Assembly: GCA_024229935.1 (NCBI GenBank)
Contig: JAAERX010000156.1
Span: 1 to 64,000, forward strand
Length of the DNA stretch: 64,000 nt
Origin: Gammaproteobacteria bacterium
Lineage (GTDB): Bacteria; Pseudomonadota; Gammaproteobacteria; Steroidobacterales; GCA-2729495
Reading direction: 5' to 3'
The translations under genes were made by a program, and so were the position numbers. This document shows positions 1-64,000 of the stretch, piece by piece. The notes beneath the pieces were generated by a model that had not been told where the DNA came from, searched no databases, and saw only the letters and a program-made list of their open reading frames with translations. Position 1 is the first letter of the stretch. Each line of letters opens with the position of its first letter.

Positions 1-1064
1 CGGCCCTGTATAACAGGCAACAGAAGTGCATGCGCCTGCTTAAGAGTCCTCTCAGTTGTTGCCCAGTCCATGCACGCATCCGTAACGGAGACTCCATATT
101 CCAATTGAGACAGGTCTTCTCCAATAGACTGATTGCCTGAATGCAGATTACTTTCAAGCATCAGGCCAACAATAGAGTTATTGCCATGAACAATCTGCTC
201 AACACAATCACGCGCTACCAGTGGCTGCAGGTTATGGTCTTTATTGGAATTGGCATGACTGCAATCCACGACAATACACTTTGGCAACCCTGCCTTTTCC
301 AGTTCCTGTTCGCACAATGCAATACTAACTGAATCATAGTTAGGGCGGCCACCGCCACCCCTCAATACTGTGTGGCCATAAGCATTTCCACGTGTTTGAA
401 AAACAGCTGTCCGGCCTTCCTGATTGATGCCCATAAAATGATGGGACTGACCTGCTGACTTCAAAGCATTGATTGCCACATCCAGTGAGCCATCCGTACC
501 ATTTTTAAACCCAACAGGTGTAGACAAGCCACTGGCCATCTCCCGATGTGTTTGTGATTCAGTGGTACGTGCTCCAATCGCTGTCCAGGTGACAAGATCA
601 CCCATATACTGCGGCATAATCGGGTCCAGTGCCTCAGTAGCCGTAGGTAGCCCCATCCTGGCCAGGTGAAGCAATAACTCACGGGCCATATGTATACCCT
701 TCTCCACATGAAATGAGTCATCCATATCCGGGTCATTAATCAGTCCTTTCCAACCCACTGTCGTACGCGGCTTCTCAAAGTACACACGCATCAGCACCAC
801 AATCGTGTCAGAAATCTCATCTGTTAGTACCTTTAAGCGTTCGGCATACTCATGGGCCGCCTTGGCATCATGGATTGAACAGGGGCCAACTACGGCAAAA
901 ATTCTGGGATCACGACCATCCAGAATGTCCTGCATAACCTGCCGGCTGGCAATAACAGATTTCTCAATATCCGCATTCAGTGGTAAGGCTGCCTTAACCT
1001 CTGCAGGAGTCGGCATTTCTGTCTTGGCAACAACATTTATATTGTGAATCTGACTGTCCATCAT
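1..1064 (-). CDS. aroG: 3-deoxy-7-phosphoheptulonate synthase, class I (partial at window edge)
   Basis: Catalyses the first step of the shikimate pathway, condensing phosphoenolpyruvate and erythrose 4-phosphate to DAHP in the cytoplasm. The minus-strand reading frame is open from an ATG-ATG pair at 1064/1061 to the window edge, about 354 codons. That is close to the full length of the AroG/AroF/AroH family, so only a few C-terminal residues are missing. Family signatures are visible in order: VGPCSIHD, RVYFEKPRT, GARTTESQTHR, FKNGTDGS, RGGGGRPNYD and VDCSHANS. A GGAAG ribosome-binding site lies just upstream of the ATG. Which isozyme (Phe-, Tyr- or Trp-sensitive) cannot be told from this. 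No TyrR or TrpR operator was recognised upstream. Confidence 0.96.
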   Translation of the reverse strand, partial: MMDSQIHNINVVAKTEMPTPAEVKAALPLNADIEKSVIASRQVMQDILDGRDPRIFAVVGPCSIHDAKAAHEYAERLKVLTDEISDTIVVLMRVYFEKPRTTVGWKGLINDPDMDDSFHVEKGIHMARELLLHLARMGLPTATEALDPIMPQYMGDLVTWTAIGARTTESQTHREMASGLSTPVGFKNGTDGSLDVAINALKSAGQSHHFMGINQEGRTAVFQTRGNAYGHTVLRGGGGRPNYDSVSIALCEQELEKAGLPKCIVVDCSHANSNKDHNLQPLVARDCVEQIVHGNNSIVGLMLESNLHSGNQSIGEDLSQLEYGVSVTDACMDWATTERTLKQAHALLLPVIQG

Positions 1065-1077
1065 CTCTTCCTTCCAG

Positions 1078-1096
1078 GCGGGGCACATCACCCCGC
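1078..1096. repeat. GC-rich inverted repeat in the aroG-kinase divergent gap
   Basis: A six-base stem (gcgggg / ccccgc) with a short loop sits between the divergent aroG and kinase starts, just upstream of the aroG ribosome-binding site. There is no T-run, so it is not a typical terminator. It could be a leader hairpin or an operator. Function unknown. Confidence 0.3.
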
Positions 1097-1147
1097 GGGG
1101 GGCGAATAATACCAGCATTTGGACTGCCCCAAAATCACCTGAAATTT

Positions 1148-2029
1148 TTGCCTTCTACACCTGCCGCTGGAGGCCTTGCTGACGTAGAATGCCGCCTCCG
1201 CATTTACCAACCCAGCAACAGGATATACCGGGTGCCACAAACAAAAAAATTCAGAGCCAGGCAGAAGCTGGGCAAATATCGAATTGAGAAACGTCTCTCC
1301 AGCGGTCCTCGAGCTGACGTATACAGTGCTTACGACACTATTCATGGCATTCATGTCGCATTAAAAATCGCCAAGCCAAACATTATTGAAGACAACTTTC
1401 TTGATGAATTCCGGCATGAGGCCAAGCTGTCGTCAAGAATGGAACATCCCAATGTTCTGCCTGTAATGAATGCCAGTTTCATTGATGATTATTTTGTCAT
1501 TGCAATGCGGCTTGGCATTGAAACGCTGGCTGATCGAATGACTCGACGGATGTCTACTGAACGCGCACTTGACTTATCAACACAGGCAATTGCAGCAGTT
1601 GCACATGCACATGCAAACAAAATTATTCATTGTGATGTAAAACCGGAGAACTTCATTCTGTTCCCGGGAAACCGACTGCGCTTATCTGACTTTGGCTTTT
1701 CAAAAATCGCACTACGTACCGTCAAAGCATCTGGTTCCGGCACTCTTGGTTATCTTGCACCCGAGCAAGCACTCGGCCGTCCTATGTTTCAGTCCGATGT
1801 ATTTGCACTGGGACTGGTCATCTACCAGATGTTCAGCAGTAAGCTGCCAGAATACCCATATGAGTGGCCAATGCCCGGCTATGACCGAATTCGTAGTAAG
1901 CTGCGACGCAGAACCATTGCATGGCTACGCAAATCGCTGGAGTTCCGGCCTCGAGATCGGTACCGGGATGGTGTAGCAATGGAAAATGCATTCAAGGACA
2001 TACGGCTGAAACTCGCAAAGCGTGACTGA
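1148..2029 (+). CDS. Hanks-type serine/threonine protein kinase
   Basis: Cytoplasmic protein kinase that would phosphorylate Ser/Thr on protein targets. Visible kinase elements are: the VALK lysine near residue 73; the alpha-C glutamate in HEAKL near 91; the catalytic loop HCDVKPEN at 161-168 (HCD instead of HRD); DFG at 181-183; and LAPEQ around 203-207. The glycine-rich loop (LSSGPRADVY, 50-59) has lost two of its three glycines, so nucleotide binding may be weak or atypical. There is no transmembrane segment or PASTA domain; the protein ends soon after the kinase fold. The start is uncertain: the ATG at 1148 gives a 28-residue extension, while GTG at 1232, preceded by an AGGATA-like site, would begin near the kinase domain. 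It overlaps the downstream PP2C gene by 8 bases, implying coupled translation and an antagonistic kinase/phosphatase pair. Confidence 0.9.
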   Translation: MPSTPAAGGLADVECRLRIYQPSNRIYRVPQTKKFRARQKLGKYRIEKRLSSGPRADVYSAYDTIHGIHVALKIAKPNIIEDNFLDEFRHEAKLSSRMEHPNVLPVMNASFIDDYFVIAMRLGIETLADRMTRRMSTERALDLSTQAIAAVAHAHANKIIHCDVKPENFILFPGNRLRLSDFGFSKIALRTVKASGSGTLGYLAPEQALGRPMFQSDVFALGLVIYQMFSSKLPEYPYEWPMPGYDRIRSKLRRRTIAWLRKSLEFRPRDRYRDGVAMENAFKDIRLKLAKRD

Positions 2030-2870
2030 TAAACCGACCTGTGAAGCAACACACTTAGGCCCGCTGGAGGATGCGAGCCTCTATCTTGGCGACTCCAATT
2101 TCGTCATAAATTCTTTTGAACACCCACTGGGAACTTTAGCAGTAGCTATTGCTGCCTGTGATGGAAAGCCTAATGGCAATGAAGATTCAGCTGGTATCGT
2201 ACCTGTAGCTAACGATTGCCTGGTGTTTATGGTGGCAGATGGTGTTGGAGGTTCTGCCACACCACGTAAAGCCTCCAATACTGTCGTGCAAACTTTACGG
2301 GAATCATTGCGCGAGATTGAAGATGAGGATACACGCGTTCGTACAGCAATACTTGATGGCATAGAAACCAGCAATAAACAGCTACTCAACATGAGTACCG
2401 GTACTGCCACAACACTCATTGTTGCCGACATACGCGACCAGCAGGTACGCACTTTTCATGTGGGCGATTCAGTTGCATGGCTGGTTGGGCAACGAGGTGT
2501 TATTAAACTTCAAACCACACCACATTCACCCGTTGGCTTTGGTATTGAAGCAGGGCTTATAAATGAAACAGAAGCACTGAAACACAAAGATCTGCATATT
2601 ATTTCCAATGTCATTGGTAGCAGTGATATGCGCGTGGAGATTGGTTCCAAAACGCCAATGGCCCCATTGGACACACTCCTGATCGCCAGTGATGGGCTAT
2701 TTGATAATGTCCTGCCTGATGAAATAGTCGAGATAATTCGTACCGGCCCGGTGGGTGAGGGCGCCGCACAACTCTGCAAACTTGCCCTTGAGCGCATGGC
2801 GGGCAAGGAACCAGATAAGCCATCCAAACCCGATGATTTCAGCGCCGTGCTCTTTCGCCCCAACGGTTAG
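2022..2870 (+). CDS. PP2C-family protein serine/threonine phosphatase
   Basis: Metal-dependent phosphatase that removes phosphate from Ser/Thr residues. PP2C motifs are present in order: GKPNGNEDS (the Asp usually seen at this metal site is shifted or replaced by GNED), VADGVGG, GTATTLIVADI, FHVGDS and IASDGLFDN. The last Asp-containing motif and the length (282 aa) fit stand-alone bacterial PP2C enzymes such as PstP, PppA and Stp, but without a membrane anchor. The gene starts with GTG inside the kinase stop region (overlap GTGACTGA), so the two are almost certainly cotranscribed and translationally coupled. The likely substrate is the partner kinase or its targets. No type VI secretion genes lie nearby in the window, so a PpkA/PppA-like role is not supported. 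Confidence 0.92.
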   Translation: MTDKPTCEATHLGPLEDASLYLGDSNFVINSFEHPLGTLAVAIAACDGKPNGNEDSAGIVPVANDCLVFMVADGVGGSATPRKASNTVVQTLRESLREIEDEDTRVRTAILDGIETSNKQLLNMSTGTATTLIVADIRDQQVRTFHVGDSVAWLVGQRGVIKLQTTPHSPVGFGIEAGLINETEALKHKDLHIISNVIGSSDMRVEIGSKTPMAPLDTLLIASDGLFDNVLPDEIVEIIRTGPVGEGAAQLCKLALERMAGKEPDKPSKPDDFSAVLFRPNG

Positions 2871-2966
2871 CCACCCTGTGGCCTATATCCAACCCGCATA
2901 CATCTGTGACTTGTCGATACTCTCAGCCTGAGTAGAATGACCGCTTCCAGAATCCGGAGAATTAGA

Positions 2967-3932
2967 ATGACAAAGGAATCCACAATCCAGCCGTTTGCCA
3001 AAGGTGACATCCTGGCTGGCGTGACTTTACTGAACAACCCCGATGACGACCACGCAGGTGATGGTCGCATTATTCAATACGACAGCGACCTGAATGAAAA
3101 AGGCGTGCTTTGGTTAGAAGGCACAACCCACCTGGTAGGCGGACTGAATTTCGGCCCCGACGGCAACCTTTGGGCATTCGACGCTAATGCACACGTAGTG
3201 CTGCGTATTTCTCCGGAAGGTAAACAACTGCCCGAAATCAAATTTGCCGAACGGTCTTTCTCGAACTGCAACTTTGCACCGGACGGAACGGTAATCATGG
3301 GTGAGCACCTGTTAGGCGACGGAAGCAATTTCCCTGAGTGGATGATGGGTGGCGATATTGCCAAGCTGGGCACGACACTCGCAAAGATCCCGGGTGAAGA
3401 TGTGTTCGGCCACGGTCATATCTTTCGCTTCACACCGGAAGGCGAGCAGATCAAGGAATACAACAACGAGGCCCACGGCGGCATGATGGGGTTCCTGGGC
3501 ACCACCACCGCCAGCCTGGCAGCCGATGGCAAAACGCTGCTCTACAGTTCCGAAACAGGCCCGCGCGTCATGAAGTACGACCTGGAAGCCGATCAACAAC
3601 TGGATGACTACCTCACCTTCACCCCACAGGAAGGCATGGTGCTGGTGGCCAAATACCAACCCGACGGAACGGTACTGATGCTCAAGGCAGCATCGCGTAC
3701 CGACTTCGTCTTACAGCACCTGACTGCCGATGCGGAAGTTCTGAAAACCTACGAACTGCCCTCAGCAGGCTGGGCCATTATTGAGCCGTCCATCGAAGAC
3801 AACACGATCCTGATCGGTAATTTCTTCAGTGGCATCGTCGCCAAATTTAACCTCGATTCAGGCGCCATCACGGCCCAGACCGAGGTCGGCGTGGAACGCT
3901 CACTGGCGGGTATCGCTCAATTTGCTGGCTGA
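2967..3932 (+). CDS. Beta-propeller protein (SMP-30/NHL/virginiamycin lyase-like)
   Basis: A repeat protein with recurring blade-like motifs such as GGLNFGPDGNLWAFD, CNFAPDGTVIMG, LAADGKTLLYSS and KYQPDGTVLML, typical of six-bladed propellers of the SMP-30/NHL/streptogramin-lyase superfamily. No signal peptide is seen, so it is probably cytoplasmic. The reading frame opens at 2937, but the ATG at 2967 is preferred because GGAG sits about 9 bases upstream (ATCCGGAGAATTAGA). Enzymatic function (lactonase or lyase) or a purely structural role cannot be decided. It is followed immediately by a strong terminator, so it ends its transcript. Confidence 0.75.
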   Translation: MTKESTIQPFAKGDILAGVTLLNNPDDDHAGDGRIIQYDSDLNEKGVLWLEGTTHLVGGLNFGPDGNLWAFDANAHVVLRISPEGKQLPEIKFAERSFSNCNFAPDGTVIMGEHLLGDGSNFPEWMMGGDIAKLGTTLAKIPGEDVFGHGHIFRFTPEGEQIKEYNNEAHGGMMGFLGTTTASLAADGKTLLYSSETGPRVMKYDLEADQQLDDYLTFTPQEGMVLVAKYQPDGTVLMLKAASRTDFVLQHLTADAEVLKTYELPSAGWAIIEPSIEDNTILIGNFFSGIVAKFNLDSGAITAQTEVGVERSLAGIAQFAG

Positions 3933-3952
3933 TAGTCACAATCTGTAAAGCT

Positions 3953-3980
3953 AAAAAGGCCCGCTGATGCGGGCCTTTTT
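3953..3980 (+). terminator. Rho-independent terminator after the beta-propeller gene
   Basis: A perfect 12-base inverted repeat (aaaaaggcccgc / gcgggccttttt) with a TGAT loop, followed by further T-rich sequence, 20 bases after the stop codon of the propeller gene. The symmetric A and T flanks mean it could also work on the opposite strand. Confidence 0.9.
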
Positions 3981-4138
3981 TATTTGGGCAATTTACAAAT
4001 TATGGTCAGGCTTTACGTCGCAGCCAACCCAGCAAGCCCAAACTGGAAGCAAACAGCCAAACTTGAACGCTTGACTGAAGGAAGTTCCGAGGTGTTCTTT
4101 CAGCCCGGCTTCACACGATCTGAAAGCTTCTCATCACT

Positions 4139-5053
4139 TCACCACGGTACAATATCACCCGTGTAATCAAAAAATGTACCCGTATTCGCCAGTGAAAAAC
4201 GATCAATATTCCGGATCATGTCAGCTGTGGCCTCATTAGGCGTCTGTATGCCTTTAATGGCCTTACGAAACTGTTCGGGAATAAAATCAGTTGCCGTTGC
4301 ACCCGGTGTAACAAGGCCAATAATAATTTTCTTGCGTTTTAACTGTAAGGCAAGATTAACCATCTGCATATTGAGCGCCGACTTACTACTGCGATACCAG
4401 TAAAGCATCGGCATAGTGACACTGCTAATAGAACCCTGGCTGCTGGAAACAGACACCATTTTCTTAAGCTGGCTCGCTTCCACATTTTTTCGGAACGCTT
4501 CACACATTTTCATAGGCCCGGCAACATTAACAGCCATCACCTTATAGAACACATCGTAGTTCATCTTGCCAAACATCTGATTTTCTATACCACCGCCTAT
4601 ACCCGCATTATTCAACAACATATCAATTGGCACGCCCTGATATTTTTCTGCCAACACTTCTATTGCCGGATGATCAGTAACATCCAGTTGTTCAACCACA
4701 ATATCCTTATTCTCAGCGGCCAGTGCATTCAGGGCATCCGCTTTCTCAGGCTTACGAGCTGTGGCAATAATTTTTACACCTCGCTCTGCATACTGACGGG
4801 TAAACTCAAGGCCAAGACCTCGATTTGCGCCTGTAACCAGTATCTGAGCTCCCTCGCCCACCGGTTTAGCAAGCTTATCCTCCGCAGACAACTTTGCTGG
4901 TGGGCGGGTATGGCCACCTGCCTGCGCCTGGCTGACACCCATGGCTGCCGCAGCAAGGCCCGCAGCACCCGCAAAAAAATCACGCCTATCAATTGAAGAT
5001 TTCAACTGTTCATCTGCTTGCTCATCCATATATTTATCATTGGGGTCACTCAT
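4139..5053 (-). CDS. Tat-exported short-chain dehydrogenase/reductase
   Basis: Classical SDR fold enzyme, predicted NAD(P)H-dependent oxidoreductase. Cofactor motif TGANRGLG at about 74-81 (Arg after Asn suggests NADPH preference), NNAG at 148-151, the catalytic serine in SVSSSQG near 203, and the YRSSK catalytic pair Tyr220/Lys224. The N-terminus is unusual for an SDR: a charged leader, then a twin-arginine motif DRRDFFAG at 22-29, a hydrophobic stretch and AQA|G-like cleavage near 45. This predicts folding with cofactor in the cytoplasm and export by Tat. It is one of four paralogous exported SDRs in the window (also at 16603, 53867 and 61414). The start ATG follows an AGGAGTA-like site. 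It lies downstream of the Rieske gene, but a terminator separates them. Substrate unknown. Confidence 0.9.
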   Translation of the reverse strand: MSDPNDKYMDEQADEQLKSSIDRRDFFAGAAGLAAAAMGVSQAQAGGHTRPPAKLSAEDKLAKPVGEGAQILVTGANRGLGLEFTRQYAERGVKIIATARKPEKADALNALAAENKDIVVEQLDVTDHPAIEVLAEKYQGVPIDMLLNNAGIGGGIENQMFGKMNYDVFYKVMAVNVAGPMKMCEAFRKNVEASQLKKMVSVSSSQGSISSVTMPMLYWYRSSKSALNMQMVNLALQLKRKKIIIGLVTPGATATDFIPEQFRKAIKGIQTPNEATADMIRNIDRFSLANTGTFFDYTGDIVPW

Positions 5054-5137
5054 TACCTACTCCTAAATAAGGCCTTGAATATACTTTTATACGTCTGGCC
5101 ATTCGCCATCAAATTTATTTCTGTTCATACATTGCCC

Positions 5138-5169
5138 AAAAAAATAGCCAGTAAAAACCGGCTATTTTT
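5138..5169 (-). terminator. Terminator between the Rieske oxygenase and Tat-SDR genes
   Basis: A 10-base stem (aaaaatagcc / ggctattttt) with a 10-base loop. On the minus strand it follows the Rieske gene stop and ends in a run of seven T. It is nearly symmetric and lies upstream of the Tat-SDR gene, so that SDR probably has its own promoter. Confidence 0.85.
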
Positions 5170-5203
5170 ATGCAGCTCTCTCAGGGCTGGCATATTGGCT
5201 AGT

Positions 5204-6346
5204 TTATCCAGTCGCTTTTAATTTGCTTGAGTCCTTTTCAGCTGACAGCAACGGTATGGAATCAAGCACCCAGCCCTTCTGCTCATGCCGCGCCGGTGAT
5301 GGGATGGCATAGGCCACCCTCTTCTCAGTAGCCGCAACTGTCTTTGCATCAATCTTCCAGCCTTTATTGGACCATTCCTTTAATGACTCACGATACATAA
5401 GGATACATTTATCGGAGGGCACCATAAATTCCTTGGTATTGGTATCCGGTGTAATAACAGGATGAAGATCCTCCACAATGACGATGTCCTGCTTAGCCAC
5501 ATACAGGTTGCGGTCCATCACATTCTCATCAAACTTGTCATCGGTATAACAGTTACGCATGCATAACAGGTAAACCGCAATATTTTCTTCATCTATAGGG
5601 CGCTCAATCAGATACTGATGCATGTAGTTGTCATCAGTCAGATGAATATAGGTCCAAACCTGGCTGGGGCCGTGATAGCCGGTTCCCGCCTCAAGGTCAC
5701 CCGCTCCTTCACGTGCGCCCTTAAAATCGGCATCTTTAGGTAGCGGAGGCGCTTTAAAAGTATGCCAGAAACCCTGTCCCCACTGCGTTACCTTATCCAT
5801 ACGCATTTCACCTACATGATATTCCTCATCCTCTCCAGAGAAACCATGTGTATCATGCACAAATTCATTGTGAGCAGGATCAATACCATTTTCTATGGAG
5901 CGCTCATAGTTACCCTTAAGCGTGTAACTTTGCAGAGTTGATTTCCAACCCTCCTGCCCCCATTCAGGTACATCAATAATGGGCGGACGCTCCTCTTCAG
6001 GCAGATCACCAAGAAATGCAAATACAATGCCGTGACGTTCATCTACAGGGTAGGCATCTATACGTGTCCGAGCTGGCACTTTAGGGTTGGGCCCAAGCGA
6101 AGGCAGTCGCTTAACAAACCCTTCTTCATCAAACTCCCAGCCATGATAAGGGCATTGAATGCAGTCCCCGGAGATCTTACCACCGGCCAGTGAGCCACCC
6201 CGGTGCGTACAAGTGTTACTCAAACACTTCGCCTTGCCATCCTCACCGCGAAAGACAACAAAGTCCTGACCAAGACCACGAACCTTTAGCGGCTTATCTG
6301 TAAGCTCTTCACTTGTAGCCATCGGGTACCAGAAATTGATGTACAT
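5204..6346 (-). CDS. Rieske non-heme iron oxygenase, alpha subunit
   Basis: Terminal oxygenase that uses a Rieske [2Fe-2S] cluster and mononuclear iron to hydroxylate or demethylate an organic substrate with O2. The Rieske motif is C46-T-H48 ... C65-P-Y-H68. The iron-site motif DPAHNEFVH follows, with a later QDIVIVED segment that supplies the carboxylate in this family. Length (380 aa) and C-terminal architecture resemble the vanillate demethylase / pheophorbide a oxygenase / cholesterol desaturase-like group rather than two-subunit ring dioxygenases. GGAGA lies about 10 bases before the ATG. It is clearly paralogous to 60115-61224; both begin MYINFWYP. No ferredoxin or reductase gene is next to it, so electrons must come from elsewhere. 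Substrate unknown. Confidence 0.93.
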   Translation of the reverse strand: MYINFWYPMATSEELTDKPLKVRGLGQDFVVFRGEDGKAKCLSNTCTHRGGSLAGGKISGDCIQCPYHGWEFDEEGFVKRLPSLGPNPKVPARTRIDAYPVDERHGIVFAFLGDLPEEERPPIIDVPEWGQEGWKSTLQSYTLKGNYERSIENGIDPAHNEFVHDTHGFSGEDEEYHVGEMRMDKVTQWGQGFWHTFKAPPLPKDADFKGAREGAGDLEAGTGYHGPSQVWTYIHLTDDNYMHQYLIERPIDEENIAVYLLCMRNCYTDDKFDENVMDRNLYVAKQDIVIVEDLHPVITPDTNTKEFMVPSDKCILMYRESLKEWSNKGWKIDAKTVAATEKRVAYAIPSPARHEQKGWVLDSIPLLSAEKDSSKLKATG

Positions 6347-6542
6347 GAAGAATTGTCTCCGTTTAGAATTGTTATTGTGAATGCCAGCATAAACTATATC
6401 CGGCCTTTTTAATTATTCGTCTTCCTGACTCAAATGGATGCTACCTTCAGTAACAAACCATTGGAAAAAGTTTACCACTGACACCAAGCTAAGGTCACTA
6501 TGATTAAACAACCAAACATCAAGTGTATATAGCTCAACCCAC

Positions 6543-7772
6543 CTATTCAGCTAGCTCTTCCGCTGCATGGCGCCGCCTGACAACACCTACAATCAACAAT
6601 ACCGGGAACATGAAGAGCGCGGCGGCAAACAAAGGTGCATTAGAGCCATAGGTCATAAACAGTAAACCTGACACGGTGGGTCCAACTGAGCGCCCAAGCC
6701 AGCCTGCAGATTGAAATAAACCCAACACCACGCCCCGTTCATGATCACCAGCCTGCTTGGAAACCCAGGAGGTTGATGCTGTATTAAACATCGCTCCACC
6801 AACAGATGTAAAAGTAATACCAAACATCATTACCTGCCAACTTGGAGGGTTAAACATAAACGGTACAATAGCCACAAAAAGCAAACCAAAAACGTAGGAA
6901 CAAGCTGCAAACATCAGCAACCTGCCTTCACCAAAAATGGGCACCAACCTGCCGGTAATAAACATTTGTGTCACCATGACGATGAAGCCGAGATACATAA
7001 ACATAAAACCAACCTGCTTCGGCCCCCAGCTAAACCCAGCATCTGCCCACAACGGAAAGGTGGTTTCAAAATTAGTCATCGCAAAAAAAACAAGGAAGCC
7101 CATCAAAATCATCGGCGCCAGAATTGGGCGTGACAGAATATGACGAAATGAATCCGTATTTATGCCGCTCGACTGTCGCGCCGCTTTAGCATCCCCCATC
7201 TGTAAACGTTTATCCGCGGGCAAGCTTTCCTTAAGAAAACCCAAAATCGCAAACAGCGTTAGAAATGAAACGCCTCCAGCAGCTATAGAAGGAAGAAATA
7301 AGGAGGCAGTTTCTGCTGTATTCCCTGACAACAGCCCACCTATTGCCGGACCCGCCATAAAACCAATACTGACAGCACCACCCACCATGCCCATCCCCTG
7401 AGCACGCTTTTCAGGTGGGGTGATATCAGTCACATAAGCAGTTGCCGCAGCAAAGTTACCCGCCATCAAACCAGTGAAAAACCGCGAAGCAAGCAGTATC
7501 CAGAGACTACCAGAACGATCAGCATAAGCCATCAACAGGTAAGCAACCGTTGAGCCAGCCATGGTCATTACCAGAATAGGTTTGCGTCCATGTCTATCGC
7601 TTAGCTTGCCCCAAACAGGCGTTGCCAGAAACTGCCCCATCGCAAATGCCGACACTATAAAACCTGCCACCATTTCTGATGCGCCAAGATTGGTCGCAAC
7701 AAACATAAAGGGCGGCAACACTAGGCCAAAGCCCACGCCGCTCATAACAATAACAATAAAAAGAATGGGCAC
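6543..7772 (-). CDS. MFS transporter (drug/metabolite efflux type)
   Basis: Twelve-helix major facilitator protein of the inner membrane. The first helix carries GVGFGLVLPP, and the loop 2-3 signature GKLSDRHGRKP is intact. The second half begins after the charged loop around KAARQSSG. The sequence resembles TetA/Bcr-like H+ antiporters. The reading frame starts at a GTG that immediately follows the stop codon of the upstream hydrolase gene (TAA-GTG), so translation is probably coupled. A later ATG nine codons in would cut into helix 1. Its position between an oxygenase and a secreted hydrolase suggests export or uptake of a metabolite in the same pathway; direction and substrate are not visible. 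Confidence 0.88.
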   Translation of the reverse strand: MPILFIVIVMSGVGFGLVLPPFMFVATNLGASEMVAGFIVSAFAMGQFLATPVWGKLSDRHGRKPILVMTMAGSTVAYLLMAYADRSGSLWILLASRFFTGLMAGNFAAATAYVTDITPPEKRAQGMGMVGGAVSIGFMAGPAIGGLLSGNTAETASLFLPSIAAGGVSFLTLFAILGFLKESLPADKRLQMGDAKAARQSSGINTDSFRHILSRPILAPMILMGFLVFFAMTNFETTFPLWADAGFSWGPKQVGFMFMYLGFIVMVTQMFITGRLVPIFGEGRLLMFAACSYVFGLLFVAIVPFMFNPPSWQVMMFGITFTSVGGAMFNTASTSWVSKQAGDHERGVVLGLFQSAGWLGRSVGPTVSGLLFMTYGSNAPLFAAALFMFPVLLIVGVVRRRHAAEELAE

Positions 7773-8801
7773 TTATTTATATTCTAGTGTTGCGCGACCA
7801 TCACTCATCACACCAAAGTTGGTTGTACGCAACCAACCTAATGCAGCCTGATCCTTTTTTATATAAGCATCAAGGAATGCAGTCTGTGCAGACCGGACTA
7901 CTTCTTCAGCTACAGGGTCATCTTCTCCACCCTTATTATCCCGGCATATCAAACCACCTAGATAGTGATCAGCATTTTCAACTACCACCTCGTACTTATC
8001 ACCTGCCGGTGCAAGCCTGTAGGGCGACATCCGCCACTCCCAAGGGAAAATTTCACCGGTACCTACATTGCCTTGATCCAGAGTACCCCCCGAAGCAATC
8101 AGCGCGGTCTTTAGCCCACTAAATGCATCAGCTGACATCGTAGGCACCTGGGGCAAGCCTTTCATTGGTTTCATCTGCCCTACGCCACTCATAATCACAG
8201 CAGCCGTAAAGCGATTATCTTTCAAATCTACCGGTACCCCATCTACCTGATTTTCCATCTTCAAACCAATTTTCAGCATAGCAATCATGCCGCCAAAAGA
8301 ATGGCCGGCAACCGCCACACGCGCACCATCAATTTGCCCTTCCAGCTCAGGAATACGTACCTCAATGACATCCAGCGAATCCAGAATAAAGCTCATATCA
8401 CGACTTCGCGATACCAGCATCTTCGGTATATCAAGCGGCTTCATCTTTGGTCCATTGGGAGAATCCAGATGATCTGGAGAAATCACGATGTAACCATGCG
8501 AGACCCAGAAATCTGTTATGCGCTCATATTGCTGTGGATAACAAAAAGCACCATGTGAAAACACCACTACCGGGAAGGCGCCATTCTCTTCTGTTTTTGT
8601 TGGCCAGGAGATACGCATATGAACATCCCTGTCCTGAACAGGATCATTCACTACCAGCCTATCATTCTTCAATACATCATAAGGTCCTGGTGCTGTCCAG
8701 GCTGAATTTTTCTGCACCATACCCGTACAGGCCGCAAGCAATAAAACAGCCGGCAGAATGATAAATAAGCCTCGCGGCAATGCTAAAAACAAAAAATTCA
8801 T
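7773..8801 (-). CDS. Lipoprotein alpha/beta hydrolase (dienelactone hydrolase / PAF-acetylhydrolase-like)
   Basis: Predicted envelope-anchored serine hydrolase. The N-terminus is a lipoprotein signal with lipobox LLAAC at about residue 25. The alpha/beta hydrolase core shows VVVFSHGAFC (oxyanion-loop region), SPDHLDS and the nucleophile elbow GHSFGG, followed by a late His in ENADHYLGG. These features fit the platelet-activating-factor acetylhydrolase / predicted dienelactone hydrolase group that cleaves small esters or lactones. It sits 2 bases after the subtilisin gene stop and abuts the MFS gene, so 8801-6543 forms one transcript with 11410-8804 upstream. Substrate unknown. Confidence 0.85.
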   Translation of the reverse strand: MNFLFLALPRGLFIILPAVLLLAACTGMVQKNSAWTAPGPYDVLKNDRLVVNDPVQDRDVHMRISWPTKTEENGAFPVVVFSHGAFCYPQQYERITDFWVSHGYIVISPDHLDSPNGPKMKPLDIPKMLVSRSRDMSFILDSLDVIEVRIPELEGQIDGARVAVAGHSFGGMIAMLKIGLKMENQVDGVPVDLKDNRFTAAVIMSGVGQMKPMKGLPQVPTMSADAFSGLKTALIASGGTLDQGNVGTGEIFPWEWRMSPYRLAPAGDKYEVVVENADHYLGGLICRDNKGGEDDPVAEEVVRSAQTAFLDAYIKKDQAALGWLRTTNFGVMSDGRATLEYK

Positions 8802-8803
8802 AT

Positions 8804-11410
8804 TTAATAACCACCAAAGTGCAGTTGACCTGTCGGCAACATGTCATGCTCTATACTGGTTGGGACAGCTTGAAGCTGATCAAATGCTACTTCAAAGTCA
8901 ATATTTTCAATATCTGCATCAAGAACCAATGGTGTGGCATCAGATTTATTCGTAAAACCACCCCATGCTTCGCCCAGATCAAAAACCCGGAAATCCTTAT
9001 CTATATCTGTAGTTGCTACCACCAGATAACAGGCACTGGCAATGTCATCAAACGCATAACTACCATTAGTTGATGAGACAATCTGCTCTGCTACCAGGGC
9101 AAATTCAGCTGAGTTATAAAATAATTCTGCATTAAATAACAATACATTGATATCACCAACCTCACCTGCAAATGCATTATTACTAACAGTCATATTTAGT
9201 GGAATATTAATAGTATTAGCACTGGAGTTAATGAGTATTTCTGCCGTGTACTCACCCTCTGCCAAACCTGTACGATCAACATGCAAGAGATAGAAACCTA
9301 GACCATCTGGCCCAACGGATGCAGAGGGCTCTATATCCAGCCATGGCATATCCATTACCTCACTTATGGATAGAATATTAAGTTCACCATCACCGATATT
9401 ACTCAGTGTTATACCGCTGGTATTTAGATCTGCACGAAAATCAATAACCGCTGGTGTTACTGCCAACTGGGGCGGTAACGGCACAAGGGAGAAATTCAGG
9501 GCAGCCTGAACGGCTTGCTCTGCATTAATCAAACCGTAGCCAAACTGATCATCTCGCCCTAATGACCCCAAATCTGTAGACAGGCTACCTGCCTCAACCA
9601 ACTGGTCAAACTCATTTGGAGTAAGCGGGTCTTGGCCTGCTGCAATACGGGCAGACTGCATAAGTGCAACAACACCAGCCACATGAGGCGTCGCCATAGA
9701 TGTGCCCTGCAAAACAGCGTAGCTCTCTTGCCCATCCTTGTCATTCCACCAGGTACTGTAAATTTTGTAGGCATCTGCACCACCCGGAGCAGCAAGATCA
9801 ATACCCGGCCCAAAACTGGAATACTCTGCCAGTTCAGGTTCCTCACCAATTATTGGCTTTGTCACTGCACTTACTGAAGTCACGCCATCATAGGAAGCAG
9901 GGTAAAACGGAAAGCTGCTGCTTTGATTGCCTGCGGCAGCTATCACTATTACCCCCTGCTCGCGAACCTGATTAATGACTGATTGTTCAAATGGATCAGG
10001 TGATGGTAAAGGCCCCCCAAGGCTCAGGTTAATAACATCCGCACGCTTCGTGGGTAATAAACCTGAATCATTTGGTAATCCAGCGGCATACAGCATCGCC
10101 TGCATAATGTCGTAGAAGGTACCTCCATTCAGTCCAAGTGCACGTAGAGGCATGATGCTTGTGTCCCAGGCAACGCCAGCCCCACCAATAGCATTGTCCG
10201 TATCTGCTGCTACTGTTCCTGCAACATGAGTGCCATGAAAAGAGGCGCCTCCAGGGTCATCCGGATCATCATCAATTGTATCGCCATCACCTGCATTAGA
10301 GCGATCACTGACAAAATCATAGCCGTCTACAAGTTTATTTTTAAGGTCAGAATGCTCAGATTTAATACCCGTATCAATCACTGCAACTACAACCCCGGGG
10401 CTACCCGTAGTCAGGTCCCATGCAAGAGGTAAGTCAATCAGATCATAATGCCACTGAGCAGAGTAATCAGGGTCATCCGGCATACGTAAAGGGTAACGAA
10501 TGTAATTAAGAGAGGCGTATTTAACTATCGGGTCATGTCGTAGGCGCTTTAGCTCCAGCAGGGTCTCATACTTGCGGCGCTCTTCTTCACTACGGAACTG
10601 CATCTGGGATTCTGGCGCATCACCATCACTCAATGCACTGGCTGAAAAAGTAGCAGCCATCCGCATACGCATCGGCCGCCCGGGCGCACCAGCAATATGC
10701 TGCAGGTGACTCACACCCAAAGAAGATGCATTGACTGTTGAGACTGTCTGTTCAACCTGCTCATACTGGACAATAATCTCGCCCGGCACGAACTCAGCTG
10801 TAAGGCTGTTGGTTACTTTGGCTGCCCCTTGTATGCCTCCATCAACCGTCAGTATATAACTGGAAGAACCCTTCCAAACCCTGACCTCAATAAAGAACAG
10901 CCCATCATCTGGTGCAACCAATGCCTCAATAGACTCGCCATATTCTGATAACCCAACCAGCTCTCGATTACTGTTGTAGAGATAAAGGTCAAGGTCATTT
11001 GTATTCCATATGGCATCAGCAACTTGCAGAACTATATTGTCACCTTCAGTCAGCTCAACCTCAAAGAAGTCATTTGTATCTGCTGGAATACTGCTACTAC
11101 CGGCATTTGCAAAACCACCAATTGTGACCTGACTGGGAATTGCCTGAGGAGAATCAAAACTACCATTGAGGGCAGTGACAGAGTACGGAGTATCACTATC
11201 AAGAATACTGCCAGGCGCAACAGAAATGTTCCCACCAATTGAATACAGGGAGCCATCACCAATTGCCGTACACTCATAAGCTGCGGAATGTATCTCTCCA
11301 CCGCTGCCACCGCCACCGCCACCGCCACCGCCACCGCACGAAATTACCAACATGCAGGCAGTTATGCTTATGAAAAATTTTTTAATATATCCCTGCACGT
11401 ACGTAATCAA
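8804..11410 (-). CDS. S8 subtilisin-like serine protease, lipoprotein with N-terminal PPC-like domain
   Basis: Secreted, lipid-anchored endopeptidase of 868 residues. Signal peptide with lipobox LVISC (Cys25) followed by ten glycines, then a beta-rich region around 110-190 (NDFFEVEL ... DLDLYLYNSN ... SSYILTVDG) resembling pre-peptidase C-terminal domains. A prodomain-like stretch follows near 205-310. The catalytic domain has VIDTG (Asp346), HGTHVAG (His395), AAAGNQ and GTSMATPHVAG (Ser571). The C-terminal 220 residues form beta-sandwich-like repeats (LSNIGDGELNI and a carboxypeptidase-regulatory-like segment near YAFDDIASACYLVV). Placing the PPC-like domain before the catalytic domain is the reverse of the usual order. 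First gene of the operon running to 6543. Confidence 0.92.
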   Translation of the reverse strand: MITYVQGYIKKFFISITACMLVISCGGGGGGGGGGSGGEIHSAAYECTAIGDGSLYSIGGNISVAPGSILDSDTPYSVTALNGSFDSPQAIPSQVTIGGFANAGSSSIPADTNDFFEVELTEGDNIVLQVADAIWNTNDLDLYLYNSNRELVGLSEYGESIEALVAPDDGLFFIEVRVWKGSSSYILTVDGGIQGAAKVTNSLTAEFVPGEIIVQYEQVEQTVSTVNASSLGVSHLQHIAGAPGRPMRMRMAATFSASALSDGDAPESQMQFRSEEERRKYETLLELKRLRHDPIVKYASLNYIRYPLRMPDDPDYSAQWHYDLIDLPLAWDLTTGSPGVVVAVIDTGIKSEHSDLKNKLVDGYDFVSDRSNAGDGDTIDDDPDDPGGASFHGTHVAGTVAADTDNAIGGAGVAWDTSIMPLRALGLNGGTFYDIMQAMLYAAGLPNDSGLLPTKRADVINLSLGGPLPSPDPFEQSVINQVREQGVIVIAAAGNQSSSFPFYPASYDGVTSVSAVTKPIIGEEPELAEYSSFGPGIDLAAPGGADAYKIYSTWWNDKDGQESYAVLQGTSMATPHVAGVVALMQSARIAAGQDPLTPNEFDQLVEAGSLSTDLGSLGRDDQFGYGLINAEQAVQAALNFSLVPLPPQLAVTPAVIDFRADLNTSGITLSNIGDGELNILSISEVMDMPWLDIEPSASVGPDGLGFYLLHVDRTGLAEGEYTAEILINSSANTINIPLNMTVSNNAFAGEVGDINVLLFNAELFYNSAEFALVAEQIVSSTNGSYAFDDIASACYLVVATTDIDKDFRVFDLGEAWGGFTNKSDATPLVLDADIENIDFEVAFDQLQAVPTSIEHDMLPTGQLHFGGY
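11305..11336. repeat. Hexanucleotide microsatellite encoding the poly-glycine tether
   Basis: Five or so tandem copies of a CCGCCA-type unit on the plus strand encode the run of glycines directly after the lipobox cysteine of the subtilisin-like protease. Units of six bases keep frame, so copy-number slippage would lengthen or shorten the tether without destroying the gene. Confidence 0.8.
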
Positions 11411-11682
11411 ATCCTTTTTTCAAACAGCCTTAGATAATTACGACATTATTCAGCTTGTTATTATCCCTGCCTAGTTTACCTGAGACTCTGTCTGCCTTGC
11501 ACCGCAGCCATAACTTGCCCTGGCGGCTAAATTCAATATGACTTACATAAGGCCTATTCCCACCCCTTAAACGGCCGATGGGCGGATGAATTCTCAGAAT
11601 ATAGGAGCACATTATTGTCTGAGTATCACCATATTTATATAGTAGCCGTATAAATTCATACCCCCATTCTTTGAGGTGCAAC

Positions 11683-12279
11683 ATGTCGGCCGTTCATCTG
11701 GACAACTCTGATCAAGTGACTGAACTTGCTCAAAAGCCCAAATCTTCTTTCAAAGGAGCCAAAACTGGCTTTGAAGGCAAAGAAGCTGAGATTGGTAAAG
11801 CCGTACAAATGGCATTAAAAACCATGGCCAATAGTGCCGGCTATCAACATGAAATGAATGATGCTCTCATCAAGGCCCGACTGCATGCCATGCAGTTTGC
11901 CAAAGATATGGACATCATGGACAAATATGTAGAACACGACATTAAAACTATGGCACCCATTAATGAGCGTGTAGCCATGATTATCCAGAAAACAGGCGAC
12001 AAAGAAGCCGCATTAGTCGGTCTGTGCGAACGAACCGCGTGCCATTATCACCTGGTACTGGAAACAGATGCAGAACCAGGCAAACGTTCCTGGAAATCAC
12101 CCTGGGGCCATGTGCTAAATGCATGCAAACGCCTGAACATGTTCGACCTTACAGAACAGGAAATCCATGAAACATGGTTTACACCACGAATAAAAGGCTT
12201 CGCAGACAGCATGGGCGTCGACGTCAAAGTATCTGACTGGAATGATGACGGCATCATAACACTGGAACTTATTGACTAA
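11683..12279 (+). CDS. Uncharacterised soluble protein, paralog of 28669-29406
   Basis: Not recognised as any named family. About 198 residues, no signal peptide or membrane segment, largely helical by composition. It shares a colinear set of conserved positions with the protein at 28669-29406: HxMNDxLIK, a VxHD pair, xxERVxxIxxTGD, a W-x-SP segment before an alpha-helical stretch, TExxIHxxW, and an SDW followed by an acidic turn and an ITxE C-terminal strand. Conserved His, Asp and Glu residues could be catalytic or metal-binding. The frame opens at a TTG (11671), but the ATG at 11683 is preferred because GAGG lies about 7 bases upstream. Next to the heme-tailed flavoprotein gene, though separated by hairpins. 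Confidence 0.7.
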   Translation: MSAVHLDNSDQVTELAQKPKSSFKGAKTGFEGKEAEIGKAVQMALKTMANSAGYQHEMNDALIKARLHAMQFAKDMDIMDKYVEHDIKTMAPINERVAMIIQKTGDKEAALVGLCERTACHYHLVLETDAEPGKRSWKSPWGHVLNACKRLNMFDLTEQEIHETWFTPRIKGFADSMGVDVKVSDWNDDGIITLELID

Positions 12280-12282
12280 AGA

Positions 12283-12308
12283 ATCATTATTCAGGCATGA
12301 ATAATGAT
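12283..12308. repeat. Perfect 11-base inverted repeat after the unknown gene
   Basis: atcattattca / tgaataatgat with a four-base loop, 4 bases after the stop codon of the unknown gene. It is AT-rich and lacks a T-run, so it may be a regulator site or an RNA 3'-end element rather than a simple terminator. Confidence 0.5.
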
Positions 12309-12320
12309 CAGCATAAACAA

Positions 12321-12352
12321 TAAGGGGTTCATATCTTTCATGTGACCCCTTA
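12321..12352 (+). terminator. Probable terminator before the heme-tailed flavoprotein gene
   Basis: Stem taaggggt / acccctta around a 16-base loop, followed by ATCTTT. The T-run is short, so termination strength is uncertain. It separates the unknown gene from the flavoprotein gene at 12404. Confidence 0.5.
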
Positions 12353-12403
12353 ATCTTTCGATTAAATTTCGACCCGCACGATTAAGCACGCTAAACTAGT
12401 GAC

Positions 12404-14113
12404 ATGCGAATCCGCATCTGGTTTAAAATTTTTTTTACTGCGCTGCTACTTCTTGCCGTTGTACGCTGCACGCAGCTATCACCATTACCCAATGCCGATG
12501 TCATTGTTGTTGGAGCCGGAATTTCCGGCCTTGCTGCCGCTATAGAAGCATCTTCACATGGTGCCAGTGTATTAGTAATTGAAGCCAACTCAGTAGGTGG
12601 TGGTCACGCGGTTAAGGCTGGTGGACTGGCCATGGTTGATACAGCCCTTCAAAGGCAACGAGGCATTAAGGATTCACCTGATATTGCCTGGCAGGATCTT
12701 ATGCTATGGGGTGAAGATGCCAACCCCTACTGGACCCGCCGCTACGCTGAGGAATCCTCGGAGCAGGTATATGACTGGTTAACCAAAATCGGTGTCCGGT
12801 TTGCCATGGTACTCGATACTCCGGAAGACACTGTACCTCGGTTTCATTTTACCCGTGGAACAGCAGTGAATGTTGTTGTACCTATGATGCGCAAAGCGTT
12901 ACAGGATCCAAAAATTACTTTTGTCTGGAATACGCGGGTTATTAAACTTACCCGTTCTAACAACATGATTACCGGCATAATAGGTCAGGATGAACGTAAT
13001 GACACAACAACCAGGTTTCATGCCAAGAGTATTATTCTGGCTACCGGGGGCTTTCAGAATAACCTGAAAATGGTTCGTGCCAACTGGCCAGACAGTCATT
13101 TGCTACCCGGAAAACTTTTTAAGGGCGCAGGTCAATATGCAACAGGTGACGGATATCTGCTGGCCAGATGGGCAGGTGCAAAAATGCAGCACATGGACCG
13201 ACAGGTAACATTTTATCAGGGAGTGCCTGATCCACGTAACCATTCTGGAGCAACTGCTTTTTTCGCCCAGAACCCTACTGCTATCTGGCTGGACAACAAT
13301 GGCCGCCGTTTTGTAAATGAATCTGCAAATAGTAAAACAATAGCTGCTGCAGCCAAAAATTTGCGTCCAATGAATTTCTGGATGATCTTTGATGCCAATG
13401 GCAGCCGTCGTTTAGGTATACGTGGCGCGGCCTGGTTAAATAATCAAACTATCCGTAATGAAATTCTGGAAAACACTGTAATTACCAAAAAAGCACTTAA
13501 TCTGAATGAGCTGGCCAAACAAACAGGCATACCCAAACACAATCTTCATGCCTCACTTGAGGTTTGGAACCGCATGCTTGATGTTGGCACTGATTATCAA
13601 TTTGGCCGTTTTACATCAGACAAAGACCTGCAGAATATAAAACCTATCAGTACAGCTCCCTACTATGCACTTCGCGTATACCCTATGACACGCAAAAGTA
13701 TGGGTGGCCCCGCAATTAATATTCACGGACAGATAATCGATGCAATGCAAGTACCCATTCCAGGTTTGTATGCCGCAGGAGAATTAACAGGTGTTGCCGG
13801 CATCAATGGCAGCCATGGTGGTTCTGGCACCTTTTTAGGCCCCTCAGTTCTAACTGGTCGTATTGCCGGTAGCGCTGCTGCCAAGTACAGCAACACCTCA
13901 GTCAACCTTAAGGTACGAGAGCTTGATGAATCAGCAGAAGTGGTGCCTGATTACGGTCTGCCGGGCTACTGGCACTATGACGCCGTCCATAAACTTGTCT
14001 CAGAGCGCGCACAAACTTGTGACAAATGCCATTCTGAACAAATGCCCATGACCATGGCAAATAAACCCGCTCAAATGCTTGCCCAGCTCAGAACCTGTAA
14101 TAACTGTCATTAA
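12404..14113 (+). CDS. Exported FAD-dependent oxidoreductase (fumarate reductase/ketosteroid dehydrogenase fold) with C-terminal di-heme tail
   Basis: Predicted periplasmic flavoenzyme. Residues 1-25 form a signal or anchor sequence (Cys22 is preceded by Arg, so it is not a standard lipobox). The Rossmann FAD motif GAGISG is at 37-42, with VVIEA-like strand end and the GG-x-A-x-AGG region. FAD-binding fumarate-reductase-type motifs continue with ATGGFQNN, RRFVNE, and near the C-terminus the YAAGELTGVAGING and GSGTFLGPSVLTGRIAG segments. The last 31 residues carry two heme c motifs, CDKCH at 539-543 and CNNCH at 565-569, the latter ending exactly at the C-terminus. Shewanella-type flavocytochrome c carries its hemes at the N-terminus, so this order is reversed. 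No strong ribosome-binding site precedes the ATG. Likely couples oxidation or reduction of an unsaturated or keto substrate to cytochromes. Confidence 0.88.
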   Translation: MRIRIWFKIFFTALLLLAVVRCTQLSPLPNADVIVVGAGISGLAAAIEASSHGASVLVIEANSVGGGHAVKAGGLAMVDTALQRQRGIKDSPDIAWQDLMLWGEDANPYWTRRYAEESSEQVYDWLTKIGVRFAMVLDTPEDTVPRFHFTRGTAVNVVVPMMRKALQDPKITFVWNTRVIKLTRSNNMITGIIGQDERNDTTTRFHAKSIILATGGFQNNLKMVRANWPDSHLLPGKLFKGAGQYATGDGYLLARWAGAKMQHMDRQVTFYQGVPDPRNHSGATAFFAQNPTAIWLDNNGRRFVNESANSKTIAAAAKNLRPMNFWMIFDANGSRRLGIRGAAWLNNQTIRNEILENTVITKKALNLNELAKQTGIPKHNLHASLEVWNRMLDVGTDYQFGRFTSDKDLQNIKPISTAPYYALRVYPMTRKSMGGPAINIHGQIIDAMQVPIPGLYAAGELTGVAGINGSHGGSGTFLGPSVLTGRIAGSAAAKYSNTSVNLKVRELDESAEVVPDYGLPGYWHYDAVHKLVSERAQTCDKCHSEQMPMTMANKPAQMLAQLRTCNNCH

Positions 14114-14150
14114 TACATCCCCACCCGATAAATAAACCTGAGACATATGT

Positions 14151-15536
14151 GTGACTGATAACTCAAAACAAGCCACCCCAACGAATGAATACCCCACCCC
14201 AGCTTATGCATGGTACGTCGTAGTTATTCTAACTATTGCATATATGTTCTCCTTTCTTGACCGTCAAATACTCGCTTTACTGGTGGAGCCCATACGTGCT
14301 GACCTGGGTATCAGTGATACACAAATGAGTTTATTACAGGGGCTCGCATTTGGAATCTTCTATACCCTGCTTGGTATTCCTATCGGCCGTCTGGCTGACC
14401 ATCGCAGCCGCCGCGCTATTATTGCAACAGGCATTACCATCTGGTGCCTGATGACCACAGCCTGCGGACTGGCAAAAAACTTCTCTCAGTTATTTGCCGC
14501 ACGTATTGGCATAGGTGTAGGTGAGGCAACCCTTAACCCAAGCGCCTTTTCACTCATCAGTGATTATTTTCCACGTGAGAAGCGCGGCAGACCCATGAGC
14601 TTTTATAGCATGGGTGTTTCACTCGGCGCCGGCATTGCTATGGTTCTGGGTGGACAAATTATTTCCTGGGTATCTAATCAGCCACGTTTGAATTTACCGT
14701 TGGTGGGTGAACTTTATCAATGGCAAACAGTTTTCATACTGGTAGGCCTGCCAGGTCTGCTGGTTGCAGTCCTGATGGCAACCGTTAAAGAACCTGAGCG
14801 CAAAGACAAGATCATTATTGCTGATGATTCATCAAGCGACACAAATAATATTCCCGATGAAATTCCTATCCGTGCCGTAGCTTCTTTTCTATGGGATCGC
14901 CGTTCAACTTATCTCACCTTATTCCTTGGCATGTCTGTAGTTACCATCATTGGCTATGGCTATTTTTCATGGATCCCCACGATGTTTATACGCACCTGGG
15001 GCTGGTCTATTTCACAAATTGCCTTTGCTTACGGCATGGTGGTATTAGTGTTTGGGCCGCTTGGTGTAAATTTTGGGGGCTGGCTGGCAGAGCGCTGGTA
15101 CAACAAGGGACGCCGTGCCGCCCATATGCGCGTAACACTACTGGGAGCACTGTTACTGGTACCAGCATCTACACTTGCACCACTAATGCCAACCCCTGAA
15201 CTAGCTGTACTGATGCTGGTGCCTGCCACTATTGGTGGCGCCATCCCTACCGCTACCGCGGGTGCTGCACTAATGATGATTGTCCCCAACCAGATGCGGG
15301 CACAAACTACAGCAATTTATTATTTTGTTATTAATATACTTGGCCTGACACTGGGGCCATTTATGATCGCATTCTTCACGGACAACATATTTCATGATGA
15401 TTCCATGCTCCGCTATTCAATTGCCTTTGTATCCGGTGGTGCCGGCATCATCGCTTTGGGTTTTCTATTTGCCAATATTCGCCACTTCCGTACCAGCGTA
15501 ATCGAAGCAGATGCCTGGAGCAGTACGAAAATTTAG
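14151..15536 (+). CDS. MFS transporter (Spinster/ACS-like organic anion family)
   Basis: Twelve-helix inner-membrane transporter, 461 residues. Signature segments YMFSFLDRQILALLVEPI in helix 1 and GRLADHRSRRAI in loop 2-3 are typical of the Spinster-like and hexuronate/phthalate-type MFS group. The start is GTG at 14151 (an ATG 5 bases upstream is out of frame and runs into a stop). It follows the heme-tailed flavoprotein by 37 bases with no terminator, so cotranscription is likely and it may import or export that enzyme's substrate. Its 3' end overlaps the convergent APH-fold kinase gene by 4 bases. Confidence 0.88.
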   Translation: MTDNSKQATPTNEYPTPAYAWYVVVILTIAYMFSFLDRQILALLVEPIRADLGISDTQMSLLQGLAFGIFYTLLGIPIGRLADHRSRRAIIATGITIWCLMTTACGLAKNFSQLFAARIGIGVGEATLNPSAFSLISDYFPREKRGRPMSFYSMGVSLGAGIAMVLGGQIISWVSNQPRLNLPLVGELYQWQTVFILVGLPGLLVAVLMATVKEPERKDKIIIADDSSSDTNNIPDEIPIRAVASFLWDRRSTYLTLFLGMSVVTIIGYGYFSWIPTMFIRTWGWSISQIAFAYGMVVLVFGPLGVNFGGWLAERWYNKGRRAAHMRVTLLGALLLVPASTLAPLMPTPELAVLMLVPATIGGAIPTATAGAALMMIVPNQMRAQTTAIYYFVINILGLTLGPFMIAFFTDNIFHDDSMLRYSIAFVSGGAGIIALGFLFANIRHFRTSVIEADAWSSTKI

Positions 15537-16567
15537 TGAGTAAAAGCTTGTTCCACAAGTTTTTGAGCAGCGCCAAACTGATCATTCAAAGACCTGTATA
15601 AATCTAACTGCCCCAGTGCACGCACCTGATTATGTGTACTTTGATCAGGAAATATATCCGGGCTCCAGCCAAAATAACTTTCATTTAACGCATCAGTTGT
15701 AAACCGGGCCGCCAACTCGATCATAATAGTGCGTGTTGCCGGAACAAATGCCTGCCATTCATCTTCTGTCACAAACTCAGCAGTCACTTCAGCATACCCA
15801 CCTATAGCAGCAGAAAATAAATCAAGTCTGAATGCAGAGCATTGAGTATCCTCTCCACGCGGATTACACCAGGAACGAAATGCATCCCCCAGCTCAAGCG
15901 GCAATGGCATATGCGTCAATGTATCCAGATCAATCATACAAATACCTTTACCACTTTCTACGTCAAAAACCAGATTTGAGATTTTTGGGTCACCATGCAC
16001 CAGTCGGTCAGGTAGTTTAGGCAATGCGGGTAGCTTCTCTGCCTCTGTCAGAATTTTTTGTGCAAGTGGCTCAATATCAGCTATATGACGATGTTCGGCA
16101 TGCGTAACCAGCGCATCTTCAAGGGCACGCAAATGACGTGCGGTATCATGCACACCCAGGCGTTCTGTATGCAGATCTATCTGTAAGTCCTGCACCCCCT
16201 CATGAAAGCAACCTAGTAACCGACCTGCAGCATATGCCTGTAAATTTGTCTCCAACATATTCAAACAGATACCAGGCACATAGGTAGACATGCGCCATGA
16301 CCGCCCACCTGACTCTACCCAGAGCTTACCTTTATCAGTAGTTACTAAGCGCTGAGTCGCACTGCCTTTTTTCTCCAAATGGCGTGTCAGCAGATCAATA
16401 TCAATATTTACTTCGGGTAAAAATACAGAATTAAGGCCCTGCAAAATAAATTGCTTACCCGTTACAGTGGTAACAAGATAGGTATCATTTATTAAACCGC
16501 TACCATATGGCTTGGCCTGCGCATCTTGCAGGCCCCAGAACTTAAGAGCATCGCTTGAAGCACTCAT
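15533..16567 (-). CDS. APH-fold small-molecule kinase (aminoglycoside phosphotransferase family)
   Basis: Cytoplasmic kinase of the APH/choline kinase/homoserine kinase II superfamily. The Brenner motif HGDPKISNLVFD supplies the catalytic Asp, and the metal-binding motif CMIDLDTL follows, then LELGDAFRSWCNPRGED. The N-terminal YGSGLINDTYLV region resembles the nucleotide loop of N-acetylhexosamine 1-kinase and related sugar or amine kinases. The length of 344 residues is typical. It converges on the MFS gene with a 4-base overlap and precedes the lipoprotein SDR gene by 35 bases on the opposite side, so it might share a transcript with 16603-17517 upstream. Substrate not identifiable; nothing suggests antibiotic resistance. 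Confidence 0.85.
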   Translation of the reverse strand: MSASSDALKFWGLQDAQAKPYGSGLINDTYLVTTVTGKQFILQGLNSVFLPEVNIDIDLLTRHLEKKGSATQRLVTTDKGKLWVESGGRSWRMSTYVPGICLNMLETNLQAYAAGRLLGCFHEGVQDLQIDLHTERLGVHDTARHLRALEDALVTHAEHRHIADIEPLAQKILTEAEKLPALPKLPDRLVHGDPKISNLVFDVESGKGICMIDLDTLTHMPLPLELGDAFRSWCNPRGEDTQCSAFRLDLFSAAIGGYAEVTAEFVTEDEWQAFVPATRTIMIELAARFTTDALNESYFGWSPDIFPDQSTHNQVRALGQLDLYRSLNDQFGAAQKLVEQAFTH

Positions 16568-16602
16568 AATATTAGTTAGTCATCAATGCCTATGAGAAAA
16601 AA

Positions 16603-17517
16603 TCAGAACTCAAGTGACTCACCTGTCCACTGATAAATAGTCCCTGTATTCTCAATACCCGTTTCATCAATAACATTAATCATGCCGGCAATACTGTCTG
16701 TAATAAGAGTAAGATTTAGACCCATATTCATTTTTTCATTCATATCAGTCAGCACACCTTGAGTATCAACAAGGCCCGGGTTAAGCATAATTACTGTAAT
16801 GCCATATTTTTTGGTTGCATCAGCAACATTGACCATCAACATATTCAAAGCTGATTTACTTGCCCGGTAAAAAGTTGTTGCTGGCGCCATACTATTCCGT
16901 GCCGCAAACGAACCTCCAAGAGAGCTCACTGCTACCATACGCTTCATCTGACCAGCTCTTACCTGTGATAAAAAAGCCTCACATATCTTGAGTGGCCCCC
17001 GGGCATTTGTATGCATATACGCATCAAATAAAGAATAGTCGAGCCGGCGAAATAATTGATCCGGCGAAGGTGAACCAGAAAGCCCAGCATTGTTGAGTAA
17101 AATATCGATAGGCTGGTCTTTATATTGTGCAGAAAGCTCATCAACACGCTCAAGGTCATTCACATCCAGTGCTTCAATGGCAATACCTGGGTACTGTTTT
17201 GCAAGAGCCTGCAAAGCTTCTGCCTTGTCGGGCTTACGTGCTGTTGCAATAATATTCCAGCCCATTTCTGCATATTGACGCGTAAACTCAAGCCCAAGAC
17301 CCCTGTTAGCTCCAGTGATTAATACGGTTGGTGTATAGCCTTCCGGCAAAGTGGCCATGGTTACTATGGGAACCACTGCTTCAACTGAATCAGTATCAAC
17401 TGCTTCAACCTTCCTAGCAGTACAACCTGATAAAAAAGTCACCACCAATAACAGCAGCAGCACTCGGGTGTTCTTCTGGCTCAGAGCCCAACTCATTTGT
17501 CGCATAGTTATACCCAT
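16603..17517 (-). CDS. Lipoprotein short-chain dehydrogenase/reductase
   Basis: SDR with a lipoprotein leader. The N-terminal 32 residues contain basic residues, a leucine-rich hydrophobic core and the lipobox LSGC (Cys32), predicting lipid attachment outside the cytoplasmic membrane. The mature part has TGANRGLG at 68-75, NNAG at 142-145, a VSSLGG serine and YRASK (Tyr217/Lys221), so the catalytic set is complete. It is very close to the Tat-exported SDR at 4139, sharing LEFTRQYAE and IIATARKP. Three in-frame ATG codons (17517, 17505, 17496) could start it; all keep the lipobox. How a soluble nicotinamide cofactor would be supplied in the periplasm is unclear. Confidence 0.88.
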   Translation of the reverse strand: MGITMRQMSWALSQKNTRVLLLLLVVTFLSGCTARKVEAVDTDSVEAVVPIVTMATLPEGYTPTVLITGANRGLGLEFTRQYAEMGWNIIATARKPDKAEALQALAKQYPGIAIEALDVNDLERVDELSAQYKDQPIDILLNNAGLSGSPSPDQLFRRLDYSLFDAYMHTNARGPLKICEAFLSQVRAGQMKRMVAVSSLGGSFAARNSMAPATTFYRASKSALNMLMVNVADATKKYGITVIMLNPGLVDTQGVLTDMNEKMNMGLNLTLITDSIAGMINVIDETGIENTGTIYQWTGESLEF

Positions 17518-17640
17518 TGATTAACCGTTAGTTGCAAACTAATACTTTATATCGATTTGCCATACATATAGCCAAAATGCAGCACCCTTCCAGCACTTAG
17601 TGCAGAATGGCTATACCACTGAGCATACCGGAAGTAGCTA

Positions 17641-18957
17641 ATGACTGATCACCATTCTTTAGAAATAGATCACAACCAAAGACGGCTTGGGCCCATATGG
17701 CTATCGCCCGGCATTCTGCCGCGGAATGTAATTACCCTGTTTTACTCTGGTGCCATGGCGATTGGTTTTATCAATCTTTTAAATCTGATTCAGCCATTAC
17801 TGCTCCAGGAAAATTTGCATATGACTGAAGGTGAAGGAGATTTTACTGCTAATTTATACATTGTACTTGAGATCACCACCCTACTGGTAGCTGCACCGCT
17901 AGCCAACCTCTCAGACCTGATTGGCAGGCGGCCTATTTTTTCCAGCGGTTTCATGCTTGTCTGCATGACCCTGATTATCCTGCCAGCTGCAACAACAGGC
18001 ACAGAACTGATGCTCTTTCGCATAGTGGGCTCAATTGGTGTGGCCTGCTGCACAACCATGATCGCCTCTTTATGCGCAGACTACCCACAAAATGCATCAC
18101 GTGGAAAATTTATCGGCCTAAATGGCATATTTACCGCCTTTGGTGTAATTGCACTTGGCTCCGGCCTGACCCAAATGCCAAAAGTATTTACCAGCATGGG
18201 CTATCTGCCATCTGAAAGCATTAGCTACACACTTTGGATTGGCGGTGGGCTGGCATTTATCACCTCACTTGTCACCTTCACCGGGATAAAAAAAGGTCGT
18301 GCAAGCAGCCATGAAGAGAAGCTGCCTTTTCTTGAGAACGCACAAATTGGTTTAAAGGCTATAAAAAACAGCCCGCGTCTTATGCTTGGCTGTGGTGCAA
18401 CCGCTCTGTCACGTGGCGACCTGACTGTGCTGGCTTCCTTTTTCTCACTGTGGATACAAAAAGCAGGCGCAGACAAAGGCATTGAAGCAGTCACGGCCTC
18501 AGCTACATCAGGCAAATTATTTGGCATGATACAACTGTCCATGCTTTGCTCCATGCCATTTATAGCCATTATGGCTGACCGAGTAGATCGGGTTACCAAT
18601 CTCACCATAGGCATTGCACTGGCTGCAATTGGCTACTTCGCATTAGGGCTCTCCCCTGACCCATTTAATTCAGGGCTTATTTATCTTGTGGTAGTGCTGG
18701 CAGGCATAGGTGAAGCCGCCATGATCATTTCAGTACCTGCACTTATAGGTCAGGAAGCGCCCAGTGCTTTACGTGGCTCCATTATCGGGGTTGCTGCCAC
18801 CTTCGGTGCACTAGGGATCATCGCATCAAATAAGGCCGCAGGGTATTTATTTGATAACTGGGACTATCAGGGGCCATTTCTATTCATGGGCACCCTGAAT
18901 ATATGTATGCTCTTATGGGCTATTAAGGTTCAGGCAACAACACAGACCCCCGCCTAA
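17641..18957 (+). CDS. MFS transporter, paralog of 27239-28564
   Basis: Twelve-helix inner-membrane transporter, 438 residues, with NLSDLIGRRPIF as the loop 2-3 signature. It resembles the MFS protein at 27239-28564 along its length: both have a GPxWLxPG segment before helix 1, FIN(L/F)xQP in helix 1, a conserved ExxLH, DFTANLY/GTVTGYL spacing, a (N/A)SRGK-x-x-GLN-type motif and RGD in helix 7. GGAAGTAG lies just before the ATG. The gene is divergent from the lipoprotein SDR and runs 36 bases ahead of the octaheme cytochrome gene, so it may be the first gene of the 17641-23709 operon. Substrate unknown. Confidence 0.88.
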   Translation: MTDHHSLEIDHNQRRLGPIWLSPGILPRNVITLFYSGAMAIGFINLLNLIQPLLLQENLHMTEGEGDFTANLYIVLEITTLLVAAPLANLSDLIGRRPIFSSGFMLVCMTLIILPAATTGTELMLFRIVGSIGVACCTTMIASLCADYPQNASRGKFIGLNGIFTAFGVIALGSGLTQMPKVFTSMGYLPSESISYTLWIGGGLAFITSLVTFTGIKKGRASSHEEKLPFLENAQIGLKAIKNSPRLMLGCGATALSRGDLTVLASFFSLWIQKAGADKGIEAVTASATSGKLFGMIQLSMLCSMPFIAIMADRVDRVTNLTIGIALAAIGYFALGLSPDPFNSGLIYLVVVLAGIGEAAMIISVPALIGQEAPSALRGSIIGVAATFGALGIIASNKAAGYLFDNWDYQGPFLFMGTLNICMLLWAIKVQATTQTPA

Positions 18958-18993
18958 GACTGAAATACAACCCTGCACGCAAAGGAATACAAG

Positions 18994-21216
18994 ATGCGGC
19001 CCAAAAAAAGGGTAATTATTTTAAAGCTGGCACTAATATTAACAACTATAGTAATTACTGCCTGTGACAATAGTAATACTTCCAGTGGGCCTTCAAACAG
19101 CCCAATAAAAAAAGATGGTTTTGCAGGAACCACATCCTGTACCAACTGTCATGATACTGAAGCCTCCCTGTGGCGTAATTCCCATCATGACCTCGCCATG
19201 CAGACAGCCACACCCGACACAGCACTTGGTGATTTCAACGCAAGTAAATTTGAGCACAATAATATAACCAGCCAGTTTTTTACCAAGGACAAGGAACTGT
19301 TTGTAGAGACTGACGGCAGTACTGGTCAGTTGGAAGTTTTTCCTGTTCGCTATACTTTTGGTGTATACCCTCTGCAGCAGTATCTTATTGAACTTCCAAA
19401 TAAAAAAATCCAGGCCCTGAGTATTGCCTGGGATAGTCGACCTGCCGCCGAAGGCGGTCAACGATGGTTTCACCTTTATGGAGATGAGCCTATTGACCAT
19501 ACCGATGTATTGCACTGGACCCAACCAAGCCAAAATTGGGAAACAATGTGTGCAGATTGTCATTCAACAAATCTAATCAGTAACTATTCACTACCAGATG
19601 ATCATTTTGAAACCAGCTGGTCAGAATTAAATGTTGGTTGTGAAGCCTGTCATGGCCCGGGTGAAAAGCATACAGTCTGGGCGAATAATAAAAACACAGA
19701 CAATGAAGATAAAGACACCGATAATGGTTTAGAACTGCATTTTACTGAGCGACTGAATGCTAGCTGGATACTTGATTCAGACACAGGTAACAGTCAACGC
19801 AGCACTCCACAAAGCTCAGATGTTGAAATTAATGCCTGTGCTGCATGTCATTCACGCCGTGCACGCATAAGCAATAACACAAATCCTGCAACACCATTTC
19901 TCGACACCTACACACCTACCCTGATTGAACAGCCGCTCTACCATAGTGACGGTCAGATTCTGGATGAAGTATATGTTTATGGCTCATTTCTACAAAGCCG
20001 TATGCATCAGGCAGGGGTAACCTGCAGTGACTGTCATGACCCACACAGCCTGGAGTTACGGGCACCTGGACCAGCTGTATGCCTGCAATGTCATGCCAGT
20101 AATAAGTTCACCACAGCAGAACACCAGTTGCATGATTCCAATGTGGCAAACTGTATTGACTGTCATATGCCCGCAACAACATATATGCAAATAGATTCAC
20201 GCAATGATCACAGCTTCAGGATCCCCAGGCCCGAATTCACCACAACCCATGGCATACCAAATGCATGCAACAACTGTCACAGCGACAAAGACGCAAGCTG
20301 GGCCGCAGCAATACTGAACGATAATGGCCGACTTAATACCACTGACACCCCTCATTGGAGTGAGCTTTTTACCAGTGCAAATCAAATTGATCAGGCCTCA
20401 ATGGAAGCACTGACAAAAATAGCCATAGACCTATCTGTCCCAACTATTATTCGTGCCAGCGCCATCAGTCGATTACGGCTTGGTGACAGCCGCGCAGCTG
20501 AACAGCTCATTAACAGGCTGGTCATCAGTCAGGAGCCCCTCATACGCTGGAGTGCAGCACGAGCTCTACAAAACTCCCACCCTGCTTTAACAGCCAAAAT
20601 CGGGCCGGTACTCTTAAATGACTCCATAAAATCAGTACGCATATCCGCAGCCAGAGCATTAGCAGGCATTGATCCGGTAATGCTGGCACCGGGCACATAT
20701 GCTGATTTACAAACAGGCTTTACTGAATATATTGAGGCCCAGATGGTTCAATCTGAACGTACAGAATCCCATATTAATGTTGCAAATATGCATCGCTTAC
20801 AGGGTCACTTGGATCTTGCGGAACAGGAATATTTAATAGCAATTACCCTAAACCCCAGTTTTGTTCCTGCCTATGTCAATCTTGCCGATCTATACCGTGA
20901 ACAAAATCTAGAACACAAAGCTGAAAAAATATTGCGCAAAGGACTGGAAAGGATTTCAATGCAGGCTGACCTTCAGCATGCTCTTGGCTTATCACTTATC
21001 AGGCAAAAGCGCCTTCCAGAAGCTACAGTAGAGCTTCAACTGGCTGCTGAGTCCTCTGAGGCTACAGCCAGATTTGCACTGGTTTATGCAGTCGCACTAA
21101 ATAGTCAGGGAAAAACCAGTGAAGCCATTAAGGTTCTGGAGAATGCTCTTAGAAAATTCACCCATGACCCTGCACTTATTAATGCTTTTTCTGAATTCAA
21201 TGCACAACTAGAGTAA
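18994..21216 (+). CDS. Octaheme c-type cytochrome lipoprotein with HEAT-like and TPR C-terminal repeats
   Basis: Envelope multiheme cytochrome, 740 residues. The lipobox-like ITAC ends at Cys24. Eight CxxCH heme-binding motifs begin at residues 49, 186, 216, 282, 344, 363, 387 and 425; heme 1 is set apart from the remaining seven. After the heme domain come HEAT-like helical repeats (about 450-570, including IRASAISRLRLGD and IRWSAARALQ) and TPR repeats (about 590-735, NVANMHRLQGHLDLAEQEY, AYVNLADLYREQNLEHKAEK). Multiheme-TPR proteins are known in several bacterial groups, but their partners are mostly undefined. The repeats suggest docking to another protein. AGGAAT lies 9 bases before the ATG. 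Followed closely by the MBL and amine oxidase genes. Needs the Ccm heme-attachment system, not seen here. Confidence 0.92.
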   Translation: MRPKKRVIILKLALILTTIVITACDNSNTSSGPSNSPIKKDGFAGTTSCTNCHDTEASLWRNSHHDLAMQTATPDTALGDFNASKFEHNNITSQFFTKDKELFVETDGSTGQLEVFPVRYTFGVYPLQQYLIELPNKKIQALSIAWDSRPAAEGGQRWFHLYGDEPIDHTDVLHWTQPSQNWETMCADCHSTNLISNYSLPDDHFETSWSELNVGCEACHGPGEKHTVWANNKNTDNEDKDTDNGLELHFTERLNASWILDSDTGNSQRSTPQSSDVEINACAACHSRRARISNNTNPATPFLDTYTPTLIEQPLYHSDGQILDEVYVYGSFLQSRMHQAGVTCSDCHDPHSLELRAPGPAVCLQCHASNKFTTAEHQLHDSNVANCIDCHMPATTYMQIDSRNDHSFRIPRPEFTTTHGIPNACNNCHSDKDASWAAAILNDNGRLNTTDTPHWSELFTSANQIDQASMEALTKIAIDLSVPTIIRASAISRLRLGDSRAAEQLINRLVISQEPLIRWSAARALQNSHPALTAKIGPVLLNDSIKSVRISAARALAGIDPVMLAPGTYADLQTGFTEYIEAQMVQSERTESHINVANMHRLQGHLDLAEQEYLIAITLNPSFVPAYVNLADLYREQNLEHKAEKILRKGLERISMQADLQHALGLSLIRQKRLPEATVELQLAAESSEATARFALVYAVALNSQGKTSEAIKVLENALRKFTHDPALINAFSEFNAQLE

Positions 21217-21236
21217 ATTTCAAGCAGGTAAATTGC

Positions 21237-22190
21237 ATGCTCAAACCACAGCAAATCCCCTTGAGGCTTCTTGCTTCAGCTGCCCTGATAACATTCATGC
21301 TACAGGCCGCCCAGGCACAGTTTGTACCCCCCGGGATTGAACCAATTTCCACGGAAAAACTGGCTGATAACCTTTATGCTTTTCGTTGGGGAGCTTATCG
21401 CAGTATATTTATGGTAACTGCAGCAGGCGTCATTGTGACAGATCCTATTTCTCCCGAAGCTGCCACTGAATACCGAAAAGCCATTGCTCAAATTACTGAC
21501 AAACCAGTTAAATATGTCGTGTATTCACATGCACACTGGGATCACGCAAGAGGTGGCAGTATATTTAAAGATGAAGGTGCGACTTTTATCTCGCAACAAC
21601 GGTGTATTCGTAATTTTAATGATTCACCCAACACCGATATAGTTGCGCCTGATATTACCTTTGACAAAAGCTACAGTGTAGAGCTTGGCGGGCAAGCTCT
21701 TGAGCTCTACTACTTCGGCCCCAGTCATGGAACCTGCCTGATTGTTATGATCCCAAGCCCCCATAAGATGATTTATACGGTTGATATCATGACACCAAGA
21801 CCAGCGGGTGGTGGCTATCTACCATGGGACCCCCAGGTGGCAGATTTTCACTTTTATAATGCCGTTGAATACCTGCAGGCTCTTGAAGCGCTTGTTGATG
21901 AAAAAAATATTAGCACTGTAATTGGCGCTCATCTCGTTCCATTGCCACAAGGTAAAGGAACGTTTTTTGCAGCCTCCAGTACCGGGCCCATTATACAAAT
22001 TACCGAACGCCGTGAATTCTGGGAAAAGCTCATGCAGGCAGTTAAATCAGAAATGGACAGCGGGACAGAAAGTTTCATGGTATCAGCTAAGCTTGATAAG
22101 ACACCATGGGAGAATATTCGTGGTTATAACAAACGAAAGTTTAAGCAACTGGTTGATCGAATAGCTGCCTACTATGCCATCGGCAAATGA
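21237..22190 (+). CDS. Secreted metallo-beta-lactamase-fold hydrolase
   Basis: Periplasmic zinc hydrolase of the MBL superfamily. A Sec signal peptide ends near AQAQ (about residue 28). The metal motif HAHWDH is at 98-103, with a further His in GPSHGTC, an Asp in YTVDIM and a late His in VIGAHLVP, together giving the usual dinuclear site. The sequence resembles the SoxH/quinoprotein-relay-type MBL hydrolases rather than classical beta-lactamases, but substrate cannot be inferred. It begins 20 bases after the octaheme cytochrome and precedes the amine oxidase gene, so all three probably form one transcript. AGCAGG lies about 10 bases ahead of the ATG. Confidence 0.88.
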   Translation: MLKPQQIPLRLLASAALITFMLQAAQAQFVPPGIEPISTEKLADNLYAFRWGAYRSIFMVTAAGVIVTDPISPEAATEYRKAIAQITDKPVKYVVYSHAHWDHARGGSIFKDEGATFISQQRCIRNFNDSPNTDIVAPDITFDKSYSVELGGQALELYYFGPSHGTCLIVMIPSPHKMIYTVDIMTPRPAGGGYLPWDPQVADFHFYNAVEYLQALEALVDEKNISTVIGAHLVPLPQGKGTFFAASSTGPIIQITERREFWEKLMQAVKSEMDSGTESFMVSAKLDKTPWENIRGYNKRKFKQLVDRIAAYYAIGK

Positions 22191-22257
22191 ATACTATTAG
22201 TTAGTCGTTCAGAATTAACCCAATTTATTAAAACTGCATTTTCGGGGTCAGATAAAT

Positions 22258-23709
22258 ATGAACCACTCTACAACTGGCATGAATCGTCGCACCTTATTAA
22301 AAGCCATAAGCAGCATACCCCTCCTTACAGCAGCAGGACCTGTACGAGCACTTAACAAATCTGATGTGATTGTAATAGGCGCAGGACTCTCCGGCTTAAA
22401 TGCCGCACTCTTACTGGAATCTTCTGGAATGAACGTTACAGTTCTTGAGGGCAGAAACCGTATAGGTGGGCGTGTTCAATCATTGCGCAATATTCCTGGC
22501 AACCCTGAGGTTGGAGGGACTGCCTTTGGCCCTGGCTATGCACGCCTGGTAGATGCCGCCAATAAATACGGCGCCGAGCTTATTGATATAACGCCCATCA
22601 TTCCTTATTTTTTCAACCGTCAGATCAATCTGCAAAACCAATTCATTTCAAATGATGAATGGGCAACCAGCCCATTAAACCCATTTCCAGAGCAGTTTAA
22701 AAAGTTGCCGCCATATGGCTACTACAACATCTTAATGGGGTCTATTAACCCTCTCGAAACTACGGATGCGTGGGTTGACCCGGCCAATGCCAAATTCGAC
22801 ATATCCTTACACGACTGGCTAAAGCAAATGGGGCAAACGGATGCGGCAATTGAACTGGCCTATAACACCAACCCTACCCATGGCATGTCAGCTCATGATA
22901 TTTCTGCACTAATGGCTATGCAGTCTGCCTCCTTTGGCGGCATGCAACGAAAACTTGTTGCCAATAACCCAGTTAAAGGATATACCGCCAAGGGCGGCAA
23001 TCAATCTATCCCTGAGGCCATGGCCAATGCACTTAAATCCGAGGTCATACTTAATACGGAAATTATTGGAATCCGCTCTAATGCTGATGGTGTCGAAGTG
23101 CATAGCTCTGATGGCACGATACATCGGGCGCAGCGAGTCATTTCCTCCATGCCCTGTACAACATTACGACGGGTAAAAATTGATCCGGTAATGACAGGCA
23201 AACAGGAATTGGCTGTTCATACCCTGCAATCACAAATTATTAATCAACTCCATTTAATTGCCAAAACCCCCTATTGGGAACAAGATGGAATGAGCCCAAA
23301 TATGTTTACAGATAGTCTGGCCGGCATGGTGATTGCTGAACATAAAGGTGACAAACCTGCAGATGTCACCAGCCTTACTGTTTGGTTGCGTGGTGATCGG
23401 GCTGCATGGGCAGATCAGGTAGATACACAAGTTGCCATCAATGCAGTTGTCGCAGATCTTGAACGTTTACGCCCTGCCGCAAAAGGTCAATTAGAGGTTG
23501 CGGGTTATAAATCATGGTACCGGGATCCCTTCTCATCGGGCGACTGGTCAATCTTTGCACCCGGCCAGGTCACAGCATTTGCAAGTGATATTGCCAACCC
23601 CCATGGACGTCTCCACTTTTGCGGCGAGCATACAGCCGTCTCTAATCGCGGCATGGAAGGCGCAATGGAATCCGGCGAACGAGCCGCTCTTGAGATACTC
23701 AGTGCTTAG
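22258..23709 (+). CDS. Tat-exported flavin monoamine oxidase-like protein
   Basis: FAD-dependent amine oxidase family (MAO/LSD1/polyamine oxidase fold), 483 residues. Begins with a twin-arginine signal NRRTLLKA (Arg10-Arg11) and a hydrophobic stretch ending near AAG. FAD motif GAGLSG at 41-46, followed by VLEGRNRIGGRVQS, which is diagnostic of the family. The C-terminal FAD-contacting segment HFCGEHTAVSNRGMEGAMESG is intact. It is predicted to fold and bind FAD before export, then oxidise an amine or a related hydride donor in the periplasm; electrons could pass to O2 or to the adjacent octaheme cytochrome. Third gene of the cytochrome-MBL-amine oxidase run. Start supported by an ATG 7 codons before the Tat motif. 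Confidence 0.9.
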   Translation: MNHSTTGMNRRTLLKAISSIPLLTAAGPVRALNKSDVIVIGAGLSGLNAALLLESSGMNVTVLEGRNRIGGRVQSLRNIPGNPEVGGTAFGPGYARLVDAANKYGAELIDITPIIPYFFNRQINLQNQFISNDEWATSPLNPFPEQFKKLPPYGYYNILMGSINPLETTDAWVDPANAKFDISLHDWLKQMGQTDAAIELAYNTNPTHGMSAHDISALMAMQSASFGGMQRKLVANNPVKGYTAKGGNQSIPEAMANALKSEVILNTEIIGIRSNADGVEVHSSDGTIHRAQRVISSMPCTTLRRVKIDPVMTGKQELAVHTLQSQIINQLHLIAKTPYWEQDGMSPNMFTDSLAGMVIAEHKGDKPADVTSLTVWLRGDRAAWADQVDTQVAINAVVADLERLRPAAKGQLEVAGYKSWYRDPFSSGDWSIFAPGQVTAFASDIANPHGRLHFCGEHTAVSNRGMEGAMESGERAALEILSA

Positions 23710-23721
23710 TAAGGCATAACA

Positions 23722-24495
23722 TCAGGCGTTTGAGGCTGACTCCACTCGCCTGGTGGCTGGCAAACGAAGCAATAATGGCCTTATAGCAATGGCCACAATT
23801 GCTGTAATGGCAAACGCACCGAGCACAAAGGTCCAGCTCTGTGGCTGAGCTTCAGCACCACCATGTATACCCCATGCCAGAAACAGCACGCCCGAAGAAG
23901 CAGAAGCCGTTGTAAAACCATGCAGCACCTGTGCACCTGTCTTTAACAGGCAGCCAAAGAAATACATTGTCAGCGGCGACAACAATAACTGTATGAAAAT
24001 GACAGGGTCTTCAAATCTCAGGTAGGCAGCCACCATGGATAGCAAGCCCAGCACAGTCAGTGGCAAAAAAATTGCTACCTGCCGGAAATACAACCATGGA
24101 AAAATTGCAATAAAAATAACACTGATCAGTATGGCCAAGATATTATTACCCATACATGCAACCAGAATTGCGCCCTGACTCATGACAATCAACCAGAAAA
24201 ACATGAAGTCGCAAAATCCGGCGCCTTCCGCACTTCCTGTTTCTGCTGTCAGATACCAGCGATCTATAGCATTCTGGCCAATTTCAAAAGCGCTGCCCGC
24301 CATCATTAGCCCGGTGGCAAAGAACATGAAAAGTGGATAATCAGTGCGCATCACAACAAAATCCCAGTGATGTACCAGAGCAGTAATTAGCACAAGGGGC
24401 ACTAGAAGAGCATACAGATGCGCGCCCAGCACCCATATGGCCGTTGGCAGCGGCAGCTGAATATCATTTTGAATATTGTAACTGCTACTCATCAT
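23722..24495 (-). CDS. Polytopic membrane protein of unknown function
   Basis: Not recognised. About 257 residues with seven or eight hydrophobic segments and short polar loops, so an integral inner-membrane protein. The open frame extends to 24633, but the ATG pair at 24495/24492 is preferred: GGAG sits 7-8 bases upstream, and the longer version would add a non-hydrophobic leader overlapping the next gene's upstream region. Notable segments are ALVHHWDFVV, a QNAIDRWYL loop with charged residues and a histidine-containing AWGIHGGAEAQPQ loop near the C-terminus. Converges on the amine oxidase gene with a 12-base gap. Confidence 0.65.
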   Translation of the reverse strand: MMSSSYNIQNDIQLPLPTAIWVLGAHLYALLVPLVLITALVHHWDFVVMRTDYPLFMFFATGLMMAGSAFEIGQNAIDRWYLTAETGSAEGAGFCDFMFFWLIVMSQGAILVACMGNNILAILISVIFIAIFPWLYFRQVAIFLPLTVLGLLSMVAAYLRFEDPVIFIQLLLSPLTMYFFGCLLKTGAQVLHGFTTASASSGVLFLAWGIHGGAEAQPQSWTFVLGAFAITAIVAIAIRPLLLRLPATRRVESASNA

Positions 24496-24676
24496 CAAGC
24501 CCCTCCCATATCCAGAATTGAGTATTCGCCTCTCTAAAAACCATTTATACATGATTGTCCCTCCAGATATAACAGAGGGGCATACATCAGCACTTTGTGG
24601 GCAGGGCTGGACTCCGCCACTCACCTCATACAAAATGCCAAGCCATTTTCTCCGGCAAACACAACAGAGACACGCT

Positions 24677-25918
24677 ATGTCAATGATTAAGCCTTTTCGT
24701 GGACTACGGCCAGCGCCAGGATGTGCTGCCGATGTTGCCGCACCACCCTATGACGTACTGAATACAGCTGAGGCCCGTATTCGGGCAGAGGGTCGTCCAT
24801 GGAGCTTTTTGCATATTTCCAAACCAGAGATTGACCTGCCTGAGGGAACTGACCCTTATTCAGCCGAGGTATACGCAAAAGGTGCTGAAAATCTGCAAAA
24901 ACAGATTAGTGAAAAAATCCTCATGCGGGACCCTGACCCCTGCTACTACGTTTACCGCCTGCGCATGGGCAAGCATATACAGACCGGACTGGTATTTATT
25001 GGCTCTGTTGCCGACTACGATAAAAATAAAATTCGCAAACATGAATTCACTCGCCCAGCAAAAGAGGATGACCGTGTAAGACAAATCACAGCACTTAATG
25101 CCCAAACCGGACCCGTGCTTCTGGCTTATCGAAATAATTCTGAAGTAAACATGATCTTTGCCAGCATTGTGACAAACGAACCAACCTATGACCTGGTTGC
25201 TGATGATGATGTTGCCCACACACTGTGGGTTGTAGATGATCAAGCCAAGATAGACCGACTAACCGGGATCTTTGACTCAATGGCGGCTCTATATATTGCA
25301 GATGGACATCATCGATCTGCATCAGGCTCTCGAGTATCAAAAGCAAAAAACACACAAGAAGGAACGCAGGCTGGTGAAAACTCTTGGGATTACTTCCTGT
25401 GTGTTGCATTCCCGCACAATGAGACACAAATATTTGATTACAACCGTGTCCTGAAAGATCTGAACGGACATACAAAGGATGAGTTACTCGAAAAAATTGC
25501 AGCACACTTTCATATTGAGTGTGCAGATGCACAAGCAAAACCAGATAAACCTGAGAATTTTGGCATGTACCTGAGTGGCCAGTGGTACAAACTTAAGATC
25601 AATGATCAACGTGTACCTAAGGCGGACCCCGTAGCCAGCCTTGATGTCAGCCTGCTTCAGGACAACCTCATTGCACCATTACTTGGCGTAAAAGACCCAC
25701 GCACTGATAATCGCATTGATTTTGTTGGTGGCATACGCGGCCTTGATGAACTTGAACGGCGGGTTGATAGTGGAGAAATGGAAATTGCCTTTGCTCTATA
25801 TCCAACCAGCATGGAGGCACTTTTTGCTGTTGCAGATGCTAATGAGGTAATGCCACCAAAATCCACCTGGTTTGAACCTAAACTTGCAGATGGCCTGATT
25901 TCCCACGTTCTGGATTAG
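24677..25918 (+). CDS. DUF1015 family protein
   Basis: Member of the DUF1015 family (uncharacterised conserved protein), recognised from IKPFRGLRPAPGCAADVAAPPYDVLN at the N-terminus and the central IADGHHRSASGSR motif, plus the LD-x-S-x-LQ-x-x-x-x-x-PLLG segment near the C-terminus. The conserved His-His-Arg of ADGHHR may be catalytic, but the function is not established. The frame is open from 24518, but the ATG at 24677 places the start exactly before the family's conserved N-terminus and gives the usual length of about 413 residues. No signal peptide; cytoplasmic. Confidence 0.88.
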   Translation: MSMIKPFRGLRPAPGCAADVAAPPYDVLNTAEARIRAEGRPWSFLHISKPEIDLPEGTDPYSAEVYAKGAENLQKQISEKILMRDPDPCYYVYRLRMGKHIQTGLVFIGSVADYDKNKIRKHEFTRPAKEDDRVRQITALNAQTGPVLLAYRNNSEVNMIFASIVTNEPTYDLVADDDVAHTLWVVDDQAKIDRLTGIFDSMAALYIADGHHRSASGSRVSKAKNTQEGTQAGENSWDYFLCVAFPHNETQIFDYNRVLKDLNGHTKDELLEKIAAHFHIECADAQAKPDKPENFGMYLSGQWYKLKINDQRVPKADPVASLDVSLLQDNLIAPLLGVKDPRTDNRIDFVGGIRGLDELERRVDSGEMEIAFALYPTSMEALFAVADANEVMPPKSTWFEPKLADGLISHVLD

Positions 25919-25987
25919 CAGTTTTTCAGTTACCGGCCACACTGCGAACCAATATGAGCAGCCCGACACGTTAGAATCTATATCACT

Positions 25988-26734
25988 ATGTCTGAACCTA
26001 CTCCAGAACTGCCCAAGCAATGGATCAAGGGGCTCGTCCCTACGATGAATGACAAGGGCTTCATGTTTGAAGTGCTGGATGAGTATGCAGATGAATTCAT
26101 ACGCAGCTCCAGTACACCTGACAATGAAATGCTGGATATTGGCTGTGCATATGGTGTAGCAACTATCCCCGCACTAAGAAAAGGCGCACGAATCACTGCA
26201 TGTGACATGGATAGACGACATCTTGATATCCTAAAGAGTCGCGCCCCGGAAGATATGCATGACCGCCTTACTTTATTTACAGGCGCCTTACCTGATATAG
26301 ATTTACAGGACAATTACTACAACGCTATTTTATGTTCTCGTGTGCTGCACTTCCTGTCTGGTGATGAAATTGATGCAAGCATACGCAACATGTTCCGCTG
26401 GTTAAAACCCGGGGGGCACCTGTATCTTGTAGCAGATACACCATGGGGAATTTGGCGAAATTTTATCCCAACCTGGGAAAAGAACGTGGCTAACCACGAA
26501 CGTTGGCCTGGCCATATGCCTAAACCTATTAATTTCCTGCCTTACAAGCCCAGCAGCGATGACGTAGGCCCACCCCTGATGAACCTTCTTGACCCCACCT
26601 TATTACGACGCACCTGTGAAGAAGCAGGCTTCATTGTTGATAAAGCAAGCTTTGTTGATCGTAGTGATTTTGGTGACAAGGGAAGAATGGATGGTCGCGA
26701 AAACTGTGGGCTTGCTGCACACAAACCTGACTAA
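25988..26734 (+). CDS. Class I SAM-dependent methyltransferase
   Basis: Rossmann-fold methyltransferase, 248 residues. Motif I MLDIGCAYGVATI binds S-adenosylmethionine, followed by ACDMDRRHLDIL (acidic residue after strand 2), NAILCSRVLHFLSG (motif IV region) and RWLKPGGHLYLVAD (post-motif). This is typical of the methyltransferase type 11/25 group acting on small molecules. No recognition of substrate is possible. Located 69 bases after DUF1015 and 30 bases before the VOC gene on the same strand, so the three may be cotranscribed. No strong ribosome-binding site is seen before the ATG. Confidence 0.88.
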   Translation: MSEPTPELPKQWIKGLVPTMNDKGFMFEVLDEYADEFIRSSSTPDNEMLDIGCAYGVATIPALRKGARITACDMDRRHLDILKSRAPEDMHDRLTLFTGALPDIDLQDNYYNAILCSRVLHFLSGDEIDASIRNMFRWLKPGGHLYLVADTPWGIWRNFIPTWEKNVANHERWPGHMPKPINFLPYKPSSDDVGPPLMNLLDPTLLRRTCEEAGFIVDKASFVDRSDFGDKGRMDGRENCGLAAHKPD

Positions 26735-26764
26735 CGTATTCCAGCTTTAAAGGGCATCTGATTA

Positions 26765-27199
26765 ATGATCAAAGGATTTCACCATGCTGCGATATCAACA
26801 CCTGACCTAAAGCGTTGTATTGAGTTTTATACCCGTATTATCGGTGGTGAAGTTGCCTGGTCCTTTGGCTGGCCAGAGGGAACTCATGAAGCAGATGAGG
26901 TAACAGGGTTGCAGAATTCAGCCGCAGAGGCCGCCATGCTTAAAATTGGTGATAGCTTTCTTGAAGTATTCCAGTTCACTTCACCTGAGCCACAGCCTCA
27001 AGCCGGTGACCGACCTGTTAATAACCATGGCATCACTCATATCTGCCTTGAAGTAGAGAACATACAGGAAGAATATACGCGTCTGCTGGCAGCAGGGGTG
27101 CCGTTTAATTGCCCACCACAAAATCAAGATGGCAGTTCCATGGTATATGGGCGTGACCCAGACGGAAATATCATTGAATTAATTGAATTTACAGCTTAA
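26765..27199 (+). CDS. VOC family protein (glyoxalase/dioxygenase fold)
   Basis: Vicinal oxygen chelate protein of 144 residues, one pair of beta-alpha-beta-beta-beta modules. The first metal-type position is in GFHHAAIST, the second half has GITHICLEVENI and the terminal MVYGRDPDGNIIELIEF motif is characteristic. Could be a glyoxalase-like isomerase, an extradiol-type dioxygenase relative or a metabolite-binding protein; the family does not determine which. Downstream of the methyltransferase by 30 bases. Converges on the MFS gene. Confidence 0.88.
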   Translation: MIKGFHHAAISTPDLKRCIEFYTRIIGGEVAWSFGWPEGTHEADEVTGLQNSAAEAAMLKIGDSFLEVFQFTSPEPQPQAGDRPVNNHGITHICLEVENIQEEYTRLLAAGVPFNCPPQNQDGSSMVYGRDPDGNIIELIEFTA

Positions 27200-27238
27200 T
27201 AACTGCATTTCTACACTACTGCAAGACACCTTCATAAC

Positions 27239-28564
27239 TTAAGGCTTTGACCTTCCCGAGAGAATAATCAGGATAGCAATCAACACAATAATGGCATTAA
27301 CACCCGCCATCATTGTAAAAGGTGCACCAGGGCCAAAACTATCAAATACCCGTCCACCAAAAAATGTAGCAAATAATATTCCTGTGGTACCCACTAATCC
27401 GAATACACCCACCGATGCACCACGAATTTTAGCTGGAGCCTCCTGTCCAAGTAGTGCATTACCAGCCACAATGGCACTTATTTCACCAATACCAAGAACA
27501 AACGTGGCAGCAAGCATTACCGGCATATCATAAGGATCGCTGACAGTTCCAATCATGTAATAACCAATAGTTGCCAGTGTCATAGCAATACAAAGAGCGA
27601 CAACACGATTAATCCGATCAACAATAATTCCAAATACCGGAGCCCACAACCAGTTAGCAAGAAGTAATGCGCCCAGAGACTGGCCGGCTGCAATAATTGC
27701 CTGCCCGGGATCAACGCCCTGTTCTGCACCAGCACGAACAAACCACAGTGAATAAAATGCACCAATCACTACTATGTCACCACGTGCAGCAAATGCAGAT
27801 GCGTAAGACAGTGCCAACCGGGGACTATCATTTGCAGCCCTTAAGCCTGCAATAAAACCTGCTATAGGTGATTTTCTTGTTTCTACATCTTGATCCTGAA
27901 TAATTCGGCCTTTAAAAAAACCAAAACGGAATATGACTGCTGCAAGTATTGCGATAAAAGCACCAAGCCAATAGGTATAACGTGCCGCCTGCTCAGGGGG
28001 GTACCCCATACCTTCAAAATTACCAGGCAACCTTGCAAGAATAAGAGACACCGTCAGGATCGCAAAGCTTGTTATAAAGCTGTTCAGGCCTCCCCATTTA
28101 CCTCGTGAGACCTCCTGTGGAAAATCCTGCATAGTCGCAATAACCATTACAGATGCAGTAGCAACACCAACCGCAAATATGAGCCGATAAAAATAAAGCT
28201 CTGTAAGTGAGGCTGCTGTGGGGAAGAGCATAAAACCAACGGCCCATATCAGGAAGCCGGTAATAAGCAACATTCGCCGACCACTACGATCTGAGATCGC
28301 ACCCACTACGCCCATAATAATGAGTGCCGTACCTTCATGCAGAAAGTTCAGGTATCCAGTTACTGTTCCTTGTTGCTCAACAGGTATGTGTAGTATTTCT
28401 TCAAGAATATACGGCTGGACAAAGTTGATAAATGTCACAAGTGTGACAAAGGTAAATGAACAAACAAAAAAGGTGCAGGCATTAACACGACTAACACCCG
28501 GAACCAACCAGAAGGGCCCAAATTTAATACCGCTTTGGTCTGGTTCCTGTTGTACCTCAGCCAC
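27239..28564 (-). CDS. MFS transporter, paralog of 17641-18957
   Basis: Twelve-helix inner-membrane transporter of 441 residues with the loop signature GAISDRSGRRMLL. Shares the GPFWLVPG leader, QPYILEEILH helix-1 end, and ARGD segment with the MFS at 17641, so the two arose by duplication. Starts at GTG 28564; AGGGGGA lies 5 bases upstream, while the nearby ATG is out of frame. It lies downstream of the unknown paralog at 28669 but is separated by a terminator. Confidence 0.88.
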   Translation of the reverse strand: MAEVQQEPDQSGIKFGPFWLVPGVSRVNACTFFVCSFTFVTLVTFINFVQPYILEEILHIPVEQQGTVTGYLNFLHEGTALIIMGVVGAISDRSGRRMLLITGFLIWAVGFMLFPTAASLTELYFYRLIFAVGVATASVMVIATMQDFPQEVSRGKWGGLNSFITSFAILTVSLILARLPGNFEGMGYPPEQAARYTYWLGAFIAILAAVIFRFGFFKGRIIQDQDVETRKSPIAGFIAGLRAANDSPRLALSYASAFAARGDIVVIGAFYSLWFVRAGAEQGVDPGQAIIAAGQSLGALLLANWLWAPVFGIIVDRINRVVALCIAMTLATIGYYMIGTVSDPYDMPVMLAATFVLGIGEISAIVAGNALLGQEAPAKIRGASVGVFGLVGTTGILFATFFGGRVFDSFGPGAPFTMMAGVNAIIVLIAILIILSGRSKP

Positions 28565-28593
28565 GCATCCCCCTGTCTATCTGATATTCATAC

Positions 28594-28624
28594 AAAAAAC
28601 GCCAGAGAATGTTATTCCCCGGCG
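28594..28624 (-). terminator. Rho-independent terminator after the unknown gene at 28669
   Basis: On the minus strand a nine-pair stem (cgccgggga / tctctggcg, with two G-U pairs) is followed by six T. It ends the transcript of the unknown gene and lies just upstream of the MFS ribosome-binding site. Confidence 0.85.
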
Positions 28625-28668
28625 CTTAAAATTATTGCTATTGAACTGATATCAGCCCCCATAGACAC

Positions 28669-29406
28669 TTAGCTCAATGGGGACACTTCTATCGTTATAA
28701 GCCGAGTCTCTTCATCCCAATCAGAAATGTCAAAATGACTTTCAAGGTGACTTGCATAGCCAAGAAAACGTGGCTTGGTCCACATCTGATGAATTTTTTC
28801 TTCAGTTACATCTGTCCAGATATTACGTTTCCAGCCTTTTTCTAATACCCGTTTATAAGGCGATGTCCAACTAACTTTATTTAGACCATGCCATTGAAAC
28901 CCCTCACCTATAGTGAGATTCCTAAAACATGTTGGAGTAGTAACCGCATCCAATGCAAGATTAATATCACCCGTCTGCTCTATCCAGTAGACTCGTTCAT
29001 GCAAAATTTCATACATGGAATCAACATCATGTTTAACTATTTCAGGTAAAATTCCACGCTGCAGAGCAAAGTCAAAGGTCTTTAGATGTTCTTTAATAAG
29101 TGAATCATTCATCTGGTGCCAGTAAGGCATACGCATCTGATAGGTACGATAAATATCACTAAGCAATCTGCCTAACTCCGCATGACGATCGCCAGCAGGG
29201 CTTTCATCAAGACCCAGTTTTCTACAAATCAGTTCATCAACATCACGAGCAAGCCCTTCAGACTGTGCGGCAAACTTTGCTTCTATATCCTTGGCATTTT
29301 CATTGAAGGCTAACCAGCCCTTCATGATGGCATCAGCACGTACCTTTTCTTCAGGAGTCATGCTATTGGCCATGGTTTGACTAATATCTGCCTGTGCGGT
29401 GCCCAT
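28669..29406 (-). CDS. Uncharacterised soluble protein, paralog of 11683-12279
   Basis: Unknown 245-residue protein. Its C-terminal 150 residues align with the protein at 11683 through HQMNDSLIK, VKHDVDSM, HERVYWIEQTGD, SWTSPYKRVL, TEEKIHQMW, PRFLGYASH and DISDWDEE. The N-terminal 90 residues are mostly helical and have no counterpart of the same length in the shorter paralog. No signal peptide is evident. GGAG lies about 9 bases before the ATG, so the start is well supported. It is transcribed alone, bounded by a terminator downstream. Conserved His/Asp/Trp positions make an enzyme plausible, but no function is assigned. Confidence 0.75.
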   Translation of the reverse strand: MGTAQADISQTMANSMTPEEKVRADAIMKGWLAFNENAKDIEAKFAAQSEGLARDVDELICRKLGLDESPAGDRHAELGRLLSDIYRTYQMRMPYWHQMNDSLIKEHLKTFDFALQRGILPEIVKHDVDSMYEILHERVYWIEQTGDINLALDAVTTPTCFRNLTIGEGFQWHGLNKVSWTSPYKRVLEKGWKRNIWTDVTEEKIHQMWTKPRFLGYASHLESHFDISDWDEETRLITIEVSPLS

Positions 29407-29555
29407 CAGAATACTCCAAATTATTTATCTTCAGTCAGTCTGTACCCATGAACAAAATGGATCAAACCACAGAGCAGACTTTTCCCCGAACTGTCCACAG
29501 GTTGCACATATATGTAGTTACATATTTCTGCATTGCACCCTCAGAGCGGGGCTGC

Positions 29556-30410
29556 CTACTCCTTTTGACGTGCCTGTGCATCCGCAAAGAATAGCAACAT
29601 CATTTCACGTAACTGCACGTCTTTAAATGTTTCTATATGTGGGCCGTCATAGCGCAGAAAATTTTTAGGTTCACCTGCAGCAGCAAACAGCTCCTCACCA
29701 TTGCTAAAAGGAATCACAGCATCTTGTGTGCCATGAATAATCAGTAATGGGGTTGGGCTAATCTCAGCTATATAATCAATCAAATTATATTTGCGCGGCA
29801 TTGTCCATGAAGCCGGGTACTGGAAAGACCAGGTTAGCCAATGGCGGGAGGCAACTTCTCGTGTTATCTCAGGATAACTCGCAAATGCCGCATCCAAAAC
29901 CACGCCGGTCAGTCCATCAAGTAAATCCTGCCGGGTCGCAACCACATAACCGCTCATGGATGCACCAAGACTCTGGCCCAACATAAACACCGGCTTACCT
30001 TCCGTACGCGGGTCAGCAAACGTCCATTCAAGCGCCGCACTGATGTCAGCAAATATCTCAGGTATACCTGGCTTACCCTGTGAACTCCCATACCCCCGGT
30101 AATCAAGCATAAGCACCTGATAACCTTTCTCTGGTAACCAGTAGACACTGCCTAAATGAGTACTAATATTCTCGGCATTGCCATGGAAGAAAACAATTGT
30201 ACCTTTGACCTCACCATAAGCCTCCAGCCACCAGGCACTAAGTTGTGTGCCATCAGAAGAAGTAAGGCTGATATTTTCATATTTAATGCCCAGCTGTTCA
30301 GGTGTTCGTACCCATTGCTTTTGAGGGAAGAAAAGGTAACGACTACAGCCAGATAACTGCAGACCTATAACAACAAAAATAAGGATGATTCGTAGTTTAG
30401 AAATAGACAC
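29556..30410 (-). CDS. Lipoprotein alpha/beta hydrolase (BEM46/YfhR-like)
   Basis: Membrane- or envelope-anchored serine hydrolase. The lipobox LSGC follows a hydrophobic leader, then FFPQKQWVRTPEQLG as in the BEM46/ABHD13-like group. The core shows VFFHGNAEN (oxyanion loop), LDYRGYGSSQG, the nucleophile elbow GQSLGA, an acid in HGTQDAVIPF and the His in GPHIETF. The frame is open to 30452; GTG at 30410 is chosen because AGGCAGG lies 11 bases upstream and the leader then starts with a short basic n-region. ATG at 30431 is the alternative. It overlaps the end of the upstream DUF4105 gene by 14 bases, implying coupled translation. Confidence 0.85.
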   Translation of the reverse strand: MSISKLRIILIFVVIGLQLSGCSRYLFFPQKQWVRTPEQLGIKYENISLTSSDGTQLSAWWLEAYGEVKGTIVFFHGNAENISTHLGSVYWLPEKGYQVLMLDYRGYGSSQGKPGIPEIFADISAALEWTFADPRTEGKPVFMLGQSLGASMSGYVVATRQDLLDGLTGVVLDAAFASYPEITREVASRHWLTWSFQYPASWTMPRKYNLIDYIAEISPTPLLIIHGTQDAVIPFSNGEELFAAAGEPKNFLRYDGPHIETFKDVQLREMMLLFFADAQARQKE

Positions 30411-32304
30411 GATAGTAAAGACCTGCCTCATTAATACCACTTGATTCATCAATACTACGCTTGAAATGAAGCCTTATCGCATTGTTGCGCGTTAAAACAA
30501 AATTTTGCCGGATTTCCAGTAACTGCCGGTCTGTACCACCAACAAAATGTAACGTCTCTGCTAGCAACATAGTATTACCCACAACGCCCTGACGCAGATA
30601 CGCAATACTACCCCCAGCTGCAACATCAACTTTGCCATCATTAAAGCCATCATTATATTCAGCACGCCCTCTCAACATGGTCACAATCCGACCATCAAAA
30701 ACTGTTTTATAACTAAGGCCTACCCCGCCATTACCCTGAAATGTTAATTCATCATCACCATTAGTCCACTGGCGATCAAACCCCAAACTGGTTTGCCAGG
30801 AAAGCGGCTTATAAAAATGGTCCCGGGGTGGGACAGAGGTAATCTCAAGAATATCCAATCGCTGCAACTGTAATCCATCATTTTCTCTATACCGTAAAAT
30901 AAAACGCCCCATATTGAGAGATGTATCACGTGGGAAGCCCGCCAAATTATCAAGCAAATCATGATAAGAGAGCCTCAATTCAATATCTGAATACCACTTG
31001 TCATCTTCTACACCAGCACCGGCAGACGCCATCATGGTGGCATGCCCGTCAAGTGGCGAGATGGGGGTAGGCGGAACTCGCTGTTCAGGGGGCCTCAACT
31101 TCCTGCTAGCCAAAAACGTCAATAACTTATAGCTACGCTCAGCAATACCGGGATCTCTTTCATCCTCATTGTATTCATAGCGCAGGAATTTATAGGCTGT
31201 GTAGGCAACCTGCGCTTGGTCACTCTCGCCAAGTTCAAGAAATTCTGCTTCATGCAATACCTGAATGTCTTGCGAAAGTGTCAGCGCCAACATCTGCTGG
31301 GACTTGTTTAGCAGGCCTATGTTGTATGTCACTACTGATTGATTCGATGGCCGATAGTAAACATCATCAATAAGGCCTGCCTTCTCAACCACTCTTACGG
31401 TATCTAAAGGTATAGCCCAGGCATCAAAACCACTGGTGATATCCAAATCAGGTCTGGCTACTTCAATCAATTCCAGCAATCGGAAGGAGCAGTTTTCATC
31501 AAAAAAATAATAATCAAAACTAATCTCATTCAACTCCCAAACATGTGCCAGCATCTGATCTACTTCAGCAGGAGTTAAGGCAAGACGGTATTCCCACAAA
31601 TCACGATTTTCCAGCCTGGAATATTTTTTGGTTTTCTCTATATATGTGCCGGAGGAAAAATGCCCGGGATAACCACCAGCAATACCTCGCCAGGCGTACA
31701 AAAGACCAGCCTCACTACCCGTTACGTTGGCACCAAAATTAAGTGCGTAGGACAACAGTGGCGAACTCTGATCAATATCAGGTGGATCAAAACGCAAGAA
31801 AGTATGCCCGTACATTGAGGAAGGGCTATTAACGTAGCTCGCTGCGAAAACAAGAACTATGCTGCTGGCATTAAGAGCATTTCTCCAGTCCTCATATTCC
31901 GGGCATTCAGCTTTAGAAATTTTAAGTTTTGAGAAATCAAGCTGTCTACTTAGCCAATTATAGCGGGCAGGAAATCTGCAACGCGTCTCGGGGGTATTAA
32001 CAAAAAGATTCAGGGTTGCACGTAACTCAGCTGCAGCATCGTCACCACCATCAGCAGCTAAAAAGAATGCCTTGTCATCAACATAGCTCTCAGGCCCACC
32101 AAAACTTTCATCATGATAGTGCAGTAAGGCAAGCCACTCAGCAGCTTTATACAACTGCTTATCTGCCGCCTGAGTCCAGAGGTAATCCACACTTGGCACA
32201 CCTACAGCATCTGCACGCGCTGCGGCAGGCTGCAGATATAGAAGCAGCATAAAACAACACGCTAAACGTTTAGTAAACAAAGCTGTAGAAGAAATAACAG
32301 GCAA
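30397..32304 (-). CDS. DUF4105 (Lnb N-terminal-like periplasmic domain) outer-envelope protein
   Basis: Contains a DUF4105 domain, recognised by SSMYGHTFLRFD, GGYPGHFSSGTYIEKTKKYS, LWEYRLALTPAEVD and FFDENCSFRLLELIE. The conserved His and Cys suggest a papain-like/NlpC-type fold, and this domain is also found at the N-terminus of lacto-N-biosidase-like proteins. The last 200 residues alternate polar and hydrophobic residues, ending in an aromatic (RVYF), which is typical of an outer-membrane beta-barrel. A signal peptide ends near AARA. The start is uncertain: TTG at 32304 falls inside the upstream terminator, TTG at 32280 gives a good signal peptide, and ATG at 32250 gives a short one. Confidence 0.8.
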   Translation of the reverse strand: MPVISSTALFTKRLACCFMLLLYLQPAAARADAVGVPSVDYLWTQAADKQLYKAAEWLALLHYHDESFGGPESYVDDKAFFLAADGGDDAAAELRATLNLFVNTPETRCRFPARYNWLSRQLDFSKLKISKAECPEYEDWRNALNASSIVLVFAASYVNSPSSMYGHTFLRFDPPDIDQSSPLLSYALNFGANVTGSEAGLLYAWRGIAGGYPGHFSSGTYIEKTKKYSRLENRDLWEYRLALTPAEVDQMLAHVWELNEISFDYYFFDENCSFRLLELIEVARPDLDITSGFDAWAIPLDTVRVVEKAGLIDDVYYRPSNQSVVTYNIGLLNKSQQMLALTLSQDIQVLHEAEFLELGESDQAQVAYTAYKFLRYEYNEDERDPGIAERSYKLLTFLASRKLRPPEQRVPPTPISPLDGHATMMASAGAGVEDDKWYSDIELRLSYHDLLDNLAGFPRDTSLNMGRFILRYRENDGLQLQRLDILEITSVPPRDHFYKPLSWQTSLGFDRQWTNGDDELTFQGNGGVGLSYKTVFDGRIVTMLRGRAEYNDGFNDGKVDVAAGGSIAYLRQGVVGNTMLLAETLHFVGGTDRQLLEIRQNFVLTRNNAIRLHFKRSIDESSGINEAGLYYRVYF

Positions 32305-32338
32305 AAAAAACCGGCAACCCTTTAATAAGAGTTGCCGG
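32303..32338 (-). terminator. Rho-independent terminator after the DUF3015 gene
   Basis: Stem ccggcaac / gttgccgg with a 12-base loop; on the minus strand it is followed by eight T. It ends the DUF3015 transcript 14 bases after its stop codon and overlaps the earliest possible start of the DUF4105 gene. Confidence 0.92.
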
Positions 32339-32351
32339 CCCTTCTTAAAGC

Positions 32352-32831
32352 CTAGATATACTGTGACAGTCTGGAATCATTACCCAGAACTTCCCACATA
32401 TTTGCCAGCACTTCTTCCTGCGTGACATTTTGTGTAGTAAAAATTTCTGAGTAGTTGTTATGCATAGTTTCCTTGAAATAAGCACGATCTTCCTGCTTAA
32501 CACCCAAGGTTACAGCAACAGCCGTCAGAACCTCGCCATCACCACTTGCAACATCTTCACTAAACTCATCCATGACAGCACCAACTTTCACCATCTCTTT
32601 ACCATCATAGGTAATGGTGCCTGATGATGAACAACCATTAGTACCCGATGTAACACCAAAGGTATTGTTGCCTGTTGAACCATTGGTTGTTAAACCAAGA
32701 ACATGTGTAGCAGTACCAGTCTGGCCTTCAAATAACATCTGGCCCCAACCACAACCCGGACCACCTGCTGCACCAGCAAATGCCGATGTAGACAATGCAC
32801 TTAAAGCAATCGCAACAAAAAACTTCTTCAT
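32352..32831 (-). CDS. DUF3015 family secreted protein
   Basis: Small exported protein of 159 residues with a Sec signal (MKKFFVAIALSALSTSAFA cleaved before GAAGG). The mature part has GPGCGWGQMLFEGQ and NNTFGVTSGTNGC, hallmarks of DUF3015, with two or more cysteines that could form a disulfide. Function unknown. Its strong leader and dedicated terminator suggest an abundant monocistronic transcript. The start is supported by a GAAAGGGGTTTCAC-type site. Confidence 0.88.
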   Translation of the reverse strand: MKKFFVAIALSALSTSAFAGAAGGPGCGWGQMLFEGQTGTATHVLGLTTNGSTGNNTFGVTSGTNGCSSSGTITYDGKEMVKVGAVMDEFSEDVASGDGEVLTAVAVTLGVKQEDRAYFKETMHNNYSEIFTTQNVTQEEVLANMWEVLGNDSRLSQYI

Positions 32832-33074
32832 AGTGAAACCCCTTTCTATTTACCAACAAATTAATAACCTTAACTATTGATACTAGCAGCTTTGACGAAC
32901 ATTTCTAGCCAAAAGTTAAACAATTAAATTCCCTAAGAATTCTTTTAAAACAAGTAGTTAAATACCCCCCAACAGGGTTCTATATAAAGGTGTAGCGTTT
33001 GTTACCCATAGTGTGCGTACATCTGCATCATCGATGAAACCTAGATCCTTCACCAACATAAATTGCAACATTCT

Positions 33075-33107
33075 GGCCTTTGTCCCAACAGCACAGGGCC
33101 AAAGGCC
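33075..33107 (-). terminator. Strong hairpin after the molybdoenzyme beta-subunit gene
   Basis: A 12-base stem with one mismatch (ggcctttgtccc / gggccaaaggcc) and a nine-base loop, 20 bases after the beta-subunit stop codon. No T-run follows on either strand, so it may be a processing or stabilising 3' hairpin rather than an intrinsic terminator. The remaining 200 bases up to the DUF3015 gene hold only that gene's promoter region. Confidence 0.6.
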
Positions 33108-33126
33108 TGCCGTCATTTAATACCTG

Positions 33127-34128
33127 CTATGCAACCTTCACATCAGGGATGTTGAACAGTGATTTCCACTCTCTGGCAATCAGCAGGTCCATTAATTCTG
33201 ATTCCTTACCCGCCTGTTTGCGTTCCATCTCTTCATGCATGGTAATCAACGCCTGATCTACTGCAGGACCAAACAAAGATCGTAAATACTCCATTGGCAC
33301 CCGAGGATCATCTTCATCTACAAAGTTACCTTCTTCATCAAATTTAGGCGGCAAGATAGGTGGCACGTAATACACATTTGCCTCCGTACCAAACTCAGGA
33401 TGCAATGGCAGTGCCACCTTCCACTGATTTACCAGTTTGTCGATAGGGCCATTCTCATCTTCAAGGAAACCAACAAAACGTAATCTACCAGGGCATTGCC
33501 TTGCACATGCCGGTGCGACACCCTCTTCAAGCCTTGGGAAACAAAAGATGCACTTCTGACTCTTGCCCTGCACATAGTTAAAATACACTTTATCGTACGG
33601 GCAGGCCTTGTTACATTCACGAAAGCCCTGACACTTATCCTGATCCACAAGCACAATGCCATCTTCTTCGCGCTTATAAATTGCACGCACCGGACAGGCC
33701 TCCAGACATGCCGGCTTGGTGCAGTGGTTACACAACCGGGGCAGGTAAAAGTGGTAATTATTCGGGTATTCACCACTAGAAGTATCCTCATCCCAGTTTG
33801 CGCCCTTGCCCATCGGCCATTCCTGCTGCAGACGCTTTTCCGTGCCTTCAAAATACACAGCATCAAAATTCAACGGAATTTCCTCACCATGATCTTCTTT
33901 AGGCGGCAGTACACCTGCTTTCAGTGCTGTACCATCTTCATTCCAGCCACCACCACCTTCTTCCCAGTAACGCGGGTAACCTGGACCCGGCTTTGTTTCC
34001 ACGTTGTTCCACAACATGTACTCCTGGCCTGGCTCATCTGTCCATAGTGACTTACATGCAGCAGTACAAGCCTGGCAGCCTATGCACTTGTTTAAGTCGA
34101 TCACCATAGCGACCTGTTTTTGTGTCAT
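33127..34128 (-). CDS. Iron-sulfur beta subunit of a type II DMSO-reductase-family enzyme
   Basis: Electron-transfer subunit of the NarH/DdhB/EbdB/SerB type, 333 residues. Four cysteine groups: CIGCQACTAACK (15-26), CNHCTKPACLEACP, CQGFRECNKACP and CIFCFPRLEEGVAPACARQCPGR. In the third group a Phe stands where NarH has Trp and ordinary ferredoxins have Cys, so this cluster is predicted to be [3Fe-4S]. The other three should be [4Fe-4S]. The segment LWNNVETKPGPGYPRYWE is characteristic of the type II subfamily. No signal peptide, so it would be exported with the Tat-bearing alpha subunit. GAGG lies 8-9 bases before the ATG. No gamma (heme b) or TorD-like chaperone gene is next to it. Confidence 0.93.
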   Translation of the reverse strand: MTQKQVAMVIDLNKCIGCQACTAACKSLWTDEPGQEYMLWNNVETKPGPGYPRYWEEGGGGWNEDGTALKAGVLPPKEDHGEEIPLNFDAVYFEGTEKRLQQEWPMGKGANWDEDTSSGEYPNNYHFYLPRLCNHCTKPACLEACPVRAIYKREEDGIVLVDQDKCQGFRECNKACPYDKVYFNYVQGKSQKCIFCFPRLEEGVAPACARQCPGRLRFVGFLEDENGPIDKLVNQWKVALPLHPEFGTEANVYYVPPILPPKFDEEGNFVDEDDPRVPMEYLRSLFGPAVDQALITMHEEMERKQAGKESELMDLLIAREWKSLFNIPDVKVA

Positions 34129-34212
34129 GCGTCTTGCCTCTATTTAGTGCAGTTTTTGATCCAACGATTTTGGGGCAGGCCCCATGAATGTTTAACCTTC
34201 CTGCGAGTCATT

Positions 34213-34238
34213 TGTAGCGGTTAAAACCGCTCCTGCAA
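34213..34238. repeat. REP-like palindrome between alpha and beta subunit genes
   Basis: The core agcggttaaaaccgct, flanked by TGTA and CCTGCA, resembles the GTAGGAGCGGTT-type repetitive extragenic palindromes of many gammaproteobacteria. It lies in the 158-base spacer between the molybdoenzyme alpha and beta genes. Only one copy was noticed in this window. It may tune the alpha-to-beta expression ratio. Confidence 0.5.
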
Positions 34239-34286
34239 CAACCACTCATTAAAGTGATTAAAACTATTTGTGTAAAAATTTTCCAA

Positions 34287-37037
34287 TCAGGCATCACCCT
34301 GATAACGCTCATACTCTACGGTGCAATCGTGATATGTCTGATTAGGCACAAAGTCCGGCGTCTGATAGCGCAAGTGACCGTAATCACCAACCATTTGCAC
34401 CGGTTTTAATAAGCCATTGGTTGAAATCACCGAACTGAAGTTTTTGCGGCCACGGAACATCATCGGATCCCAGCCATGGTACATGAACATTGTATTTGGC
34501 TGCAGACCTGGACTTACATGGGCCATCGCCACAAAATCGCCAAAATCATTGTAAATACGAATAAGATCACCATCTTCAATGCCGCGTGCGGCTGCATCAT
34601 CAGGATTGATATAGATATCTGGTTCACCACGTTGCAAGCTCAAAAGCAGCGAATCATCACGTGTCCAACTGTGGACACCATGACGAGCATGCCCCATTAT
34701 CATGCGCACTCCAAAGCCCTTATTACTCATCGGCCCTTTGTACACGGGCATTGCTTCACCTTCTGACAAGAACCAGTCCTGATCCAGATAAAACTGCTGG
34801 CGGCCAGTCAGTGTCTTCCAGGGATGTTTATCACGGGTACTCGCAAGCGTCTCATAGTTATATGCCGACTTCGGCCCAAACTGCACATTATCTGAATCAT
34901 CTACACGAATAATGCCTTTCTTGGAAAACTCTTCCCAACTGGTATTGGGGATGCCTACTGAATTCTCCAGCATAAACTCCACCAGTTGAGTAGGTTCTTC
35001 AATCTGACCATTCATCGTGAACTGTTCGTAGGCCGTAGCATAGTCACGCTCAATCGGCTGACCAAACATGTTGTCCTGTATCGGAGCTATGCCGCGTTCT
35101 TTGGCACGCTCAGAAATTTTCTTAATTAGTGCACGCTGAGCCTTCCAATCCGGCAACGCCTCACCAAGTGGGGGAACAGCTTGATCAATAACCTGAACAT
35201 AAGGCGTACGCCCCTCCATGGTCATGTCCTGAATCTCATAGTGATGTGCAATAGGCAACACAATGTCACAAGACAATGCTGTTGAACTCATATCCGGAGT
35301 CATCGCCACCAATAACTCCACTTCCGACATCATGGATTCACGCCATGCCTCACCAGTAGAGCGCCAGCTGGCCGGGTTATGGCCAGCCATAAGCGCCATG
35401 CGCCATGGCTTACGGGAGTAATCTGGCAGCCAGCGTTTCTGAAGCGCCTGCTGATAATGCTTCTCAACATGCTCAGCATATTCCTTACCGTATACACGCT
35501 CATTGTTTTCTTTGCCGCCCGCTTTGGAGTAATCCCAAACTGATAAGGCAGCAATACGTAAGCGTGGACCAAGTCCTGCAAACACATAAGCAAAAATACC
35601 ATCGGCTTTTGATAATTGCGTTGTCTGCACACCGCCACCTTCACGACCGGTATTACCCGTAAGTGCACACATCAACAGCCAGGAGCGCAGTATCAGGTCA
35701 CCGTGCAACCATTTGTTAGCCCGATAACCCGCATAAATCATGCCCGGTCCCTGCTGAGAAAACTTACGGGCAACGTAACGGGTTACATCCGCACTTACCC
35801 CGGTAATATCTGCAACCTTCTCCGGCGTGTAGTTCTCCATTTCCTGTTTGACAAATGCAAATACGGTCGTTACTTCAACAGGCCCTGCAACCGTTTCCAC
35901 AATCCAGGTGCCTTCAACAGCAGGTGTAATTCCCTCTAGCAACAATGACTCTGGTTCTTTTTCAGGTTGTGGTGGGCCAAAAGGATTTACAAAACCGGTT
36001 CCTGGTGCCGCTACAACCTGCTGGCTGGCCTCATCCCAGAAATAGAAACCATCTTCTCTGCCACCTTCCTGCAAATCAGATTCTCGCAGAAATTTCTGAT
36101 TGTCTGCACGCACAAGAAACGGCATATCAGTCTGTTCACGTACATAATCCCAATCAATCAGATCCTCAGCAATCATGGTATGCACCATACCCAATGCCAG
36201 TGCTGCATCTGTTCCAGGCTCAACATTTACCCACTTGGATGAACGTAGCGCAGTCGGGCTAAAATCCGGTGAAATACAAATTATTTCAGTACCGTTATAA
36301 CGAGCCTCCCAGAAGAAATGAGCGTCCGGAATACGTGTAGCCGCAGGATTGCATGCCCAGATAATGCAGGTCCTGGATTTAAATACTGCCGGCATACTAT
36401 CGCCTGGCAGAGGATGGCCAATTGTCATATTGGCGCCAACCGGCAAGTCACCCACGCCGGCAAAAGTTTCAGGAATCACCACACCTGTGATGTTTGCAAA
36501 ACGGAACAGACCGGCAAAGCCGCCCCGCTTAAGAATCATCGCAGTGCCCATCGCATACGTTATGGATTCAGGGCCATCCTCAGTAACAATATCCAAGAAC
36601 TTATCTGCGACTTCTGTTAATGCATCATCCCAACTAATACGTATCCATTTACCTTCACCACGCTCACCCGCACGTTTCATTGGATATAGCACACGTTGCT
36701 TGCCATACATGTATTTGGACTGGCGCAGGCCTTTCTGACAGCCACGTGGGCCAAAATCTGGCGTATCCTCACCCTGATAACCGTATTCGCCCTGCTGCTC
36801 CTCGCGCCAGACGATGCCATTTCGAACATAGATATTAAATGCACAGTGACCTGTGCAATTAAGGCCACGACTGCCTCGTACAACCCGGTCCCAAGTCCAT
36901 TTATTACGCATGATGTCTTCCCAGCGCCGATACTGCTGGGTATGACTGGCTGCGCCAACCGTACCAAATTTCAATGACAAGGCCATTGCGCCCGTGCCGG
37001 AAAGAAAGTTACGCCGGTTCGTGGTGGTCAAGGTCAT
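34287..37037 (-). CDS. Tat-exported molybdopterin oxidoreductase alpha subunit, type II DMSO reductase family
   Basis: Catalytic subunit of 916 residues carrying the Mo-bis-MGD cofactor. Twin-arginine signal NRRNFLSG at 7-14. N-terminal iron-sulfur region GLNCTGHCAFNIYVRNG with Cys61, Cys65 and Cys100 (RGCQKG). Arg57 stands where NarG has its cluster-ligating His, so the FS0 site may be altered; His64 is nearby. Asp197 in GVGDLP matches the Mo-ligating Asp of the type II clade (NarG, EbdA, DdhA, SerA). The block DAHFFWEARYNGTEII ... VNVEPGTDAALALG is close to NarG. The C-terminal MopB-type domain has GHARHGVHSWTRDD. Paired with the beta subunit downstream. Members of this clade reduce nitrate, selenate or chlorate, or hydroxylate hydrocarbons; the reaction here is not determined. 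Confidence 0.93.
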   Translation of the reverse strand: MTLTTTNRRNFLSGTGAMALSLKFGTVGAASHTQQYRRWEDIMRNKWTWDRVVRGSRGLNCTGHCAFNIYVRNGIVWREEQQGEYGYQGEDTPDFGPRGCQKGLRQSKYMYGKQRVLYPMKRAGERGEGKWIRISWDDALTEVADKFLDIVTEDGPESITYAMGTAMILKRGGFAGLFRFANITGVVIPETFAGVGDLPVGANMTIGHPLPGDSMPAVFKSRTCIIWACNPAATRIPDAHFFWEARYNGTEIICISPDFSPTALRSSKWVNVEPGTDAALALGMVHTMIAEDLIDWDYVREQTDMPFLVRADNQKFLRESDLQEGGREDGFYFWDEASQQVVAAPGTGFVNPFGPPQPEKEPESLLLEGITPAVEGTWIVETVAGPVEVTTVFAFVKQEMENYTPEKVADITGVSADVTRYVARKFSQQGPGMIYAGYRANKWLHGDLILRSWLLMCALTGNTGREGGGVQTTQLSKADGIFAYVFAGLGPRLRIAALSVWDYSKAGGKENNERVYGKEYAEHVEKHYQQALQKRWLPDYSRKPWRMALMAGHNPASWRSTGEAWRESMMSEVELLVAMTPDMSSTALSCDIVLPIAHHYEIQDMTMEGRTPYVQVIDQAVPPLGEALPDWKAQRALIKKISERAKERGIAPIQDNMFGQPIERDYATAYEQFTMNGQIEEPTQLVEFMLENSVGIPNTSWEEFSKKGIIRVDDSDNVQFGPKSAYNYETLASTRDKHPWKTLTGRQQFYLDQDWFLSEGEAMPVYKGPMSNKGFGVRMIMGHARHGVHSWTRDDSLLLSLQRGEPDIYINPDDAAARGIEDGDLIRIYNDFGDFVAMAHVSPGLQPNTMFMYHGWDPMMFRGRKNFSSVISTNGLLKPVQMVGDYGHLRYQTPDFVPNQTYHDCTVEYERYQGDA

Positions 37038-37133
37038 CTACTTATACTCCACAGATATACAACCTGCTGCCAATAAAATAATTCCGGACACAAAAATTAC
37101 ACCATTCACCTTGCAAGAGTAAGTATTATTACC

Positions 37134-38207
37134 CTAAAGCAAACCCGCTTTAGTCAGGCGCTCAAGTAAATCATCTTGACGGTTTCTAAACCAGTCCCGG
37201 TCAGGATGTGGCTGCACCTGACCATCTTTCAGTAGCGCATTACCAGTATGCAGCGGGTATTTGGAGTACATCATTGCGTACACATCCGTAAGCTGCCGGG
37301 AAAAATGATTGAACATACCACCCTGACGACGCCGTGCCCGTAGATAGTCTATATCGATGATGGCATGCGCCAGCATGCTCTCACCACCCGAAGCTGCCTC
37401 AGCCATCGTTTCACCTTTGTAATCAACCACGCATGAGTGCGCACTACAGGTATATGCTGGTATTGGCGTATTCTCTATAGAGGCCGTATTGGAGGCTACT
37501 ATATATATGTGGTTTTCCATTGCCCGAGCCTTACGCGCAACCTGACGATCTGTCATTTTAGGGCTGCCTGGTTCACTGGTTGGCTGGAGCAGCACTTCCG
37601 TACCCCGCAGACACATAGCTCGTACCAACTCAGGCCACATGATTTCTTCTGATGCGATACAACCCAACCGACCAATTTCAGTATCCGCAACTGGGAACAG
37701 CCCCTCAATACCATAGATATCCAGATACTTATCGAGCACATCATGCGGTGTCATCTCAAATGCCGATGTCAGCCGACGATAGCGCAGGATCACATCACCA
37801 TTGGGCCCAATAATGAAACAGGTTTGAAAATAGAGCTCAGGGAAATTTGGATCAATTTCATACACATTGCCTGAGAGGAAAATATTATTGTCCTGAGCCA
37901 GCTTGCCAAGGAACTCATATTCAGGTCCGTCATAATGGATACATGCTTTTTCATGCCAATCTTCATGTGACTCACCAAGCATAAAACCGCTCAGGAAATA
38001 TTCAGGCAAGCACACCAGGCGCACCTTACTGCCCTGATAAAAATCAACAAAGCCTACGTTGGCCGTCACATACGAACGAATCTTCTCCAATGTGCCCATC
38101 CGTACTTTGAAGGCCGACTCTTTATCCGGACACGCATTAACCGCATTACACGAAACCTGCATTCCGCCTGCTGTATAGAGTGGAATATTACGGTTACTAT
38201 CTGACAT
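37134..38207 (-). CDS. Nitrilase-superfamily protein with altered catalytic triad
   Basis: Carbon-nitrogen hydrolase fold, 357 residues. The Glu of the triad is kept in LPEYF (Glu69). The usual catalytic Lys in YRK is Arg145 (RYRRL), and the nucleophile Cys, normally seven residues before the PE of the motif (C-x5-PE in AmiE), is Ser186 (ASEEIMWPELVR). Cys183 is three residues earlier and might not reach the active site. The rest of the fold (YIVASNTAS, HSCVVDYKGETMAEA) is well preserved, so it is unlikely to be a decaying pseudogene. It may bind a ligand, catalyse a different reaction or be structural. AGAGGAACAGC precedes the ATG. Upstream of the molybdoenzyme genes on the same strand with a 96-base gap. 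Confidence 0.85.
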   Translation of the reverse strand: MSDSNRNIPLYTAGGMQVSCNAVNACPDKESAFKVRMGTLEKIRSYVTANVGFVDFYQGSKVRLVCLPEYFLSGFMLGESHEDWHEKACIHYDGPEYEFLGKLAQDNNIFLSGNVYEIDPNFPELYFQTCFIIGPNGDVILRYRRLTSAFEMTPHDVLDKYLDIYGIEGLFPVADTEIGRLGCIASEEIMWPELVRAMCLRGTEVLLQPTSEPGSPKMTDRQVARKARAMENHIYIVASNTASIENTPIPAYTCSAHSCVVDYKGETMAEAASGGESMLAHAIIDIDYLRARRRQGGMFNHFSRQLTDVYAMMYSKYPLHTGNALLKDGQVQPHPDRDWFRNRQDDLLERLTKAGLL

Positions 38208-38428
38208 GCTGTTCCTCTATTAGTCGTTATTCTGATTGTGAGAGGGTGATGTTTACAGTGAATTACTCCCTGTATTCTCCCCAGACCTTATTTTGCTTTA
38301 CTCTGGCTCTGCATGGGTACTTAACAGCAGACCCAAAGACATCGTGTCCGTTTACTGGACAACAATACCCATTCTTAGAACATAAGCTTCTATAATCAAC
38401 ACCAGTAATTATTCAAATCAATTATGAA
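38208..38428. promoter_or_regulatory. Divergent upstream region of the nitrilase-like and biotin genes
   Basis: 221 bases containing the leaders of both divergent transcripts. No BirA- or BioR-type operator palindrome was recognised. The stretch before bioF is AT-rich (AACACCAGTAATTATTCAAA), as expected for a promoter, but -35/-10 boxes cannot be set with confidence. Confidence 0.35.
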
Positions 38429-39595
38429 ATGAGCAAATTCAGTGATCGTTCAAAATGGCTGGAAGAACGGAGAAATGCCGGTCTCTACCGCCAACGCCGT
38501 ATTGTGAACTCTGCACAAAGCCGTGAAATGTTCATAGATGGCCATAAGTTATTGAATTTTTGTAGTAATGATTACCTTGGGCTGGCAAATGACAAAAGAG
38601 TAATAAAAGCATTTCAGCAAGCAGCAGAAATCTGGGGTGTGGGTAGTGGCGCCTCACATCTGGTTAGCGGTCATACAAAAGCACATGAAGAACTTGAAGA
38701 AGCGCTAGCTGAATTTACCGGCAGACCTCGCTGCCTGCTGTTCTCAAGTGGGTATGCCGCCAATATGGGTGCTATCCAAGGGCTGTTGAGTAGCGCTGAT
38801 CATATATTTGAAGACCGGCTGAATCATGCATCCTTACTGGATGGTGGACGCATCAGTCGTGCTCGCTTAAAACGCTATATGCACCGGGATGCCCACGATC
38901 TGGATAATAAACTCAGTAAAGTTTCCGATTCCAAGGCCAGAAAACTGGTTGTTACTGATGGCACCTTCAGTATGGATGGAACTGTCTGCGATGTGGATGC
39001 AATAGCTGAGATTACACATAAACATAACGCCTGGATGATGCTGGATGAAGCACACAGCCTGGGTGTCATTGGCAAACAGGGATGCGGACTAGCAGACCCG
39101 GACAATTATTCAGTTAATGATGTGCAAATATTGATTGGAACACTGGGCAAAGCATTGGGTACTCAGGGAGGCTTTGTCACTGGCAGTGAGGAACTTATAG
39201 AGACCCTGATTCAACAGGCACGCACTTATATATATAGCACTGCTATTCCCTCTGCAATTGCTGTTGCAACTCTCACCAGCCTGCAGATTGCCAGAGAAGA
39301 AGAATGGCGACGGGAACGTTTGCGTGAACTTGTACAAAAATTTCGTATAGGTGCTACACAATTAGGACTGAAGCTACTGGACTCCAAAGCACCTATTCAA
39401 CCCATAATACTTGGTGATGCACATACAGCAGTTAAACTTAGCAACGCTCTTGAGGATCTTGGCATATTAATCACTGCAATAAGGCCACCTACTGTTCCGG
39501 CCAACACCTCACGACTACGAATTACATTTACAGCAGAGCATACAGATGATGACCTGAAGCAGTTACTCTCAGCACTGGAACAAACAGCTGCATAA
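38429..39595 (+). CDS. bioF: 8-amino-7-oxononanoate synthase
   Basis: PLP-dependent alpha-oxoamine synthase that condenses pimeloyl-ACP/CoA with L-alanine in biotin synthesis. 388 residues. Signatures: FCSNDYLGLAND, GSGASHLVSGH, LMLDEAHSLGVIG-type Asp/His pair (MMLDEAHSLGVIGKQG), and GTLGKALGTQGGFV with the PLP-binding Lys. First of three biotin genes in tandem. An ATG 5 bases upstream is out of frame, so 38429 is the start. Confidence 0.95.
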   Translation: MSKFSDRSKWLEERRNAGLYRQRRIVNSAQSREMFIDGHKLLNFCSNDYLGLANDKRVIKAFQQAAEIWGVGSGASHLVSGHTKAHEELEEALAEFTGRPRCLLFSSGYAANMGAIQGLLSSADHIFEDRLNHASLLDGGRISRARLKRYMHRDAHDLDNKLSKVSDSKARKLVVTDGTFSMDGTVCDVDAIAEITHKHNAWMMLDEAHSLGVIGKQGCGLADPDNYSVNDVQILIGTLGKALGTQGGFVTGSEELIETLIQQARTYIYSTAIPSAIAVATLTSLQIAREEEWRRERLRELVQKFRIGATQLGLKLLDSKAPIQPIILGDAHTAVKLSNALEDLGILITAIRPPTVPANTSRLRITFTAEHTDDDLKQLLSALEQTAA

Positions 39596-39605
39596 ACAAT
39601 ACTTT

Positions 39606-40280
39606 ATGAACAATACATTTTTTATAACAGGTACCGATACAAATGTTGGGAAAACCCATGTTGCAACCTTGCTGTTGGAAATTGCACATGCACGTGGTCT
39701 TTCCACTCTCGGACTAAAGCCTGTCTCTGCAGGCTGTATAGAACATGATGGTCAACTCGTTAATCAGGATGCCTGGGATTTATTAGAGCGTTCAAGTATT
39801 AAGCCTGACTATGCCGAGGTAAATCCTGTCGCACTTTCTGAAGCTATGGCACCCCATATAGCAGCAGAGCAGGAAGGGAAATTGCTCAATGCAGGGGAAC
39901 TCGCTGCACATTGTCGCCAAATGAGCAAACAGGCAGAATTTGTGGTTATTGAAGGTGCGGGAGGCTGGCAGGTACCAATAAATACTACAGAGACTATGGC
40001 AGATATAGCTGTCAGTATAGGTTGTCCCGTTGTGCTAATTGTTGGTATACGACTGGGCTGTCTTAATCATGCCCTACTAAGTGCTGAAGCCATTCAGAAT
40101 TCCGGGCTACGCTTAGCCGGCTGGGTTGCCAACCTGATTGATAACGACATGGCAGTTGCTTCTGAAAATATTACAGCACTGGAACAACGACTACATGCAC
40201 CATGTATAGGTACCCTGCCTCTGGGTCATGATACACACAAGTATATAGACCTTGATTTACTACTTTCCAGACCATCATGA
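39606..40280 (+). CDS. bioD: ATP-dependent dethiobiotin synthetase
   Basis: Closes the ureido ring of dethiobiotin from 7,8-diaminopelargonate, CO2 and ATP. 224 residues. P-loop GTDTNVGKTHVA at the N-terminus, LKPVSAGC with the catalytic Lys, VIEGAGGWQVPI for Mg/ATP, and VVLIVGIRLGCLNHALL. The gene lies 10 bases after bioF and overlaps bioA by 4 bases (ATGA), so the three are one operon. Confidence 0.95.
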   Translation: MNNTFFITGTDTNVGKTHVATLLLEIAHARGLSTLGLKPVSAGCIEHDGQLVNQDAWDLLERSSIKPDYAEVNPVALSEAMAPHIAAEQEGKLLNAGELAAHCRQMSKQAEFVVIEGAGGWQVPINTTETMADIAVSIGCPVVLIVGIRLGCLNHALLSAEAIQNSGLRLAGWVANLIDNDMAVASENITALEQRLHAPCIGTLPLGHDTHKYIDLDLLLSRPS

Positions 40281-41533
40281 CTAATTTTGACCGCACACAT
40301 ATCTGGCACCCCTATACATCGATAACCAACCCACTGCCAACCTATCCGGTTAAATCAGCCTCAGGTTCACGTTTAACACTAGAAGATGGCACAGAACTGA
40401 TTGATGGCATGTCATCCTGGTGGTGTGCAATTCATGGCTACAATCACCCGGTCCTAAATGCTGCCGCAGAAACCCAGCTTGGGAAAATGTCACACGTAAT
40501 GTTTGGCGGCTTAACGCATGAGCCAGCCATCAGGCTTGCCCGGCAACTGGTTGAGCTTACCCCTGACCCACTGCAGTACATCTTTTTTAGTGACTCAGGC
40601 TCAGTCAGTGTTGACGTTGCACTTAAAATGGCACTGCAGTTCTGGCACAACCAGGGCAGGCCTGAGAAGCATCGTATGCTCACCGTATACGGCGGTTATC
40701 ATGGGGATACATTCGGGGCGATGTCTGTATGTGACCCCATAACAGGCATGCATAAACTATTTAGTGGTGCTGTTAATAAGCACCTCTTTGCCCCACGACC
40801 AGAACCACAGTTTGGCAGTACACTAACTGCAACAGATCTTGAGCCAATCCAACAGCTACTGGAAACTCATAACAACGAAATTGCCGCCATGATTCTTGAG
40901 CCCATCGTGCAAGGTGCCGGCGGTATGTGGTTTTACTCAGCTGAATATCTAAATGCAGTAGCCCAGTTGTGCAAAAAATACGATGTGCTATTAATACTGG
41001 ATGAAATAGCAACCGGTTTTGGTCGTACCGGAAAATTATTTGCCAGTGAGCATGCCGGTATCACCCCTGACATTATGTGCCTGGGAAAAGCCCTAACCGG
41101 CGGTTATATGAGCCTTGCTGCCACACTATGCAATGAGCGGGTTCGTGATGGAATATCTGCAAATGACGGTATACTCATGCATGGGCCAACATTTATGGCT
41201 AATCCTCTGGCATGCAATATCGCATCAGCCAGCATAGATTTGCTGCTGAAATCTGACTGGCAGCAAAAAGTGGCAACCATAGAACAGCAACTTACCCATG
41301 AACTGGGTAAATACTGCAGCCATGATGCAGTTGCTGATATACGCGTACTTGGGGCTATTGGCGTAGTTGAATTACACAAACAAATAGACATAGCTGAAGC
41401 CCAAAAAGCCTTTGTTGCCGCAGGTGTTTGGATAAGGCCATTTGGAAAACTTGCCTATCTAATGCCACCTTATACGATCAATACAACAGATTTAAGCAAA
41501 TTAACCTCTGCTATAGGACTGATTCTGGAGTAA
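40277..41533 (+). CDS. bioA: Adenosylmethionine-8-amino-7-oxononanoate aminotransferase
   Basis: Class III PLP aminotransferase using S-adenosylmethionine as amino donor to form 7,8-diaminopelargonate. 418 residues. DGMSSWWCAIHGYNHP is the BioA-specific substrate region. PLP motifs are LILDEIATGFGRTG and CLGKALTGGYMSLAAT, with the Schiff-base Lys. Third gene of the bioFDA set; bioB, bioC and bioH are not in the window. Confidence 0.95.
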   Translation: MTNFDRTHIWHPYTSITNPLPTYPVKSASGSRLTLEDGTELIDGMSSWWCAIHGYNHPVLNAAAETQLGKMSHVMFGGLTHEPAIRLARQLVELTPDPLQYIFFSDSGSVSVDVALKMALQFWHNQGRPEKHRMLTVYGGYHGDTFGAMSVCDPITGMHKLFSGAVNKHLFAPRPEPQFGSTLTATDLEPIQQLLETHNNEIAAMILEPIVQGAGGMWFYSAEYLNAVAQLCKKYDVLLILDEIATGFGRTGKLFASEHAGITPDIMCLGKALTGGYMSLAATLCNERVRDGISANDGILMHGPTFMANPLACNIASASIDLLLKSDWQQKVATIEQQLTHELGKYCSHDAVADIRVLGAIGVVELHKQIDIAEAQKAFVAAGVWIRPFGKLAYLMPPYTINTTDLSKLTSAIGLILE

Positions 41534-41633
41534 AACCAGTATATTTCACCAATTAAAGCCACAGGTCCTTTACAAGCCTAGGGCAGCATCAATAAAGTGC
41601 ATGCATGGAACACAAGATCGATTGAGATGCCAC

Positions 41634-42578
41634 ATGACTCAGCTCAACCTACCTGAAAACATCAGTATTGCAGTGCTAGTCCCTTGTTATAACGAGGAGG
41701 CAGCCATTGCTAATGTAGTGCATGACTTTCAGACGGCCCTACCCACTGCCACCATTTATGTCTATGACAATAACTCAACAGATAAAACAGTTGAGGTAGC
41801 CAAAAAAGCGGGTGCAGTTGTTCACACTGAAATACTTCAGGGCAAGGGTAATGTTGTAAGACGTATGTTTGCTGATATAGAAGCCGATATCTTTGTAATG
41901 ATCGATGGTGACAACACCTACGATGCGGCCATTGCGCCAATAATGGTTCAAAAGCTATTTGATGAAAATCTTGATCTGCTTAACGGAAAGCGAATTCATG
42001 AAGATACTGAGGCCTATCGCCCTGGACATCAATTTGGTAACACACTACTTACAACTCTAGTTGCAATGATCTTTGGCAAACGTTTTGAGGATATGTTATC
42101 CGGATATAAAATATTCTCCCGTCGGTTTACAAAATCATTTCCAAGTCTGTCAAGTGGCTTTGAGATTGAAACGGAACTTACCGTCCATGCCTTAGAGCTC
42201 AGAATGCCTGTTGATGAAATAGAAACTTGCTATGGCGCACGGCCTGAAGGCTCTGAAAGCAAGCTTAGTACTTTTGCAGATGGCTTTAAGATTTTAAAGA
42301 TGATTGGCATCTTAATTAAAGAAGAGAGACCCCTGCAACTTTTCTCAATTCTATTCGGGCTATTTAGCTTATTAGCTATAGTAATCAGTATTCCAATTAT
42401 TAGCACTTACATTGATACCGGTTTAGTGCCCAGACTACCCACTGCCATCTTGGCAATGGGCATGATGTTGCTTGGATTTTTGTGCCTGGCATGTGGGCTT
42501 ATTCTCGATACCGTGACACGCGGCAGACAGGAATTTAAACGACTGCAATACCTCAACGTGAATCGCCCACAACACTAA
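41634..42578 (+). CDS. Glycosyltransferase family 2 with two C-terminal membrane helices (GtrB/DPM-like)
   Basis: Transfers a sugar from a nucleotide donor to undecaprenyl phosphate on the cytoplasmic face, in the pattern of GtrB and dolichol-phosphate mannosyltransferases. The catalytic domain has VLVPCYNEEAAI, YDNNSTDKT and MIDGDNTYD (DxD-like). The C-terminus has two hydrophobic helices (LFSLLAIVISIPII and AILAMGMMLLGFLCLACGLIL). The open frame begins at 41601, but the ATG at 41634 with GAG about 10 bases upstream gives the canonical start. Near a GtrA-like gene and a polytopic glycosyltransferase, supporting a three-part surface-glycan system. Confidence 0.88.
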   Translation: MTQLNLPENISIAVLVPCYNEEAAIANVVHDFQTALPTATIYVYDNNSTDKTVEVAKKAGAVVHTEILQGKGNVVRRMFADIEADIFVMIDGDNTYDAAIAPIMVQKLFDENLDLLNGKRIHEDTEAYRPGHQFGNTLLTTLVAMIFGKRFEDMLSGYKIFSRRFTKSFPSLSSGFEIETELTVHALELRMPVDEIETCYGARPEGSESKLSTFADGFKILKMIGILIKEERPLQLFSILFGLFSLLAIVISIPIISTYIDTGLVPRLPTAILAMGMMLLGFLCLACGLILDTVTRGRQEFKRLQYLNVNRPQH

Positions 42579-42787
42579 TTAGCTTCATGTCACCCCGGGC
42601 CCTTTACCAACACAGTGATAGGCGCCCCATAAGCCCCCCGCTAAGGAACTATTAACAGGTTCTGATGTAAAGACTGCTGTAACCTAGGTTTATTCTCCAT
42701 TGGCAGTACCGGAACTAGCATCGGATTAACCGGCGGTGCTATAGCACTCGGCAATATAACCAGCTCGAGCATAATAGCTTCTTCTGC

Positions 42788-44458
42788 CTATTTTGGCTCT
42801 GATGATGCAGCTACAGCAGAGGCACGCAACTTATACATTTGATAGCTACCTACAGTTGAAACCTGTTCGGCATGCATATTCAACCAATCACCCAGCTCCT
42901 GAGTTTCTGGCTCACCCTTTAATAGCAGATGTGTAACCTTGTAATACCTAATGACTGCTGACCGTTGACTTTCATTTTGCGTTTCTTCAAAAAAACGTGT
43001 GGTTTCAATATAGCGCTTTTGCTGATCCAAAAGCATTGGATTTTCATGAAAGACCGATACAGCCTTAGCCTTAACTGTTGGCAAAGGCCAGCCAACCACA
43101 GGTGTTGCAAGCACAATAGCTTCTTCTGGCAGTGGTTTTGTAAGTTCGGTATAAAGATCTACAACACTCATACCCTCTGGTAATGCCCCCCTTTTCTCTA
43201 CAACCTCAAGAGTTTTAGGACTTAAGCTATAACCACGAAACTCCATCGACAGCAGAACTATATTGGCAATCAGCATAATTATAGCTAGTGATATAAAGCC
43301 CCAAAATAAAGAGTTTGCATATACTGGTTTTGGCCGTGAATTCCAGGCACCGATAATCTGAAGCCCACCCCAGGTTATAGCTAAATGAAAGTAGATCACT
43401 ACAAATAATAAAAACCTATGTGCCAGAGGTACGGCTACAAATGGGTGCAGTAAATATGGAACGGCCATACAAGCAGCACCTAAAAAAATGAATCGGTGCT
43501 CACCACGTATAAACAGCCAAATACAAAGCGGTAAACCAAGAAGTGCTGGCCCAAGGATAGTTACTACTAACCCAGGGTTATAAAAAATATGCTTCCATAC
43601 ACCTGATTGCAGACGTTGCAATGGCCCTGCCGGCTCTACCGCCGAAAACCATTGCTCAGCACCAGCCCCATATAAACCAAGAGTTACCTTCCAGACTGAA
43701 AAATAGGGCCAGAGCTCAGCAACAAGCATGCCCATGAGCAATGCAAATAAAGCTGATAACCGCAATCCTATGGACTCAGATGATTCAGTCAGTGCCAATA
43801 AGCCACAACCAACAATACCAAATACTGCCGTTAGCGGGTGACACAAAAACATCAGGGCGGTCAACACACCTAATAAGGCCACCATAAAAAAAACCGAACC
43901 ATCTCTACGCAACAGTCGCAAAACAAGTGAAAAGGAAATCAGGCTCAACCCAAAAACAAAAGTTGAGGGAAAACCAGCCACATAAAAAAAACTACGTAAA
44001 TGAAACAGGTTTGACCAGTTCCAGCTAACACCCCAAAACATAAAAATAGTTATAAAGCCAATCAGGGGAGCCCATGGATCACGAAAATAAGACTTTAGAA
44101 AAAAATATAACCCTATAACTGTCAAGCTATAGTTCAATACAGCACTAATAGACATGAGCTCTACTGCATCAAACTGGAAAATGACGCCCAGAAAGCTCAG
44201 CACCCAAAATAAAGGCATATACCTTGGGCTCAGGCTCGGATCAGCAACATGCGGGTTTGACGGAGCAGAAAAGTTCTCCACCCATTCCTTGAAGAGAGCG
44301 GTATGTTCCCAGTAATCAGCCCAGGGCGCATAAGTAACAAGACGAATGAACGCGGCATCATAAGCAAGCCACAGACCAAAAATCGATGTCAGAATGACAT
44401 ACAGGGTCGTTGCCCTGAGGGTGATAAGGGACGATGCACCACGATAGTTACTGTTCAC
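42788..44458 (-). CDS. Polytopic membrane protein, probable glycosyltransferase (GtrC/GT-C-like)
   Basis: 556 residues with about ten to twelve hydrophobic segments and a soluble C-terminal domain of roughly 150 residues. The first extracytoplasmic loop contains APWADYWEH, with acidic and aromatic residues in the position where GT-C enzymes carry catalytic Asp/Glu. No named family is clearly matched. Context with GtrB- and GtrA-like genes suggests it transfers a lipid-linked sugar to a surface glycan in the periplasm. Starts with GTG. After the TAG stop the frame remains open for about 48 codons without clear meaning. Confidence 0.65.
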   Translation of the reverse strand: MNSNYRGASSLITLRATTLYVILTSIFGLWLAYDAAFIRLVTYAPWADYWEHTALFKEWVENFSAPSNPHVADPSLSPRYMPLFWVLSFLGVIFQFDAVELMSISAVLNYSLTVIGLYFFLKSYFRDPWAPLIGFITIFMFWGVSWNWSNLFHLRSFFYVAGFPSTFVFGLSLISFSLVLRLLRRDGSVFFMVALLGVLTALMFLCHPLTAVFGIVGCGLLALTESSESIGLRLSALFALLMGMLVAELWPYFSVWKVTLGLYGAGAEQWFSAVEPAGPLQRLQSGVWKHIFYNPGLVVTILGPALLGLPLCIWLFIRGEHRFIFLGAACMAVPYLLHPFVAVPLAHRFLLFVVIYFHLAITWGGLQIIGAWNSRPKPVYANSLFWGFISLAIIMLIANIVLLSMEFRGYSLSPKTLEVVEKRGALPEGMSVVDLYTELTKPLPEEAIVLATPVVGWPLPTVKAKAVSVFHENPMLLDQQKRYIETTRFFEETQNESQRSAVIRYYKVTHLLLKGEPETQELGDWLNMHAEQVSTVGSYQMYKLRASAVAASSEPK

Positions 44459-44637
44459 TCGTTAACCCGTTTCGGAATATTATGCCGCAGATGCACAAAA
44501 TTGTGCCTGAAACACCACTTAATATGAAGGACTCAAGTCACGCTGCACAGTGGCACTCATACTCACAGCCTGTAGAATCAAGATAGCCATAAAAACCAGC
44601 CAGTACAATAGTTTAATGTATACAGGGACCACCCCAT

Positions 44638-45063
44638 ATGAAAAATAGCCTACTCAGGATATTGCCAAAGGCTTTTCCGGCATTTGTCGCAGTAGGTGCT
44701 GCTGGCTTCATTGTCGACGCAACTATTCTGGCCATCCTCGTGCATGGCTATCAGTGGGGCGACTATACGGCCCGTCTAGTGTCATTTGCCGTCGCTGTAA
44801 CGGTAACCTGGCTACTTAACCGTAATTACGTTTTTGCTGACACACAAACTCATAATCGTCGTAGTGAGTACACACGCTATCTGACTGTACAGGGCATAGG
44901 CATAACCATAAATTTTCTTGTCTATAGCCTTTGCATTAGCAACAATCCTCTAATGGATCGATGGCCCGTTTTAGCCCTGGCAGTTGGTTCCACAGTTGCA
45001 TTAATATTTAATTATATAGGAGCACGAATATTTGTTTTCACTGGTGAGACACATACTTCATGA
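44638..45063 (+). CDS. GtrA-family membrane protein
   Basis: Small four-helix inner-membrane protein of 141 residues, GtrA/DPMS3 family. The first helix FPAFVAVGAAGFIVDATILAIL and the motif TWLLNRNYVF (W-x-x-NR-x-x-x-F) are diagnostic, as is the C-terminal FNYIGARIFVF. It is thought to help flip undecaprenyl-phosphate-linked sugar to the periplasm. Divergent from the large glycosyltransferase at 42788; AGGGA lies about 10 bases before its ATG. Confidence 0.9.
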   Translation: MKNSLLRILPKAFPAFVAVGAAGFIVDATILAILVHGYQWGDYTARLVSFAVAVTVTWLLNRNYVFADTQTHNRRSEYTRYLTVQGIGITINFLVYSLCISNNPLMDRWPVLALAVGSTVALIFNYIGARIFVFTGETHTS

Positions 45064-45215
45064 AAAATTACTAACAAAAATAATGCGCATTGAGCATAAA
45101 CTTATACCAAGCAAGCTTGTTCCAGCAACCTTCAGAAGATAGGTAGTTTCTCCCATCCTATGGAAATTTAGCAGCACCAATAACGGGCATACTCAAACGA
45201 GGTAGAGAGGACTTA

Positions 45216-45656
45216 ATGATGGCTAAAAAAAATATTATTTTTACGACCGATTTCTCAGACACATCCATAGCTGCTCTACCATGGGCTATAGATATGGCAA
45301 AAACGCTGGATGCTGATATCACCTGCCTTTATGTTGTTGAGACGCCACAAATTTATAGCTCCCTTGATATCGGCGCTGTTGCCATTCCAACTACAGCCGA
45401 CCTTGTGGAAAGCGCTAATATCCGCATGAGGAATTTTGTTACCGAACATCTTGATGACCCATCAGTTACGACAGAAGGGAAAATTGTTGTTGGTCATGCT
45501 GCAACTGAAATAGTCAGTAGTGCAAAAGAATCAGATGCAAAAATGATAGTGATCACAACTCATGGTTACAGCGGTGTGAAGCATGTGCTCTTAGGCAGCA
45601 CTACAGAAGATGTAGTCCGACATGCCGCCTGTCCAGTTTTATCTGTACGTGCGTAA
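45216..45656 (+). CDS. Universal stress protein UspA family
   Basis: Cytoplasmic 146-residue single-domain Usp. The N-terminal IIFTTDFSDTSIAALPWA and C-terminal THGYSGVKHVLLGSTTEDVVRHAACPVLSVR match the ATP-binding subgroup (G-x2-G-x9-G-S/T, here slightly shifted). AGAGAGGA lies a few bases before the ATG-ATG start. Likely induced by stress or starvation; partner unknown. Preceded by a 150-base intergenic stretch containing no other recognised element. Confidence 0.92.
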   Translation: MMAKKNIIFTTDFSDTSIAALPWAIDMAKTLDADITCLYVVETPQIYSSLDIGAVAIPTTADLVESANIRMRNFVTEHLDDPSVTTEGKIVVGHAATEIVSSAKESDAKMIVITTHGYSGVKHVLLGSTTEDVVRHAACPVLSVRA

Positions 45657-45672
45657 GCCTAATTAAGACTAT

Positions 45673-46683
45673 TCAACTGAGTTCTGGTAGAAGTTGTTCG
45701 CCAATCAGGCGAATAGCTTCACGTGCATTGCCATGAATCTTTAAGGTTACTTCATCCAGTCCGGCAGCTGAAAACTCCTGCAATTTCACGGCAACAGAGG
45801 GGATTTCCTCTGGCCCACCCGTAAAGGTAAGGTTATCAATCAGGGCAGTAATTATATTTTCTGGCACTCCCTCAATTTCTGGTGTGCGTCGTAAAAAAGC
45901 CTGTAAAAAAGCATCACGTTTTGAGTCTACAAAAGCCGCATCCTCTTCACCAAGAAATGGTGCTGTATGCCATGGCTGTAAAAGCCCTCGCCAGATCATT
46001 TCTATACGTGCTTCTGCAATTGCAGTCTCTCGGTCTTCCTTGATATGCCAGGCAAAGAAATTGGCCACACGCAGTGCTTCACTTCGGCCTGCAGCATCCT
46101 TACCTGCCTGCATATGCGCCCTAACTTCTTTCATCCGTGACAAAGGCACATCACTAAGCATCACACCATCTGCAACACGCCCGGCCATCCTGAGCATAGT
46201 TGGCCCATTTGCCCCAACATAAACCAGTGGCGGCGAGGCTTTTAGCCAGTCTGCCTGATAATTTAAAAGTGAAAAAATTTCTCCTTCGTAGTTTATAAAT
46301 TCCCCGGTTGCTGCCGCCTTAAGTATCTCAACACACTCTGCCACGGCACGGACTCGACGCTTTGGCTCAAGATTTGTGACCCGCATAACTGAATGCCCAA
46401 GACCACCAATCATTATTGCAGCCCGGCCACCAGAGAGCTCATTTAGCGTAAGCAGAGAGTCTGCTATTTTTAAGGGGTGCAGCTCAAAGGGGCTAATCGG
46501 CACAGCACCCAAACGCATATCACCTGGCTGTGTAGCCAGTGCAGATAAGCACATAAAAGGCTCTCGACGAGCCGGAAAACTGGAGGCCCACAATGTCTGC
46601 ACACCATAGCCTTCAGCTAAAGCACCTAACTCAGCAAGTTCTGCAGGAGGAATGCCTGCTTCAAGAAATAACTGTACTTTCAT
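45673..46683 (-). CDS. LLM-class flavin-dependent oxidoreductase
   Basis: Luciferase-like TIM-barrel enzyme of 336 residues that uses reduced FMN or F420. Recognised by the repeated pattern YGVQTLWASSFPARREPF, LGAVPISPFELHPLKIADSLLTLNELSGGRAAIMIGGLG and PPLVYVGANGPTMLRMAGRVADGVMLSD. It is closest in layout to the F420-dependent group (5,10-methylene-H4MPT reductase-like), although cofactor cannot be decided from sequence and no F420 genes are present. It is the last gene of the run 50415-45673 downstream of the PQQ dehydrogenase, cytochrome and membrane protein genes. Confidence 0.88.
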   Translation of the reverse strand: MKVQLFLEAGIPPAELAELGALAEGYGVQTLWASSFPARREPFMCLSALATQPGDMRLGAVPISPFELHPLKIADSLLTLNELSGGRAAIMIGGLGHSVMRVTNLEPKRRVRAVAECVEILKAAATGEFINYEGEIFSLLNYQADWLKASPPLVYVGANGPTMLRMAGRVADGVMLSDVPLSRMKEVRAHMQAGKDAAGRSEALRVANFFAWHIKEDRETAIAEARIEMIWRGLLQPWHTAPFLGEEDAAFVDSKRDAFLQAFLRRTPEIEGVPENIITALIDNLTFTGGPEEIPSVAVKLQEFSAAGLDEVTLKIHGNAREAIRLIGEQLLPELS

Positions 46684-46711
46684 AGGCTCTTTTGATTATC
46701 AACCAGAACAA

Positions 46712-47392
46712 TTAACTTTTTGCTGCCTTACTAAACTGCATCCCCAACCAAAATAACCAAGGCAACACGAGGGCGATATACATAAACCCAAAAATAGGAT
46801 TTACCAATCCACCTAAACCAGGAAGCAGCAAAATGTATCCGTAGTAAGCTCCCCATTTTGAAAATACACCACTTGTTAATACTGCATAACCCGTGAAAGC
46901 CGCAAACCAGCCAAGACCAGTAATTGCGAGCATATTTACAATACCCCGAATCATCGTTGTCATCAGCAGAATAGCCGCATTGTGTTCGGGGTTAAGCTCA
47001 CGCAGCAGACCGGCATAAGCAGTACCCGGAATATCTGAAATACCGGTCAACAAAAACCCAAAACCAGCAACAAGTCCGGCAACAAAGCAGAGCTGGCTAA
47101 TAACAGGATTGGAACTACCAAACATCTGACGTACAGCAACCCCAAGCAGCATAAACAGCATACCGTTAACCATATGTGCAAAACCGCTGTATTTGAAAGA
47201 ACAAAGCTGAAGCGCATCCAGTGAGCAGGCTTCAATTGCATTCTGAATCTTAGCCATATCACCATAATCCTTTGCCTTATCAACAAAGCCCAAATAGGTT
47301 GGCTCCAGATAGCTGGCATTCATGAGGTGTATTAGCATGCCGGCAAGAATGATAAAAGCTGCATAACTGGCTATTCTGTACAGTGTGGTCAT
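46712..47392 (-). CDS. Polytopic membrane protein of unknown function
   Basis: Not recognised. 226 residues with about six or seven hydrophobic segments. An N-terminal helix is followed by an extracytoplasmic-looking loop (LEPTYLGFVDKAKDYGDMAKIQ ... SLDALQLCSF) with two cysteines that could form a disulfide, then five helices with glycine-rich turns (LLPGLGGLVNPIFGF). Strong AAGGAG lies 6 bases before the ATG. Between the diheme cytochrome and LLM genes on the same strand, with gaps of 45 and 28 bases, so probably cotranscribed. Confidence 0.7.
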   Translation of the reverse strand: MTTLYRIASYAAFIILAGMLIHLMNASYLEPTYLGFVDKAKDYGDMAKIQNAIEACSLDALQLCSFKYSGFAHMVNGMLFMLLGVAVRQMFGSSNPVISQLCFVAGLVAGFGFLLTGISDIPGTAYAGLLRELNPEHNAAILLMTTMIRGIVNMLAITGLGWFAAFTGYAVLTSGVFSKWGAYYGYILLLPGLGGLVNPIFGFMYIALVLPWLFWLGMQFSKAAKS

Positions 47393-47437
47393 GACATCTC
47401 CTTAATATTTGGGGAAAATAAGCAAGACAAACGAATG

Positions 47438-48424
47438 CTATAGTTCTTCTATACCTCCTGTGGGCTTGGGCGGCAGGCTTTGCAGGTACCCATAAATTGC
47501 ACCCAAATCAGCATCAGTCATACCTGAGAAATTAGCCCACGGCATGATATCTATCTCACCTGTTGCCTGACCCGGCTTACGTCGAAATAACTGAATAAAC
47601 TCTTCAAGGCTCACATCACCCAAACCAGTTTCATGGGGCGTCAGGTTAGTTGAATAAAAATAGCCCTCACGCCCCTGAAATTTAACGCCACCTGAAAACT
47701 CATACGCCATATCAGGCAATCTATTGCGTGAGTTACGGCGTGTATGACAAAACTGACAACGTGCTACTTTTGCCAAATATTCACCATACTTAATACCATC
47801 TGCCTGATCTGGGTGATTAACCACATCTCTGACGGGCATGGGAATCAAACTGATAGCCAAACCAACTGGAAAATTAATATCCGTTTCGGGCAGGGGATGA
47901 TCTACTGGTGGCAAAGTGCGTAAATAGGCGATTACTGCCTTGGTATCAGCATCAGAAAGAGCTGCATAAATGAAGTACGGCATGATTGGGAACATTGCAT
48001 TATCATCACGATCAATGCCCTCACGTATTGCACGCATTAACTCACCATCAGTCCACTCACCCACGCCGGTAGCATCATCAGAAGTAATATTACGGAAACA
48101 GATGGTACCGGGAAACCCGCCACCCTCTGCCAGGCCAAGTGGACTTTGGTCTGATTCTCTACATGAGCGACCTGCACCAATTGGTGGCATAGGTGGAGCA
48201 CCAATAGCACTCCAGTCACGCTCAGAATGACAAACAGGGCAACCCAGAACTGAATTAAATAAGTACTCCCCTCGCTCCATAACATCAGGAGTGGACACTA
48301 TTTTAAAAACTTTGGGCTCAGCTATCTGCGGCAATATGATTTTCAGCACAGCAAAACTGATAAAAAGCATTACAGCTACAAGACCAAGCAGCCGCAAGAC
48401 ATACTTAATAGGTGAGTTATTCAT
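47438..48424 (-). CDS. Membrane-anchored diheme cytochrome c
   Basis: Periplasmic electron carrier of 328 residues. An uncleaved N-terminal helix (about 9-31) anchors it. Two heme c motifs, CPVCH at 62-66 and CQFCH at 223-227, lie in two cytochrome c domains with candidate axial methionines in MFPIMPYF and DIMPWANFSGMTD. It resembles the cytochrome subunits that accept electrons from PQQ or flavin alcohol/gluconate dehydrogenases. The start codon overlaps the PQQ dehydrogenase stop (ATGA), giving strong support for partnership. Confidence 0.9.
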   Translation of the reverse strand: MNNSPIKYVLRLLGLVAVMLFISFAVLKIILPQIAEPKVFKIVSTPDVMERGEYLFNSVLGCPVCHSERDWSAIGAPPMPPIGAGRSCRESDQSPLGLAEGGGFPGTICFRNITSDDATGVGEWTDGELMRAIREGIDRDDNAMFPIMPYFIYAALSDADTKAVIAYLRTLPPVDHPLPETDINFPVGLAISLIPMPVRDVVNHPDQADGIKYGEYLAKVARCQFCHTRRNSRNRLPDMAYEFSGGVKFQGREGYFYSTNLTPHETGLGDVSLEEFIQLFRRKPGQATGEIDIMPWANFSGMTDADLGAIYGYLQSLPPKPTGGIEEL

Positions 48425-50415
48425 TTTTCAGGTAAGGCAAATGCAAGTAAATAATCATCAATTTCCCAAGCATCAAGCATTGCGTGACCACCTGATGCTA
48501 TCACCACATACTGACGCCCAGCGACCTCATATGTCATTGGAGTAGCATGTGCAGAACTTGGTAAATCAATATGCCACAGTTCCTTCCCTGTATCTGTGGA
48601 AAATACTCGCAGACGACGGTCTGTGGTCGAACCAATAAAAATCAAGCCTGAAGCCGTAACAATTGGGCCGCCAGCCAGCGGGGTGCCCCATTCCAGAGGA
48701 ACTGGCATCCGTGCAATACGATCAATAACCCCAAGAGGCACACTCCAGTTAATCTCACCTTTATTCATATCAACTGCAACCAGCGATCCCCAGGGGGGCT
48801 TGGTACATGGCATAAAAATTGGACTTAATAAAATACGCTGCTGTAATGCATACCCTGTACTACGAATGGGTGCAGCAGGCCCCATTGGCGCGCCATCAAA
48901 GGGGTCAAAGTCACGGGTTTCAACGGAATCTTCCGGCAGAAACTGCATCCAGATACCAACTTCTGAGACATTGGTAATTAATACATCACGATCCTTATCA
49001 TAAGCACCACCACCCCAATTAGGACCACCTGCTGTACTTGGGTACATAATCCAGCCATCCATATCCAAACTTGGTGGAGTAAAAAGTGGCCCATGTCGGG
49101 AATTTTTGATCCACTTTCTGCAATAGCCTTCATCAAATACTGTTAAACCCCATGCATCCTCCTCCCTTAATTCTGTACGAATAATAGGTGGCGGCTTCAC
49201 AGGAAATGGCTGTGTAGGTGACAGCACATCACCAGGAACACCATCAGTAGATACAGGCCGCTCCTCAATTGGAATTAATGCTTCCCCTGTCTCACGATTA
49301 AATAGAAATATCAGGCCTTGCTTGGTCAGCTGCAGAACCGCCGGAACAGTTTCACCGTTACGTTGCATATCGACAAGTATAGGTTGTGCCGGTAAATCCC
49401 AGTCCCAGACATCATGATGAATTGTCTGAAAATGCCATACGATTTCACCTGTTGCACCACGAAGTGCCACCAGTGAGTTTCCATAACGATTGTCACCAGG
49501 ACGTGTACCACCATAAAAATTTGGTGATGTGCTTGCCGTAGGCAAAAATATAAGATCACGTTCATGATCAACTGAGAACATACTCCAGACATTCCCACCA
49601 CCCGTTGTTTTTAATGCCTTTATATCCCAGTTTGCTGCTTCAGGATCATCAGGGTTACGTGGTACAGGATCAAAATCCCATAAAAATTTGCCTGTACGGG
49701 CATCAAAAGCACGAATAGAGCCATTAGCTGCATTAGGAAACTGGTTTTTCATATTATTGATGCTGCCGATAACCAGCACATCATTTACCAGAACAGGTGG
49801 TGCCGAATAAACCATACCCCAGTGGCTGTCGGGCACCGGCGGCGTTTGGGCAATGATTGGGTTGACATCAACCTGGCCATTTTCACCAAACTCTTTACAC
49901 GGGAAACCCGTAAGTGCATCCAGCGAAATAATACGGCGGTCACTTGTACCCATGTAAACACGATATTTACATGCAGACTCATTTGCTAACTCTGTGTCCT
50001 CCCAGTAAGCCACACCCAGACATTTTAAACGTGTCTTAAACGGGCCAAATGTAATTTCTGAATCAAAGCTCCAGCGCTCTTCACCGGATGCAGGGTCCAA
50101 TGCAAACATTTTATGGAAAGGTGTGCAGGCTATCAGCGATTGCCCGGCTTCTTCGGGCAACAATATAGGAGTAACGTGATAACCCGCCAGATAAGTATGC
50201 TCAGGGTATTTACCCAAATCGCCATATCGATGGCTCCAGGTAAGCTCAAGCTCATCAATATTATCCGCATTAATCTGGGTAAGCCCGGAGAAACGTGCGC
50301 CACCGGGGTCCTGCCCATAATATTGCCATTCCTGCGCAGATACAGATAAGCATGCAAACATAAGTATCATGCCATAACGTGATTTATGCTCCCCTAGTAT
50401 TGCAACAAGCCTCAT
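48421..50415 (-). CDS. PQQ-dependent quinoprotein dehydrogenase
   Basis: Periplasmic eight-bladed propeller dehydrogenase of 664 residues. A signal peptide ends near SVSA|QEW. The opening WQYYGQDPGGARFSGLTQIN and W-motif blades (LDPASGEERWSFDSE, DARTGKFLWDFDP, GATGEIVWHFQTIHHDVWDWDLPAQP, VDMNKGEINWSVPLG, TDTGKELWHIDL) match the soluble domain of membrane-type glucose/quinate dehydrogenases. The HHDVWDWD region provides the catalytic Asp. There are no N-terminal membrane helices like those of E. coli Gcd, so electrons go instead to the adjacent diheme cytochrome. Substrate is an alcohol, sugar or polyol, not further resolved. AAGGA precedes the ATG. Confidence 0.93.
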   Translation of the reverse strand: MRLVAILGEHKSRYGMILMFACLSVSAQEWQYYGQDPGGARFSGLTQINADNIDELELTWSHRYGDLGKYPEHTYLAGYHVTPILLPEEAGQSLIACTPFHKMFALDPASGEERWSFDSEITFGPFKTRLKCLGVAYWEDTELANESACKYRVYMGTSDRRIISLDALTGFPCKEFGENGQVDVNPIIAQTPPVPDSHWGMVYSAPPVLVNDVLVIGSINNMKNQFPNAANGSIRAFDARTGKFLWDFDPVPRNPDDPEAANWDIKALKTTGGGNVWSMFSVDHERDLIFLPTASTSPNFYGGTRPGDNRYGNSLVALRGATGEIVWHFQTIHHDVWDWDLPAQPILVDMQRNGETVPAVLQLTKQGLIFLFNRETGEALIPIEERPVSTDGVPGDVLSPTQPFPVKPPPIIRTELREEDAWGLTVFDEGYCRKWIKNSRHGPLFTPPSLDMDGWIMYPSTAGGPNWGGGAYDKDRDVLITNVSEVGIWMQFLPEDSVETRDFDPFDGAPMGPAAPIRSTGYALQQRILLSPIFMPCTKPPWGSLVAVDMNKGEINWSVPLGVIDRIARMPVPLEWGTPLAGGPIVTASGLIFIGSTTDRRLRVFSTDTGKELWHIDLPSSAHATPMTYEVAGRQYVVIASGGHAMLDAWEIDDYLLAFALPEK

Positions 50416-50542
50416 AACCGCAATCCTTTAGTCAGCAATCTTACTCCTTCTGATTCTAGGCTGGACAGTCAGACTAAAAACTGATTATTACTTATGCATC
50501 CGGATACTGGTCGTACCAGTTCAGTCACCGTATTATTTGCCC

Positions 50543-51598
50543 ATGCGCCAGAAACTCTTCCTCATTATTATCACTTGTGTGGCAGCCAGCATTGTATTTT
50601 CTCTGTTGATTTTCAGTCCCTCTGATGAGGAAGGCTGGGTATACAAAGGACACACAATGGGCACAAGCTTCACTGTGCACGCAGCCAGTTGTCCATTTAT
50701 AAATTGCGGTTCATTAACCACACAGATCGACAATCGCTTAACAAATCTTACACAGCAGTTGTCCCACTATGAAGCTGACTCAGAACTATCAGCATTTAAT
50801 AAACACCCTGGAACGGACTGGTTTCCTGTATCAGATGACCTGTTTACGGTGGTCGAATATGCACTGGACTTAAGCAACCGAAGCAATGGTGCATTTGATG
50901 TTACGGTTGCGCCCGCAGTTAATGCATGGGGTTTTGGTCCCGCTGCATCAGACCAGATACCTAATGAGACACGGATAGCACGTGCAATTCAATTAACTGG
51001 CTTTGAAAAAATATCAACCCGAGCACCACATCCACACGGAACACAAGGAGACTATTCACCTGCTTTGCGAAAAAATAATCCTGGTGTCACCCTTGATCTA
51101 TCAGCTATTGCTAAAGGCTATGCTGTTGATCAGCTTGCCTTACTTTTAGAATCGAATGGCATCAACAACTACCTAGTTGAGATAGGCGGTGAAATCCGTA
51201 CCGCAGGCATACACCCTAAAGGGCATCCATGGCGAATTGGTATCGAGCCACCTGATGCCGGCCTCAGCATCAGCTATATTATTACTCCAGGTATTGAGGC
51301 TATTGCTACTTCAGGGGACTATCGAAACTATTACATGGTAAATGGGGAACGAATTGCTCACACTATCGACCCAAGAACAGGCCGACCGGTAAACCATAAT
51401 CTGGCATCGGTCAGCGTAGTCTTACCTACTGCCGGGCAAGCTGATGCAATTGCCACACTCATGATGGTACTTGGACCAGAAGCAGGATTAGAGCTGGCTG
51501 AAACCCAGAACATACCTGCCCTGTTTTTTGTCCGTGAACCAAATAAAATGCATGCTTTCTATTCCACAGCTATGCAAAACTATCTATTAAAAAATTAA
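50543..51598 (+). CDS. apbE: FAD:protein FMN transferase
   Basis: Covalently attaches FMN to Thr residues of exported or membrane proteins such as NqrB/C and FMN-binding-domain proteins. 351 residues. A short N-terminal hydrophobic anchor comes first, then HTMGTSFTV, ELSAFN, NGAFDVTVAPAVNAWGFGP, LDLSAIAKGYAVDQ, VEIGGEIRTAG, SGDYRNY and the HTIDPRTGRPV motif. ATG at 50543 is preferred over a TTG two codons upstream. It lies divergent from the PQQ dehydrogenase and ends 4 bases into the convergent MFS gene. No obvious FMN-binding target is encoded in the window. Confidence 0.93.
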   Translation: MRQKLFLIIITCVAASIVFSLLIFSPSDEEGWVYKGHTMGTSFTVHAASCPFINCGSLTTQIDNRLTNLTQQLSHYEADSELSAFNKHPGTDWFPVSDDLFTVVEYALDLSNRSNGAFDVTVAPAVNAWGFGPAASDQIPNETRIARAIQLTGFEKISTRAPHPHGTQGDYSPALRKNNPGVTLDLSAIAKGYAVDQLALLLESNGINNYLVEIGGEIRTAGIHPKGHPWRIGIEPPDAGLSISYIITPGIEAIATSGDYRNYYMVNGERIAHTIDPRTGRPVNHNLASVSVVLPTAGQADAIATLMMVLGPEAGLELAETQNIPALFFVREPNKMHAFYSTAMQNYLLKN

Positions 51599-52740
51599 TG
51601 ACCTGCAGTTTTTAGCCTAATAGCCAGCGGAATAAATACAAGCAAAGCAACAGCACAGAAAATTATTGTTGTGTAATTTGCTGCTATCAAGCTGCCCTCA
51701 GTCATAAAGGCAACAGCAATCATTGGCCCAATTGCAAATCCCGCTGTTTGAGCCGCGGGAATTAACACAGACACTTTACCGCCAGTATCTGCTGATGCTA
51801 TCGCACCCATAATAAATGGCCCAGTCATATTCCAGAAAATCTGGAAAATTGAAGCCTTAATAGCCAGCTCAATCCAGCTCATCTGCCCTTGTAAAAACCA
51901 TGCCATAACCATTTGTATAAATAATGCAACAATTACCGGAATAAGCCGGTTAACACCTTTACCTGCTAAAGCAGCCGCACTAAAAGCACCAACAATTGCT
52001 ACAGCAGAGCTAATAGCCAGTGCCTGCTGTGCCAATACCGGCTCCAGGCCATTAGCAACGCCAATTTGCCCAACAAATGTCCACATAGCTCCTAGACCAC
52101 TACACCATATCAACATAACAATTAACCCAACAATGGGCAGAAAAACAGAACTGCTCTTCTGCTCTGCATGCTGCTCTGGCAGAGCATCAAACCCTACAGG
52201 TAATTTGCCAATCAGGAACAAGCCCATTAGTGCAACAACACCCAGAGGCAAATAAATTCCTCCAATGCTGTCAAATGCATTAACAAATCGCTGCAAGGTT
52301 AATAATGCAAGGACACCAAATGCCACCTGGGCAGCAATAACAAAGCCAAAATTCTTATCCGGGTCACTGGTGCTGCCAATCAAGGAAATACCTATTGCAA
52401 AGGCTGTTCCCTGCCCAAGGAAGCCAACCAAAAATCTCACCATTGTCAGTAATGACGGGTCAGTAATGTAAACAGAAATGAAATTGCCAACTATCACAAC
52501 AACGATACTTGTCAGTGCAGCTGCACGCCAATTAATCTTGGCTATCCAGAACATCGCCAGAATAGAGGCAAGAGCACCACCACCAACCTCAGCACTAATA
52601 ACACCGGCAGCTACTTCTTTGGAAAAACCAAGTTCAGCCATAAGGACGCCAGGAACAATTGGCATTATCATTAATGCAAAGACACCAACGACACTTACAA
52701 AAATTCCTGCGTATATTGCGGATGGCGCATTCCTGTCCAT
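51595..52740 (-). CDS. MFS transporter
   Basis: Eleven- to twelve-helix inner-membrane protein of 381 residues. The MFS loop 2-3 signature is degenerate (AMFWIAKINWRAA in place of D-R-x-G-R-R). Such shortened members are common in marine and soil proteobacteria. GGGGGAAAT lies directly before the ATG. Divergent from the metzincin-like protease gene and convergent with apbE. Substrate unknown. Confidence 0.8.
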   Translation of the reverse strand: MDRNAPSAIYAGIFVSVVGVFALMIMPIVPGVLMAELGFSKEVAAGVISAEVGGGALASILAMFWIAKINWRAAALTSIVVVIVGNFISVYITDPSLLTMVRFLVGFLGQGTAFAIGISLIGSTSDPDKNFGFVIAAQVAFGVLALLTLQRFVNAFDSIGGIYLPLGVVALMGLFLIGKLPVGFDALPEQHAEQKSSSVFLPIVGLIVMLIWCSGLGAMWTFVGQIGVANGLEPVLAQQALAISSAVAIVGAFSAAALAGKGVNRLIPVIVALFIQMVMAWFLQGQMSWIELAIKASIFQIFWNMTGPFIMGAIASADTGGKVSVLIPAAQTAGFAIGPMIAVAFMTEGSLIAANYTTIIFCAVALLVFIPLAIRLKTAGH

Positions 52741-52918
52741 ATTTCCCCCGGTTAGTACAATTATTTACAAAGGTAGTGGCTAGTCTAGCCCAGTAGACAG
52801 GAGCTAGACCAGCACAGAAAAGCCCTTAAACGCCAAGGCCAGGTAAATTTGCCTCCTTGTTGCAACATACATCACATTTGAAATACCTTTGGTCACGTAG
52901 CTTAAGCCTATAAACCTC

Positions 52919-53707
52919 ATGGATAACGCCCATCCAATGTTTAAACTGGTTCGCAAATTCTCCCTCTTTATGATTCTTTTTATTGTAGCTCTTAGTAGCT
53001 ACCTGAAAGGTCAGAACAGCACAGACTGGCAAGAACCTTTATGGGTGCAAATGTACCCCATCAATGGAGATGGGTCTGAAATTACAAGCGATTACATTAC
53101 CAAACTGGAAAAAAAGGATTTTATCTCTATAGAAGAATTCATGCAGGAAGAGGCCGCTTGGTATGACATGGACATTAAACTGCCAGTTAAAGTTATCCTC
53201 GGCAAAGAGATTCATGAACTTCCGCCGGCTCTTCCCGAAGACCCAGGGCCTCTTAGTATAGGCATCTGGAGTCTCAAACTACGCTGGTGGGCCAGCAATA
53301 TGACCAGTAACCAACCTGGCCCAAGTCCCGACATTCGTATGTTCCTCATTTATTTTGACCCGGCAGAACAACCCGTACTGGCGCACTCACTGGGATTGAA
53401 ACAGGGCCTGATTGGTGTTGTAAATGTTTTTGCCAAACAATCACAGGCACAAACAAATAACTTTGTAATAACCCATGAAATGTTGCACACACTGGGCGCC
53501 ACTGATAAATATGATTCCGCGGGGAATATGCCCGCATACCCAGACGGCTATGGAGACCCTGAGCTGTATCCGTTATACCCACAAACCAAGGCTGAGGTTA
53601 TGGGTGGACGCATTGCTCTGAGTGAAAGGAATGCAGTTATCCCTGAAGGCCTGCATCAGGCAGTAATTGGGCCAGCAACCGCAGATGAAATACGCTGGAA
53701 GGAATAG
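52919..53707 (+). CDS. Membrane-anchored metzincin-like zinc protease
   Basis: Unrecognised protein of 262 residues with one N-terminal hydrophobic segment (about 12-28), so anchored outside the cytoplasmic membrane or cleaved. It contains HEMLHTLGATD at 186-196, an exact HExxHxxGxxD zinc motif with Asp as third ligand, and a Met at 228 (AEVMGG) in a plausible Met-turn position. This is the metzincin arrangement, but the rest does not match a named family. Several aromatic-rich strands precede the motif. ATG at 52919 or 52937 could start it; neither has a clear ribosome-binding site. Confidence 0.75.
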   Translation: MDNAHPMFKLVRKFSLFMILFIVALSSYLKGQNSTDWQEPLWVQMYPINGDGSEITSDYITKLEKKDFISIEEFMQEEAAWYDMDIKLPVKVILGKEIHELPPALPEDPGPLSIGIWSLKLRWWASNMTSNQPGPSPDIRMFLIYFDPAEQPVLAHSLGLKQGLIGVVNVFAKQSQAQTNNFVITHEMLHTLGATDKYDSAGNMPAYPDGYGDPELYPLYPQTKAEVMGGRIALSERNAVIPEGLHQAVIGPATADEIRWKE

Positions 53708-53866
53708 CTTGTAGTTCACCTCCGCTTTGTATCGGCAAGATACGTTGCCTCAAACTACGGCAAACGCTAGAGTCAGGTTATCAAAGGCACACATCACTAA
53801 ACTACTTTCCCTTATATGGTGTGAGACAGCAGTCCATACAGGAAAATTTACTGGAGAATCTTAAGA

Positions 53867-54703
53867 ATGAAAAAGATATATCTTGCCCTGCTGATCTGCT
53901 TTTTCACCAGTATTTCAGTTCATGCACAAGAAGAATCCACCAAGCCAGAGTCAATTACAACAATCGGTAATCCTGCCAATTTCTCCGCCAGCAAACCTAC
54001 CGTTCTGATTACTGGCGCAAACCGCGGCATCGGACTTGAGTTTGTAAAACAAATTGCTGACCGCGACTGGAATATCATTGCTACAGCCCGCAAACCAGAA
54101 AATGCAACTGACCTGCAGGAAATTGCCAAAAAACATGATCAACTAGTTATTGAGCGTCTTGATGTTACTGATTTTGAACGTATGCAGGAGCTACAAGCTA
54201 AATATGCAGAGCAAGCTATTGACGTTCTGCTTAGCAATGCAGGCATTACACCAAAGTATAAAAGTGCCTTTAAAAGGGTCGCTGGTGTTGACTGGGATAT
54301 GATGCGCAAAAGCCTGGATGTAAATGCTATTGCACCACTGCAACTTGCTAAGACTTTTATAGACAATGTCGCAGCATCAGAGCAGAAAAAAATTGTTGTA
54401 ATCTCGAGCAAAGCCGGCTCTTTTGAGCTCAGCCCGAAAATGCCAATGATGTACAGCTATCGAGGCAGTAAGGCTGCACTTAATATGTACATGTATACCT
54501 TGTCATTTGAAACACCTAAAAAAGGAGTCATCCTTACATTGTTATCACCTGGTCAGGTAAATACCGTACCAGGCATGAAAATACCTAATGCTATCGAAAC
54601 AGATGAAAGCGTTTCTAAAATGCTAGCAGTCATTGATAGCCTGACACCTGAGCAAAATGGCAAATTTCTGGATTTTGAGGACGGCAGCGAACTAGGCTGG
54701 TAG
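53867..54703 (+). CDS. Sec-exported short-chain dehydrogenase/reductase
   Basis: SDR of 278 residues preceded by a cleavable Sec signal (MKKIYLALLICFFTSISVHA before QEES). Cofactor motif TGANRGIG at 49-56, SNAG at 123-126 replacing the usual NNAG, a serine in ISSKAG and YRGSK with Tyr198/Lys202. Same TGxNRGxGLEF and IIATARKPE signatures as the paralogs at 4139 and 16603. The Asn-to-Ser change in NNAG may weaken the central sheet-active-site link. TGGAG lies 9 bases before the ATG. It stands alone, between the zinc protease and ParA genes. Confidence 0.88.
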   Translation: MKKIYLALLICFFTSISVHAQEESTKPESITTIGNPANFSASKPTVLITGANRGIGLEFVKQIADRDWNIIATARKPENATDLQEIAKKHDQLVIERLDVTDFERMQELQAKYAEQAIDVLLSNAGITPKYKSAFKRVAGVDWDMMRKSLDVNAIAPLQLAKTFIDNVAASEQKKIVVISSKAGSFELSPKMPMMYSYRGSKAALNMYMYTLSFETPKKGVILTLLSPGQVNTVPGMKIPNAIETDESVSKMLAVIDSLTPEQNGKFLDFEDGSELGW

Positions 54704-54730
54704 TCACCAGACAGCAATATCAAGCAGCCT

Positions 54731-55507
54731 TCAGGTGCCGGGCTTCTCAGTTCCAATCGGCATAGTCAGCTGATGAACCTCTGTTTGTACCTCTGGGCGA
54801 CGAAAATCACGCCGGGTCAAAGGTGTCTCAAGTCGTTCCTCAAGCCAGCCAAAAATTGGTTGCCAGCGTTCGACATCCCGCTGCACACGAGAATTGTGCA
54901 TTTCATGTATTGATAATCCCTGTTCTGCAGAATGCACATAGTGCTGACTATCACGCAATACGCCCACCAAAGATATAGACAAACTGTTTAGAAAACGCAT
55001 TAGCTTACGATAGGCCAAAGTATTTTCCCGAACCCGGTTAGCAACAACACCAATACGCCCCATACGTCTGCTCACCTTCGCTATTAATAATAAATCCTTC
55101 ATTAGCTGTGAGGCTGCATGCACATCAATATCTGAGGGCAAAATGGGGATCAAAATAGCATGTGCGCCACTGGTTAGTTCTGCCAGATTCTCTGCGGGCA
55201 CTGATGCCGGTGAATCAACTACCAGATAACGTACATTATTAGGCACCCGCAATTGCCAGCTGCGTGTTGCACTACTACGCACATCAAATGCCGAAATACC
55301 ATGTATAGGAGCTGAATTACCCGGTCGCTGCTTCAACCAGCGCATTGCAGAACCCTGTGGGTCAAAGTCCATAATGGCCACGCTGTTACCACGAGATGCA
55401 AGATAACCTGATAAATTAACCGTCAGAGTAGACTTACCACAGCCACCTTTAGGGTTAAGCACCACAATTTTACGCAGGTCCTTATGCCCGGGAACACTTA
55501 ATCGCAT
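54731..55507 (-). CDS. ParA/MinD-family ATPase without adjacent ParB
   Basis: Deviant Walker A ATPase, 258 residues. NPKGGCGKST (Lys20 signature lysine, Lys25 P-loop), then MDFDPQGSA and VVDSPASVPAENL for Walker B. The C-terminal 50 residues are basic with RRDFRRPEVQ, possibly DNA- or membrane-binding. Members position DNA, chemoreceptors or other cargo. No ParB or parS is seen nearby, so it is an orphan ParA; not part of the chromosomal parAB operon as usually organised. Next to a TetR gene on the same strand (23-base gap). Confidence 0.9.
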   Translation of the reverse strand: MRLSVPGHKDLRKIVVLNPKGGCGKSTLTVNLSGYLASRGNSVAIMDFDPQGSAMRWLKQRPGNSAPIHGISAFDVRSSATRSWQLRVPNNVRYLVVDSPASVPAENLAELTSGAHAILIPILPSDIDVHAASQLMKDLLLIAKVSRRMGRIGVVANRVRENTLAYRKLMRFLNSLSISLVGVLRDSQHYVHSAEQGLSIHEMHNSRVQRDVERWQPIFGWLEERLETPLTRRDFRRPEVQTEVHQLTMPIGTEKPGT

Positions 55508-55530
55508 AATGCTGCTCTACACATACCTGA

Positions 55531-56175
55531 CTAACTCTTTAGATAACTAATGGCCATATCTGCAATTATTTTACGAAAAAACGCCCATGTTTCATCATCT
55601 CTAAGATCAAGCCCCAAAAAATCTGGGTTATTACGCTCACGAACAGATAAAAAGGTTGCGGTCGCTGAAATAATATAAATCAGTCCCCATACTTTATCGG
55701 AAATATCCTGATCAATCGATTCTTGTTTGATGAATTCAGCGACCCCTTTACCTGGTCGCACCAAACCTTCAGCCAGCACACGCGACAAATCATTAGGATT
55801 AAGTAACTCACCAGCCAGCATTTCAACAGTACGCGGTCGTGCTCTTATACCATCTAAATAATTAACCAGAACCTCACAAACCCGCTCCTGAACACTTTTT
55901 TCCTCAAAAGCTGCCGGATCACCACCTATAAGCTCAAGCTCAGAAGGCCAGAATGAACCCATGCCAACCCATTGCCTGGCCAGCCCGTTGAAATCCTGAA
56001 AATAACGGTAAATGAGGACTTTATTAACACCCGCTTCCTGAGCAACTGCATTAACCCCTAGCCCCTGTATACCTTCCCTTAATAATACAACCTCAAAGGC
56101 AGCCAGAATGGCTTCCTCAGTCGCCTTGCGATCTCGTTTAACCTTCTCTTTAACAGGCTTGATACTATCTTGCAT
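55531..56175 (-). CDS. TetR/AcrR-family transcriptional regulator
   Basis: DNA-binding regulator of 214 residues. N-terminal helix-turn-helix: RKATEEAILAAFEVVLLREG, then GLGVNAVAQEAGVNKVLIYRYFQDF. The C-terminal domain is a ligand-binding helical bundle. AGGA lies about 9 bases before the ATG. Divergent from the NmrA-like SDR gene, so it may control it and itself. Ligand unknown. Confidence 0.92.
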   Translation of the reverse strand: MQDSIKPVKEKVKRDRKATEEAILAAFEVVLLREGIQGLGVNAVAQEAGVNKVLIYRYFQDFNGLARQWVGMGSFWPSELELIGGDPAAFEEKSVQERVCEVLVNYLDGIRARPRTVEMLAGELLNPNDLSRVLAEGLVRPGKGVAEFIKQESIDQDISDKVWGLIYIISATATFLSVRERNNPDFLGLDLRDDETWAFFRKIIADMAISYLKS

Positions 56176-56395
56176 ATAAGCGTCCTTAAACGGAACGGAG
56201 CAGCACGGTATTTAGGCATTGTAAAACAGCAGGCCAGCGCATGTCAGACTATTTCTGTTTAGCGGAATCTATCTAAATGAGTTCCTACTTTACTGTGCCC
56301 CTTACAATAATAATATACTCTAAAATGGTTTAACTTAAAGAATTAGGCTTATCTATCCGCCTAGTACAAAGCTCAACATTCCAGGACAATCAGAA
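56176..56395. promoter_or_regulatory. Divergent TetR / NmrA-like gene control region
   Basis: 220 bases between the TetR gene and the GTG-start NmrA-like gene. It has a weak inverted repeat taggc-N10-gccta at 56344-56363, 30-50 bases before the NmrA-like start, a candidate operator. The AT-rich stretch near 56305-56330 could hold a -10 region. No operator can be assigned confidently. Confidence 0.35.
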
Positions 56396-57070
56396 GTGAC
56401 AACACAAACTGATAAAGAACTGCTTGTATTTGGTGCTACTGGTGGCACAGGTGAGGCTATTACACGAATGGCCCTCAAAAAAGGTTACGGCGTTACAGTG
56501 TTTGTCCGCGACATTAAACACACCAAACATTTGTTTAATGATTTATGTTCTCAGCTCACCTTCATGGAAGGCGACGCTCTAAATCCTGAGGATGTCAATC
56601 GTTCCATAGGCAGTAACTTACATAGTGTTATTTCAGCACTTGGCATATATCACAAACTTCCTGGTCATGACAAACTGTCACAAGCCACCAAAAATATACT
56701 CACAGCAATGAATCAAGCTAGCACCAATCGGTTTATCTGTATTTCTTCAATAGGTGTTGGTGACAGTTACAATCAGGGAGATACAGCAACCAGGCTGATA
56801 CAGAAATCAGCCTTACGCTTCACCCTTAGTGACAAAGAAAAACAGGAGAAAGCTATTCGTAACAGCGACCTTGACTGGACATTGATAAGGCCCAGTCGGC
56901 TAATGAATGGAAATGGCCCCTCAGCTTGTCAAACATGGTCCGGCCCAACACCCAATAAAAAATTACTGTGGTCAGTTAACCGATCACAAGTTGCCACACT
57001 AGTATTGGATTGCCTGGAAGATGACACCAGCATTCGGCAAGCCATCAATATCACCGGTTGCCCCGAGTAA
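56396..57070 (+). CDS. NAD(P)-binding NmrA/atypical SDR protein
   Basis: Atypical short-chain dehydrogenase-like protein of 224 residues. N-terminal VFGATGGTGEAIT replaces the classical TGxxxGIG; GVTVFVRD and FMEGDALNPEDV follow; the SSIGVGDS segment and the LDWTLIRPSRL motif are typical of NmrA-like and UDP-epimerase-like nucleotide-binding proteins. Starts with GTG preceded by AGGACAATCAGAA. Divergent from the TetR gene. Could be an oxidoreductase or redox-sensing regulator. Confidence 0.85.
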   Translation: MTTQTDKELLVFGATGGTGEAITRMALKKGYGVTVFVRDIKHTKHLFNDLCSQLTFMEGDALNPEDVNRSIGSNLHSVISALGIYHKLPGHDKLSQATKNILTAMNQASTNRFICISSIGVGDSYNQGDTATRLIQKSALRFTLSDKEKQEKAIRNSDLDWTLIRPSRLMNGNGPSACQTWSGPTPNKKLLWSVNRSQVATLVLDCLEDDTSIRQAINITGCPE

Positions 57071-57131
57071 TGGTGCAGAGCAATTCTCCATAGCAATACC
57101 ACCTGCCACATGAAAACTTACCGCACCAATC

Positions 57132-59015
57132 TCAGCCATTAGTATCACTCAATTCAATCACAACACCACGCAATGAATTTGCGTTAATTTTTTTTGGTGA
57201 TAATGGCTCTCCAATTCGCAAGATTACTTTGAACCACAATGGTTTTGGTAAGCGTCGCATGGCACCCGCACCTTTGCGGCTAAAAAAACTCCCCCATAAA
57301 CCCGTAAGTGCCATCGGCACAATTGGCACTGGTCTTCGCTCAAGAATTTTTTCAACACCCGAGTGAAAAACATCAATATCACCGGTATAAGACAAGTGAC
57401 CCTCAGGGAAAATACATACCAGCTCACCACGCGCCAGAGCCTTATCAATGAGGTCAAATGCTTTAGCTAATACTTCAGGGTCTTCTTTTGAGCCTGAAAT
57501 TGGAATTGCACCTGCCGTACGAAATAACATACTTAATAAGGGAATATTAAAAATTTTATAGTGCATCACAAAGCGCACCGGTCTACGTATACAACCACCT
57601 ATCACCAACGCATCTACGTAGCTAACATGATTGCAGATCAATAGCGCAGGGCCATCAGAAGGAATATTCACCGCACCCTTAACCCTGATCCTGTAAAGAA
57701 TGTGCATGAGCATCCACGTGCAGAAGCGCAAAATAAATTCCGGTGCCTGCAGATATATATAGATTGCAACAAATGCATTTAAAACAGATACAAGCAGGAA
57801 AAGCTGTCCAATTGAAAACCCACTAGCAAGCACACTAATTGCCAAACCAGCAGCCAACACCATCAAGAAAGCATTCAGGACATTGTTAGCAGCAATTACA
57901 CGAGACCTGTGTTTTGGGTCACTATTTAACTGAACTGATGCATACAAAGGCACAATATAAAAACCACCAAATAAACCCAGCAGCAAAATATCAAACCCCA
58001 CCCGTAAAGCGCCCGGTGCAGACAACCACTCAGCCGCCCCCAGCAATGTGGCTCCTGCTTCAACCGGGTCAATAAAAGCAAGATCCAAACCAAATAGTGT
58101 GAGACCAATAGAACCAAAAGGGACAAGCCCTATATCAATGCGGTGACCGGATAATCGTTCACATAATAAAGAACCACCACCAACTCCAATCGAAAATAAT
58201 GCCAGCAGCAAGGTCACTACTTCCTCATTACCACCCAGATATATGCGTGAGTAATTTGGCAACTGCGCAAGATAAGTAGCTCCAATAAACCAAAACCATG
58301 AAATACCTAAAATACACAAAAATACACTGCGCTTTTTACGTGCATAGCCAACAATCCGCCAGGTCTCTGTAAATGGATTCCAGTTAATGCAAATCGTGGG
58401 ATCTACCGCGGACACTGTCGGTATAGATCGACTACTAACATAACCAAGCACTGCAATAAAAACGACAGCACAGGCAACAAGCAGTTGACCAATATCATCT
58501 ATACCTATCAAAATTCCGCCACATGCTGTGCCCAACAGAATTGCAAGAAATGTACCCATCTCAACAAGTCCATTTCCACCAAGCAATTCCTGCTCATCTA
58601 CCAATTGCGGCAGAATTCCATATTTAACCGGCCCAAATAAACTGGACTGAACACCCATTAGAAATAAGAGTGCTATCAGGGCAACTACACTATCCAAATA
58701 GAAAGCCAATGCCGCCAGACTCATAATAATGATTTCCAGCAATTTGATCTTACGGATGAGTGCTGACTTCTCAAATTTATCAGCCAACTGCCCCGCAGTT
58801 GCTGAAAACAGAAAGAATGGAAGAATAAAAATACCTGCACTCAGGTTAATTAACGTATCACTACCTGCAGAAAAGCGTTCAGCCGCATGAAAAGCCAGCA
58901 ACAGCAACAATGCATTTTTAAATACGTTATCGTTAAAGGCTCCGAGAAACTGGGCCCAAAAAAAAGGCCCAAAACGCTTCTTGCCTAATAGTGAGTACTG
59001 ACTACCTACCGACAA
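57132..59015 (-). CDS. LplT-like MFS flippase fused to PlsC acyltransferase
   Basis: Two-domain membrane protein of about 627 residues. The N-terminal 400 residues are an MFS domain of the lysophospholipid transporter LplT type (FGPFFWAQFLGAFNDNVFKNALL, QLADKFEKS). The C-terminal domain is a PlsC 1-acyl-glycerophosphate acyltransferase (LLICNHVSYVDALVI with NHxxxxD; FPEGHLSYTG with EGxxS). It resembles E. coli Aas plus LplT but lacks the acyl-ACP synthetase domain of Aas. It probably flips lysophospholipid and reacylates it. The frame is open to 59165, but TTG at 59015 is preferred: GGGAGAGA lies 6-8 bases upstream and the longer form would overlap the divergent PHP gene. Confidence 0.9.
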   Translation of the reverse strand: MSVGSQYSLLGKKRFGPFFWAQFLGAFNDNVFKNALLLLLAFHAAERFSAGSDTLINLSAGIFILPFFLFSATAGQLADKFEKSALIRKIKLLEIIIMSLAALAFYLDSVVALIALLFLMGVQSSLFGPVKYGILPQLVDEQELLGGNGLVEMGTFLAILLGTACGGILIGIDDIGQLLVACAVVFIAVLGYVSSRSIPTVSAVDPTICINWNPFTETWRIVGYARKKRSVFLCILGISWFWFIGATYLAQLPNYSRIYLGGNEEVVTLLLALFSIGVGGGSLLCERLSGHRIDIGLVPFGSIGLTLFGLDLAFIDPVEAGATLLGAAEWLSAPGALRVGFDILLLGLFGGFYIVPLYASVQLNSDPKHRSRVIAANNVLNAFLMVLAAGLAISVLASGFSIGQLFLLVSVLNAFVAIYIYLQAPEFILRFCTWMLMHILYRIRVKGAVNIPSDGPALLICNHVSYVDALVIGGCIRRPVRFVMHYKIFNIPLLSMLFRTAGAIPISGSKEDPEVLAKAFDLIDKALARGELVCIFPEGHLSYTGDIDVFHSGVEKILERRPVPIVPMALTGLWGSFFSRKGAGAMRRLPKPLWFKVILRIGEPLSPKKINANSLRGVVIELSDTNG

Positions 59016-59131
59016 AAAATTCTCTCCCTGATGAAACCTGTAACTGAATATTGGTAATTCTAGCTGCTTTAGGCCCACCAGCAACCTGCAAACACCAACC
59101 TGGCCCTCAATAGGGTATATGCTACGGACCC

Positions 59132-59953
59132 ATGCTTGCTGACCTGCATACCCATACCACGGCATCCGACGGTGTATTAAGCCCGGAGCAATTGATCACC
59201 AGTGCCAAAGCAGCCGGTGTCACATTGCTATCTATTACTGATCACGACACAATTTCTGCCTACAAATCATTACCAGCTTACACCGACAAAGATATGCAGC
59301 TTGTATACGGCATAGAACTGTCATCAATCTGGCATAAAACCGGTATACATGTTGTTGGGCTAAATATTGATCCAGACTGTCCGGCACTGCAGTCAGCTAT
59401 TGAAACACAGCGAAATGCCCGCCGGGAACGTGCCAAAACCATTGCTGACAAACTGAGTAAACTTGGTTTCACAGACACACTTGAGGGCGCCATAAAAGCT
59501 GCCAACGGCACTGCCTTGGGAAGGCCTCACTTTGCACGCTTTCTAGTGGATTCAGGTCAGGTAAAAACCATCTCTATTGCCTTTAAAAAATTTCTGGGCC
59601 AGGGTAAACCAGGTGATGTGAGGGAAAACTGGCCTGCACTTGAAACAGTAATAGCCTGGATCAGTGAAGCCGGAGGGACAGCTGTATTAGCCCACCCAAA
59701 CAAATATAAATTAGGCAACCTAAAGCTACAGGAGCTAACGAAGGACTTTTGCTCAGCTGGTGGCCATGGCCTGGAAGTTATATCAGGGAAACAAGAGGAT
59801 GCACTCACCAGCCGTCTGGGTACACTTGCACAACAACATGGTTTGCTGGCCTCATGTGGTTCTGACTTTCATCAACCCGGCCAATCCTGGGCCGAACTGG
59901 GAAGTGTTGCAGCGCTACCTTCTGGCTGCACACCCGTATGGGAGAACTGGTAG
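59132..59953 (+). CDS. PHP-domain phosphoesterase (RNase AM / 3',5'-nucleoside bisphosphate phosphatase)
   Basis: Polymerase and histidinol phosphatase domain protein of 273 residues, family of YciV/Rnm (TrpH), which trims 5' ends of RNA and hydrolyses 3',5'-nucleotides. Metal motifs: DLHTHTTASDG, TDHDTISAY, GIELSS, GRPHFARFLV, VLAHPNKY and CGSDFHQPG. In E. coli it is followed by yciO; here the next 160 bases hold no gene before the Rieske oxygenase. Divergent from the MFS-PlsC gene. Confidence 0.9.
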   Translation: MLADLHTHTTASDGVLSPEQLITSAKAAGVTLLSITDHDTISAYKSLPAYTDKDMQLVYGIELSSIWHKTGIHVVGLNIDPDCPALQSAIETQRNARRERAKTIADKLSKLGFTDTLEGAIKAANGTALGRPHFARFLVDSGQVKTISIAFKKFLGQGKPGDVRENWPALETVIAWISEAGGTAVLAHPNKYKLGNLKLQELTKDFCSAGGHGLEVISGKQEDALTSRLGTLAQQHGLLASCGSDFHQPGQSWAELGSVAALPSGCTPVWENW

Positions 59954-60114
59954 ACATTGTGCAAAATGCTTACCGCCAGCCGGACATAGAATGATTTTTT
60001 ATGCGGAGGTTGCAGCATGAGCCTGCCCAAGGCCGGATAATTCATACATCTGGCATCCGCTAACCTGCCTGCCGGCTTATGAATCCTTACATATAACCAA
60101 GATGAGCATTAACA

Positions 60115-61224
60115 ATGTATATCAATTTCTGGTACCCCATTGCACTGTCTGATGAGGTAACAAATGAATCACCAGTAAAAGTTGAGATCATGGGCATGAA
60201 CTTTGTTGCCTTTCGTGACACTAAAGCCAACGCTCATGTTATCAGCAATACATGCATTCATCGGGGCGGCGCACTGGGCAATGGCATGATCAAAGATGAT
60301 TGCATTGTCTGCCCATACCATGGCTGGGAATTTGCAGGTGATGGAAAATGCACAAATATACCGACCTTGCCACAGGATAAGAAAACTCCCGCCAGAGCCA
60401 AAGTGGATAGTTACCCAACTGAAGAGCGCTACGGAATTCTGTTTGCATTTCTGGGTGATTTACCTGCAGATGAGAGGCCACCCATATTTGATATATCTGA
60501 ATACGGCCAGGAGGGCTGGCGCGCCAATAAAGTGGTTGTCTTTGAGGTTAATGCCTACTATCAGCGCTCTGTAGAAAATGGTCTTGATGGTGCTCATAAT
60601 GAGTTTGTACACCCACTACAGGGAGCACCCTCCATTATTGAAACACTACGCGTACGGCCATTGGAGGTAGATGATGTACCCCCCTGGGGCAGTGAATTTA
60701 TGTACCCTGCCAGTGGCAGCACTTCAGCAGAAACCAAATTAATAGGTGCCGGTGAAGGTGAAACCTGGGCTGGTTCTGCACATCACGGTCCCAATACTTT
60801 GATAACCCGTATTATATTCAGTGAAACCAAAGCCTTTCGTCAGTACTTCTTTGAAGCCCCCATCAATGATGGTCGTACCCGTATTTTCTTTGTAAATATG
60901 CGCTGCTTCATGATGGAGCCAGAAAATGATCAGCGCCTGATCGACGTTAATATGCGCATTGCTGATGAAGACATCAACATAATTGAAGCACTTGACCCTG
61001 TACGTACACCTTTTTCTACAGCAAAGGAATTGCTAACACCTGTTGATAAACCTATCTTCAGGTACCGGGACTACCTGAAAGAATGGGATAACAAAGGTTG
61101 GCGTATAGACTGGAAAAAACTGCAAGAATTAAAAGGTGATGTTGCCTTTACCATTGCATGCCCAACACGCCGCACAGAAAAGAACTGGATTCTTGACATA
61201 GTTCCACTGGTTGCAGGAGAGTAA
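60115..61224 (+). CDS. Rieske non-heme iron oxygenase, alpha subunit (second copy)
   Basis: Paralog of 5204-6346, 369 residues, with the same MYINFWYP start. Rieske motif C47-I-H49 ... C66-P-Y-H69. Iron-site motif NGLDGAHNEFVH and the later ADEDINIIEALDP segment fill the same roles. Middle regions differ substantially from the first copy, so the two probably act on different substrates. Also lacks an adjacent reductase. Followed after 60 bases by a weak hairpin-T-run. Confidence 0.93.
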   Translation: MYINFWYPIALSDEVTNESPVKVEIMGMNFVAFRDTKANAHVISNTCIHRGGALGNGMIKDDCIVCPYHGWEFAGDGKCTNIPTLPQDKKTPARAKVDSYPTEERYGILFAFLGDLPADERPPIFDISEYGQEGWRANKVVVFEVNAYYQRSVENGLDGAHNEFVHPLQGAPSIIETLRVRPLEVDDVPPWGSEFMYPASGSTSAETKLIGAGEGETWAGSAHHGPNTLITRIIFSETKAFRQYFFEAPINDGRTRIFFVNMRCFMMEPENDQRLIDVNMRIADEDINIIEALDPVRTPFSTAKELLTPVDKPIFRYRDYLKEWDNKGWRIDWKKLQELKGDVAFTIACPTRRTEKNWILDIVPLVAGE

Positions 61225-61285
61225 CACGCAAGCCAGCTAAACCCCAGACACACCATCACTGCTTATAGCAGGCTGTAGCAGAGTC

Positions 61286-61304
61286 AACTTCCCGGAAGTT
61301 TTTT
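61286..61304 (+). terminator. Possible terminator after the second Rieske gene
   Basis: Short stem aactt-cccgg-aagtt followed by six T, in the 189-base gap between two convergent genes. The stem is only five to six pairs, so confidence is modest. The rest of the gap shows nothing else. Confidence 0.4.
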
Positions 61305-61413
61305 CACTTGCGTAGCCGTATGGCCTTTTCATAAAAATTAAACGCTATCGTGCTGAACGTTTCTTAGGCTTCAAATTTCAGAGTACAGCATTAGAAAATA
61401 TTACTGACAAGGA

Positions 61414-62265
61414 TTACCAGGGCATTACCTGACCATCAAAATTCAGAAAAACACCACTTTGCTCTATCGATAAACTATCAATTAATTGTCTCATGGCTTT
61501 TACTGAATCTGCAGGTGGCGTCAGCTTAATTATGCCGGCACGAATCAACTTGACTATTTGTGCATAATCTTCCGGCACTGGGTCATCAGGACCTATATCC
61601 GCCAATCCTCGGGTATCAACCAGACCAGGATTAATAAGCCCAATAATAATTTCTTCAGAAGCCAGTTCCTGTGCCAGATTATGTGCCATAAAATGCAACG
61701 CTGCTTTACTCGCACGGTAAGAATAAAAATCAGCAGGCGGCTTTAAATAACCATTAGAACCAGCAGCACTACCTAAAATAATAACCTTTCCTGGCCCCGC
61801 TTCACGCACATTATTAATGAATGCCTGAGTAACCCGTAGTGGCCCTAGTGCATTCACCTCATACTGCATTGCTGCCAGCTCAAAATCCTGATTGTTAAAA
61901 GCCTGATCACTCCGCGGCCCAAGTAGCGCCGCATTGTTAATCAACAAATCGATAGGTTGATCAACATAACGGGCAGCCAATGCGGCAACAGATCCAGCAT
62001 CAGTGACGTCGAGTTGCTCCACAACTACATTAGAATAGTCGTCCGCAATCAACTGCAACTCATCTGCTTTAGACGGACTACGGCAGGTCGCAATAACCCT
62101 CCAGTCTGCAGCAGCGTACTGATTTACAAACTCCAGGCCTATACCCCGATTTGAACCAGTAATTAATACGGTGCGCTGCGCATCACCGGCTGCGAATATC
62201 GGAAAACAAATTGAGGTCAGTACCGTAAGAAGGATGACCTTGCTGGTTTTGGATAAAAGCATCAT
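61414..62265 (-). CDS. Exported short-chain dehydrogenase/reductase (fourth copy)
   Basis: SDR of 283 residues with a Sec-type leader (positively charged start, hydrophobic TVLTSICFPIFAAG, cleavage near residue 26). TGSNRGIG at 36-43, NNAA at 110-113 (the last Gly of NNAG replaced by Ala), an ILGSAAGS serine and YRASK with Tyr183/Lys187. Like the others it shares LEFVNQYA. Its C-terminus ends FDGQVMPW, matching TGDIVPW of the copy at 4139. Divergent from the truncated MORN gene, 16 bases away. Confidence 0.88.
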   Translation of the reverse strand: MMLLSKTSKVILLTVLTSICFPIFAAGDAQRTVLITGSNRGIGLEFVNQYAAADWRVIATCRSPSKADELQLIADDYSNVVVEQLDVTDAGSVAALAARYVDQPIDLLINNAALLGPRSDQAFNNQDFELAAMQYEVNALGPLRVTQAFINNVREAGPGKVIILGSAAGSNGYLKPPADFYSYRASKAALHFMAHNLAQELASEEIIIGLINPGLVDTRGLADIGPDDPVPEDYAQIVKLIRAGIIKLTPPADSVKAMRQLIDSLSIEQSGVFLNFDGQVMPW

Positions 62266-62281
62266 TAATTTTTCCCTACAA

Positions 62282-62437
62282 ATGCGACTTAAACATTATC
62301 TGATTACTGCCGTTATTTTATTCAGTACTGAACAGCCTTTTGCGCTGCCCGATTGTCCCACAGATCCCGAACAGTTTTTTACAAATTGCTTTGGCGCCTT
62401 TACCTACCCCAATGGCAACGTATATGTTGGCGGGTTC
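62282..62437 (+). pseudogene. Truncated MORN-repeat exported protein (5' remnant)
   Basis: A signal peptide (MRLKHYLITAVILFSTEQPFA) is followed by CPTDPEQFFTNC and one MORN repeat start (FGAFTYPNGNVYVGGF). Normal MORN proteins continue with G-x-G-x-G repeats, but here the sequence switches at about 62437 into GC-rich DNA, giving a frame without MORN character that ends at 62503. The rest of the gene was not found on either side. This looks like a gene broken by insertion or deletion. Confidence 0.7.
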
Positions 62438-63481
62438 AGGAGCAGGATTAGCAGAGAGGTGCGTTGTTCCATTCCCACACCCCAGCGACGACCCCCTGGA
62501 TGAACAATGGCGCACTCGAGTGCTCGAACGATCCCCCGCGGCTGTGTTGCTCAAGAGGAACTTCTTGACCTCGGTGGCAAACTTCTTCGGTTCCTGAAAC
62601 AGGAAGGCGTGGCCGGCGTCCGGGTAACGCTTCAAGCTACCGTTCGGGACGTGCGCGGCCATCTTCACCGCATTTTCGATGGGCACAATGAGATCTTCAT
62701 CGCCACCGGCAAAGAGCATTCGCGAACGAGTCGTACCGAGCGGACCCCAAACACCCGGTCCATCCTTCCAGGATTTCACGGCAACCTTCTGCCGATTGAC
62801 GGCTTGCTTCGTGACGGTTTCCTGGGGAATCAACAGCAGCCCCATCCCGTATAGGAGAGCAGCCTCCGTCTGGTCACGAGGAAACAACACCGAGGCAATC
62901 TCTCGCTTTCGGGCAAAGCCGGTCGCCGACGAGTTCACCAGGGTCTCAAACGCCTCGCCTTGGGGCGGCACAAGCTGTGGCCCTCCTGGATTACCTGCTG
63001 CCACGACAATTGCATCCACCTCGCTGCTGTGCAACGCGCCGATCGCCGTGGCAATCTCTCCGCCCATCGACCAACCCAGAATGTTCGGGCGCTCGAGTCC
63101 GAGATTGTGTGCGAGTGCCACCGTACCCGCGGCCATCCCCTCGATGGTCAGCGGCGCGTTCGAGTGGTCGATCGATTCCCCGATGCCGGGATTATCGAAA
63201 ATAACGACCTCGAATGAATCCTTGAGTTCCCCAAGAAGTTCGAAATCCCACTGAGCCATGGTCATGGTGATGCCGCAAATCAAGATCAGGGGCGGCCCGG
63301 ATCCGAAGCGAAAATAAGCGTAGTCGACGTCCCCTACGCGGGCGTATTGCAGAGGGCCAGCTGTTTCCTCCCAGACGTACTCAGTCGCCGGCCCACGCCC
63401 GCTGCATCCAAGGATGCAAAAAGACGTCACCACCAGTGTTGAAAGTAAAATGGCTGTAACCGCTCGCACGTCAAACTTCAT
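62318..63481 (-). CDS. Lipoprotein alpha/beta hydrolase in a GC-rich, apparently foreign segment
   Basis: Alpha/beta hydrolase with lipobox ILGC after a hydrophobic leader. Core motifs are LILICGITMTMAQWD, FDNPGIGES, the nucleophile elbow GWSMGG, a late acid in GGDEDLIVP and PDAGHAFLFQ with the catalytic His. Codon use is strongly G/C at third positions, unlike neighbouring genes. The fold ends near residue 310 (EVKKFLLSN); the remaining approximately 75 residues run through low-complexity sequence and then antisense across the truncated MORN gene, so the original stop was probably lost. ATG at 63481 is preferred over an upstream TTG at 63502. It lies between an SDR gene and tRNA-Met. Confidence 0.8.
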   Translation of the reverse strand: MKFDVRAVTAILLSTLVVTSFCILGCSGRGPATEYVWEETAGPLQYARVGDVDYAYFRFGSGPPLILICGITMTMAQWDFELLGELKDSFEVVIFDNPGIGESIDHSNAPLTIEGMAAGTVALAHNLGLERPNILGWSMGGEIATAIGALHSSEVDAIVVAAGNPGGPQLVPPQGEAFETLVNSSATGFARKREIASVLFPRDQTEAALLYGMGLLLIPQETVTKQAVNRQKVAVKSWKDGPGVWGPLGTTRSRMLFAGGDEDLIVPIENAVKMAAHVPNGSLKRYPDAGHAFLFQEPKKFATEVKKFLLSNTAAGDRSSTRVRHCSSRGSSLGCGNGTTHLSANPAPEPANIYVAIGVGKGAKAICKKLFGICGTIGQRKRLFSTE

Positions 63482-63567
63482 TTTTTTAGCCCAATAATGC
63501 AAAAATCAAGGCACAGGGACTAAATAAGCTGCGCCTTTTGTCTTCCACCGCGACCGTTCTCGTGGTC

Positions 63568-63804
63568 TCATTCCGGTAGATTGCCGACCAGCGGCATGGC
63601 GATCTTTCCGAGAACTGCCGCCCCGGCCTCACTGACCTTATCACAGACCGTTAACATTCCCGCCTTAGCACCTTCTAAAACAGCGACTATAAAAACTTCC
63701 TGCGTAGGTGCGGGCAACTTGTTGTCGTCATTCTCAGGCACATAGACCCCTATACCTTCAGAAAAAGCAGGCGATGAAATGAACAACAGCACGGCAATAC
63801 CCAA
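63568..63804 (-). CDS. Small putative secreted protein (uncertain)
   Basis: A 78-residue frame with TTG start, a short hydrophobic leader ending at SPAFSEG and a non-repetitive tail (VPENDDNKLPAPTQEVF ... PLVGNLPE). No ribosome-binding site is evident and no homolog is recognised. It may be the intact remnant of an exported protein or part of the GC-rich insertion. The coding call is weak. Confidence 0.35.
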   Translation of the reverse strand: MGIAVLLFISSPAFSEGIGVYVPENDDNKLPAPTQEVFIVAVLEGAKAGMLTVCDKVSEAGAAVLGKIAMPLVGNLPE

Positions 63805-63833
63805 GAATCATGATATCTATTTATTTCAGATAT

Positions 63834-63856
63834 AAAAAAAGCTGTCACTGGACAGC
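63834..63856 (-). terminator. Rho-independent terminator of tRNA-Met
   Basis: On the minus strand, 15 bases after the tRNA 3' end, the stem aaagctgtc / gacagcttt with a short loop is followed by a run of eight T. A clean transcript end. Confidence 0.9.
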
Positions 63857-63870
63857 TTTGATTATTAATT

Positions 63871-63947
63871 TGGTAGTGATGGGTGGACTTGAACCACCGA
63901 CCTCGGCATTATGAGTGCCGCGCTCTAACCAGCTGAGCTACATCACC
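63871..63947 (-). tRNA. tRNA-Met (CAT), elongator type
   Basis: 77 bases including encoded CCA. Acceptor stem GGTGATG / CATCACT with one G-T at position 1-72, D-arm AGCTCAGCTGGTTAGAGC, anticodon stem GCGGCAC-TCATAA-TGCCG with anticodon CAT, and T-arm GGTTCAAGTCC. It resembles elongator rather than initiator tRNA-Met because the anticodon stem lacks three consecutive G-C pairs. tRNA-Ile2 with lysidine cannot be excluded from sequence alone. Upstream lies the unresolved right end of the window, with a small tcccg-cggga palindrome near 63963. Confidence 0.92.
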
Positions 63948-64000
63948 AGAGTTTCCCTGACTCCCGGTCGGGAGCCGCGCGATTTTCCGCATAGGGCCAC

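Follow-up and report, generated by a model that had tools for sequence, protein, structure and literature searches.

A probable one-genome placement of an octaheme cytochrome gene in a transporter, hydrolase and flavoprotein gene run

Genes and predicted products at the locus

The window, the whole stretch of 64,000 nt analysed here (contig JAAERX010000156.1), carries three consecutive genes on the + strand, which ORF inspection places at 18994–21216, 21237–22190 and 22258–23709, in agreement with the order and the gaps of 20 and 67 bases reported by an initial annotation of this DNA. Their products are a lipoprotein-like octaheme c-type cytochrome with HEAT and TPR repeats (CYT), a metallo-beta-lactamase-fold hydrolase (MBL) and a FAD oxidoreductase (AO). 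A gene for an MFS transporter (17641–18957, + strand, 438 aa, Pfam MFS_1 E 3e-34), part of a genus-level module described below, lies 36 bases upstream of CYT and therefore the transcript may comprise four genes. The short distances on either side of CYT (36 and 20 bases) suggest that it is co-expressed with its neighbours. No + strand terminator-like site is listed in 17400–24700, but the scan gave fewer sites than shuffled sequence and thus says little. The next gene after AO is found at 23722–24633.

CYT (18994–21216, + strand, 740 aa; 46-member alignment, model pLDDT 86) contains exactly eight CxxCH motifs, at residues 49, 186, 216, 282, 344, 363, 387 and 425, a lipobox-like ITAC recognised by eye near its N-terminus, Pfam cytochrome matches, TPR matches that exceed the Pfam cut-offs and HEAT matches that fall below. 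The annotated lipoprotein with eight CxxCH sites and docking repeats is thus recovered. Eight motifs are present in 98 of 102 homologous loci and seven in the remaining four (subsets 77/80 and 21/22; a few of the 102 are duplicates of one gene), so that the count in CYT is not a matter of chance. The heme domain (residues 43–446, 19120–20331, + strand; alignment A4, model pLDDT 83) is predicted to run from heme 1 through a beta-strand region (residues about 84–160) to hemes 2 to 8, and is followed in the predicted model by helices of HEAT-like and then TPR repeats (residues about 456–740, 20359–21213, + strand), TPR structures matching residues 587–740 with Z up to 21.5. Foldseek and VIA-align searches with the whole CYT model picked up TPR and similar helical-repeat proteins, and the heme domain was therefore modelled and searched alone. 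Alignments A1 and A4 hold the window plus 45 of 80 loci (46 were picked and L060 was dropped for an internal stop); among these 46 aligned CYT sequences no conserved Cys occurs beyond the eight CxxCH motifs.

The second gene (21237–22190, + strand, 317 aa) encodes a protein that exceeds the Pfam cut-off for Lactamase_B and keeps the HxHxDH motif and further His ligands of the metallo-beta-lactamase fold intact (HAHWDH, GPSHG, GAH), as expected of the zinc hydrolase that had been annotated. Its export signal, assessed by eye from the motif, looks Sec-type. Judged solely by its family, MBL probably acts on an ester, lactone or thioester related to the substrate of AO.

The AO flavoprotein and its N5-lysine position

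AO (22258–23709, + strand, 483 aa) matches Pfam Amino_oxidase over residues 44–481 (E 2e-47) and has a GAGLSG dinucleotide-binding motif that is invariant in 10/10 aligned AO sequences, which by sequence assigns it to the flavin amine oxidoreductase (FAO) superfamily. Its N-terminal NRRTLLK, with R10 and R11 invariant in 10/10 aligned orthologues, points by motif alone to a Tat signal. Among solved structures, the AO profile matches MAO-B (E 7.6e-42) and putrescine oxidase (E 9.1e-38) best. In MAO-B, K296 is the lysine near flavin N5, C397 the covalent flavin Cys and Y398 with Y435 the aromatic cage. All four are unmatched in AO: Q330 sits at the K296 position, and in the MAO-B alignment C397 becomes D429, Y398 becomes W430 and Y435 meets a gap, leaving neither a covalent flavin Cys nor a two-tyrosine cage. 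The N5-lysine position is Q, M, L or I in 27/27 other genomes aligned, in an alignment of 30 rows of which three are repeats (L188, L189 and L190, from genomes that it already included) and which left out L167 and L170, of 29 orthologue loci given, as well as the own-genome matches L002–L004. As a check on this column, a 33%-identical paralog (L217) keeps K and the MAO-B alignment agrees; in the paralog check L002 matched over 38 residues and was not usable, while L003 and L004 dropped out.

Because the N5 lysine, cage and covalent-flavin residues are missing, an amine role is doubtful and "amine oxidase" is best taken as a family name only. In the periplasmic oxidation system proposed by the initial annotation, an exported flavoprotein working with a hydrolase is reasonable, given the export motifs and the adjacency of MBL and AO within the genus, and the amine is the doubtful part. 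AO as an O2-using amine oxidase is doubtful on the key residues (Q330, D429, W430 and the gap). Its sequence makes a non-oxidase dehydrogenase likelier, a directly testable prediction of the N5-lysine loss.

AO could also be a periplasmic oxidase that uses O2 and needs no cytochrome, a reading that concerns the AO step only and is compatible with the gene history we favour below, though we consider it quite unlikely. The lack of any CxxCH gene within 6 kb in 11 of 14 AO regions agrees with it, as does the fast O2 reaction of Tat-type FAOs without a nearby cytochrome in the published set (PMC12224317). Against it, the lysine near flavin N5 (K296 in MAO-B, K340 in NicA2) speeds the flavin reaction with O2, and a Lys-to-Glu change is linked in the same study to the lowest O2 rate measured (PMC12224317); this is the lysine replaced in AO and in every other genome aligned.

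Distribution of the genes and history of the locus

In a census of 40 genomes of the window's family, AO is present in 36, in single copy, CYT in 23 and MBL in 19; under the cut-off used, G015, G017 and G021 do not count as CYT carriers although they hold fragments of it. MBL and AO lie within 20 kb in 4 of the 18 genomes with both, all adjacent and all in the genus, where this holds for 4/5 members; with a genus sample of five, the arrangement with CYT may extend beyond the one lineage. Family-wide co-occurrence of MBL and AO is not significant (Fisher p 0.61), so the MBL-AO module is a feature of the genus only. In G002 the order is MFS-MBL-AO, with MFS directly before MBL and no cytochrome between them; G001 has MFS one gene away from AO, and G003 and G004 have MBL-AO. 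CYT and MBL are within 20 kb in 3 of the 13 genomes with both, adjacent in the window's own and 15–17 kb apart in two others (G009 and G016, close MBL homologues). Distances are known within contigs only, since many genomes are fragmented. A relative of the 23722–24633 gene adjoins a CYT gene or fragment in G022 and G017, a second, faint CYT link.

The initial annotation had the flavoprotein feeding the cytochrome and the hydrolase handling a product, and had set neighbourhood conservation of the three genes as the test beforehand. The trio is co-located in 1/40 family genomes, the window's own, and among 80 CYT loci of other species, with flanks of at most 8 kb and often shorter, none has an MBL or AO match (E<=1e-8). 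Of the 20 genomes that carry both CYT and AO, one, again the window's, has the two within 20 kb, contig ends permitting, and 0/19 of the others have them so placed on one contig. The refuting outcome named by the initial annotation, a trio that fails to recur in relatives, is thus what the census shows, and a conserved three-gene system is rejected. Presence of CYT and AO is unrelated in the census (Fisher p 0.62), AO being found in 16/17 genomes without CYT and CYT in 3/4 without AO, though these co-occurrence tests have little power because AO is nearly universal. A functional trio, transcribed as one unit, would have electrons from substrate oxidation by AO pass to the octaheme cytochrome while MBL processes a product. 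The tight gaps and the missing O2-promoting lysine speak for it, and finding a gene for a Tat-type FAD enzyme in the same run as one for a c-type cytochrome is a published signpost of cytochrome-using dehydrogenases (PMC12224317). Against it stand the distribution just described, the MBL gene intervening between CYT and AO, and the partners described in the accessible part of that source, which belong to monoheme class I or to the diheme c4 proteins and none of which is octaheme. We consider this reading unlikely, and electron flow from the flavoprotein to this cytochrome is unsupported by conservation although NicA2/Pnao offer a published precedent (PMC12224317). No description of the CYT-MBL-AO trio was found in the open-licence literature.

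In a quick tree built without L024 and the fragments L031–L035, the window CYT groups with sequences of its bacterial family in a clade of 14 rows (SH-aLRT 100), the other members of which do not adjoin MBL or AO. The other cytochrome of the genus, in G004, belongs to a different clade and adjoins a sulfatase. CYT relatives elsewhere often adjoin arylsulfatases, and Marinobacter loci L065 and L101 are examples with a neighbouring sulfatase gene. The control for this adjacency, 21 regions around AO, MBL or MFS from the bacterial family to which the window belongs, is not host-matched. Sulfatases are present in 34/36 family relatives and 48/60 genomes searched (E<=1e-20); with 34/36 having one, presence is uninformative across relatives and only adjacency informs. 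Given that the trio occurs in one genome only and that this genome is a draft in 189 contigs, the join could be an assembly or binning artefact, but this is very improbable: neighbouring genes are intact at both junctions with short gaps, the GC of CYT (0.449) is near that of eight nearby genes (0.453–0.480) and of the window (0.462), and the tree places CYT within the family's own clade.

The explanation we favour, and hold to be fairly probable, is that a genus-level MFS-MBL-AO module received an independently inherited octaheme-HEAT-TPR cytochrome gene between MFS and MBL, an arrangement found so far in one genome, with AO a dehydrogenase, MBL a hydrolase and CYT keeping its family role. 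The trio, taken as a system, is thus probably a local arrangement, and the case illustrates how little tight gene spacing in a single genome says about a pathway. In the proposed mechanism, AO would probably be a periplasmic dehydrogenase of a small organic compound, as its family suggests, and MBL would probably hydrolyse the related ester, lactone or thioester. Since AO is without the O2-promoting lysine, its reduced FAD would probably be reoxidised by a carrier, e.g., cytochrome c or quinone. CYT most likely retains the function that it serves across its many hosts, which would be that of an OcwA/MccA-type electron carrier or reductase, anchored in the membrane and docking through its TPR repeats.

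Even a new insertion may have a function. That this one created a working pair, in which the lysine-less, Tat-exported flavoprotein dehydrogenase passes electrons to a membrane-anchored OcwA/MccA-type octaheme cytochrome docked via its TPR arm, we regard as unlikely. If true, a FAO would here have a multiheme conduit as its electron acceptor, where known cases have a small cytochrome with one or two hemes, and the locus would capture an early stage of operon assembly; no case of a FAO coupled to a multiheme cytochrome was found in the open-licence literature.

Comparison with known systems

By sequence and predicted model, CYT falls in an octaheme family that is widespread and has OcwA as its nearest match, and no description of this family or its function was found in the open-licence literature. 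With its very wide distribution, its nearly constant eight hemes and its OcwA-like heme domain, the family is of more interest than the trio, as is the Tat flavoprotein. OcwA, the nonaheme cell-surface reductase of Thermincola potens (PDB 6i5b), is the best profile match to the CYT heme domain (E 3e-20) and the best fold match to its heme-free model (VIA Z 12.0 over 311 residues in model range 1–404, with a large rmsd of 5.8; Foldseek E 2.8e-09). Hemes 1–3 and 5–8 of CYT align in well-scoring stretches with OcwA hemes 1–3 and 6–9, CYT heme 4 falls in a low-scoring stretch, and OcwA heme 5, the second active site, has no CYT counterpart. Unlike OcwA, CYT is lipoprotein-like, has HEAT/TPR repeats after the heme domain and occurs in a gammaproteobacterial family. 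MccA, the octaheme sulfite reductase (PDB 4rkm), has eight hemes like CYT, and its match is weak in sequence (E 8.7e-05) and low in fold (Z 4.4–4.6). MccA holds copper via Cys; a Cys-held copper site is not expected in CYT because the only Cys that it conserves are those of the eight motifs. CYT as an MccA-type sulfite reductase was rejected on the weak match and the absence of an extra Cys. OcwA hemes 1–4 and 6–9 overlay the MccA core (PMC6703420).

For the flavoprotein, NicA2, Pnao and CycN of Pseudomonas putida S16 resemble the AO locus in having a Tat-type FAD protein near a c-type cytochrome gene and in probably being slow with O2, and the available part of the source gives NicA2/Pnao as experimental precedent for electron transfer from a Tat-type FAO-superfamily flavoprotein to cytochrome c (PMC12224317). 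The N5 lysine kept in NicA2 and Pnao is lost in AO, and unlike their partner the window cytochrome is not conserved beside the flavoprotein gene. In the same part of the source, the partners of NicA2 and Pnao are small cytochromes, monoheme class I, with diheme c4 in another clade (PMC12224317), whereas the window cytochrome carries eight hemes and repeats.

Gene order in the window and across the family

The octaheme cytochrome (CYT; 18994-21216), the metallo-beta-lactamase-fold hydrolase (MBL; 21237-22190) and the Tat-type FAD protein of the flavin amine oxidoreductase superfamily (AO; 22258-23709) follow one another on the + strand, separated by 20 and 67 bases, and this arrangement, as proposed in the initial annotation, is real and borne out by the coordinates. 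An MFS transporter gene omitted there (17641-18957) ends 36 bases upstream of CYT. Among curated proteins it comes closest to the magnetosome transporters MamH and MamZ, both below cut-off; the window genome holds eight matches to it (E≤1e-60), and a related MFS transporter is encoded at 27239-28564.

The trio, proposed to act as a periplasmic oxidation system, is not a conserved one. We searched for the three proteins in 40 family genomes, own included, at E≤1e-30 (CYT), E≤1e-60 (MBL) and E≤1e-140 (AO). CYT was present in 23 of them, MBL in 19 and AO in 36, with one copy each of the latter; CYT fragments in three genomes (G015, G017, G021) miss the cut-off and are scored absent. Presence of CYT is unrelated to that of AO (20 genomes with both, 3 with CYT only, 16 with AO only, 1 with neither; Fisher p 0.62). 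Gene distances are known only for genes on one contig because many family genomes are fragmented. CYT and AO lie ≤20 kb apart in one of the 20 genomes with both, the window's own, and CYT and MBL in 3/13 (own; G009, 17.3 kb; G016, 15.3 kb). MBL and AO do so in 4/18, every case being adjacent and from the window's genus (own, G002, G003, G004). Gene maps read MFS-MBL-AO without CYT in G002, MBL-AO in G003 and G004, and MFS-X-AO in G001, X being a protein of 595 residues with no Pfam hit. No octaheme cytochrome gene was found within 6 kb of AO in 14 AO regions; genes with two CxxCH occur within that distance in three, and a DUF1015 gene ≤6 kb downstream in 11. Outside the family, none of 80 confirmed CYT loci (the best 80 of 438; flanks ≤8 kb, often shorter) has an MBL or AO match (E≤1e-8). 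The initial interpretation is partly supported.

Several other genes were observed in these regions. Protein X (L196:7833-9620; G000:C48:44957-46660; about 600 residues, no Pfam hit) takes the place of MBL between MFS and AO in G001, immediately precedes MBL in G023 and lies ≤20 kb from AO in 7/22 family genomes with both, against 1/20 for CYT. Upstream in the window, an FAD_binding_2 flavoprotein with two C-terminal CxxCH (12404-14113, flavocytochrome-like) belongs to the same island in 4/4 genus relatives mapped (L196-L199). After AO come genes for DUF1015, methyltransferase and VOC-type proteins (24518-27199), and a block of molybdopterin oxidoreductase, Fe-S partner and nitrilase-family protein (33127-38207) is also near AO in G017 and G022. 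The window gene that follows AO (23722-24633) has relatives of 33-34% identity that adjoin CYT in G022 and a CYT fragment in G017 (L014:3822-4574, L035:505-1302), a faint link.

The flavoprotein and its electron acceptor

AO starts with MNHSTTGMNRRTLLK, a Tat-like motif in which both arginines are invariant in 10/10 aligned orthologues. Among solved structures, the AO profile comes closest to MAO-B and putrescine oxidase. In the profile alignment MAO-B K296, the lysine beside flavin N5, corresponds to AO Q330, C397 to D429 and Y398 to W430, and Y435 has no partner. The K296 column holds Q, M, L or I in 30 rows besides the window (27 other genomes) and K in none. More distant proteins have Q, D, E, S or M there and, in one locus (L217), K, which shows the column to be correctly placed.

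PMC12224317 assigns the N5 lysine a role in O2 use and describes it as nearly universal, a few members having Glu instead, one of them with the lowest O2 rate. The same paper reports that members combining a Tat signal with an operon-encoded cytochrome are predicted to be cytochrome-using dehydrogenases, that the cytochromes they pair with are of the monoheme class I or diheme c4 kind, and that Tat-only members reacted fast with O2 (PMC12224317). With its N5 lysine replaced, AO is likely slow with O2, but the lack of a cytochrome neighbour in its orthologues would rather make it an oxidase. The two signs disagree; we give the lysine more weight, and the electron acceptor of AO is probably encoded elsewhere. 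That CYT now serves as this acceptor seems unlikely to us.

MBL keeps the motifs HAHWDH, GPSHG and GAH. Its relatives form tandem pairs in G008 and G027 (L206:3960-5964; L182:1413-3370), with SSSFFDR or SNSFFER replacing SHSHWDH, and hence no metal motif, in one copy per pair.

In the likeliest picture, the MFS protein would move a substrate, Tat-exported AO would dehydrogenate this substrate or a product, MBL would open a related ester, lactone or thioester, and electrons would pass from the flavin to some carrier. CYT may be co-expressed with MFS, MBL and AO in the window genome, and is more likely a passenger with a role of its own.

Origin and usual neighbours of the cytochrome gene

In a quick tree of 102 CYT sequences with SH-aLRT support only, the window CYT and 13 others form a clade of family members (support 100), which includes loci L036 and L037, whose sequences match the rows of G018 and G005 exactly. 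G004 is the other member of the genus with a CYT gene, and its copy falls in a different, distant clade. Most simply, then, the window CYT is a family gene relocated to, or inserted at, the MFS/MBL junction. Its GC of 0.449 is near that of neighbouring genes. The G004 copy (L212:7839-10148) adjoins a sulfatase and a phosphodiesterase-like gene.

Among the best 80 of 438 CYT loci (L036-L115), 34 have a sulfatase gene within reach, as do 18 of the 33 longer than 17 kb; of 21 unmatched control regions, taken at AO, MBL or MFS genes within the family of the window, none has one, against a background in which 34/36 family relatives possess a sulfatase. The 29 clustered sulfatase ORFs comprise 28 from these best 80 loci and one from L212 (L212:6081-7718), and all 16 that were Pfam-scanned are sulfatases or pieces thereof. 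CTAGR stands instead of CxPxR in 13 of the 29, some ORFs being truncated by contig ends or by wrong start calls. VWA and BatD proteins neighbour CYT in the loci from Dyella and in a small number of others (by clusters, with three proteins of L070 Pfam-scanned). In 11 mapped loci of the clade to which the window CYT belongs, the three nearest genes flanking CYT on each side include no sulfatase (L036, L037, L186, L200, L201, L205, L209, L210, L211, L214, L215). Since neighbours vary in this way, the role of the CYT family may differ between clades.

Heme core of the cytochrome

The initial count of eight CxxCH in CYT is exact, and eight are found in 77 of the best 80 of 438 loci and in 21/22 further loci, the remaining four having seven. 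As for the docking repeats also ascribed to CYT, TPR scores above the Pfam cut-off and HEAT-like matches only below it. By eye, its N-terminal ITAC-D resembles a lipobox; Asp after the lipobox Cys would favour the inner membrane under the E. coli rule. Across 46 CYT sequences no conserved Cys lies outside the CxxCH motifs, and eight His outside these motifs are each conserved in ≥85% (H65, H160, H174, H226, H351, H377, H380, H406), enough ligands for seven or all eight hemes, so that CYT fits a wire and an enzyme alike.

The whole-CYT model is of good quality (pLDDT 86), but its matches in fold searches are TPR and similar helical-repeat proteins. Modelled alone (pLDDT 83), the heme domain resembles OcwA, the nonaheme surface reductase of Thermincola potens (PDB 6i5b; Foldseek E 2.8e-09; VIA Z 12.0, rmsd 5.8, 311 residues), in agreement with a sequence profile match to the same structure (E 3e-20). 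An undecaheme cytochrome gives Z 8.9 (rmsd 3.2, 138 residues) and the octaheme sulfite reductase MccA (PDB 4rkm) only 4.4-4.6. With OcwA hemes numbered from the motifs in the alignment, CYT hemes 1-3 and 5-8 pair with OcwA hemes 1-3 and 6-9, the pairing of CYT heme 4 falls in a stretch that scores low, and OcwA heme 5 has no partner. According to PMC6703420, OcwA hemes 1-4 and 6-9 superpose on the MccA core; heme 2 serves as active site and heme 5 as the second one. CYT accordingly has this eight-heme core and lacks the NrfA-type site.
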